Origin: Chitinophaga pinensis
GTDB lineage: Bacteria; Bacteroidota; Bacteroidia; Chitinophagales; Chitinophagaceae
Reading direction: 5' to 3'
Assembly: GCA_945872815.1 (NCBI GenBank)
Contig: CAMCAY010000020.1
Coordinates: 1-34,807, forward strand
DNA: 34,807 nucleotides
Shown in pieces: positions 1-34,807 of this stretch; position 1 is the first letter of the stretch; each line of letters starts with the position of its first letter. Both the position numbers and the translations under genes were made by a program. The notes beneath the pieces are model-generated. The model saw nothing but the letters and a program-made list of their open reading frames with translations, did no database searches and was not told the DNA's origin.

Positions 1-111
1 TGATTTTGTCAACTCCTTTCTATCGTATTTACTTCAATCTTTATGCTGGTAGGTTGCTCTCCAGCAAAGCCTACTTCCTCATGGATTGATAATGTAAAAT
101 TCAACAGTTGA
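1..111 (+). pseudogene. Remnant of a lipoprotein N-terminus
   Basis: Reading frame 1 between the stop at 1-3 and the stop at 109-111 encodes a hydrophobic stretch ending in LVGC followed by SPAKPTSSWID, which looks like a bacterial lipoprotein signal peptide, lipobox and the first residues of a mature lipoprotein. There is no usable start codon before the hydrophobic segment and the frame closes after about 18 mature residues, so this would be a decayed fragment. The resemblance rests on composition and the lipobox only, and the call is weak. Confidence 0.25.
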
Positions 112-138
112 AAAAATAAAATCACCAACTATTTTTGA

Positions 139-243
139 CTACATTACCTGTTTTTTGGCTTTCTCTAGTGTGGTAGGCTGCTGCTTTGATAAAATCTTTT
201 GCTGAATGATTGCCAATTCCTGAAATGATACTTTGAAGTTCAT
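139..243 (-). CDS. Hypothetical 34-residue protein
   Basis: A short minus-strand frame starts with ATG (243) and encodes MNFKVSFQELAIIQ and a basic, Gln/Lys-rich tail ending in KKQVM, then TAG. It has the amphipathic look of a small helical protein and sits alone between the lipoprotein remnant and the HepT pseudogene. No family is recognised. It may be a chance frame or the leftover of a longer gene. The rest of 244-443 shows only an inverted repeat (308-315 with 325-332) and a direct repeat of AACCATTAAACC (337-348 and 363-374). Confidence 0.25.
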   Translation of the reverse strand: MNFKVSFQELAIIQQKILSKQQPTTLEKAKKQVM

Positions 244-443
244 GTTTTAGATTCATTTAGGTAAAAATAAACAATAAAACGAATAATATAAAATGTGGCG
301 TTTTTGTCATTATTGTTCAATCACCAATAATGGTGTAACCATTAAACCAGCAAAGCGAATTAAACCATTAAACCTTTTTATTGTAGCCCTAAAGGGAATG
401 AGTACGAATTTGTTGGATGATGTGGAGCGGTTGGTAACTATGG

Positions 444-735
444 TTATTGATTTTCATCCAGAATCTCCTTGATGTAGTGATGAAGTTCCGGAATTTTATT
501 TTCAATAATTTCCAATAAAATGTCATAATCAATTCCAAAATAATGATGAATGAGGTGATCTCTGGTCCCAGCCATTTTTCTCCATTCGATATGAGCGTAC
601 ATCGATTTGAATTCGTCATCAATTTTTTTTTGAAGCTTCGCCAATAATCTCAATACTTCTTTCCAATGCTTTCAATAACACTTTATCTTGAATAACTTGA
701 TCAGAATTTTTTTCGCTAGTGTGAGTAATAATGAA
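444..735 (-). pseudogene. HepT-like (DUF86) toxin, truncated and frameshifted
   Basis: The C-terminal frame (444-653) encodes IEWRKMAGTRDHLIHHYFGIDY and a helical tail. RDHLIHHY matches the R-x4-H-x-Y RNase motif of HepT proteins. The preceding part, with DQVIQDKVLLKALE and IIGEAS, lies in another frame just upstream and runs into TGA at 619-621. The two frames are offset by one base at a nine-T run (623-631; A9 in the coding sense), and an A8 run would join them as IIGEASKKIDDEF. The frame is closed by TAA at 736-738 with no start codon, so the first helix is missing too. HepT normally pairs with a MntA nucleotidyltransferase antitoxin; none is visible. The gene is probably dead, although a sequencing error in the homopolymer could explain the frameshift part. 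Confidence 0.75.
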
Positions 736-849
736 TTAGAATTCTTCTATTAAATATTGGCTAACAACAAATTAATTTAAATAAATATTTGTGTTCAAAT
801 TTTGTTGAAAACAAATTATTATTGATAAATATAAGTTGTTTTAAAAAAG

Positions 850-857
850 TAATTTTG
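850..857 (+). promoter_or_regulatory. Candidate Bacteroidota -7 box
   Basis: TAATTTTG matches the bacteroidete -7 consensus TAnnTTTG and lies 38 bases before the start of the RelA/SpoT-like gene. No -33 TTTG sits at the ideal distance, so only the -7 element is supported. Confidence 0.35.
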
Positions 858-895
858 GACTAAAATTATTAGCAATAAAAAATAAAAAATAAAAA

Positions 896-1849
896 ATGAC
901 AAAAGAAGAAGTTAAACAAGAAATTGCAAAGCTTTCCAAAATGTTTAGAGAAATAAATAATTTTGGCGGACCGGGTTCCGGAAGACATCCTGAAGGAGGC
1001 ACAAATGAAAATACCGTTCATCCTGATTTTCCTGAAGTTCAAGCATATATTCAAAAAGCTAAAGAAGCCGGAAATGAGATAGAAAATATTGGAGCGAATA
1101 TTGCTTCACAGTTTGGAGGACAGGTTTCAGAGATTGACTATAAATCTGCCAACAGTATTGCCAGAAAAGCGAATGACTATTACAATGGCAAAGTTGATAA
1201 AGTAAAAGATGCTGTTAGAAACACGGTTATTGTAGACAAACAAAATATTCAGCAGGCCCTTGACAAGGCAAAAAGTATTCCTGGTTATATTCGTACTAAT
1301 GAAAGAAATCCCGACACAGATAATTTGGGTTATAAAGGGCATGCTATTATCTTCAAAACTAAAAACGGCATGTATGGCGAGGTTCAAATCAATACACCGG
1401 AAATGATTTATGCAAAGGAAACCGAAAGTAGGGGAAGAAAAATGCTAGGAGATAAAAAATACGAAGAGATTGCAAAACGCACTGGAGTCAAGGGTGGCTT
1501 AGGACATAAATTATTTGAAGAATGGAGAAGTTTAAATGATGAAAAAGATTTAAAAAGAAAAAAAGAAATACAAAATCAATCCAAGCAATATTATTCACAC
1601 TTTTTCATAGCAATGATAATGAAAAATAATTTTGAAATTTTACAAGAAGACATTTCCAAAGGTAAAACAGTTTATTTCGAATGGGAATTTGAAGAAATAG
1701 CCTTAAAATATTTAGGGGGCGGAAATTATGAAGCAAAGAATAAAGGATATGGTGGAGCATTTCCTGTAAAATATAATGCTATGATGGTTGCTGAAGCTTT
1801 ATTAAGTAATCCCAGAATTATCAGTAAAGAAGAGTATGATAATTATTGA
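896..1849 (+). CDS. Phage-type effector with RelA/SpoT-like domain and small C-terminal cap
   Basis: 317 residues. Residues 24-32 are GGPGSGRHP, a Gly-rich segment that recurs in phage head-associated and polyvalent effector proteins. Residues about 75-227 resemble the RelA/SpoT nucleotidyltransferase fold: KVKDAVRNTVIV (102-113), GYKGHAIIF (145-153), the acidic EVQINTPE strand (162-169; compare EVQIRT of RelA), then GHKLFEEWR (203-211) and QSKQYYSHF. In the family this fold transfers pyrophosphate to nucleotides or tRNA; activity here is inferred. From Met232 a 76-residue acidic domain (VYFEWEFEEIA, GYGGAFPVKY) follows in frame with no stop. It has its own ATG and could be a fused antitoxin or immunity-like cap. 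No signal peptide is seen. A second copy of the C-terminal third lies just downstream. A stand-alone toxin-antitoxin fusion or a stranded phage effector are the leading explanations. Confidence 0.55.
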   Translation: MTKEEVKQEIAKLSKMFREINNFGGPGSGRHPEGGTNENTVHPDFPEVQAYIQKAKEAGNEIENIGANIASQFGGQVSEIDYKSANSIARKANDYYNGKVDKVKDAVRNTVIVDKQNIQQALDKAKSIPGYIRTNERNPDTDNLGYKGHAIIFKTKNGMYGEVQINTPEMIYAKETESRGRKMLGDKKYEEIAKRTGVKGGLGHKLFEEWRSLNDEKDLKRKKEIQNQSKQYYSHFFIAMIMKNNFEILQEDISKGKTVYFEWEFEEIALKYLGGGNYEAKNKGYGGAFPVKYNAMMVAEALLSNPRIISKEEYDNY

Positions 1850-1896
1850 GGTAGTTTTTTCTTGATAAAATAAAAATCTTTAAACCTACATCCTAA

Positions 1897-2268
1897 AGCA
1901 TTGAAGTCAAGGGTGGCTTAGGACATAAATTATTTAAAGAATGGAGAGTTTTAAAAAAGAAATCAGATAAAGAGAGAAAAAAGGTTATCGAATTACAATC
2001 AAAAAACTATTATACTCATTTCTTCAAATTAATTTCAGGTATGACAAATTATGATATAATTACTAGAGAAATATTAAATGATAGGGTAGTTTATTTTGAG
2101 TGGGAATTTGAGGAGATCGCATTTAAATATGTTAATGATGAAAATATTGAGGCGCGGAATAAAGGTTATGGAGGTTCATTCCCTGTGAGATATGATGCTA
2201 TGTTATTAGCAGAGGCCTTACTAAGTAATCCCAGAATTATTACAAGAGAAGAGTATGATAATTATTGA
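1897..2268 (+). pseudogene. Orphan second copy of the effector C-terminus and cap domain
   Basis: After a stop at 1894-1896 an open frame begins with SIEVKGGLGHKLFKEWR and runs through NYYTHFFKLISG into a 75-residue domain (ATG at 2041) ending in EEYDNY. It parallels residues 198-317 of the upstream protein throughout. A 31-base stretch is identical (1486-1516 and 1905-1935). The catalytic-looking part of the RelA/SpoT-like domain is absent. The part from 2041 could still be translated on its own as a small protein carrying YFEWEFEEIAFKY and GYGGSFPVRYDA. This is the arrangement expected of an orphan toxin-tip/immunity module, but here the two parts are in frame with each other as in the full-length copy. 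It may be a decayed duplication or a retained immunity gene. Confidence 0.6.
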
Positions 2269-2299
2269 TGCGATTTTAGAAATTTGGGTTCGGTTAAAA

Positions 2300-2329
2300 T
2301 ACTTTGTTGTCATATATGACAACAAAGTA
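2300..2329. repeat. 30-base perfect palindrome, copy 1
   Basis: The core TTGTTGTCATATATGACAAC extends to a perfect 30-base palindrome. A second copy, 22 bases of perfect symmetry, lies at 3682-3703, so the pair brackets the ATPase gene. Read on the minus strand it follows the ATPase stop by about 50 bases and is followed by a T-rich stretch, so it could act as a terminator. It could equally be a protein-binding site or an integration-related repeat. The adjoining GTAGCCC is also shared with the second copy. Confidence 0.7.
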
Positions 2330-2378
2330 GCCCTAAGAGCATTGAGTTCGAAGCAGTTGGGAAATGATATAATTTTAT

Positions 2379-3545
2379 TTATTGAAGAGCATCAATTTCT
2401 TCCCAGGAGATATAATTAATTTCATTGTTTTCTGTTTCTGCATTTTTTCCTTGGTAGAGTAAAATACCCAATGAACCGGGTTGATACTTTTTCCAATATT
2501 TCAAACCGGATAATAAATTTCTATCAGGCTTTTTTGCAGATTTAATTTCTATTGCAAGAGGGCCTGTTTCCTTTTCAATAATAAGATCGATTTCATTTCC
2601 AAGATTGTCTCTAAAGTAAAAAATTCCATTATTTTCTCCTCTGTTGCATTTGTTTTTTTTGATTTCAGCAATGCACCAATTTTCAAAAATAGCTCCAATC
2701 ATTGAATGATTTTTTAACCCATCTTTGGAAGAAATATTCAACAGTGCACAAAGTAATCCCGTATCATAAAAGTAAAGCTTCGGACTTTTCACAATTCGTT
2801 TGTTCAAGTTATTATGCCATGGTTGCAATTGAAAAAGTATATAACTATTCTCCAGCAATCCCAACCAAGATTGGATAGTCTTTGTATCAACTCCCACTTG
2901 CTTAGCTATTTCGTCTCTATTGATAATTTGTCCGGCATAATTTGCACAAATAGAAACAAACCTGCTAAATAAACCAAGATTGGAAATATTTTTTATTTGA
3001 CGAACGTCTCGTTGAATATAGGTTTGTATGTAGCTGTTCAGCCAGGTTGAGGGATTTAATTTTTCTGACCATATTTCAGGATATCCGCCTGTTAATATAT
3101 TTTTTAAAATGTCGGCTACGGGTAATTTTTCGTATTTCAATTCCTGATAACTGAAAGGTAATAGGGTAATGTATCCTGCTCTTCCTGCAAGAGACTGAGA
3201 TACTTGTTCCTGCAACAAAAAATTATTAGATCCTGTAAGTATGAATTGACCCCTTGCTTTGCTTTTGTCCAATAGTACTTGCAGATGTCTGAATATTTCA
3301 GGCACTCGCTGCACTTCGTCAAAAATAGCTCCTGATTTATATTTTTGAATAAATATTGAAGGATTGTTCTGAAAAGCGGACTGTATAACTGGGTTTTCAA
3401 AATTTACGTATGGCTTACCTTTAAATAGCAACTTGCTTAATGTTGTTTTACCGCTTTGTCTCGGACCAGTAATACAAAGCGCACGAAATTGTTTTAGTGC
3501 ATATTTGGCCTCTCCTAAAATAGCGCGGGTTATCATACATTCCAT
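2379..3545 (-). CDS. AAA (AAA_14) ATPase with DUF4143 nuclease-like domain
   Basis: About 388 residues from the ATG at 3545. An upstream ATG (3563) and a downstream ATG (3536, giving MITRAIL, the usual family start) are alternatives. Numbered from 3563, Walker A is GPRQSGKTT (33-41), Walker B is AIFDE (79-83) and a sensor-like LTGS lies at 109-112. A winged-helix-like segment (about 210-240, DEIAKQVGVDTKTIQSWL) follows. The C-terminal DUF4143 part has GNEIDLIIE and LAIEIKSAKK, giving the E324-D326...E339-x-K341 pattern of a PD-(D/E)xK nuclease fold. These ATPases are abundant, often in accessory regions, and their physiological role is unsettled; no function beyond ATP binding is claimed. The gene stands alone on the minus strand between two copies of a palindrome, next to a tRNA. 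Confidence 0.85.
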   Translation of the reverse strand: MECMITRAILGEAKYALKQFRALCITGPRQSGKTTLSKLLFKGKPYVNFENPVIQSAFQNNPSIFIQKYKSGAIFDEVQRVPEIFRHLQVLLDKSKARGQFILTGSNNFLLQEQVSQSLAGRAGYITLLPFSYQELKYEKLPVADILKNILTGGYPEIWSEKLNPSTWLNSYIQTYIQRDVRQIKNISNLGLFSRFVSICANYAGQIINRDEIAKQVGVDTKTIQSWLGLLENSYILFQLQPWHNNLNKRIVKSPKLYFYDTGLLCALLNISSKDGLKNHSMIGAIFENWCIAEIKKNKCNRGENNGIFYFRDNLGNEIDLIIEKETGPLAIEIKSAKKPDRNLLSGLKYWKKYQPGSLGILLYQGKNAETENNEINYISWEEIDALQ

Positions 3546-3681
3546 TTTTGTAAAAATATACAAAAATGGAATACAAATCCAATAATTGCATTATTTACAA
3601 AATTGGAATCTAAGAAGAGTGATTGTATTGAACTGAGTTGGATAGTTTTGAAGATGTTGGAGCAACATAGAAAAAAGGAAG

Positions 3682-3703
3682 TTGTTGTCATATATGACAA
3701 CAA
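3682..3703. repeat. 22-base perfect palindrome, copy 2, beside tRNA-Arg
   Basis: This is the same TTGTTGTCATATATGACAAC core as at 2300-2329, three bases from the 3' end of the tRNA. In the tRNA's direction it can fold as a hairpin followed by CTTCC and a run of six T, so it may be the tRNA terminator. The shared stretch between the copies runs on into GTAGCCC, which here is the 3' end of the tRNA gene. Confidence 0.7.
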
Positions 3704-3706
3704 AAG

Positions 3707-3778
3707 TAGCCCCGACAGGAATCGAACCTGTATCTAAAGTTTAGGAAACTTCTATTCTATCCATTGAACTACAGGGCC
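3707..3778 (-). tRNA. tRNA-Arg(CCT)
   Basis: The minus strand folds as a cloverleaf of 72 bases. The acceptor pairs are GGCCCTG with CGGGGCT (two G-T pairs). TA occupies positions 8-9. The D arm is GTTC/GAAT. The anticodon arm is GAAGT/ACTTT around loop TTCCTAA, giving anticodon CCT. The T arm is ACAGG/CCTGT around TTCGATT, and the discriminator base is A. CCA is not encoded. It reads AGG codons. Confidence 0.92.
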
Positions 3779-3831
3779 AAAAATTATAATTTGCAAAAAT
3801 AAGATTTTCTCAGTTATAGATTTGCTGAAAA

Positions 3832-3861
3832 TAAAACAGGCTGTTCTTTTGAAACAGCCTG
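3832..3861 (-). terminator. Rho-independent terminator of the PKD gene
   Basis: The nine-base arms CAGGCTGTT (3837-3845) and AACAGCCTG (3853-3861) form a hairpin with a seven-base loop. Read on the minus strand the hairpin is followed by TTTTATTTT, about 25 bases after the stop of the PKD-repeat gene. Confidence 0.8.
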
Positions 3862-3884
3862 CGTATAAAAAATAAATTTAATTA

Positions 3885-5561
3885 TTACATTTTCTGGAAT
3901 CTTGACACATACACCTGATTGCCACAATTAATACGAATGGTATATAACCCTGAAGGTAAATTACCAACATTAAATGAAAGTACATTGTTGCCATTGTTTC
4001 CTGCTTGCACTATTTGACCTACCATTCTGCTTTGAGCATTAAATATTGTTGCATAAATAGATGAAGGTTGACTCAATGTTACATTGACATTTACATTTGA
4101 TTGTGCAGGATTCGGAAATGACGCCAATGGAGTACTTGTTGAGATCAAATGACAGATTTCGCTTTCACAGCCATTGCCGTTGTCTGCTGATAGGCATACA
4201 TAATGCATACCACCTGTTTGATATACGTGCACAGGATTCATGGAATTAGATACACTGCTGTCACCAAAATACCAGGTATAATTTGTAAGAGAATCAGTTC
4301 CTCTAGATGTGCTGATAAAATGAATCTCTGACTGGTTTCCTGAAACTGTCTGCCATATAAAGTTTGCAAACAAATTGCAACTATCTGTAGGACCATTTAC
4401 TGTAATCTCCTGACAAATAGTATCGCTGCAATTTATAGTTCCAGGTGTTTGTCCGTATGCGGTTACTAAACAAACTTGATACACTCCCGCTGACGCATAT
4501 AAATGAGATTGATTTCCCAACCCTGCTGTTGTAACAATTGGACTGCCATCTCCAAAATTCCAGATGCTGTAGCTTAAGCTTCCACTATCAGGCGCAATAG
4601 AAGTATTGATAAACTCATAGGTATTGGGTTGATTGTTTGATACAACACTATTAAAAGCTGCCTGAACACCACAAGGATTAGTTGCAGTAACATTTATTTG
4701 AATGCAGGTGTCTGCAGAACATGTATTGAATACGTTCAAATGCATACAAACATTATAAGTTCCCGGTTGAGTATAGGTATGTGTGATATGGTCTCCGCCT
4801 CCGGTTGTTCCATCTCCAAATATCCATGTAGCATACGCCAACGTTGTGTCAACCTGAGATGTATTTGTAAACTCAAATACGTTCGGATGATTTTGAACAT
4901 AAACAGCATTGAATGTAGCCGGTACACTGCAAGGATTTTGATTTGGCGCCACTACTTGAATACTCTGACAAAAACTGTCTGCGCAAGAAACTGTTCCAGG
5001 AGTTTGACTGATATATACATACAAACACACCGTGTATGTCCCTGATGATGAGTATGTATGTGTTTGATTGGTTAAGCCAACAGAAGAGCTGGTTACACCA
5101 TCTCCATAATTCCAAACCGATGTTATTGTGCCAGCGTTAGGAGATGAAACCGTTGAACTGTTGATAAACTCATACACATTCGATTGATTGGTTGTTGGGC
5201 TTCCCTGAAAATAAGCCTGAACGCCACAAGGTGTATTGCAAGAAATAGTGATAGCTTGCGATACAGTATCTCCACATATAAAAGTTCTATTGGAATCATA
5301 GGTACGAGTGATGTGATAAACAGTATATGTACCACATTGAGCATAGGTATGACTGGGATAACTCAATTGGCTGCTTGTCCCATCTCCAAACATCCACCAT
5401 TGATTGATTAAATAAAATGAATCAGGAGTAGTGGATACTTCAGGTGAAAAAGTTACAGTGTTGCCATTACTGTTAGTAGTAAAGTTGGCAGTACATGGTA
5501 ATTGAGATTTTACAGTGTTAAAGAAAAACAATACCACAAATACGGCGTAGATTTTTTTCAT
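3885..5561 (-). CDS. Secreted PKD-repeat protein with T9SS sorting domain
   Basis: 558 residues from the ATG at 5561 (MKKIYAVFVVLFF). Nine residues further upstream are in frame, but the signal peptide starts naturally at this Met and is cleaved near VKSQ. Five PKD-type Ig-like modules are visible by their (F/Y)GDG or FGDS turn at about residues 58, 152, 248, 336 and 432, each followed by a G-x-Y-x-V strand. Paired cysteines occur in most modules, fitting an extracellular location. The last 75 residues, beginning ASFPNPAQSNVNV and ending YVSRFQKM, are a type A T9SS sorting domain, so the protein is exported through the outer membrane and cleaved or anchored there. PKD modules usually mediate protein or polysaccharide contacts; the ligand is unknown. 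The gene is monocistronic, with a terminator downstream. Confidence 0.9.
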   Translation of the reverse strand: MKKIYAVFVVLFFFNTVKSQLPCTANFTTNSNGNTVTFSPEVSTTPDSFYLINQWWMFGDGTSSQLSYPSHTYAQCGTYTVYHITRTYDSNRTFICGDTVSQAITISCNTPCGVQAYFQGSPTTNQSNVYEFINSSTVSSPNAGTITSVWNYGDGVTSSSVGLTNQTHTYSSSGTYTVCLYVYISQTPGTVSCADSFCQSIQVVAPNQNPCSVPATFNAVYVQNHPNVFEFTNTSQVDTTLAYATWIFGDGTTGGGDHITHTYTQPGTYNVCMHLNVFNTCSADTCIQINVTATNPCGVQAAFNSVVSNNQPNTYEFINTSIAPDSGSLSYSIWNFGDGSPIVTTAGLGNQSHLYASAGVYQVCLVTAYGQTPGTINCSDTICQEITVNGPTDSCNLFANFIWQTVSGNQSEIHFISTSRGTDSLTNYTWYFGDSSVSNSMNPVHVYQTGGMHYVCLSADNGNGCESEICHLISTSTPLASFPNPAQSNVNVNVTLSQPSSIYATIFNAQSRMVGQIVQAGNNGNNVLSFNVGNLPSGLYTIRINCGNQVYVSRFQKM

Positions 5562-5719
5562 GTTGATTGAAATATTAATTATATACAATAATCGGTTACA
5601 GAAATAGAGAGACTATTAAAATTCTATTCGTTGCCTCTAACGCAAAAATAGTTAAATTTCGTATTATGGATTAGATAGAGTCCTTGTATTGCAAGATTAG
5701 CGACCTAATCATCAAAACC

Positions 5720-5748
5720 TTGAAGTGACTTATTTATTATTATCTTTG
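5720..5748 (+). promoter_or_regulatory. Promoter of the TPR gene
   Basis: A TTG at 5720-5722 and TATCTTTG at 5741-5748 (perfect TAnnTTTG) are 18 bases apart, matching the bacteroidete -33/-7 layout. The predicted transcription start is about 10 bases before the ATG at 5766. Confidence 0.55.
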
Positions 5749-5765
5749 CTAACTAATTTTTCAAT

Positions 5766-6419
5766 ATGAAGTGGTTAAATGCTTTTATTAAATTTCGCCT
5801 TTGGATTGGCTTGGTATTATTGGTGCTAGCAATTTATGTCAATATAGAAACAAGCTTTTGGCCTTCGTTTATACTTTATTTCATAGCAGTAATCTGTATT
5901 TTAGGACATTTTTTATTAGGCCCTATGCGATTGATTCAAACGGCTATGGAGGAGGGAAATATGGAGGAAGCAAAGAAAATAGTGGATTCCATTAAATTTC
6001 CTAGATTATTGATAAAGCCCATTCGGTCTGTATATTATACTATTCAAGGAAATCTTGCTATGGTTAGCCAGGATTTTGAAGGTGCAGAAAAAATGATGAA
6101 GAAAGGATTGTCTTTAGGAGGATCCTTAACCAAACAAGCGGAAGGACCTAACAAATTGCAGTTGGGTATGCTGAGCATGCAGAAAGGAGATATTAAACAG
6201 GCAGAATCATACATTCGTCAAGCTATTCGAGCGGGATTACCCGATAGTGAAAATAATGCAGCCGCTTATTTACAATTGTGTTCTATCATGATGAACAAAA
6301 GGGAGTTCAGAGCTGCTAAAGAATATTTCAGAAAAGCAAAATCATTCAAACCTACTACGCCGCAGATAGTGGATCAAATCAAGCAAATAGAAAAGTACAT
6401 TACCAGAATGCCTGGATAA
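5766..6419 (+). CDS. Membrane-anchored TPR protein
   Basis: 217 residues. Two hydrophobic segments (about 11-28 and 33-53) form an N-terminal hairpin anchor. From residue 60 onward the protein is a set of helical pairs with TPR character: MEEGNMEEAKKIVDSI, SQDFEGAEKMMKKGLSLG, QKGDIKQAESYIRQAI and NKREFRAAKEYFRKA show the alternating small/aromatic pattern with repeats of about 34 residues. Such proteins are generally scaffolds for protein-protein contact at the inner membrane; no partner can be named. A good promoter lies immediately upstream. The following gene starts 170 bases later and is probably a separate unit. Confidence 0.75.
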   Translation: MKWLNAFIKFRLWIGLVLLVLAIYVNIETSFWPSFILYFIAVICILGHFLLGPMRLIQTAMEEGNMEEAKKIVDSIKFPRLLIKPIRSVYYTIQGNLAMVSQDFEGAEKMMKKGLSLGGSLTKQAEGPNKLQLGMLSMQKGDIKQAESYIRQAIRAGLPDSENNAAAYLQLCSIMMNKREFRAAKEYFRKAKSFKPTTPQIVDQIKQIEKYITRMPG

Positions 6420-6589
6420 TCTTGAAATCTATATAGTGTTATCTACTTTTTAAAAGTTTTTAAGCCTTTGGTGAATTATTGGGATGGTGCAATTGATTTT
6501 GAATTTAAATCAAGTTAATTGATTTTATATTTAACAAAATAATTAAAAAGCAATTTCGTATATTCATACAATTAATAAGGAAGATTATA

Positions 6590-7288
6590 ATGAAATCAAA
6601 ACTTTTTTTAATCAGTGCATTCCATTTTTTGTTTTTAGTTCAATTTTTTAGCGTTTCCTGTAAGCATGAAATACCGGTTCAAGTAACTCCGATAGACTCT
6701 ACCAATCAGAATGGACAAAACGGATGTAGCCCAGATACAGTATATTTTAATAATAAAGTGTTGCCTTTAATAGTTCAAAATTGTGCTCAGAGTGGATGTC
6801 ACGACGCAACAACTATGGCTAGAAATGTATTATTAACTTCTTATACTTCAATAATGACAACTGCCGATGTTGATGCGGGAAGACCTGATAATAGTGAGTT
6901 GTATAAAGTGATCGATCGTAATGAAATGCCTCCCTCAGGACCGCTTTCAACAGAGCAAAAAAACATGATATATACCTGGATATTACAAGGTGCAAAAAAC
7001 AATACGTGCAATGATTGTGATACAAGTCTATATTCATATTCAGGAGCTATTTCAAAAACTATTCGTGATTATTGTATAGCTTGCCACAGCGGACCCAATG
7101 TAGGTACAACCGGTGGTGGAATTTTGTTGGATAATTATGATAATGTGAGAATTCAAGGTGTCAATGGAAGTTTGTTGCGATCAGTGAATCATTCAGGACC
7201 ATACCCAATGCCAAAATCTGGGAACAAATTAAGTGATTGCCGAATTTCTCAAATAGAAAAATGGATCAACAATAATTTTCCAAATTAA
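6590..7288 (+). CDS. Lipoprotein with two cytochrome c-type domains
   Basis: 232 residues. A signal peptide ends in the lipobox SVSC, with lipidated Cys24. Two heme-type domains follow. The first has CAQSGCH (C65, C70, H71), a CX4CH spacing rather than the usual CXXCH, with a likely distal Met in EMPPSG (M113). The second has the canonical CIACH (162-166) with a likely distal Met in YPMPKSG (M207). Each domain ends in an I-x-x-W-I helix typical of this family. The protein should face the periplasm or the outer-membrane inner leaflet and carry electrons. It heads a five-gene same-strand run with a second cytochrome lipoprotein, an OB-fold-like protein, a YceI protein and a barrel. A 15-base hairpin overlaps its stop codon. 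Whether the CX4CH site binds heme is unknown. Confidence 0.8.
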   Translation: MKSKLFLISAFHFLFLVQFFSVSCKHEIPVQVTPIDSTNQNGQNGCSPDTVYFNNKVLPLIVQNCAQSGCHDATTMARNVLLTSYTSIMTTADVDAGRPDNSELYKVIDRNEMPPSGPLSTEQKNMIYTWILQGAKNNTCNDCDTSLYSYSGAISKTIRDYCIACHSGPNVGTTGGGILLDNYDNVRIQGVNGSLLRSVNHSGPYPMPKSGNKLSDCRISQIEKWINNNFPN

Positions 7289-7316
7289 ACCTTTAAAACT
7301 ATTTAAAGGTTTAATT
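7283..7316 (+). terminator. Perfect 15-base hairpin after the first cytochrome gene
   Basis: Arms 7283-7297 and 7302-7316 (AATTAAACCTTTAAA and its exact complement) enclose a four-base loop. The hairpin begins on the stop codon of the first cytochrome gene. The tail (ATCTGC) is not T-rich, so it may be a weak terminator, an attenuator or an mRNA end-stabilising stem inside the operon. Confidence 0.5.
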
Positions 7317-7390
7317 ATCTGCATGAAATAATAATAGCAATCAGTTATTTTTGTAAATCAATATTGTTAATTACATAAAAAAAATTGGTA

Positions 7391-7765
7391 ATGAAAAGGA
7401 TAAAAATTTGTATCTTTTTTTTTGTAGGTATTGGTGTTTCTGTTTTTTTCTCAAGTTGTTACAAAGACAAGGAAGAATTGCTATACTCATCCAATAATAC
7501 TGCAGACTGCTCTAACCCTGCTGTGCAGAAAGGAGTTAAATTTACTGCAGTACAGTCAGTAATTCAATCAAGTTGTGTTTCTTGTCACGGTAATGGCGGA
7601 ACCTCACCTAATTTAACAAATGCCTGTAATATTGTAGATGGGTGGAGTAGAATAAATTCCCGATGTATTATACAGCGAGATATGCCACCTTCGGCGCCAT
7701 TAAATATTGCTGATCAACAAGCTATTACCGATTGGATAAACGCAGGCCATTTATATACTAATTAA
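7391..7765 (+). CDS. Small lipoprotein c-type cytochrome
   Basis: 124 residues from the ATG at 7391. A TTG two codons upstream is in frame but unnecessary. The signal peptide ends in FSSC, giving lipidated Cys23. One heme-binding CVSCH motif (62-66) and a probable distal Met in RDMPPSAP (M98) define a single cytochrome c domain closely resembling those of the preceding protein. Two further cysteines (NACN, SRC) could form a disulfide. It lies 8 bases before the next gene, so the last four genes of this run are surely co-transcribed. An electron-carrier role at the periplasmic face is inferred from the motif. Confidence 0.8.
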   Translation: MKRIKICIFFFVGIGVSVFFSSCYKDKEELLYSSNNTADCSNPAVQKGVKFTAVQSVIQSSCVSCHGNGGTSPNLTNACNIVDGWSRINSRCIIQRDMPPSAPLNIADQQAITDWINAGHLYTN

Positions 7766-7773
7766 AATTTCAA

Positions 7774-8235
7774 ATGAAAAAATGGAAGAAAATTATCCTG
7801 TATCTTTTTTTTACAGGACTTATTGCAGGAGGAATCGTTTTTTATAAAATTACCAGACCTCCTGAAACTGCTGCTGATAGTAAACCGATAAAAGCAATGA
7901 CCGCAGGTGAACTGTTGAATGAATTGAATGCAAACAACAAATTGACTGATTCATTATACAAGGATAAAAACCTAGCAATCAAAGGCGAAATTGTCGAAAT
8001 AAAAGACGCAACCGTTTTTTTAGAAGCTGGACAAAATGCAACGATCAATTGCAGTTTTGACAGTGCAACATTTGAAGTTTGTAAATCAACGTTTATAATA
8101 GGGGCTGATGCAGATATCAAAGGAATTTACAGCGGCTGCGATGGATTTGAAATCAATGCTGACCCGGATGATATGCTGGCAGATATTGTCGGTAAAAATA
8201 TTTTTTTAAAAACATGCGCTTTAAACAAACAATAA
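7774..8235 (+). CDS. Membrane-anchored OB-fold (tRNA_anti-like) protein
   Basis: 153 residues. A basic start (MKKWKK) and one hydrophobic segment (about 7-24) anchor the protein. The rest has the look of the tRNA_anti-like family, an OB-fold: AGELLNELNANNKLTDSLYKDK then LAIKGEIVEIKDATVFLEAG, a cysteine-containing beta region (NCSFD, TFEVCKS), and DADIKGIYSGCDGF. Despite the family name there is no reason to expect nucleic-acid binding at the cell envelope. It sits between a cytochrome lipoprotein and a YceI protein, a neighbourhood suggesting a role in a periplasmic redox or lipid-handling assembly. Function unknown. Confidence 0.7.
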   Translation: MKKWKKIILYLFFTGLIAGGIVFYKITRPPETAADSKPIKAMTAGELLNELNANNKLTDSLYKDKNLAIKGEIVEIKDATVFLEAGQNATINCSFDSATFEVCKSTFIIGADADIKGIYSGCDGFEINADPDDMLADIVGKNIFLKTCALNKQ

Positions 8236-8250
8236 TTAAAACCATAAAAA

Positions 8251-8799
8251 ATGAAAAGATTTTTAATTGCAACAGCCCTAATTTTTGTATTTGTATCTTC
8301 AAAATCGCAAATTTATCAAACCAAAACGGGGAGAGCCTCGTTTGATGCTGGCACGGGTTTGGAGGATATATCAGCAACTGTTAAGTCGGTAATTTCAGGA
8401 TTTGATGCGTCTTCCGGAAAAATTCAATTCAAATTAACAATAAAGGCTTTTGAATTTAAAAGTGCATTAATGGGAGAGCATTTCAATGAAAATTATATGG
8501 AAAGCGAAAAATACCCTGATTCAAAATTCATCGGTGTTGTTACGAATATGGATAAAGTGAACATTTCCAAAGATGGTAACTACCCTGTAACAGTTAAGGG
8601 TAAACTAACTATTCATGGAGTTGAAAAGGAAATTGAAGCCAAAGGTAATTTTAATGTTATTGGCAAAACAATTGAGGCCTCATCTGAATTTATAATTATA
8701 CTCGGCGATTATAAAATCGAAATACCAGGAGTTGTGAAAGATAAACTTTCTAAAACTGCCAAAATAAAAGTCAATTGTAATTATACCATTTTAAAATAA
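8251..8799 (+). CDS. YceI-family periplasmic protein
   Basis: 182 residues with a cleavable signal peptide ending near SKSQ. The body matches the YceI/lipocalin-like barrel: a GRASFDAG opening strand, VISGFDASSGKIQFKLTIKAFEF, the conserved EHFNENYMESEKYPDSKFIG segment, and VTVKGKLTIHGVEKEIEAKG. YceI proteins bind long polyisoprenoid or quinone-like lipids in a hydrophobic cavity. Here the partner could be a respiratory quinone given the adjacent cytochromes, but that is inference. It lies 15 bases after the OB-fold gene and 13 before the barrel gene. Confidence 0.88.
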   Translation: MKRFLIATALIFVFVSSKSQIYQTKTGRASFDAGTGLEDISATVKSVISGFDASSGKIQFKLTIKAFEFKSALMGEHFNENYMESEKYPDSKFIGVVTNMDKVNISKDGNYPVTVKGKLTIHGVEKEIEAKGNFNVIGKTIEASSEFIIILGDYKIEIPGVVKDKLSKTAKIKVNCNYTILK

Positions 8800-8812
8800 G
8801 CAAATCAGTTTT

Positions 8813-9754
8813 ATGGTTATTATACCTCGCAAGATTTTGATCCTTTTTCTAATTGTCTTTTCATCAAGCCATTTAATTGCACAAGATGATTTGCTTGCAC
8901 TAGTCGATAATGGCCCTAAGCCTAAAGAGTTTATCAATAATGCATTTAAGTCCAGTAGGGTTATCAACGGACACTCAATGGAGTTTATTGGTAAAGGTGT
9001 GTTAGATACTAGGATTTTACATAGATTTGGGTTGCTTAATTCGGGATTTAATAATTTGTATGGATTAGATCAGGCAACCATGCGTTTTGGTTTTGATTAT
9101 GGTATCAGCAATGATTTTACAATCGGACTTGGCAGAAGCACCACCGGTAAAGAGTGGGATGGATTTTTAAAATACAGATTGCTTCATCAATCCGTTGGAG
9201 GGAAACATGCAGCTCCGCTCTCAATAGTTTTAATATCAGGTTCTACGATCTCAACTGCACCATGGGCTGATCCAACAAGAAAAAATTATTTCAGCAGTAG
9301 AATGGGTTTTTATAATCAAGTCATATTAGGTAGAAAATTCAATGAGAATTTCAGTGCACAAATTGCACCAACGCATGTGCATGTGAACCTAGTGAAAGGA
9401 GCAAACTTTACCAATGATTTTTTTGCAATGGGATTCGGTGCAAGGTATAAGTTATCAAAGCGTACCGCATTTGTACTTGACTATCATTATTTAATAAGAC
9501 CAACAAGCGAAGAAGACGATGATGACAATATCATACCGTATACATCATCTATAGCATATCAGTTTGAAAGTCTCATAAATCCTTTGTCCATAGGTTTTGA
9601 TATCGAAACAGGTGGGCACGTGTTTCAATTGCATTTTTCCAATTCCAGTGGTATGAATGAGAAAGCATTCATTACTAATACTACAAAATCATGGGGAAAG
9701 GGTGAAGTGAGCTTTGGATTTAATTTGTCTAGAGTTTTTACTGTTTCTAAATAA
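8813..9754 (+). CDS. DUF5777-like outer-membrane beta-barrel protein
   Basis: 313 residues. The signal peptide is cut near LIAQDD. The mature part is a run of alternating-residue amphipathic strands (MRFGFDYGISNDFTIGLG, FFAMGFGARYKLSKRTAFVLDYHY, ending FGFNLSRVF with a C-terminal aromatic-rich strand), typical of a small outer-membrane barrel. The opening KPKEFINNAFKSSRVINGHSME and ILHRFG resemble the DUF5777 family, which occurs in Bacteroidota beside YceI and cytochrome-domain lipoproteins. As last gene of the run it may provide the outer-membrane component of the envelope system. Substrate unknown. Confidence 0.75.
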   Translation: MVIIPRKILILFLIVFSSSHLIAQDDLLALVDNGPKPKEFINNAFKSSRVINGHSMEFIGKGVLDTRILHRFGLLNSGFNNLYGLDQATMRFGFDYGISNDFTIGLGRSTTGKEWDGFLKYRLLHQSVGGKHAAPLSIVLISGSTISTAPWADPTRKNYFSSRMGFYNQVILGRKFNENFSAQIAPTHVHVNLVKGANFTNDFFAMGFGARYKLSKRTAFVLDYHYLIRPTSEEDDDDNIIPYTSSIAYQFESLINPLSIGFDIETGGHVFQLHFSNSSGMNEKAFITNTTKSWGKGEVSFGFNLSRVFTVSK

Positions 9755-9777
9755 CAATTTATTACTACATAACTTTT

Positions 9778-9808
9778 AAGGTTCATCATAATAGGTGAAC
9801 CTTTTTTA
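9778..9808 (+). terminator. Rho-independent terminator of the cytochrome/YceI operon
   Basis: AAGGTTCA (9778-9785) pairs with TGAACCTT (9796-9803) and is followed by a T-rich tail. It lies 24 bases after the barrel gene stop. Confidence 0.8.
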
Positions 9809-9901
9809 TTCACACTTTTTTTGAATAGTTATTTCAAAAGAAAAAACAATACCTCTTCCATTGATATTTCTCATCATCAAATCTGACGTATATTTTTTGT
9901 A

Positions 9902-9938
9902 GGAAACTTAATTTTCATAAAAAGTTTCCATAGTTTTG
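9902..9938 (+). promoter_or_regulatory. Dyad operator and -7 box before the tetR gene
   Basis: GGAAACTT (9902-9909) and AAGTTTCC (9922-9929) form an eight-base inverted repeat 12 bases apart, directly followed by TAGTTTTG (9931-9938), a perfect TAnnTTTG -7 box. The next gene starts at 9947. A dyad lying across the promoter of a TetR-family gene is the expected autoregulatory operator, controlling the whole efflux operon. The match to this regulator is inferred from position. Confidence 0.6.
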
Positions 9939-9946
9939 CGTTCCAA

Positions 9947-10570
9947 ATGGAATTATCTAACGAACATAAAGAAAGGATTCAAAAGCAGGCCCATGATTTA
10001 TTCATGCAATATGGATTGAAGAGTGTCAGCATGGATGATATTTCTTCTGCAATGGGCATTAGTAAAAAAACACTCTACCAGTTTTTTTCAGATAAAGAAA
10101 CATTAGTGGTGGCGGTAGTTTCTGAGATTTTACAATCTAACAGAGAAAATTGTGATGTAAGCAGAGAGAAATCTAAAGATGCCGTACACGAAATATTTCT
10201 GGCAATGGAACTGATGTCCGAATTATTTCATCACATGAATCCCTCTATTTTATTTGATTTGCATAAATACTACCCTCAAGGGTTTGATATTTTCAAATCT
10301 TACAAGAATGGTTATCTATATGAAATCATCAGGAATAATATTCAAAGGGGAATAAAAGAAGAGTTATACAGAGAAGATATCAACATCGATATCATGACAA
10401 GATTTCGATTAGAATCAATTGTATTGCCCTTTCATCCAGAATTTCATCAAACGGTCAAATATCCTCTTGCAAAAATTGCGGAAGAGTTATCTAAACATTT
10501 TTTGTTTGGAATTGTTTCTCAGAAAGGGTATAAGCTTACTTTAAAATATTTTCAGACTAAATTAAAATAA
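9947..10570 (+). CDS. TetR/AcrR-family regulator of the efflux operon
   Basis: 207 residues. The N-terminal helix-turn-helix is clear: MDDISSAMGISKKTLYQFFSDKETL (about 29-53). The C-terminal part is all-helical, as expected of a ligand-binding/dimer domain, and is not similar enough to a named regulator to assign an effector. The gene lies 4 bases before the TolC gene and has an inverted repeat across its promoter, so it probably represses its own operon and is released by a pump substrate. Confidence 0.88.
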   Translation: MELSNEHKERIQKQAHDLFMQYGLKSVSMDDISSAMGISKKTLYQFFSDKETLVVAVVSEILQSNRENCDVSREKSKDAVHEIFLAMELMSELFHHMNPSILFDLHKYYPQGFDIFKSYKNGYLYEIIRNNIQRGIKEELYREDINIDIMTRFRLESIVLPFHPEFHQTVKYPLAKIAEELSKHFLFGIVSQKGYKLTLKYFQTKLK

Positions 10571-10574
10571 TAAA

Positions 10575-11990
10575 ATGCAGTTATTGAATGTTTGTTCATT
10601 GAAAAGATTCTATTTGTTTTTTGGAATCCTAGTTTTCAGCAAAATGACTTTTTCTCAAAAAGTGTATCAGTTTTCTGTAGAGCAGGCCACACAATATGCC
10701 ATGCAAAATTCAATTGATGTTAAAAATGCATTACTGGACATCAAGATTCAAAAACAAAGCAACAGAGAGATAACATCTATTGCTTTACCTCAGCTTAATG
10801 GAAGTGTAGGCCTCAATCATTATTTTGATATTCCAGTAACCACTCTGCCCGATTTTATTTCTCCATCTGTTTATAAAGTCTTGGTAGATAATGGTGTGAT
10901 CAACGGAAGTGGCAATCCAATTCAATTTCCATCCAATGGTTTTGGATATGTGCCCGCAAAATTTGGAACAAACTGGACAGGTTCCGGAGGAATTGATATT
11001 TCCCAGATTCTTTTTGACGGTCAGGTTTTTATTGGACTGAAAGCCAGAAATTCAGTACTTACTTTGGCGAAACAAACAGCCGAAGTAACAAATGAACAAA
11101 TCAAAGCGAATGTGATGAAGCTTTATTATCAGTTGGTAGTGGGTAAACAACAAGCCACCAGTATCGATGCGAATATTGAGCGCTTTGAAAAACTATTGGA
11201 AGATACAAAGGAAATTTATAAAAACGGATTTGCAGAAAAGTTAGATCAAGATAAAGTGGAGGTTCAATTGAATAATTTGATAACTGAAAGAGAAAAAATA
11301 ACCAATCAATTGGAAATGGGAAATGCGGCGCTGAAATTTTTAATGAACTTACCCCAAAAAGATGAACTTGTTCTGACTGATTCACTCAATGAAACCCAGA
11401 TAATAGGAAATGTTCCACAAGACAGCTTCGATTTAAATAACAGAAAAGAATATCAACAATTAAGTACTGCCCTAAAGCTTTCTAAATACAATATCAAAAG
11501 ATACGAGCTAAGCAAACTACCTTCCATTGCTGCTTTTGGTTCCTATTCCAAAAATGCTCAAAGAAATGATTTTACATTTTTTGGTAAAGGTGACTGGTTT
11601 TCAACTTCATTAATTGGCTTAAAATTATCTGTTCCATTATTTGATGGCAATGCCCGTAATGCAAGAATACAGAAAGCAAAATATGAATTGGCAAAAACCG
11701 AAAACAATAAACAAAGATTGGAAGAATTGATTCAAATGGAATCAAGCAATGCGATTTTGAAGTTAACATCTGCGTTAACAACACTTGCAACACAGAAAAA
11801 AAATACAACCTTGGCTGAGTCAGTATATAATGCTGCAAAATTAAAATACGAGCAGGGATTGGGAAGTAATATGGAGATTTACAATGCACAAACCGAAATG
11901 AAAGTTTCACAAAACAATTATTACAGTGCGCTGTATGATGCTGTCATAGCTAAAATTGATTACTTAAAAGCTATAGGAAAATTGCAATAA
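10575..11990 (+). CDS. TolC-family outer-membrane efflux protein
   Basis: 471 residues with a signal peptide ending near TFSQK. The mature protein begins with YQFSVEQATQYAMQNS, the usual start of the OEP domain, and shows two long alpha-helical repeats: LYYQLVVGKQQATSIDANIERF and the second-half LKYEQGLGSNMEIYNAQTEMK. The segments between carry short beta strands (GSGGIDISQILFDGQVF, IGLKLSVPLFDG) that form the trimeric channel. It provides the outer-membrane exit duct for the RND pump encoded downstream. It is preceded by the regulator (4-base gap) and followed by the adaptor (50-base gap). Confidence 0.92.
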   Translation: MQLLNVCSLKRFYLFFGILVFSKMTFSQKVYQFSVEQATQYAMQNSIDVKNALLDIKIQKQSNREITSIALPQLNGSVGLNHYFDIPVTTLPDFISPSVYKVLVDNGVINGSGNPIQFPSNGFGYVPAKFGTNWTGSGGIDISQILFDGQVFIGLKARNSVLTLAKQTAEVTNEQIKANVMKLYYQLVVGKQQATSIDANIERFEKLLEDTKEIYKNGFAEKLDQDKVEVQLNNLITEREKITNQLEMGNAALKFLMNLPQKDELVLTDSLNETQIIGNVPQDSFDLNNRKEYQQLSTALKLSKYNIKRYELSKLPSIAAFGSYSKNAQRNDFTFFGKGDWFSTSLIGLKLSVPLFDGNARNARIQKAKYELAKTENNKQRLEELIQMESSNAILKLTSALTTLATQKKNTTLAESVYNAAKLKYEQGLGSNMEIYNAQTEMKVSQNNYYSALYDAVIAKIDYLKAIGKLQ

Positions 11991-12040
11991 AAAGATTTCT
12001 AAAGAACAATCATTCGAAAAAATAAATAATTGAATTTAAG

Positions 12041-13234
12041 ATGAAAAAAAACAAAGTAATAATTCTGATTGCAGCAATGTTTGTCCTTTCTTGTAAAAAT
12101 ACTCAAAAGGAGGGCAATCAAATTTTGAATGAAAAAAAATCAGCTCTCGAAAAGTTGATGAGTCAAAAAAATAAACTAGAAGATGACATTAGAAAATTGC
12201 AGGAAGACATCAATAAGCTTGATTCTAACCACTCTGCCAATGCCAATGCTAAATTGGTTGCGGTTTCTGCAGTAGCTATTCAAAAATTTGATCATTATAT
12301 AGACCTGCGCGGAAAAATTGACGCTGAAAATATCTCTTATATTACTCCAAGGGGGATGGGAGGCCAAGTGAAATCTATTTTCGTACATGAAGGCGATGTA
12401 GTGAAAAAAGGTCAATTGTTATTGAAATTAGACGATGCAATCGTTCGGCAATCTTTGGCTGCTGCCAAGCAACAATTGGAAGCAATTAAAACACAATTAA
12501 GTTTTGCAAGAAATATCTACGACCGTCAAAATGCCCTATGGCAAAAAGGAGTGGGCACAGAAGTTCAATTGATAAGCGCAAAAACCAATGTAGAAACATT
12601 GCAAAGTCAACTTAAATCTGTTGAAGAACAAGTGAAAATAACAGCAGAACAATTGAATACAACCAATGTATACAGTGATGTTGATGGAGTAGCCGAAACG
12701 GTAATGGTTAAGGTAGGAGAATTATTTGGTGGTATGGGACAAATAAAAATTGTAAATACAAGTCAATTAAAGGCAACTGCAAATGTGCCTGAAAACTATA
12801 TTACAAAAGTTCACAAAGGAACACCTGTTGTTATTGTGGTAACAGAAATTGGCAAAGTCATTCATTCCAATATATCATTGATTGGACAAACCATTGAGAA
12901 TACGCAAAGAGGTTTTGTATCAGAGGCAAAAATTCCAACACAACCCCTTTTAAAACCCAATCAATCTGTATTGATGAAAATACTTGACTATAGTGCATCA
13001 AAGGCTGTAGTGATTCCGGTAAATACTGTTCAAAGCGATGAGAAACAGAAATATGTGTATGTTATGGAGAAAAAAAGCAACGGCATTCAGATTGCTACAA
13101 GAAAACCAATTATTCTTGGAGAAGTTTACGGTGACTTAGTTGAAATAAAGTCAGGTTTAAATGGCGGTGAACAGTTGATTACAGCGGGTTATCAAAATTT
13201 ATACGAAGGTCAGGTGGTTAAAACAAATGAATAA
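12041..13234 (+). CDS. RND efflux periplasmic adaptor, lipoprotein
   Basis: 397 residues. Lipobox VLSC gives lipid-anchored Cys18. A Lys/Glu-rich coiled coil (about 27-62) follows, longer than in typical AcrA-like adaptors. The barrel-sandwich (lipoyl) half-motif GGQVKSIFVHEGDVVKKGQLL is at about 107-127, followed by the helical hairpin (about 135-205, with KGVGTEVQLISAKTNVETLQ) and the second lipoyl half (SDVDGVAETVMVKVGELF). The beta-barrel and membrane-proximal parts close the protein with GEVYGDLVEIKSGLNGGEQL. It bridges the inner-membrane pump and TolC channel. Gaps of 50 and 38 bases to its neighbours indicate one transcript. Confidence 0.92.
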   Translation: MKKNKVIILIAAMFVLSCKNTQKEGNQILNEKKSALEKLMSQKNKLEDDIRKLQEDINKLDSNHSANANAKLVAVSAVAIQKFDHYIDLRGKIDAENISYITPRGMGGQVKSIFVHEGDVVKKGQLLLKLDDAIVRQSLAAAKQQLEAIKTQLSFARNIYDRQNALWQKGVGTEVQLISAKTNVETLQSQLKSVEEQVKITAEQLNTTNVYSDVDGVAETVMVKVGELFGGMGQIKIVNTSQLKATANVPENYITKVHKGTPVVIVVTEIGKVIHSNISLIGQTIENTQRGFVSEAKIPTQPLLKPNQSVLMKILDYSASKAVVIPVNTVQSDEKQKYVYVMEKKSNGIQIATRKPIILGEVYGDLVEIKSGLNGGEQLITAGYQNLYEGQVVKTNE

Positions 13235-13272
13235 GCCAATCATATTCTTATAATAATATTAAAAGAAAACGC

Positions 13273-16200
13273 ATGAATTTTGTTGAAGGAGTAAAAGAAA
13301 AAATAAAGGAATTCAAACTTACCAGTTGGGCAATTGACAACAGAACTGCCATTTATATTATTTCAATGTTGATCAGTTTATTTGGCTTGTATAAATTCAA
13401 TACAATGCCAAAGGAACAGTTTCCGGATATTGTGGTTCCAACTATCAGCATTACAACTGTATATGCAGGAAATTCTCCAAAGGATATAGAGAATCTTGTA
13501 ACAAGGCCTATCGAAAAACAATTGAAAGGTATCAGTGGCGCCAAAGTAAAGAAAATTACGAGCACATCTCAAACAGATTACAGTTTGATAATTGTAGAGT
13601 TTGACACAGATGTTAAAACAGAATTAGCCAAGCAGAAAGTTAAAGATGCGATTGACAAAGCTCAGAGTGATTTGCCCAACAACTTAACTTCTACACCTAA
13701 TGTACAGGAATTTGCTTTCAGTGAAATGCCTATTATGTTTGTGAATGTGAGTGGTGATTATGATGGAGTTAAGTTGAAACAGTTTGCTGATAAGTTGCAA
13801 GACAAATTTGAAGAACTTCCTGAAATAACAAGAGCAGAAATAGTAGGCGCACCTGAAAGAGAGATACAGGTAAATGTTGACCCCTATAAAATGCAGGCTG
13901 CAAGAATCAGTTTCATGGACATTGAAAATGCAATTTCTCGCGAAAACAATGACATAACAGGCGGATTGATTGAAGTGGGCGACATGAAGAGAACGCTGAA
14001 AGTAAAAGGCCAGTTCAATAGTGCATTAGACCTTCAAAACATATTGGTAAAAAGCAGCGCGCAAGGTGCAACCGTTTATTTAAAAGACATTGCTGAACTA
14101 AAAGATACCATCAAAGAAAAAGACAGTTATGCAAGGCTCGATGGAAAAAATGTAGTGACGATTAATATCATAAAGCGCGCAGGAGAAAACTTAATAACAG
14201 CAGCAGGAAAAATAAAAAGTATTGTAGAGAAGATGAAGGAGTCAGAAGAACTGCCTCCAAGTTTGAAAGTGGTCATTACCGGAGACCAAAGTAAAGCAAC
14301 AGCCACTTCGTTCAATGATTTAGTAAACACAATTATCATTGGATTTGTTTTGGTATTAATTATTCTGATGTTTTTCATGGGAGTTACCAATGCATTTTTT
14401 GTTGCATTAAGTGTGCCGCTAAGTGTATTTGTGGCATTTATGTTTTTGCCTATTGCTGATTCCATTGTAGGCACTTCAGTTACCTTGAATTTCATAGTGT
14501 TGTTTGCGTTGTTGTTTGGATTAGGAATTATTGTGGATGATGCTATTGTGGTAATTGAAAACACGCACAGAATTTACAGTAATGGAAAAGTCCCCATTAT
14601 AAAAAGTGCTAAAGAAGCCGCAGGTGAAGTGTTTATTCCTGTTTTAGCCGGAACAGCCACAACACTTGCTCCATTTTTTCCGCTGCTTTTTTGGAAAGGT
14701 ATCATTGGTAAATTTATGATCTACTTGCCAACGATGCTTATATTGACGTTGGCCGCTTCACTAATTGTTGCTTTTATTTTCAATCCAGTTTTTGCTGTCA
14801 GCTTTATGAAACCTGAGGGCAAAGAACATGAAGAACCCAAAAATCTATTGTTCAAAAAATGGTGGTTTTGGACTGCTATAGTATTTTCTCTATTATTCCA
14901 TTTATCAGGGTCACATGGTTTTGCCAATTTTCTATTGTTTATGATGTTGTTGGCTGTATTGAACAGGTATGTATTCAGAGACATCATTCATACTTTCCAA
15001 ACAAAACTATTGCCGGCTTTAATGAACAGCTATGAAAATTTATTGAAATGGATATTAAAAGGAAATAGGCCTGTATGGTCGGTGGTATCTTTGTTTTTGC
15101 TTTTTCCATTGTCAATTGTATTGCTGATGGCAAGAGGCAACAAGGCAACCTTTTTCCCTAGCGGCGATCCCAAGTTTATTTATGTTTATTTAAAAATGCC
15201 ACCCGGAACGAGTGTTAAATCAACGGATAGTGTCACTCATCTATTGGAACAAAGGGTTTTTAAAGTATTGGAAAAAGAGAGACCCGGTGAGGAAGGAAGC
15301 ATTGTTGAAAGTGTTATTGCCAATGTAGCCAATAGTGCAAATAACCCCCGGGATAACAATAGAAGTATTCAGTCAAACCTAGGAAGAATACAAGTTTCAT
15401 TTGTTGAATTTGAAAAAAGAGATGGCAAAAAAACAAGGCCTTATCTTGATGAAATCAGGTCAAAGATGACGGGTATTCCAGGAGCAAGCATCGAAGTAAC
15501 ACAAGAAGACGCAGGCCCTCCAACTGATCCACCGGTTAATATAGAAATAGCGGGAGATAAATTTGAGGAAATTGCCAAAATAGCAACGCAGTTAAATCAA
15601 TATTTAGATACCAATAAAGTTGAGGGAGTTGAAAATTTAAAGTTAGATGTAGATCTTAATAGTCCGGAAATCACTATTAAGGTTGACAGAGAAAAAGCCA
15701 TGTCTGAAGGGTTAAGTACTGGTCAAATTGGTATGGAAATAAGAACAGCTGTTTTTGGCAAGGAAGTAAGTAAAATAAAAGACGGGGAAGATGAATACAA
15801 AATCCAATTAAGATACAATGACTTGGTAAGAAACAACATTACAGATTTGATGAATCTTCGCATAACTTTCATGGATATGAATACCATGCGAATAAAATCC
15901 ATTCCTATCAGTTCTGTCGCAACCATTGATTATACAAACACTTCGGGAGCAATTCTTCGAAAGAATGTTAAGAGAACCATTCAATTGCAGTCAAATGTTT
16001 TGGATCCATCCATGACGGGAAAAGTAAACAAAGAGCTGGCTGTAAAAATTGAAAAATTCAAATCAATGGTAACGATTCCGGGAGATGTTACAATAAAACA
16101 AACCGGACAGGGAGAGCAAGAAGCAGAAACCAATAGCTTTTTAGGTATGGCATTGAGTATTGCGTTGGGGTTGATTTTTTTAATACTTGTTTTGCAATTC

Positions 16201-16821
16201 AATTCGCTTAGTAAACCATTTATTGTATTGACTGAAATTTTCTTCTCCATCATTGGTGTGTTTTTAGGATATGCCATTACAGGAATGACCATAGCAAGTA
16301 TCATGTTGGGTGTAGGGATCATTGGGCTTGCAGGAATTGTTATAAAAAATGGAATTTTATTAATAGAATTTACAGACGAATTGAGGGGAAGGGGAATGAA
16401 AACAAGAGAGGCTGCCATCACAGCAGGAAAAATAAGAATCATACCGGTATTATTGACAGCAGTGGCAACAATTATGGGATTATTGCCATTAGCGGTTGGA
16501 TTCAATATTGATTTTGTTTCTTTCTTTCAGCATTTTAATCCTCATATTTTCTTTGGAGGTGATAGTGTAGTATTCTGGGGTCCATTAAGCTGGACAATTA
16601 TTTTCGGGTTAATCTTTGCGTTCTTCCTCACTTTAATCATGGTACCAAGCATGTACATTATTTCTGAAAGATTAAGAAGGCCAATGGAAAGATTTTACGG
16701 TACTAAATACGTGGCGTTATTTGGATTTACAGGACCTTTTTTCTTTTTATTTGTATTGATTATGTATGCAGGAAAAAAAATACAGGGAAAGAAAGTTTGG
16801 AATGGTAAATTGAAAAATTAA
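13273..16821 (+). CDS. RND multidrug-type inner-membrane transporter (AcrB/HAE1-like)
   Basis: 1182 residues, longer than AcrB (about 1050). It has the RND layout: TM1, a large porter loop (MPKEQFPDIVVPTISITTVYAG at the start), TM2-6, a second loop, TM8-12. The proton-relay Asp pair is in GIIVDDAIVVIEN (D422, D423), and the TM10 Lys is in GIVIKNGILLIEF. Extra length is explained by a hydrophobic insertion after TM6 (KNLLFKKWWFWTAIVFSLLF and the following segment) and by an expanded loop before the last helix (FQHFNPHIFFGGDSVVFWGP), both seen in bacteroidete pumps. Driven by the proton gradient, it exports a hydrophobic or amphiphilic substrate that cannot be named from sequence. Confidence 0.93.
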   Translation: MNFVEGVKEKIKEFKLTSWAIDNRTAIYIISMLISLFGLYKFNTMPKEQFPDIVVPTISITTVYAGNSPKDIENLVTRPIEKQLKGISGAKVKKITSTSQTDYSLIIVEFDTDVKTELAKQKVKDAIDKAQSDLPNNLTSTPNVQEFAFSEMPIMFVNVSGDYDGVKLKQFADKLQDKFEELPEITRAEIVGAPEREIQVNVDPYKMQAARISFMDIENAISRENNDITGGLIEVGDMKRTLKVKGQFNSALDLQNILVKSSAQGATVYLKDIAELKDTIKEKDSYARLDGKNVVTINIIKRAGENLITAAGKIKSIVEKMKESEELPPSLKVVITGDQSKATATSFNDLVNTIIIGFVLVLIILMFFMGVTNAFFVALSVPLSVFVAFMFLPIADSIVGTSVTLNFIVLFALLFGLGIIVDDAIVVIENTHRIYSNGKVPIIKSAKEAAGEVFIPVLAGTATTLAPFFPLLFWKGIIGKFMIYLPTMLILTLAASLIVAFIFNPVFAVSFMKPEGKEHEEPKNLLFKKWWFWTAIVFSLLFHLSGSHGFANFLLFMMLLAVLNRYVFRDIIHTFQTKLLPALMNSYENLLKWILKGNRPVWSVVSLFLLFPLSIVLLMARGNKATFFPSGDPKFIYVYLKMPPGTSVKSTDSVTHLLEQRVFKVLEKERPGEEGSIVESVIANVANSANNPRDNNRSIQSNLGRIQVSFVEFEKRDGKKTRPYLDEIRSKMTGIPGASIEVTQEDAGPPTDPPVNIEIAGDKFEEIAKIATQLNQYLDTNKVEGVENLKLDVDLNSPEITIKVDREKAMSEGLSTGQIGMEIRTAVFGKEVSKIKDGEDEYKIQLRYNDLVRNNITDLMNLRITFMDMNTMRIKSIPISSVATIDYTNTSGAILRKNVKRTIQLQSNVLDPSMTGKVNKELAVKIEKFKSMVTIPGDVTIKQTGQGEQEAETNSFLGMALSIALGLIFLILVLQFNSLSKPFIVLTEIFFSIIGVFLGYAITGMTIASIMLGVGIIGLAGIVIKNGILLIEFTDELRGRGMKTREAAITAGKIRIIPVLLTAVATIMGLLPLAVGFNIDFVSFFQHFNPHIFFGGDSVVFWGPLSWTIIFGLIFAFFLTLIMVPSMYIISERLRRPMERFYGTKYVALFGFTGPFFFLFVLIMYAGKKIQGKKVWNGKLKN

Positions 16822-16861
16822 TTTAACGATTATTCTTAAGCAATAATACATTTTGATATCA

Positions 16862-17665
16862 ATGGATTTTTTTAATATCAACAAACAATCATGGAATAAC
16901 AAAGCAGACATCCATATAAAGTCTGCTTTCTATGATGTGGAAGGTTTTTTAAATGGTAAAAGCTCGCTCAATGATATTGAACTGAATTTATTGGGAGACA
17001 TCAACGGTAAAAGTATTTTACATCTTCAATGTCATTTCGGTCAGGATACGCTTTCATTAGCAAGAATGGGCGCCGATGTAACCGGCATAGATTTATCAGA
17101 CCGTTCTATTCAATTGGCTAATGAATTGGCAGAAAAAACAAAGCTAAAAGCAGATTTCATTTGTTGCAACATCTATGATTTACCTCAGCATCTTAATAAA
17201 CAATATGACATAGTATTTACATCTTATGGTACAATCGGTTGGTTACCTGATATAAATAAATGGGCTGAGTTAATTGCAAGCTATTTAAAACCCGGAGGCG
17301 AATTTATATTTGTTGAGTTTCATTCTGTTGTATGGATGTTTGATGATGAGTTTGATAAAATTGGTTACAATTACTTTAATACAGGCCCAATCATTGAAAC
17401 GTATAACGGTACGTATGCTGAAAAATCAGCTGAATTATCTCAAGAGTATGTGATGTGGAATCATGGATTAGGAGAGGTGATCAATAACATTGTCAGCAAT
17501 CAAATGCAAATTGTTTCGATGGAAGAATTCAATTACTCACCTTATGATTGCTTTAGGCATACAATTGAAGTTTCCCCGGGAAAATTCAGAATCAATAAAT
17601 TGGAAGATAAAATTCCGATGGTTTATTCGATAAAAGCAAGAAAGGAAATTTTGAATGTGACTTAA
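16862..17665 (+). CDS. Class I SAM-dependent methyltransferase
   Basis: 267 residues from the ATG at 16862. A TTG three codons upstream is in frame but less likely. The Rossmann-fold SAM site is seen in ILHLQCHFGQDTLSLARMG (motif I), the acidic VTGIDLSDRSI (motif II), and DFICCNIYDLP, then DIVFTSYGTIGWLPD (motif IV). The C-terminus carries FVEFHSVVWMFDDEFD and YDCFRHTIEVSPGKF, a beta-extension common in this subgroup. The substrate is unknown. It lies 40 bases after the pump gene and may be the last gene of the efflux operon, or a separate gene. Its stop codon is separated from the convergent crtYcd stop by one base. Confidence 0.85.
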   Translation: MDFFNINKQSWNNKADIHIKSAFYDVEGFLNGKSSLNDIELNLLGDINGKSILHLQCHFGQDTLSLARMGADVTGIDLSDRSIQLANELAEKTKLKADFICCNIYDLPQHLNKQYDIVFTSYGTIGWLPDINKWAELIASYLKPGGEFIFVEFHSVVWMFDDEFDKIGYNYFNTGPIIETYNGTYAEKSAELSQEYVMWNHGLGEVINNIVSNQMQIVSMEEFNYSPYDCFRHTIEVSPGKFRINKLEDKIPMVYSIKARKEILNVT

Positions 17666-17666
17666 T

Positions 17667-18347
17667 TTATTTTTTTATCCTTTCATACCCTGCAACATTC
17701 ATCATAATTAGCAACATCCCATAAAATATGTCTTCAAAAGGAATGCTGTATATTCTAACATTAAGATTCTCCACATTGTTGTATAATACCACAGGAATGG
17801 AAGTTAGCAAGCCATTGACAATTAAAAAAGGAATTAGCATCACTGCATAGGATATCAGAAATGCATTTACATTGAACGTGCTGAAATATTTTTTCGCACT
17901 GTTGATTATGAAAATAAAAGTTCCGGTAAAAAAGAAGGTAAAAAAAGTATATTCCTTTTCATGATTGTATATTGACGACATCAGGAGGATGATCGCAATG
18001 ATTTTAAAAAACCATAACCCAACAGAAGTATTAATTATTTTTGGAAAATAAACCCTGACACATTCATAAATAAAAACACAACAGTAGGGTACAACAAAAA
18101 AGAACAGCACTTCTTCAATAGGCAAATTGACGATATTGATTCCTGTGATATAATTTTCATTGAAACTCCATACACCATTTTTGGTAAAAATGATATCCCA
18201 TACGATATAAAAAAGTGCGGGTAATAACATTGATTTGAAGAGTGGTTTCCATTTTTTATAAAATGCCACTTTCTTATCAAAGCTCAATAATAACGGACCT
18301 GCTAAGGAACCGATCAGGATGAGGAAATAGGTGTAATGTGGATTCAC
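17667..18347 (-). CDS. crtYcd: Lycopene beta-cyclase, fused CrtYc-CrtYd type
   Basis: 226 residues, six or more membrane segments. Two tandem copies of the heterodimeric cyclase domain are present. The first contains WDIIFTKNGVWSFN then NLPIEEVLFFFVVPY (PxEE at about 76-79); the second contains the matching YSIPFEDIFYG (PFED at 203-206). The acidic P-x-E-(E/D) motifs are the recognised active-site signature of this non-flavin cyclase family. It closes the end of lycopene or a derivative to a beta-ionone ring in the cytoplasmic membrane. It is the last gene of the crt run, 28 bases after crtZ. With CruF and CrtD acting on the other end, a one-ring carotenoid is expected. Confidence 0.88.
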   Translation of the reverse strand: MNPHYTYFLILIGSLAGPLLLSFDKKVAFYKKWKPLFKSMLLPALFYIVWDIIFTKNGVWSFNENYITGINIVNLPIEEVLFFFVVPYCCVFIYECVRVYFPKIINTSVGLWFFKIIAIILLMSSIYNHEKEYTFFTFFFTGTFIFIINSAKKYFSTFNVNAFLISYAVMLIPFLIVNGLLTSIPVVLYNNVENLNVRIYSIPFEDIFYGMLLIMMNVAGYERIKK

Positions 18348-18375
18348 AACTGAAAGAATTTAATAGTTGAAAAAA

Positions 18376-18861
18376 TTAATCAGTCATTTGAGATTTTATT
18401 TTTTGATCTCTTTTCACTTTGTCCCAGTATTTTTTTGCAACAATCAACATTCCAAAGCTTTCGCCCTTTTCTTTTCCTAAATGTTTGTGATGCATTTTAT
18501 GAGCCCATCTGATTGTTTTAATATAGGTATTATTGCTTCTGCTAAACCATTTAAATCGTTGATGAATGATTACTTCATGAACAATAAAATAGCCAAATCC
18601 ATAAAGGGCTATACCAAAACCTATGGCTGCCATCCAGTAAACTTTGTCTTGCAAGCCAAACATGATGCACAACCAACTGGGAATCGCAAATATGAGAAAG
18701 AAAGCATCATTTTTTTCAAAAAAACCGGGCGTTGGCTGATGATGATCTTCATGTAAATACCATAGAAAACCATGCATAACATATTTGTGTGTCAGCCATG
18801 TGATGCCTTCCATAATAAAAAAAGTTAGCAAAACAATTGAGATAAAAATGATTGTATTCAT
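18376..18861 (-). CDS. crtZ: Beta-carotene hydroxylase
   Basis: 161 residues, the usual size. All four histidine boxes of the di-iron fatty-acid-hydroxylase/CrtZ family are present: HKYVMH (25-30, HX4H), HEDHH (37-41, HX2HH), HEVIIH (95-100, HX4H) and HKMHH (121-125, HX2HH), with four hydrophobic helices between. It adds a 3-hydroxyl to the beta-ring made by CrtYcd. It overlaps the end of the cruF gene by four bases and is followed by crtYcd. Confidence 0.93.
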   Translation of the reverse strand: MNTIIFISIVLLTFFIMEGITWLTHKYVMHGFLWYLHEDHHQPTPGFFEKNDAFFLIFAIPSWLCIMFGLQDKVYWMAAIGFGIALYGFGYFIVHEVIIHQRFKWFSRSNNTYIKTIRWAHKMHHKHLGKEKGESFGMLIVAKKYWDKVKRDQKIKSQMTD

Positions 18862-19565
18862 AAAAATGTTCTAAGTATCAGGAAAAACATGGTTTGTATC
18901 ATTAGTAAATTTACTGCGAATTTATTGTCTTTATTAATATTCATCCGTTGAAAGATCCAAAGAAATCCTGCGCTGATAATAAACCAGCAAACATAATTAT
19001 ACAAGGGAATGCTTCCATTCTCATTCCATTTCCAGTAACCTAAACGAATAGCAACAGGTTCCATCAACCAATCAAAAATCAAGGCCATAGTAGCAGCATC
19101 CACTATCAGCGAGAGTTTTTTTATGGATGAATTTATAGGTGTATCAGCAATTCTTTTTAAAAGAGCATTCATGAAAAATTGAATAGCAGTACCGCAACTA
19201 AATATCACAATAAACCAATTTGCACCTATTATGATAGGTACATTTTCAATAGTCGGACCTAATACGTTTCCATAAGAATAACTACCAAAAAGGTAACCGG
19301 TTTTAGTGCCAATGATTTCCAAAACAATTCCAAAGAAAAAAGTAAATACAAAGAATAATAAAAAAGATCGGTTGATTTTTGTTTGAGTGTAGAAAATAAA
19401 AACCAACATCAAGAGTAAGTTTATTGCAGATGTTTTAATGAATAGACCTCTATCAAAAAATAATATCCCTATCAATCCTATTGTATGAAAAACAACAGCA
19501 ATCAATGTTGCTAATTGAGTTTTGTTCAAGTTCATAAAAATAATATGGTCTTTATTATTTTTCAT
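18858..19565 (-). CDS. cruF: Carotenoid 1,2-hydratase, CruF-like
   Basis: 235 residues (a second ATG at 19535 gives MNLNKTQLATL, an equally good start). Multi-spanning membrane protein of the CruF/DUF422 family, with the conserved GIVLEIIGTKTGYLFGSYSYG segment and a Trp-rich region (DWLMEPVAIRLGYWKW). Known members hydrate the terminal psi end of carotenoids at C1,2. In Bacteroidota they act with CrtD on one end while CrtYcd cyclises the other. It overlaps crtD by 11 bases (if started at 19565) and crtZ by 4 bases, so translation is probably coupled. Other family members act on different carotenoids, so the regiochemistry is inferred from neighbours. Confidence 0.8.
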   Translation of the reverse strand: MKNNKDHIIFMNLNKTQLATLIAVVFHTIGLIGILFFDRGLFIKTSAINLLLMLVFIFYTQTKINRSFLLFFVFTFFFGIVLEIIGTKTGYLFGSYSYGNVLGPTIENVPIIIGANWFIVIFSCGTAIQFFMNALLKRIADTPINSSIKKLSLIVDAATMALIFDWLMEPVAIRLGYWKWNENGSIPLYNYVCWFIISAGFLWIFQRMNINKDNKFAVNLLMIQTMFFLILRTFL

Positions 19566-21033
19566 TTTTAATAATAAGTTCGCTAGTTATATAAGCACTT
19601 TTAAGACAAAGCGGAATGCCTCCTCCCGGATGAACAGTACCGCCACAAAAGTAAAGTCCTTTTATGTTGGATGCAAAGTTAGCAGGACGAAGAAATGCTG
19701 AAAATGGAGAATTAGAACTTGTTCCATACAAAGATCCTTTATAAGAGCCTGTTTTTTTCTCAATACTTCTTGGATCCAAAATGGTTTCTGTTTTTATTAA
19801 TTGCTCTATATCTATATTTAATATCCTGTTTATTTTTTGAATCACATTTTTCCTAGTTTCTTTAATCAACGCATCCCAATCTTGTCCATTATTCGTAGGC
19901 GCATTGATCATCACAAACCAATTTTCACTTCCAGTTGGAGCTTGTTCTTTTTCCATCTTTGATGTGATGTTAATATAAATAGTAGGGTCGTTAAGAATTG
20001 TTTTTTTGTTGAACAAGCAGTCAAATTCTTCTTTATAATGGTTGCTGAATAAAATATTATGCAAACCTAATTCATCAAACTGTTTATTGATTCCCCAATA
20101 AAATATCAATGCACTGCTGCTTCTTTCCTGTTTAGCTAGCTTTGTTGCTTTAGGTAAATGATTCAAAAGGTTTTTATAAGTATGGTAAACATCCGCATTG
20201 CTAATAATTAAATCAGAAAAAACATGTTCACCATTCACAACTACACCCTTCACTTTTTTATCTTCCTGAATAATTTTTTCAACAGATTGATTAAAATTGA
20301 ATTGTACTCCTTTCTTTATGGCAAGTTTATATAAAGCATTCGTGATACTGATCATTCCACCTTTTGGGTAAAAAGTCCCCTGGTTGTGTTCAAGGTGTGG
20401 AATCAAACTAAGCATTCCCGGTGCTTTGTAAGGGTTACTTCCATTATAAGTAGCGAATCGATTGAATATTTGAACAGCTTCATTGCTTATAAACCTCTTA
20501 TTGTTGTGATGATGGAGTGTGTTGAATAAGTAAGTTGTTTTTAATACCGACAATGCATGTAAAACTCTTTTATGTAACCAGGTGGATAGTTTATGCAATG
20601 AATGGTTTAAAAAAATCAGTCCAATCTTATTGTATAATCTCTCCGCATCAGATAAATATTTTTCTACGGCAGAAGAATCTTCATTTAATTTATCAGCCAA
20701 TTCTGCTGATAATCTTTTCTTGTCTGTGTATGCGGCTATTTTTTTTCCGTTTTCAAAAAAATAATTACAAGCAACATCAGTTTTGGAGTAGTTAAAATAT
20801 TTTTCAATAGGCTCATTTGCAAATGCAAACAATTCTTCAATATTCTGAGGTTGTGTAAATAAAGAAGGGCCCTCATCAAATTTAAATCCCTCTTTTTCAA
20901 AGTAACTTAATTTACCTCCGGGAGATTCGTTACTTTCAAAAACACTTATCTGATATCCGGCGCTGGCAAGTCTGATGGCTGTTGCCATGCCTGCTATTCC
21001 ACTGCCGATAATGATTGCATGTTTAGTTGACAT
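19555..21033 (-). CDS. crtD: CrtD-like hydroxycarotenoid 3,4-desaturase
   Basis: 492 residues from the ATG at 21033 (MSTKHAII). An upstream in-frame ATG would lengthen the overlap with idi. The FAD-binding motif is IIIGSGIAGMATAIRLA with VFESNESPGGKLSYFE, and the C-terminal flavin motif is YFCGGTVHPGGGIPLCLKSA. The HPGGGIPL form is typical of CrtD-type enzymes rather than CrtI (which here has VPGPGVPPSLISGE). It should introduce the 3,4 double bond next to the hydroxylated psi end produced by CruF. Overlap is 11 bases with idi upstream and 11 with cruF downstream. It could instead be another amine-oxidase-fold carotenoid desaturase or isomerase. Confidence 0.85.
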   Translation of the reverse strand: MSTKHAIIIGSGIAGMATAIRLASAGYQISVFESNESPGGKLSYFEKEGFKFDEGPSLFTQPQNIEELFAFANEPIEKYFNYSKTDVACNYFFENGKKIAAYTDKKRLSAELADKLNEDSSAVEKYLSDAERLYNKIGLIFLNHSLHKLSTWLHKRVLHALSVLKTTYLFNTLHHHNNKRFISNEAVQIFNRFATYNGSNPYKAPGMLSLIPHLEHNQGTFYPKGGMISITNALYKLAIKKGVQFNFNQSVEKIIQEDKKVKGVVVNGEHVFSDLIISNADVYHTYKNLLNHLPKATKLAKQERSSSALIFYWGINKQFDELGLHNILFSNHYKEEFDCLFNKKTILNDPTIYINITSKMEKEQAPTGSENWFVMINAPTNNGQDWDALIKETRKNVIQKINRILNIDIEQLIKTETILDPRSIEKKTGSYKGSLYGTSSNSPFSAFLRPANFASNIKGLYFCGGTVHPGGGIPLCLKSAYITSELIIKNEK

Positions 21034-21571
21034 CTTGTTGTTGAATTCCAATACTATTTGTTTTTTGAAAAGCTGCTATTTTAGGAAAAGCAATCGAAAA
21101 CCAGGAAGTGTATTTGTGTTGATGTTGAATCAAGCTTTCTTCTATAGCATCCATTTTCATGAAGCAGTAATCTTTTACCTCCGCATGATCCGGTTTTATT
21201 ACTCCATCATATACACCTGCAAACACATGATCAAACTCGTATTCGGTAAGCCCATTCTCAAAAACGGTTTTGTAAATAAAGCTAAAAGCAAATTGAAGAT
21301 CAGTATCAAACCCCATTTCTTCACGGAGTCTTCGGTTTGCGTTATCTGATACAGATTCGTTTGGTAATGGATGACTGCAACAAGCGTTAGACCAAAGGCC
21401 TCCGCTATGGTATTTTGAATTAGCTCTTTGCTGCAAAAGCATTTCCCCTTTTTTATTAAATATAAAAACACTGACAGCTCTATGAAGAAGTCCTTTATTA
21501 TGAGCCTCCATTTTTTCCATGAATCCTACCTCTCTGTCATGTTCATCTACTAATATCACTTCTATATTCAT
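21023..21571 (-). CDS. idi: Isopentenyl-diphosphate isomerase, type 1
   Basis: 182 residues, full length for a Nudix-type IDI. Catalytic signatures are visible: NACCSHP (62-68, with Cys65 and His67 in the position of the E. coli CGHP motif), the Nudix-like RRLREEMGF (80-88), and YEFDHVF (111-117, Glu112). Metal-binding His residues lie near the N-terminus (EAHNKGLLHRA). It converts IPP to DMAPP, feeding prenyl-chain synthesis. A 10-base gap to crtB and an 11-base overlap with crtD place it firmly in the carotenoid operon. The operon thus boosts precursor supply, while a geranylgeranyl diphosphate synthase must be encoded elsewhere. Confidence 0.93.
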   Translation of the reverse strand: MNIEVILVDEHDREVGFMEKMEAHNKGLLHRAVSVFIFNKKGEMLLQQRANSKYHSGGLWSNACCSHPLPNESVSDNANRRLREEMGFDTDLQFAFSFIYKTVFENGLTEYEFDHVFAGVYDGVIKPDHAEVKDYCFMKMDAIEESLIQHQHKYTSWFSIAFPKIAAFQKTNSIGIQQQDVN

Positions 21572-21581
21572 TCAAAAATAA

Positions 21582-22421
21582 TTAAGCTAAAATGTTGAAT
21601 TGGTTTCTAAGTTTGGCTTTAAATAAAATTAAAGCTTTGTAATAATCCGGTATTCTGATTCTTTCAGTAAGCAGTTTGTCCGGCTGTGCCGATTTCATTT
21701 TATTAAACAAACAGAGATAATATTTATAAGCTACATACACCCCAAACTGTGCTTTTTGTGGAAGCATCAATATTCCTTTAAATGCTTTTTGAAAATCTAT
21801 TTCAATTTCCTCCTCAATATTTTGTTTCATGGCGGTAGTGAAATTATTGAAATCAATTCCGGGGAAATAAATTCTTTTCAGATTCTCGGAATCAGCTTTT
21901 ATATCCCGAAGAAAATTTACTTTTTGAAAAGCAGCGCCCAAAGCTTGTGCAAAAGGTTTTAATTTTTCATACACAGTTTTATCTCCATTGCAAAACACAT
22001 GTAGACACATTAACCCTACTGCTTCTGCACTTCCGTAAATATATTCCTGGTATTCTTTTTCATTGTATGAAATCTTTGATAGGTCTGCTTTCATGCTAGC
22101 AAAGAATGCATCAATCAATTCTTTTTCAATATTAAATTGATTAACAACCTGCTGAAAACTATGTAATATGGGATTCAAACTGATTTGATTGTGGATAGCA
22201 GAGAAAGTTTCTTTAATGAAATTTTCCAGTAGAAGTTGTTTGTCAAATTCATGGAAGCTGTCAACAATCTCATCTGCAAGTCTCACAAATCCGTAAATAT
22301 TATAAATAGGCTGATGCAGATCTTTGTGCAATAACTGTATTGCGCTGCTGAAAGAAGTACTGTATCTTTCTGTAGTTATTTTGCTGCATTCGCTGCTTAC
22401 ATCATGATATAGTTGGATCAT
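21582..22421 (-). CDS. crtB: Phytoene synthase
   Basis: 279 residues. Both Mg-diphosphate motifs of the squalene/phytoene synthase family are present: the first is FVRLADEIVDSFH (D50, E51, D54), the second NFLRDIKAD (R172, D173, D177). YIYGSAEAVGLM lies between them, as in other bacterial CrtB proteins. It condenses two geranylgeranyl diphosphates into phytoene at the membrane surface. It overlaps crtI by 4 bases (ATGA) and is followed after 10 bases by idi. Confidence 0.94.
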   Translation of the reverse strand: MIQLYHDVSSECSKITTERYSTSFSSAIQLLHKDLHQPIYNIYGFVRLADEIVDSFHEFDKQLLLENFIKETFSAIHNQISLNPILHSFQQVVNQFNIEKELIDAFFASMKADLSKISYNEKEYQEYIYGSAEAVGLMCLHVFCNGDKTVYEKLKPFAQALGAAFQKVNFLRDIKADSENLKRIYFPGIDFNNFTTAMKQNIEEEIEIDFQKAFKGILMLPQKAQFGVYVAYKYYLCLFNKMKSAQPDKLLTERIRIPDYYKALILFKAKLRNQFNILA

Positions 22422-23908
22422 TTTATTGTATTGTGGTATTTTAAAATTTCTTTCGCAACAACTTCTCCGCTGATTAAAGAAGGCGGAACACCAGGCCCTG
22501 GAACAGTGAGTTGACCGGTATAATACAAGTTGTTTACTTTTTTACTTTTTAGGGAAGGTTTTAATATCGATGTCTGCATCAATGTGTTTGCTAATCCGTA
22601 TGCGTTGCCTTTAAAAGCATTATAGTCTTCTTTAAAATCTTTTACAGCGTATGATTTTTTAAAGATGATGGAATCGGTAATTTTTTCTCCAATTCTTGAT
22701 TCATAACGAGCAATGATTTTATCAAAATAATTATTCCTCAATACTTCATCATCTCCGCTTAATCCCGCAGCAATCGGCACTAAAAAAAATAAATTTTCGC
22801 AACCTGTAGGTGCGACAGAATTATCTGTTACAGAAGGAGCACTTACATAAAATAAAGGGTTGGAGGGCCATTGAGGATTTGTGTAAATTTCAGTCCCATG
22901 CAAATCAAAGTCTACATCAAAAAACAAAGAATGGTGTGTGATGTTTTTCAGTTTTTTATTAAGTCCAACATAATAAATCAAACAAGATGGAGCCATCACA
23001 CGTTTATCCCAATAATCAGAACTGTAAGATTGATATTTGGTATCAAGAAGAGAAGTTTCAATAAAATGATAATCTGCACCACCAATTACAATGTCTGCTT
23101 CAAATTCAACATTTCTGCCATTTACTTCAGCAATAACTTTTTTTGCTTGATGATTGGTTACTTCAATTTTATTTACATCACAGTTAAAATGAAATGTGAT
23201 TCCCACTTCTTTGGCTAAATGATACATCGCATCTGCTATATTATACATTCCTCCGTCCGGATACCAGGTACCTAACTTAATATCAGCATAATTCATCAAA
23301 CTGTACAGCGCAGGGATATCTGAGGGAAGCGCACCGAGAAACAACACCGGAAATTCCATCAGTTGAATCAGTTTAGGATGTTTGAAATACTTGCGAACGT
23401 GCTTTTTCATGGATGCAAAAACATCCAGTTTTAATAAGCCTTTAGCCAAATCAATATCCAAAAATTCAGTAAGACTTCTTCCAGGTTTATGAACAAGTTT
23501 GTTAACACCTACGTCATATTTATATGCCGCTTCTTTTAAAAACTGATCCAGTTTGGTAGAACTACCTGTTTCAATTTCATCAAATAGTTTTTTTAATTGA
23601 GTATAATCAGCAGCAACGTCAATATGATTATCGGGATAATAAACTCTATAAGATGGATCTAATCTGATCAGATTATAATAATCAGAAACTTTTTTCCCAA
23701 AGCAGTTAAAATATCTTTCAAATACATCCGGCATCCAGTACCAACTTGGCCCCATGTCAAAAGTAAATCCTTCCTCGGAGAATTTCCTTCCTCTTCCTCC
23801 CGGCATTGAATGCTTTTCAAGAATGGTTACATTCCATCCGGATTTACCCAAAAAAGAAGCAGCAGACATACCTGCGAACCCACTACCTATTACAATGGCT
23901 TTTTTCAC
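22418..23908 (-). CDS. crtI: Phytoene desaturase
   Basis: 496 residues. The N-terminal FAD site is IVIGSGFAGMSAASFLGKSG with LEKHSMPGGRGRKFSEEGF and DMGPSWYWMPDVFERYF, a strong CrtI pattern. The C-terminal flavin motif is YYTGQLTVPGPGVPPSLISG, the bacterial phytoene desaturase signature. It converts phytoene stepwise to lycopene. First enzyme gene of the operon, 42 bases after the sigma factor gene, with translation probably coupled to crtB by the ATGA overlap. Confidence 0.95.
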   Translation of the reverse strand: MKKAIVIGSGFAGMSAASFLGKSGWNVTILEKHSMPGGRGRKFSEEGFTFDMGPSWYWMPDVFERYFNCFGKKVSDYYNLIRLDPSYRVYYPDNHIDVAADYTQLKKLFDEIETGSSTKLDQFLKEAAYKYDVGVNKLVHKPGRSLTEFLDIDLAKGLLKLDVFASMKKHVRKYFKHPKLIQLMEFPVLFLGALPSDIPALYSLMNYADIKLGTWYPDGGMYNIADAMYHLAKEVGITFHFNCDVNKIEVTNHQAKKVIAEVNGRNVEFEADIVIGGADYHFIETSLLDTKYQSYSSDYWDKRVMAPSCLIYYVGLNKKLKNITHHSLFFDVDFDLHGTEIYTNPQWPSNPLFYVSAPSVTDNSVAPTGCENLFFLVPIAAGLSGDDEVLRNNYFDKIIARYESRIGEKITDSIIFKKSYAVKDFKEDYNAFKGNAYGLANTLMQTSILKPSLKSKKVNNLYYTGQLTVPGPGVPPSLISGEVVAKEILKYHNTIK

Positions 23909-23950
23909 ACGTGTAAGGTATTAAAAAATAAATGATTAGAAATGATATTA

Positions 23951-24448
23951 TTAACGCGAAATGGCTGATTTTAATAATTTTCTGGCAAAATGTATCCTAC
24001 TTTTCACTGTACCTAAGGGTTCATGTAGATATTCGGCTATTTCATTGTATTTGTAACCTTCAAAATATAAAAGAAAAGGGTATTTGAAGATATCCGGAAG
24101 ATCATGAATTGCTTTGTTGATTTCTTTGTGTTTAATTCCTGATTCGGCAAGATTTGAAACCGCTCCCTGATTGTGATCTAACAGAAAATCATTGGGTGTT
24201 CCGTCAAATACTACATTTTGTCGGCTTTTTTTTCTGTAATCATTGATGAAAATATTACGCATGATGGTGTACATCCAAGCTTTGATATTGGTACCTACAT
24301 GGTATTTTTCTTTGTTGGCCAAAGCTCTGTAAAGGGTTTCCTGAGTAAGGTCTTTAGCAGTCTCATTGTCTTTTGTAAGCGTAAAAGCAAAGGGTTTTAA
24401 AAAATCAACGTTGGAGATTAATATATTTTCGAATTCTTTACTAGACAT
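23951..24448 (-). CDS. ECF-type RNA polymerase sigma factor
   Basis: 165 residues. Region 2 is visible as AKDLTQETLYRALANKEKY (core-binding) followed by IKAWMYTIMRNIFINDYRKKSR, and region 4 as YKYNEIAEYLHEPLGTVKSRIHFARKLLK, a clear sigma-type HTH. There is no region 1.1 or 3 and no anti-sigma gene beside it. It is co-directional with crtI (42-base gap), so it is probably transcribed with the carotenoid genes and may autoregulate them. A perfect -7 box (TAAGTTTG) of the housekeeping type precedes it, so the first transcription need not depend on the ECF factor itself. Confidence 0.9.
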   Translation of the reverse strand: MSSKEFENILISNVDFLKPFAFTLTKDNETAKDLTQETLYRALANKEKYHVGTNIKAWMYTIMRNIFINDYRKKSRQNVVFDGTPNDFLLDHNQGAVSNLAESGIKHKEINKAIHDLPDIFKYPFLLYFEGYKYNEIAEYLHEPLGTVKSRIHFARKLLKSAISR

Positions 24449-24468
24449 TTTGTTTAATTTTTATAAAG

Positions 24469-24520
24469 CAAACTTAAACAGAAATCGCCTCCTAAAAAAA
24501 GAATTTGTTTAATTATTCTT
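24469..24520 (-). promoter_or_regulatory. Promoter and dyad of the sigma/crt operon
   Basis: On the minus strand TAAGTTTG (24469-24476) matches TAnnTTTG, with a run of seven T about 17 bases upstream in the -33 position. Further upstream, AAGAAT (24499-24504) and ATTCTT (24515-24520) form a six-base inverted repeat 10 bases apart that could be bound by the adjacent MerR-type regulator. The dyad is short and unproven. Confidence 0.45.
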
Positions 24521-24530
24521 ATAAAAAGCT

Positions 24531-25409
24531 CTACAAATTATATATAAAGCTCATAACATCTTGAATGTTTCTTTTAAAAATGATGGGAGAGTGTATTTTT
24601 TTCTCATAGTTCTGAGCCAGCAGACCCGATATAATACAAGGAGTTTCACTTAAGTTTTTGGAAATAAAACCCATGAATTTGTCAAAATTGAAATTGGATG
24701 CAGGTCTGGTAATATGGCAATACAAATAATCGGGTTTTTTAACTTTCACGACGTAGGCAACATCTGCAAGTGGAACATTGCATCCGAGATAAATAGCATC
24801 AACGCCTTTCTTTTTAAGAAGGTAATACATAAAAAGCAATCCCAATTCATGATATTCAGATTCAGGAAGAAATAACAAAACTGTTTTGTTTATGCTGATG
24901 CTACTGTCAGTTCCTTCAATACCTACTATTAATTTTTGCCTTATGATGTTGGTAACCAGATGTTCTTGAGCAGGATTAATATGATTGGTAAGCCACAATA
25001 CACCAATTTTCTCCATGTACTTGAAAATAACTTGTGTAATGGTTTTTTCAATTCCATGTTCCCCAATATAACTGGTAAGAGTCTTTTCAAAAGCTCGTGA
25101 GTTAAGTTCCACCATGTGTTGAATCAACTCATTTACTATTCTTTCCTGCTTTGCATCCTGGTAATTCAGTTTCAGGATATTTTCATTGATATCCTCTTCA
25201 CTCATTTTGTCAATATGGGAAATTTTGAAACCATATTTATTTAGCAGAGAGATATTTAGAATTATCTTAAGTTCTTCATTTGTGTAATACCTGATATTGG
25301 TTTCGGTTCTGTGCGGTTTCAAAAAATGGTATCGTTGTTCCCATATTCTGAGTGTATGGGCTTTGATGCCAGACAGATTTTCAAGATCCTTGATGGTAAA
25401 TGAGTTCAT
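24531..25409 (-). CDS. CarH/LitR-like MerR regulator with B12-binding domain
   Basis: 292 residues from the ATG at 25409 (MNSFTIKDLENLSG). An in-frame extension upstream lacks family character. The N-terminal MerR helix-turn-helix is TIKDLENLSGIKAHTLRIWEQRY, with the wing residues HRTETNIRYYTNEEL. The C-terminal half follows the cobalamin-photoreceptor layout: a four-helix part with WLTNHINPAQEH, an exact W-x9-E-H motif (W139, E149, H150), and a Rossmann part with ESEYHELG, the E-x-H-x-x-G cobalt-ligand motif (H187). In CarH, adenosylcobalamin holds a tetramer on DNA in the dark, and light breaks it. The residue after the Trp is Leu, whereas T. thermophilus CarH has the photoadduct His there. 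Next to crt genes, it probably represses them in the dark. Confidence 0.85.
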   Translation of the reverse strand: MNSFTIKDLENLSGIKAHTLRIWEQRYHFLKPHRTETNIRYYTNEELKIILNISLLNKYGFKISHIDKMSEEDINENILKLNYQDAKQERIVNELIQHMVELNSRAFEKTLTSYIGEHGIEKTITQVIFKYMEKIGVLWLTNHINPAQEHLVTNIIRQKLIVGIEGTDSSISINKTVLLFLPESEYHELGLLFMYYLLKKKGVDAIYLGCNVPLADVAYVVKVKKPDYLYCHITRPASNFNFDKFMGFISKNLSETPCIISGLLAQNYEKKIHSPIIFKRNIQDVMSFIYNL

Positions 25410-25431
25410 AAGTTGTAAATGAAACAATATT

Positions 25432-25452
25432 ACAATTTCGAAGGGAAATTGT
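25432..25452 (-). promoter_or_regulatory. Dyad in the regulator's promoter region
   Basis: ACAATTTC (25432-25439) and GAAATTGT (25445-25452) are perfect eight-base arms separated by five bases, starting 22 bases before the regulator's ATG. On the minus strand TAATATTG, one mismatch from TAnnTTTG, overlaps its downstream edge. Position suggests autoregulation by the MerR/CarH-like protein. Confidence 0.45.
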
Positions 25453-25675
25453 TTGATTGTCAAAAAAATAACCAATATTATTCAAGGTTAAATACACGAT
25501 CAGTATTTCGTCAGTTAAGTATTGAAAAAGCCCAATCATTTTATTAATTAACTTTGGATGATAAATGAATTAGCATTTAATGCCTAGAAGACAAACCATC
25601 ATTTCAAAAGCGGATGTCAGGATAATTATCGGTATTAGTGCTTAGCATATAATCTAAAACAAATTAAGTATAATT

Positions 25676-26287
25676 ATGAAAAATACATTTGAGTATAAAA
25701 AATTACTCCAATATTTTTTACAAGGGTTGTTGGTATTAGCGCCTGTTTTAATAACATTTTACATATTATTTTCGGTAGTTACCTCTATTGACGACCTCAT
25801 TCCGATTTTTACTGTTACAGATAAAACGGGGGCTGTAAAAGTGCAGAATTATGGTTTGGGCTTTTTGATTATCATTCTAATTATTATTTTGATTGGATAT
25901 TTCAGTTATTTTTTTATCTCAAACAGGATTATAGTTTTTCTTGACAGACTGATGCAAAGGCTTCCCGGTCTAAAACATATTTACTCAACTACACGAGATT
26001 TTTTTGAGGCATTTGCAGGTGATAAAAAGAAATTTACGCACAACGTTTTGGCAAATGTAGATGATAATGATGTGTGGCGAATTGGATTTGTTACAAAAGA
26101 AGACATGGAAGAATTTGGATTGAAGGATTACGTTGCTGTTTATATTCCAATGGCATATTCTGTAGCGGGAAATGTATACGTCATTCCAAAAAACAGGGTA
26201 AAAGAAATTACACATATCAGCAGTTCGCAAACCATGAAATTTACAGTAAGCGGAGGGGTGACAAGTATAGAGGAGGATGACAAATAA
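25676..26287 (+). CDS. DUF502 membrane protein
   Basis: 203 residues. Two hydrophobic segments (about 13-36 and 59-82) are separated by a short polar loop, followed by a soluble domain with PGLKHIYSTTRDFFEAF, DDNDVWRIGFVTKE and VAVYIPMAYSVAGNVYVIPKNRV. This is the conserved DUF502 arrangement (compare the P-(T/M)-x-N-P-T-x-G-x... region, here PMAYSVAGNVYVIP). Function is unknown; the family is widespread in bacteria and plants. A TAACTTTG box at 25549-25556 lies about 120 bases upstream. It is transcribed divergently from the carotenoid regulator, so shared control is possible. Confidence 0.85.
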   Translation: MKNTFEYKKLLQYFLQGLLVLAPVLITFYILFSVVTSIDDLIPIFTVTDKTGAVKVQNYGLGFLIIILIIILIGYFSYFFISNRIIVFLDRLMQRLPGLKHIYSTTRDFFEAFAGDKKKFTHNVLANVDDNDVWRIGFVTKEDMEEFGLKDYVAVYIPMAYSVAGNVYVIPKNRVKEITHISSSQTMKFTVSGGVTSIEEDDK

Positions 26288-26400
26288 ATGAAAAGAAAAA
26301 TCTCATTATTTGAATAGAAATTTCTCCTTTATAGTCATTTTTTAAACGCATTAATCAATGCTTGGTTTCTATAGTATTGTGTTCAATTTATTTTGATACA

Positions 26401-27334
26401 ATGCTGAAATTTTTTTTAATCTGCTTCGCATTTTTAATGCTGTCAACAAAAGTTTATTGTTGGGGTTTTTTTGCTTCCGCCTGAAATGATGGCATTATAT
26501 AAACCCAACATCAGTTTTTTAGAAATACATGCAACAGATCCTGACAAACGCAGATATGCGGTGAAAGAAGAAGGGCCAAGGCACTATATAGATATAGATC
26601 ATTATGGCATGTATCCATTCCCGTTACTTCCAAGAAAATGGAATGATGCTATTGCTAAATTTTCAAAAGACAGCATACTGGAACATGGCATAGTTCCTTG
26701 GCACATACAGGTGATGTTGCATCGTTTGACTGATGCTTTTATAAAGAAAGATTTTGTATCAATCATGAAAAACAGTGCTGAGATAGGTCATTATATTTCA
26801 GACGCACATGTCCCCTTACATACTTCGTCTAACCATAACGGTCAGTTGACAAATCAAAGAGGCATACATGGTTTTTGGGAAAGTCGGGTACCTGAATTGT
26901 TAGCTGAAAAGAAATTTGATTTTTTTATTGGTAAAGCAGATTATATTTCTGATCCTGCAGGTTTTATATGGAAAAGAATATTAGAGAGTGCCAAGGCATC
27001 GGATAGCGTTTTGCTTTTTGAAAGAGACCTTACAAAAATATTCCCCGATGACAAAAAATATGCTTTTGAAGAAAGAAATGGAAAGGTTGTAAAACAATAT
27101 TCATCTTCATTTACTTTAGCATTTAATAAAAAACTTAATGGAATGATTGAAAGAAGAATGAGACAATCTGTTTATGCGATTGCTTCATTTTGGTACACGG
27201 CATGGATCAATGCCGGCCAACCCAACCTTCAATCTCTTTCAAAAAAAACTTTTAATTCAGAAGAAATAGCTGCGATTGACTCATTGAATGAAAAATGGAA
27301 AAAGGGTTCTGTGATATTAGGAAGAGAGGAATAG
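26401..27334 (+). pseudogene. Zinc-dependent phospholipase C/S1-P1-like protein with N-terminal deletion
   Basis: An ATG at 26401 opens a signal peptide ending VYCWGFFASA, then TGA (26482-26484). The adjacent frame (open from a TTG at 26471) continues as LPPEMMALYKPNISFLEIHATDPDKRR to residue 287. Relatives read WGFF, then a short HKRIN-type segment, then LPPEM, so roughly 35 bases including the HKRIN codons appear deleted at about 26473, shifting the frame. The Trp at the mature N-terminus and the lost His belong to the family's trinuclear zinc site. Other ligands remain: HYIDID, PWHI, GHYISDAHVPLHT and GIHGFWES. The body is otherwise undamaged, so inactivation looks recent. An alternative TTG start would make a cytoplasmic, ligand-less protein. 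Confidence 0.8.
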
Positions 27335-27551
27335 GGGTTAATTAACATATGAAATGTTGTTAAATTGATCAAAAAAGGCCATTTTTATCTAGCAAAATTA
27401 ATATGTAAAAAAAACGTTTTAGATTATCTTGAATAGAACATTAAATAAAATTAATTATACATTTAATTTAAATTTTTTTTCCGAATTTTTAAGTTATTTG
27501 AAAACTATTAAACTCAAAATATAAATTGTTCAATAAAAGAGAAAAATGTTC

Positions 27552-27580
27552 TTTGTGAAATCTAAAATTCAATATCTTTA
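27552..27580 (+). promoter_or_regulatory. Candidate promoter of the repeat adhesin
   Basis: TTTG (27552-27555) and TATCTTTA (27573-27580, one mismatch from TAnnTTTG) are 17 bases apart, 36 bases before the ATG. The rest of 27335-27615 is AT-rich and holds no recognisable gene. Confidence 0.4.
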
Positions 27581-27615
27581 CATGATAAAATTGAAAAGTC
27601 AATAAATTATAAAAA

Positions 27616-30600
27616 ATGAAACAATTCTTCTTTCCGAGAAAATTTTTAATGTTTTTTTTGGGTTTATTAATTAGTTTTTGCGTTAAGGCTCAAACACCTC
27701 GTTACAATTTTTATGTGACAAATGAAGTACAGATTTCCCCTCGTATATATCAGTTTGATATTTATTTATTAAGAACTGGAGCAAATCCATTGGAAGTTGC
27801 ATCTTATCAGTTTGCTTTAAGTTTCGATACTACAATTGCCGTCGGAGGCTCTATTACTGCAAGTTATGTGAGCGGCTCTTCTGAAATGGTAGCCGGGCAA
27901 GTGCCAACATCTCTCACCACCATCAACGCATTATACAAATATCCAAATGCTCCCGGTGATACTACTTATTACAAATTTATGAGTCAGGCAGCAAGATCTC
28001 CTGTAGGACCGGGAAATGGGACCATTATCAGTGCCGTTAAAAACGGATGTTCATCACCGGGCACAAAAATTGGAACTTACAGATTAACTAGTACTGTTGA
28101 TTTCAGGATAAATTCTCGTTGCAGACATATTTTTAATCCTTCGAATAATGGTGCTAGTGGAAGGGTAACTACAACCGTTACTTCTTACGTAAATGGATCA
28201 AGCACCACCGCTATTTTGGATACACTTAGCAATTTTAATACCCCCAACACCTGTTCTCAAAATATAGCTTTAAACACATGTAACGTTACTGCTGCTGTTA
28301 CAACCGCCCCATCATTGTGTTTTGGCACCAATAACGGTTCAGCAAGTATTACATTAAGTGGCTTTGGATCTTCATCAACAGGAACGTATTCATTGGATGG
28401 TGGTTCAAATGTAAACTATACCTCTAATCCTTTCACCATTAACAATTTATCTGCGGGTCTACACAGTGTTTCAATTGTTTCTGGTTCAGGAGCGAATTCC
28501 TGCTCGGTTTCCTCAGGAAACTTTACAATTAGCGGGCCAACATCTGCATTAAGTTCTTCATATAATGCAGCGGGTTGTGTTAGTTATAAAATTCAGTGGG
28601 CGCCTGGTATTGATACCACAGTAACAACTTCTGGTTCATATACTCGTCGATTGACTTCAGTAAATTCATGTGATAGTTTTGTAACTGCCAATATTACCAT
28701 TAATCCTACAGCACCAGTTGCCGGAACATTAAGTGGTAACCAGGATATTTGCTCAAATAACAGTGTCACTTCATTTTCATCAACATCATCGGATGGGGTA
28801 TGGTCATCAAGTAATACAGCTGTGGCAACGGTAAATTCAAGCAATGGATTAATTACACCTGTTGGAGGTGGTACCGCAACTATTACATACGCAGTAACAG
28901 GAACCGGTGGTTGTATTGATTCAGTTGCCCGCGCAACGCGTGATATTACTATTACTGTTGCTCCTAATACTGGTACATTAAGCGGTTCTCAGGCAATTTG
29001 TTCTAATGCTACTAGTATTTCTTATTCATCTACAGTTACCGGAGGTATATGGACATCGTCTAATACATCAATTGCGACTATTGACTCATTAACAGGAGCT
29101 GTTACGCCAATTTCTCAAGGTGTTGATACAATGACATATTTTGTTGCAGGAACTGGTGTATGTTTGAATGCTTCAGCAATAAGAGTATTGACGGTTACAG
29201 CACAACCAAGTGCAGGAACCTTAAGTGGAATACAGGAAATTTGTTCAAATAGTTCGACTACACTGTCTTCAACAGTAAGTGGAGGGGCATGGACATCTAA
29301 TAACACATCTATAGCAACAATAAATTCACTTTCAGGTATTGTTGCACCTGTATCATCTGGTATCGATACAATGACATACACAGTTACAGGAACAGGCGGA
29401 TGTGCCAACGAAGTAGCAACCAGAATCGTTACTATAACTGCAGCGCCTTTAGCTGGAACACTTAACGGAACACAGTCAGTATGTTTAGGCTCCGCCGGAG
29501 CATTTACTTCTACTAATTCAGGAGGATATTGGATTGCATCAAATCCCTCCATTGCAACTATTGACTCAATAACAGGAGTAATTGCAACTCTTACTGCAGG
29601 CGTGGATACTATGACTTACTCAATTGCAGGCACGGGCGTTTGTTCTAGTACAATTGCTACAGCAACTCGCATACTTACTGTTACTGCTCCACCAACAACA
29701 GGAACATTGAGTGGTTCGCAAGCAATTTGCTTGAATGGAACAGCAACATTTTCGTCTTCCGTAAGTGGTGGTTCTTGGACTTCATCTAACCCTGCAATTG
29801 CAACAATCAATAGTTCTACCGGTATCATTTCTCCGGTATCAGTTGGCATAGACACAATGACTTATACAGTTACAGGAACAGGAGGTTGTTCAAATGTCTT
29901 TGCTACAAGAATAGTTACTATTACTGCACCTGTTTCTGCAGGAACTATTACGGGTAACAATACCACTTGCTCAAATGCTACAACAACCTACTCTTCTAAT
30001 ATTCCAGGTGGATACTGGACTTCAAGTAATACAACAATAGCTTCAATAGATTCACTTTCTGGATTCATTACACCAGTAAACAATGCTTCTGGACAAGTAA
30101 CCATTACCTACACCGTTTTAGGATCTGGTGGTTGTGCTAATGCAACTGCTACAAAAGTAGATACTATCAAAGCTGCTCCTAATACTGGAACACTTAGTGC
30201 TACACAAACAGGCATTTGTGTAGGTGGTTCAGCAACAATTTCAACAGATGGAGTTGGGGGTGGAACATGGTCTCACACAGCGGCAGGAGCTATATCAACT
30301 TTTAACACAGGAACTCGTGTAGTTTCAGGTGTTGGTGCAGGTGTTGATACGATAAAATATTCAGCAACTGCAAACGGTTGTACTTCTGTTTCTAAAATCA
30401 ACATTACGATAACTGCAGCTCCTGTTGCGGGAACAATTAACGGGACCACTTCAATTTGTTCTAATGCAAACTCCACTTACACCATTTCAGGTGCTAGTTC
30501 TACCGGTTTGTGGTCTGTTACAAATCCAAGAGCTACAATTGATTCCTTAACAGGAATTTTAACGCCAGTATCTTCTGGAAATGACACGGTTAGATATATT

Positions 30601-32961
30601 GTATTAGGAACAGGAGGATGTGCAAATGCAACAGCAACAAAAACAATTATTATTACAGCAGCACCCAATGCGGGAGTGCTTAGTGCTTCACCACAAACAG
30701 GAATATGCAGCAATGGAGGAACAACAACTATTTCTACAAGTGGCACATCTGGAACTTGGTCTCATACTGCATCCGGTACTATTGCAACATTTAATGCAGG
30801 AACAAGGATAGTAACTGGGGTTGGTGCAGGTACAGACACAGTTAAAAATACTGTCACTGGATCTGGAGGTTGTGCGAATGCGGTTTCATATATTGTAATT
30901 ACCGTCACGACAGCACCAAGTGCAGGAACACTCAGCGGTACACAGGCAATTTGTTCAAATGGTACAACACAATTTAGTTCAACAGTTTCCGGAGGTAGGT
31001 GGACTGCTACCAACCCTCGTGCAACCATTGATTCAATAACAGGATTTGTAACCGCAGTGTCAGCAGGATTGGATACTATGAGATATACGGTTTTAGGAAC
31101 AGGAGGATGCGCAAATGCTACTGTTACAAGAACTGTTAACATTACAGCCGCACCGAATGCCGGTACATTAAGCGCGACCTCTACCGCTATTTGTAGCAAT
31201 AGTGGAACGACAACTATTTCTACAAATGGAACAAGTGGTACATGGTCACATACAGCAGCAGGAGCAATAGCAACATTTAATGCAGGAACTAGAGTAGTAA
31301 CTGGGGTTGGCGCTGGTATAGACACAGTTAAAAATACTGTAACCGGTACCGGTGGTTGCTCAAATGCTGTCTCGTTTGTAGTAATTACAATTACAGCTGC
31401 CCCTACAGCGGGTACATTAAGTGGCACACAAACTGTTTGTGCAAATGGAGGAACCACTCAGTTTTCATCCACAGTCAGCGGAGGTATCTGGTCTTCAGGA
31501 AATACAGCTATAGCCACAGTAGATTCAATTACAGGAATCGTTACAGGTGTTACGGCTGGAACAACAACTATTTCCTATAGAGTGAAAGGAACCGGAGGTT
31601 GTTCATCAGTTACCTCTGCACCTCAAACCAGAACCGTAACGGTGAATGCAGGACCCAATGCTGGATCATTAAGCGGAAATCAATCAATTTGTATGAACAC
31701 AACTACAAATTTCTCTTCAAGTGTGTTGGGTGGCACATGGACATCTTCTAATCCTTCTATTGCTACAATAAATCCTTCTTCAGGATTGGTATCAGGAATT
31801 GAAGCAGGTTCAGATACAATGTCTTATACGGTAACAAATGGTACAACTGGCTGCAGTACTACAACTATCAGAACGATTATAATTAAACCTTCACCAATTG
31901 TAGCTGACATTATAGGAACTACTAGCATTTGTATCAATACAAACACTCTTTTGATAAATGATTCACTTGGTGGCACATGGTCATCAACAATACCCGCTGT
32001 TGCAACTATTGATAACTCTGGTATTGTAAATGGTATAGCTCCAGGAATTACAACGATAAATTATACAGTAACTGGAACAAACAGTTGCTCAACAGTAAAA
32101 TCAGTTGCTTTAACTGTATTAACAGCATCAGTTGCTAATGCAGGTGTAAACCAAACTATTAGCACAACGGCAAATGCTCCATTGACCGGTAGTGTTAACT
32201 CAAATGCAACCGGTGGAATTTGGACTACTTCTGGAACAGGAACTTTCAGTCCAAGCGATACTTCGTTAAATGCAACGTATATTCCTTCTGCAGATGACGT
32301 AACTGCTGGTTTAGTAACACTGGTATTGACACCTGTTGGTGCAACTTGCGGTAATGAATCTGATACAATGGATATTATAATTTCAAATGTAATTCCAGTA
32401 TCTATTATTAAGTTGAATGGCTATAAAGATGGAATTGTAAATAAACTTCAGTGGGTTACTGCTACTGAATCCAATAACAAAGGATTTGAAATTCAACGCT
32501 CTATTGATGGTTCTCGTTTTAGCTCAATAGGCTTTGTAAATACAAAAGCGGCAGGAGGAAATAGTAATGTTAATTTGGATTATACATTTACTGACAGCGA
32601 TATTTATAGCAAAATTTACTATTACAGATTGCGTCAAGTAGATAACGCAGGCAATGCTAAACTGAGCAATATAGTTGTTATAAGAGATCCTAATGCAATA
32701 TCGTTTGGATTGCAAAGGATTTATCCAAACCCTGCAACTTCTATAATAAATGTTGTTATTACAACACCATTAGATGATAAGTTTACTGTTTTAATAACAG
32801 ATATTAACGGAAAGGTTGTTGATAAAAAATCAGTTATTGCAATTGCTGGTTATAATGCAGTGCAATTTGACGTAAGAAATTTTTCATCAGGCACATATAT
32901 AGTTAATTTAATTAACAACTCTAGTTCCGAAACTTCTTCATTAAGGTTTATTAAACAATAA
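27616..32961 (+). CDS. Giant T9SS surface protein with about 14 Ig-like repeats
   Basis: 1781 residues. The signal peptide is cut after CVKA. Residues about 27-190 form a separate beta-rich domain (YNFYVTNEVQISPRIYQFDIYLL). Between about 365 and 1500 lie roughly 14 tandem bacterial Ig-like (BIG2-type) modules of about 80 residues. Each runs AGTLSG-x-Q-x-ICSN, then GGxWTSSN-x-x-IATIDS-x-TG, V-x-AG-x-DTMTYTV and GTGGC, with two cysteines per module, probably a disulfide. Modules 7, 9 and 11 are a variant with TWSHTA and GTR(I/V)V(T/S)GVGAG. A T9SS-associated module (NGYKDGIVNKLQWVTATESNNKGFEIQRS) and a type A sorting domain (RIYPNPATSIINV to RFIKQ) end the protein. It is likely a long fibrous adhesin on the cell surface. 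A strong terminator follows. Confidence 0.92.
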   Translation: MKQFFFPRKFLMFFLGLLISFCVKAQTPRYNFYVTNEVQISPRIYQFDIYLLRTGANPLEVASYQFALSFDTTIAVGGSITASYVSGSSEMVAGQVPTSLTTINALYKYPNAPGDTTYYKFMSQAARSPVGPGNGTIISAVKNGCSSPGTKIGTYRLTSTVDFRINSRCRHIFNPSNNGASGRVTTTVTSYVNGSSTTAILDTLSNFNTPNTCSQNIALNTCNVTAAVTTAPSLCFGTNNGSASITLSGFGSSSTGTYSLDGGSNVNYTSNPFTINNLSAGLHSVSIVSGSGANSCSVSSGNFTISGPTSALSSSYNAAGCVSYKIQWAPGIDTTVTTSGSYTRRLTSVNSCDSFVTANITINPTAPVAGTLSGNQDICSNNSVTSFSSTSSDGVWSSSNTAVATVNSSNGLITPVGGGTATITYAVTGTGGCIDSVARATRDITITVAPNTGTLSGSQAICSNATSISYSSTVTGGIWTSSNTSIATIDSLTGAVTPISQGVDTMTYFVAGTGVCLNASAIRVLTVTAQPSAGTLSGIQEICSNSSTTLSSTVSGGAWTSNNTSIATINSLSGIVAPVSSGIDTMTYTVTGTGGCANEVATRIVTITAAPLAGTLNGTQSVCLGSAGAFTSTNSGGYWIASNPSIATIDSITGVIATLTAGVDTMTYSIAGTGVCSSTIATATRILTVTAPPTTGTLSGSQAICLNGTATFSSSVSGGSWTSSNPAIATINSSTGIISPVSVGIDTMTYTVTGTGGCSNVFATRIVTITAPVSAGTITGNNTTCSNATTTYSSNIPGGYWTSSNTTIASIDSLSGFITPVNNASGQVTITYTVLGSGGCANATATKVDTIKAAPNTGTLSATQTGICVGGSATISTDGVGGGTWSHTAAGAISTFNTGTRVVSGVGAGVDTIKYSATANGCTSVSKINITITAAPVAGTINGTTSICSNANSTYTISGASSTGLWSVTNPRATIDSLTGILTPVSSGNDTVRYIVLGTGGCANATATKTIIITAAPNAGVLSASPQTGICSNGGTTTISTSGTSGTWSHTASGTIATFNAGTRIVTGVGAGTDTVKNTVTGSGGCANAVSYIVITVTTAPSAGTLSGTQAICSNGTTQFSSTVSGGRWTATNPRATIDSITGFVTAVSAGLDTMRYTVLGTGGCANATVTRTVNITAAPNAGTLSATSTAICSNSGTTTISTNGTSGTWSHTAAGAIATFNAGTRVVTGVGAGIDTVKNTVTGTGGCSNAVSFVVITITAAPTAGTLSGTQTVCANGGTTQFSSTVSGGIWSSGNTAIATVDSITGIVTGVTAGTTTISYRVKGTGGCSSVTSAPQTRTVTVNAGPNAGSLSGNQSICMNTTTNFSSSVLGGTWTSSNPSIATINPSSGLVSGIEAGSDTMSYTVTNGTTGCSTTTIRTIIIKPSPIVADIIGTTSICINTNTLLINDSLGGTWSSTIPAVATIDNSGIVNGIAPGITTINYTVTGTNSCSTVKSVALTVLTASVANAGVNQTISTTANAPLTGSVNSNATGGIWTTSGTGTFSPSDTSLNATYIPSADDVTAGLVTLVLTPVGATCGNESDTMDIIISNVIPVSIIKLNGYKDGIVNKLQWVTATESNNKGFEIQRSIDGSRFSSIGFVNTKAAGGNSNVNLDYTFTDSDIYSKIYYYRLRQVDNAGNAKLSNIVVIRDPNAISFGLQRIYPNPATSIINVVITTPLDDKFTVLITDINGKVVDKKSVIAIAGYNAVQFDVRNFSSGTYIVNLINNSSSETSSLRFIKQ
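28710..32110 (+). repeat. Tandem repeat array of about 14 units of roughly 240 bases
   Basis: In-frame degenerate repeats encode the Ig-like modules of the surface protein. Units 9 and 11 (starting near 30665 and 31150) are the most alike and alternate with the WSVTNPRATID or WTATNPRATID type, giving a two-unit (about 480-base) higher-order pattern. Boundaries are approximate. Confidence 0.85.
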
Positions 32962-32985
32962 TATTCTTGTAAAAAACATAATATT

Positions 32986-33032
32986 TACATAAAAAGTCCC
33001 GATTGTTTTTAACAATCGGGACTTTTTATGTA
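32986..33032. terminator. Strong bidirectional terminator, 22-base stem
   Basis: TACATAAAAAGTCCCGATTG is the start of a perfect 22-base arm (32986-33007) matched by 33011-33032 around a TTT loop. A-rich and T-rich flanks within the stem give a U-tract in either direction. It lies 24 bases after the adhesin stop. Confidence 0.9.
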
Positions 33033-33155
33033 GGCAAATTATTGGATTTTATGACATATATCATATTGTGAATCTTTAAAAAAATGTGAAAAAAATCGAA
33101 TAATTTGTGGAAAAAACATAACTTTGTCTATAGTTAAAAAAATCTTTTGTGTTTT

Positions 33156-33177
33156 GTAAACAATTGAAATTGTTTAC
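33156..33177. promoter_or_regulatory. 22-base dyad upstream of the small secreted protein
   Basis: GTAAACAATT and AATTGTTTAC form perfect ten-base arms around GA, 110 bases before the next start codon. It has no T-tract and is better explained as a regulator-binding site than a terminator. Apart from this and the terminator, the 326-base gap 32962-33287 holds no recognisable gene. Confidence 0.5.
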
Positions 33178-33287
33178 GTTGCTATTGTTACGACAAAAAA
33201 TTTAACATAAACAGTGCACTAAGCATTCATTTTCAAATACTTAAATTCGTTTGAGAATGAATCAAATAATAACAAAAATAAAGTTTA

Positions 33288-33689
33288 ATGAAAAATAAAT
33301 TAGGTCAAAATTTTTATTCCAAATTTATCGTTAAGACAACCAGCGTTTTCGTATTGTTTTCAATTATGCTACTAAGTTCGTCTTTTAAAAAAAGTAATCC
33401 ATTGAGATGTAATAATTTTTTTGAAGTAAAATCTTATGTTAATTCTTTGACTTTAGAATACTCTTCAACATCATTTAAAGCAGGTACTTTTGGATTTTCT
33501 GATGCTAAAGTATCATTGCCTGGAGGGATTTTTTCATGGCAAAGAATATCATCAAATGAGGGTGATTTAAGTATAAATAGAAGAACTGGTAAAATTGATA
33601 AGCAAAACTCAGATCCTGGTGAATATATAATTGAATATAAAGTAAACAACGAAACAGCAACTGTAAAAATTGTTGTTTTAAATAAATAA
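33288..33689 (+). CDS. Small secreted protein with one Ig-like domain
   Basis: 133 residues. A long signal sequence (about 1-32, ending LLSSSFKKS) precedes a single beta domain of about 95 residues. Its second half, DLSINRRTGKIDKQNSDPG followed by EYIIEYKVN, is clearly like residues of the next protein's N-terminus (GINTRTGVITMQNSDPG, then YEVTYTI). Single-domain proteins of this kind have no assigned function. No T9SS sorting domain is present, so it may remain periplasmic or be a partner of the adjacent adhesin. It is separated by 63 bases from the adhesin gene, so co-transcription is likely. Confidence 0.7.
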   Translation: MKNKLGQNFYSKFIVKTTSVFVLFSIMLLSSSFKKSNPLRCNNFFEVKSYVNSLTLEYSSTSFKAGTFGFSDAKVSLPGGIFSWQRISSNEGDLSINRRTGKIDKQNSDPGEYIIEYKVNNETATVKIVVLNK

Positions 33690-33752
33690 TCGAAATTTTA
33701 ATAGAAATAAAAATCTGAAACCCTTAATAGATTCCAGCAAAAAACATATTTC

Positions 33753-34807
33753 ATGAGAACATTTGTACAAAAAAGCTTGAAAGCACTTTTATTAGTAGTG
33801 TCTTTATTTTTTTTAATGGTATCGGCTTATGCATCAAAGATTAATTCAGCGCCGCCAACATTACAATACTCTGTTTCAACTTTTTGCTACGGTGCAATTG
33901 GAACCACGACTCCCAACACACCTGTTGGTTCAGTTTCAAACACATATACGTATATACAATTGGACCCCAATTCAGGTGCTTTAGGTATTAATACTCGAAC
34001 TGGTGTAATTACAATGCAAAACTCAGATCCGGGAGTATATGAAGTTACTTATACAATTACAGGAGAGAAAGACACTATTATAGTTCAACAAATCACAATA
34101 AACTCAATAGTTAAAACACTGTATAACGGATATGATTTTAGTTGCTCTTCAAAAGACGATGGAAAATTAACTGTTTCAGTTTCATTTCTTGGAAACTCAA
34201 CAATGCAGTATAGTATTGATAATAGTAACTGGCAATCTTCTAATATTATTTCAAACATTACTCAAGGAACTTATACACTTTATGTAAGAGATTCTCTTGC
34301 ACCTTCTTGTGTTGTAGATAGTGGTACTTTTAATTTTATTACTGCGCCTGATACTTTAGGTTGGACTTTAATTACACAGACGGATGTAAAATGTAAGGGT
34401 AATAATACCGGAGAGTTTACAGTTACTGCAAAAGGAGGAGCTGGAAATTATAAATATCAGTTAGACAGTGCTGGAATAACGTTGAAGTCATACAGTGCAG
34501 ACAGTGTGTTCAGTACACTATATGCGGGAACATATCAAGTGACGATCAAGGATACAAACAATTGCACATGGTTGGATAGTGTTTTTATCACTGAGCCTTT
34601 AGATTCTTTGAAGTGGAGCAAGGTTAGTCAGACAAATGTTACATGCAAGGGTAATAACAACGGAGAATTTAAAGTTACGGGAACAGGTGGAACAAGCCCT
34701 TATACGTATCAGTTAGACAGTGCTGGAACAACATTGAAGTCATACAGTGCTGACAGTGTGTTCAGTACACTGTATGCGGGAACATATCAATTAACGATTA
34801 AGGATGC
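33753..34807 (+). CDS. SprB-repeat surface adhesin, 3' end beyond window
   Basis: Open from the ATG at 33753 to the window edge (351 codons, incomplete). A signal peptide (ALLLVVSLFFLMVSAYASK) is followed by an Ig-like domain shared with the preceding small protein (ending NSDPGVYEVTYTI). A domain with FSCSSKDDGKLTVSVSFLG and YSIDNSNWQSSN, and then SprB-type repeats, come next: VKCKGNNTGEFTVTAKGG, YKYQLDSAG, and LYAGTYQVTIKDTNNC. The repeat restarts at VTCKGNNNGEF. Successive units are 252 bases apart and nearly identical at DNA level. SprB-repeat proteins are T9SS-exported cell-surface adhesins, in gliding species moved along the cell. The sorting domain would lie outside the window. Confidence 0.85.
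   Translation, partial: MRTFVQKSLKALLLVVSLFFLMVSAYASKINSAPPTLQYSVSTFCYGAIGTTTPNTPVGSVSNTYTYIQLDPNSGALGINTRTGVITMQNSDPGVYEVTYTITGEKDTIIVQQITINSIVKTLYNGYDFSCSSKDDGKLTVSVSFLGNSTMQYSIDNSNWQSSNIISNITQGTYTLYVRDSLAPSCVVDSGTFNFITAPDTLGWTLITQTDVKCKGNNTGEFTVTAKGGAGNYKYQLDSAGITLKSYSADSVFSTLYAGTYQVTIKDTNNCTWLDSVFITEPLDSLKWSKVSQTNVTCKGNNNGEFKVTGTGGTSPYTYQLDSAGTTLKSYSADSVFSTLYAGTYQLTIKD
34455..34807 (+). repeat. Near-identical 252-base SprB repeat units
   Basis: TATCAGTTAGACAGTGCTGG recurs at 34455 and 34707, and the surrounding DNA (LKSYSADSVFSTLYAGTYQ) is almost unchanged between units. The second unit is cut by the window end. Confidence 0.8.

Follow-up and report, generated by a model that had tools for sequence, protein, structure and literature searches.

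The 34,807-nucleotide stretch of Chitinophaga pinensis DNA analysed here (the window) carries nine open frames on its minus strand between positions 17667 and 25409, in the order merR/carH-like, ecf, crtI, crtB, idi, crtD, cruF, crtZ and crtYcd. These genes and the sequence elements accompanying them, all on the minus strand, are as follows.

25429..25454, minus strand: conserved AAACA-N14-TTGT(AAT), 5' of the regulator gene
24531..25409, minus strand: CarH-like MerR regulator, 292 aa (Pfam MerR_1 and B12-binding_2, PF02607; C-terminal B12-binding-type domain)
24506..24511, minus strand: third TAAACA half-site, 5' of the palindrome
24451..24480, minus strand: predicted operator TGTTTA-N18-TAAACA, ending 2 bases ahead of the ecf start codon
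24469..24476, minus strand: TAAGTTTG, tentative -7 box inside the operator, matching TAnnTTTG
23951..24448, minus strand: ECF sigma factor, 165 aa, proposed relay (Sigma70_r2 and r4_2, regions 2 and 4)
22418..23908, minus strand: crtI, phytoene desaturase, GTG start (NF058655, 732 bits, cut-off 640; TIGR02734 above cut-off)
21582..22421, minus strand: crtB, phytoene synthase (PF00494, SQS_PSY; the sole SQS_PSY match genome-wide)
21023..21571, minus strand: idi, isopentenyl diphosphate isomerase (NF002995 and TIGR02150 above cut-off)
19555..21033, minus strand: crtD, 1-hydroxycarotenoid 3,4-desaturase (NF042421, 622 bits, cut-off 500; the frame reaches a TTG at 21051)
18858..19565, minus strand: cruF-type carotenoid 1,2-hydratase (PF04240, Caroten_synth, 93.8 bits, cut-off 25; alternative ATG at 19535)
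18376..18861, minus strand: crtZ, beta-ring hydroxylase (histidine-rich motifs; similarity to genes on Pantoea plasmids)
17667..18347, minus strand: crtYcd, fused lycopene cyclase, GTG start (PF18916, Lycopene_cyc, and TIGR03462)

The presence and order of the nine genes, put forward in an earlier sequence-only reading, were borne out by the open frames and by family profile matches, and the recomputed spacings from ecf to crtYcd reproduce the overlaps and gaps given there: +42 bases between ecf and crtI, -4 between crtI and crtB, +10 between crtB and idi, -11 between idi and crtD with the crtD ATG at 21033 (-29 with the TTG start), -11 or +19 between crtD and cruF (ATG at 19565 or 19535), -4 between cruF and crtZ and +28 between crtZ and crtYcd. 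Tight spacing holds from ecf through crtYcd, but the merR-ecf intergenic region, with the predicted operator inside it, measures 82 bases and lies beyond the claimed range. RND efflux genes, a methyltransferase gene and a DUF502 gene were ruled out as members of the unit, being on the opposite strand. In the closest locus (L081) all nine genes and both outer neighbours recur, at 81–96% identity; since it shares the whole arrangement, the order of the cluster is more than chance.

The CrtYcd, CrtZ, CruF and CrtD assignments uphold the monocyclic, hydroxylated gene set claimed previously. The saproxanthin set (crtB, crtI, cruF, crtD, crtYcd and crtZ) is complete in the window, and a saproxanthin-type pigment fits these predicted functions. 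The cruF-type protein scores under the NCBIfam CruF cut-offs, and CrtZ has no meaningful match in Pfam or NCBIfam. CrtZ does match 109 plasmid records, 95 of them from Pantoea; the 12 plasmid matches listed comprise 10 proteins of the sterol desaturase family, one beta-carotene hydroxylase and one unannotated protein, and identity among the matches listed reaches 44% over 81%. In the genome search for crtE, two long-chain prenyl synthases above cut-off were retrieved as candidates. The genome (99.85% complete) yielded no CrtW-sized PF00487 protein: its two PF00487 proteins are 355 and 369 aa long, and the CrtW of Algoriphagus has 234 aa (PMC10784355). Further PF01593 proteins, encoded on contigs C9 and C48, may include a CrtO-type ketolase; a 4-ketolase would make flexixanthin the expected pigment.

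That the product is rather a close relative of saproxanthin (myxol-like, glycosylated, or made by CrtI acting in two steps) appears doubtful, though it is the strongest of the competing readings considered here. CrtI passes NF058655, a model named for a bifunctional phytoene/3,4-desaturase whose activity would overlap with that of CrtD, and in 6/58 close loci cruF is kept with no crtD found after merR, so that CrtI may carry out the 3,4 step there. Against this stand the presence of crtD in the window and, within a search confined to PF00487 proteins of CrtW size, the lack of such a protein. A literature search on 'CrtID' found nothing.

The AlphaFold model of the regulator (pLDDT 91) has Thermus thermophilus CarH (TtCarH) as its top structural match, and Pfam, the model and the structural match together give a MerR DNA-binding domain, a four-helix domain and a Rossmann B12 domain; PF02310 gave no match at E 0.001. 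Identity to the TtCarH record of strain HB8 is 26% over 75%. Shared with TtCarH, besides the fold, are the Wx9EH adenosyl-capping motif, a criterion for CarH (PMC8156234), found here as WLTNHINPAQEH at 139 with its W, E and H unchanged in 121/121; the cobalt-ligand histidine within [D/E]xHx2[G/P], here EYHELG (ExHx2G); and GxxxP. In contrast, the SxV/T motif 41 residues on is absent (the regulator reads HIT, H232 replacing Ser), the GG closing the B12 motif is likewise absent (SG, S261 replacing the first Gly), and Leu aligns with His132 of TtCarH. Three of the four elements of the light-response signature GxxW, EH, GxxH and GxxxP (PMC11796333) are present; the GxxH place reads SEYH, and Gly occupies that position in several relatives. 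The score against the NCBIfam CarH model is 99 bits, the cut-off being 400.

The lack of Ser and GG is not peculiar to the present protein. The Ser column is retained in 4/45 sampled crt-linked Bacteroidota homologues and the GG columns in 1/45, as against 7/7 for each in relatives outside Bacteroidota, as judged by alignment. Sought as an unaligned text pattern, the whole classic B12 motif occurs in 1/7 (strict) or 4/7 (relaxed) of the non-Bacteroidota proteins and in 0/45 or 1/45, respectively, of the linked Bacteroidota ones. The earlier description 'CarH-like' thus stands for the fold, the adenosyl-capping motif and the cobalt histidine, but fails for part of the published signature (HxT for SxV/T and SG for GG); the regulator probably works like CarH, though it is not a strict CarH by that signature. 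An alternative is a regulator that no longer uses a corrinoid and binds heme or another tetrapyrrole, as AppA-type SCHIC domains do, or is cofactor-free, as CarA is, and senses redox state or a partner protein; we regard this as distinctly unlikely. Homology to MliR of Bizionia was rejected on the basis of an excerpted description of that protein, which gives it DNA-binding, coiled-coil and effector-binding domains and no B12-type domain.

In order to place the control region in context, two sets of related loci were compared. The close set consists of the best 80 of 372 loci, chosen by the regulator, so that the constancy of merR in it arises by construction; the phylum set consists of 60/65 listed matches other than the locus itself (E up to 1.9e-34), five having been left out arbitrarily. 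Eight of 53 records served as the plasmid control. Within the close set, ecf lies directly 3' of merR in 75/76 loci with enough sequence to tell, and a palindrome TGTTTA-N18/19-TAAACA occurs within 120 bases of ecf in 75/78, as against 0.13% in a Markov control; such counts are of related sequences rather than independent events, and Markov controls ignore kinship. In this set the right arm ends 1–9 bases from the ecf start codon, and the bases around the palindrome vary between loci. The merR-ecf layout is also seen in Ferruginibacter paludis, which has the full gene set, in Hydrotalea sandarakina, and in Flavihumibacter, which lacks crtD and cruF. A third TAAACA half-site is found at offset -33 to -30 in 47/74 aligned loci. 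The half-site fits the core TnnACA of CarH operators, in which it forms 11-bp direct repeats (PMC9304148), whereas here the arrangement is inverted.

In the phylum set, with at most one mismatch allowed, the palindrome is found no more than 120 bases ahead of ecf in 17/17 loci of the ECF class. It also precedes crtI or crtB in 15/26 loci of the 'direct' class, where crt genes follow merR straight away and no ecf match above 60 bits lies within 1000 bases downstream of merR; in 11/26 it is absent even with one mismatch allowed. Three of the 26 (L158, L166 and L173) have both the palindrome and a weaker ecf-like match of 27–30% identity elsewhere near merR, and without them the counts become 8/23 and 12/23, the palindrome (one mismatch allowed) being found in 12/23. 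Because the palindrome thus stands before ecf in the ECF class and before crtI or crtB in 15/26 loci of the direct class, it is best read as the predicted operator of the MerR protein, with the ECF factor as a relay.

The 17/17 loci in which it precedes ecf would also suit a promoter element of the ECF sigma factor itself. This we consider very improbable: the palindrome recurs before crtI or crtB without an intervening ecf (12/23 after removal of the three loci with a weak ecf-like match), its right arm is too near the ecf start codon for an ecf -35 box, and its half-site agrees with the CarH core. The MerR protein might, on the other hand, activate ecf in the light instead of repressing it in the dark, in the manner of LitR, which once activated promotes the litS promoter (PMC12705666). 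A site within 1–9 bases of a start codon is, however, one typical of a repressor, dark repression is the role described for CarH proteins (PMC9304148), and B12 enhancing repressor activity is also mentioned for Streptomyces (PMC12705666); activation is accordingly rather unlikely, albeit less so than the two preceding possibilities of a corrinoid-free sensor and a sigma promoter.

Inside the predicted operator, TAAGTTTG may be a promoter box, as it matches TAnnTTTG, which we take to be the Bacteroidota -7 consensus. TAnnTTTG occurs at the operator place in 27/74 aligned loci, and TTTG at -21 to -19 in 22/74. The genome holds four TGTTTA-N15-19-TAAACA sites, one of them before ecf, compared with two in a backward-read control, and the palindrome was rejected as the mark of a wide regulon. 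The other three sites were inspected as sequence context only.

Upstream of merR, AAACA-N13-16-TTGT is present in 50/81 loci, compared with 0.9% in a Markov control, and in the phylum set in 4/17 ECF-class and 0/26 direct-class upstream regions; 23/81 merR upstreams have neither this pattern nor the palindrome. The element is possibly an ECF-sigma promoter or a second site for the regulator. Its longer form, AAACAA-N12-15-TTGTAAT, has four sites in the genome (control, one), one being before merR; it was rejected as a mark of other genes, two sites lying inside frames and one having no frame start within 150 bases downstream. Three PF03441 loci (photolyase/cryptochrome type), searched with 1.5 kb on each side, contained no match to the palindrome or the merR-type site.

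Taken together, the arrangement suggests that the pigment cluster is probably switched on by light via a B12-type sensor acting on a sigma factor. In the dark, an adenosyl-corrinoid-binding, CarH-like MerR repressor would keep the ecf-crt unit off by occupying TTAAACA half-sites that span the ecf promoter and start. Light would split the Co-C bond, upon which the repressor would let go; the primary sigma factor would then transcribe ecf and, by read-through, crtI-crtB-idi-crtD-cruF-crtZ-crtYcd, and the ECF factor would amplify expression, perhaps via the site upstream of merR. The predicted product is a saproxanthin-type, monocyclic C40 xanthophyll, with a 3-hydroxy beta-ring on one side and a 1'-hydroxy-3',4'-didehydro end on the other. 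We consider this model as a whole reasonably likely. Points that count against it are the loss of motif residues at H232 and S261, the missing PF02310 match, the SEYH sequence, the Leu at His132, the low CarH score, the loci devoid of the palindrome or of both patterns, the -7 box in only 27/74 loci, and the overlap in function between CrtI and CrtD.

At the level of sequence, the control layout and the predicted DNA switch recur in many relatives, and the sensor's vitamin pocket departs from the textbook form. We tentatively suggest, with less confidence than we attach to the circuit, that Bacteroidota CarH photoreceptors form a distinct branch in which the cap and the cobalt histidine are kept and the nucleotide-tail pocket is rebuilt, so that incomplete or different corrinoids may be read; the inverted TTAAACA operator would be used in several families, and in some an ECF sigma factor would be set between operator and crt genes. 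Such reading would suit hosts that take up B12 and do not synthesize it, and the branch would offer a test of the published CarH signature, which may be drawn too narrowly. B12 light switches serve as optogenetic tools, as LitR does in Streptomyces (PMC12705666), and a branch whose lower pocket is altered and which acts through a sigma relay would add to them; for Bacteroidota, a testable operator and circuit for the light control of pigment are provided.

The sequence-only reading had likened the locus to light induction in Myxococcus. In both, carotenogenesis is served by a CarH-like regulator as well as an ECF sigma factor, but Myxococcus is not the closest parallel, as CarQ belongs there to a separate, B12-independent CarA pathway with the anti-sigma factor CarR (PMC8156234, PMC9304148); no match to anti-sigma families was found among the scanned neighbours here. 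By analogy, the proposed circuit is closest to Streptomyces LitR-LitS-crt, in which a MerR-type B12 regulator, LitR, controls the ECF sigma factor LitS serving the crt genes (PMC12705666). The order of command is the same, from B12-type MerR protein to ECF sigma factor to crt genes, all three being adjacent here. Unlike in Streptomyces, ecf is directly followed by crt genes and the enzyme set is another one; the B12 motif differs as well, LitR itself being outside the alignment. Our literature search found no paper joining CarH, Bacteroidetes, carotenoid and ECF sigma. For a light-induced Chryseobacterium, a 2020 study reports no car/lit operon genes and leaves the regulator open (PMC7064467). 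MerR and sigma factors go unmentioned in the text on flexixanthin in Algoriphagus, where crtW and, in some strains, crtG are present; crtB, crtI, cruF, crtD, crtYcd and crtZ are common to that set and to the present cluster (PMC10784355).

The nine-gene unit is real and conserved, and the gene order proposed by the sequence-only reading is borne out. The features of the locus are as follows:

24531–25409, minus strand: merR, regulator gene, first of the unit
23951–24448, minus strand: ecf, separated from merR by an 82-base gap
after ecf, minus strand: crtI, crtB, idi, crtD, cruF, crtZ and crtYcd, in this order, neighbouring genes overlapping or standing no more than 42 bases apart
16853–17665: methyltransferase gene, between the efflux set and the crt operon
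10575–16821, plus strand: RND-type efflux set (OEP, HlyD-like, AcrB-like), running towards the crt operon

CrtI, CrtB, Idi, CrtD and CrtYcd were assigned firmly; the CruF assignment is good (above the Pfam but below the NCBIfam cut-off), and CrtZ was assigned through similarity. In the best-matching locus, L081, the full set of nine genes recurs together with the two outer neighbours. The 80 named loci with the nearest relatives of the regulator (best 80 of 372) are mostly titled Chitinophagaceae, Ferruginibacter, Flavihumibacter or unplaced Bacteroidetes/Bacteroidota; one, titled Streptomyces griseus, looks like a labelling slip. A literature search of limited depth returned no paper describing this unit. 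Beyond the DUF502 gene lies a 1781-aa open frame (27616–32961).

The AlphaFold model of the regulator is confident and its top structural matches are Thermus CarH chains. In published definitions, CarH is marked by Wx9EH together with [D/E]xHx2[G/P]-x41-SxV/T-x22-27-GG (PMC8156234, PMC9304148). The CarH-like label holds for the fold, the Wx9EH cap and, within the second motif, the histidine segment, but not for the strict signature, since HIT stands where SxT is expected and SG where GG is expected. Across 121 close sequences no variation is seen at the cap and histidine residues, nor at H232, T234, S261 and G262. Among 60 Bacteroidota regions (the phylum set), cap and histidine are kept in 44 of the 45 regulators linked to crt or ecf, versus 10/15 unlinked ones (Fisher p 0.0028). 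As a control, we used 8 of 53 plasmid records carrying a regulator homologue, seven from outside Bacteroidota and one from Persicobacter (Bacteroidota); the latter homologue lacks Ser, GG and cap. Because most linked homologues lack Ser (present in 4/45) and GG (1/45), and 7/7 non-Bacteroidota relatives align with both, the loss is, judging from the alignment, a trait of the sampled Bacteroidota branch, beyond this genome alone. The control is weaker with unaligned text patterns: the strict classic motif was found in 1/7 non-Bacteroidota versus 0/45 linked Bacteroidota regulators, and a relaxed one in 4/7 versus 1/45. Where Thermus CarH has its light-state ligand, His132, the window regulator has Leu, to which we give little weight, since this site is described as variable also among proteins proven to respond to light, CtMerR for example (PMC11796333). 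The unit varies an established type and is inferred to work in a CarH/LitR-LitS-like manner, with a regulator that by signature is no strict CarH; the nearest tested circuit is LitR-LitS-crt. Five homologues unlinked to crt (L154, L155, L157, L161 and L183) lack the cobalt histidine, four of them also the cap, and are possibly cofactor-free relatives.

The genome (2.42 Mb, completeness 99.85%), of which the window is one entire contig (C20), contains a single B12 riboswitch with a TonB-dependent receptor gene after it. As cobalamin adenosyltransferase and MetH are also encoded and a genome search found no CobS, the host probably imports corrinoids and then adenosylates them.

Saproxanthin remains the best single prediction for the pigment from the gene content. 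Eight genes are named for flexixanthin in Algoriphagus (PMC10784355), and this operon contains six of them. Of the two genes that the sequence-only reading wished to see sought elsewhere, crtE is assumed to be present on the basis of two prenyl synthases, and a search for crtW found none in the genome, whose two PF00487 proteins measure 355 and 369 aa versus 234 aa for the Algoriphagus CrtW; a CrtO-type ketolase is possible. In the 58 close loci long enough to accommodate the operon, counted by our script's similarity thresholds, ecf is always present (58/58); 41 have both crtD and cruF, six cruF without crtD, eight only crtZ after idi, and three lack most crt genes. Since no crtD was found after merR beside cruF and crtYcd in six operons (L031, L049, L056, L069, L075 and L087), 3,4-desaturation by CrtI is suggested there, as the name of NCBIfam model NF058655 also implies.

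In 74 of 78 loci, made up of the window and 77 of the 80 close loci, a palindrome, TGTTTA-N18/19-TAAACA, is found no more than 75 bases ahead of ecf; spacings of 13–21 were allowed and only 18 and 19 seen. Within 120 bases the count is 75/78, versus 0.13% in Markov sequence, and elsewhere the close loci hold five plus-strand palindromes in 1.29 Mb. A third TAAACA occurs about 31 bases further upstream in 47/74 loci. In 27/74 loci the left arm coincides with TAnnTTTG, which we take to be the Bacteroidota -7 box, and in 22/74 a TTTG begins between -21 and -19, so a promoter reading within this arm is tentative. In the phylum set, an exact palindrome stands before ecf in 15 of the 17 loci that have this gene after merR (17/17 at ≤1 mismatch). 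It also precedes crt in 11 of 26 loci with crtI or crtB directly after merR (15/26 at ≤1 mismatch, absent from 11/26 at that tolerance), or in 8/23 and 12/23 once L158, L166 and L173, with a weak ecf-like match (27–30% identity) near merR on the opposite strand, are set aside. Being kept where no ecf intervenes between merR and crt, it is best read as the predicted site of the MerR protein. The half-site agrees with the TnnACA core seen in CarH operators that have been mapped, although those are described as direct repeats (PMC9304148). A second TGTTTA-N18-TAAACA occurs in AT-rich surroundings on another contig of this genome (C3:4381–4410; L090), where a search for a target gene gave none.

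Of the 76 close loci having at least 1 kb downstream, 75 carry ecf immediately after merR. When 61 regulators are placed on a tree, the ECF-linked ones do not make up one side of a branch and nor do the direct ones, which forces at least two changes. Upstream of merR, AAACA-N13-16-TTGT occurs in 50/81 close loci and the palindrome in 15/81. The former could be a candidate ECF promoter; in the phylum set it precedes merR in 4/17 ECF-class and 0/26 direct loci, counts confounded by kinship of the loci. In L064 and L068, two merR-ecf loci, the downstream search finds no crtI or crtB, and near L064 only idi.
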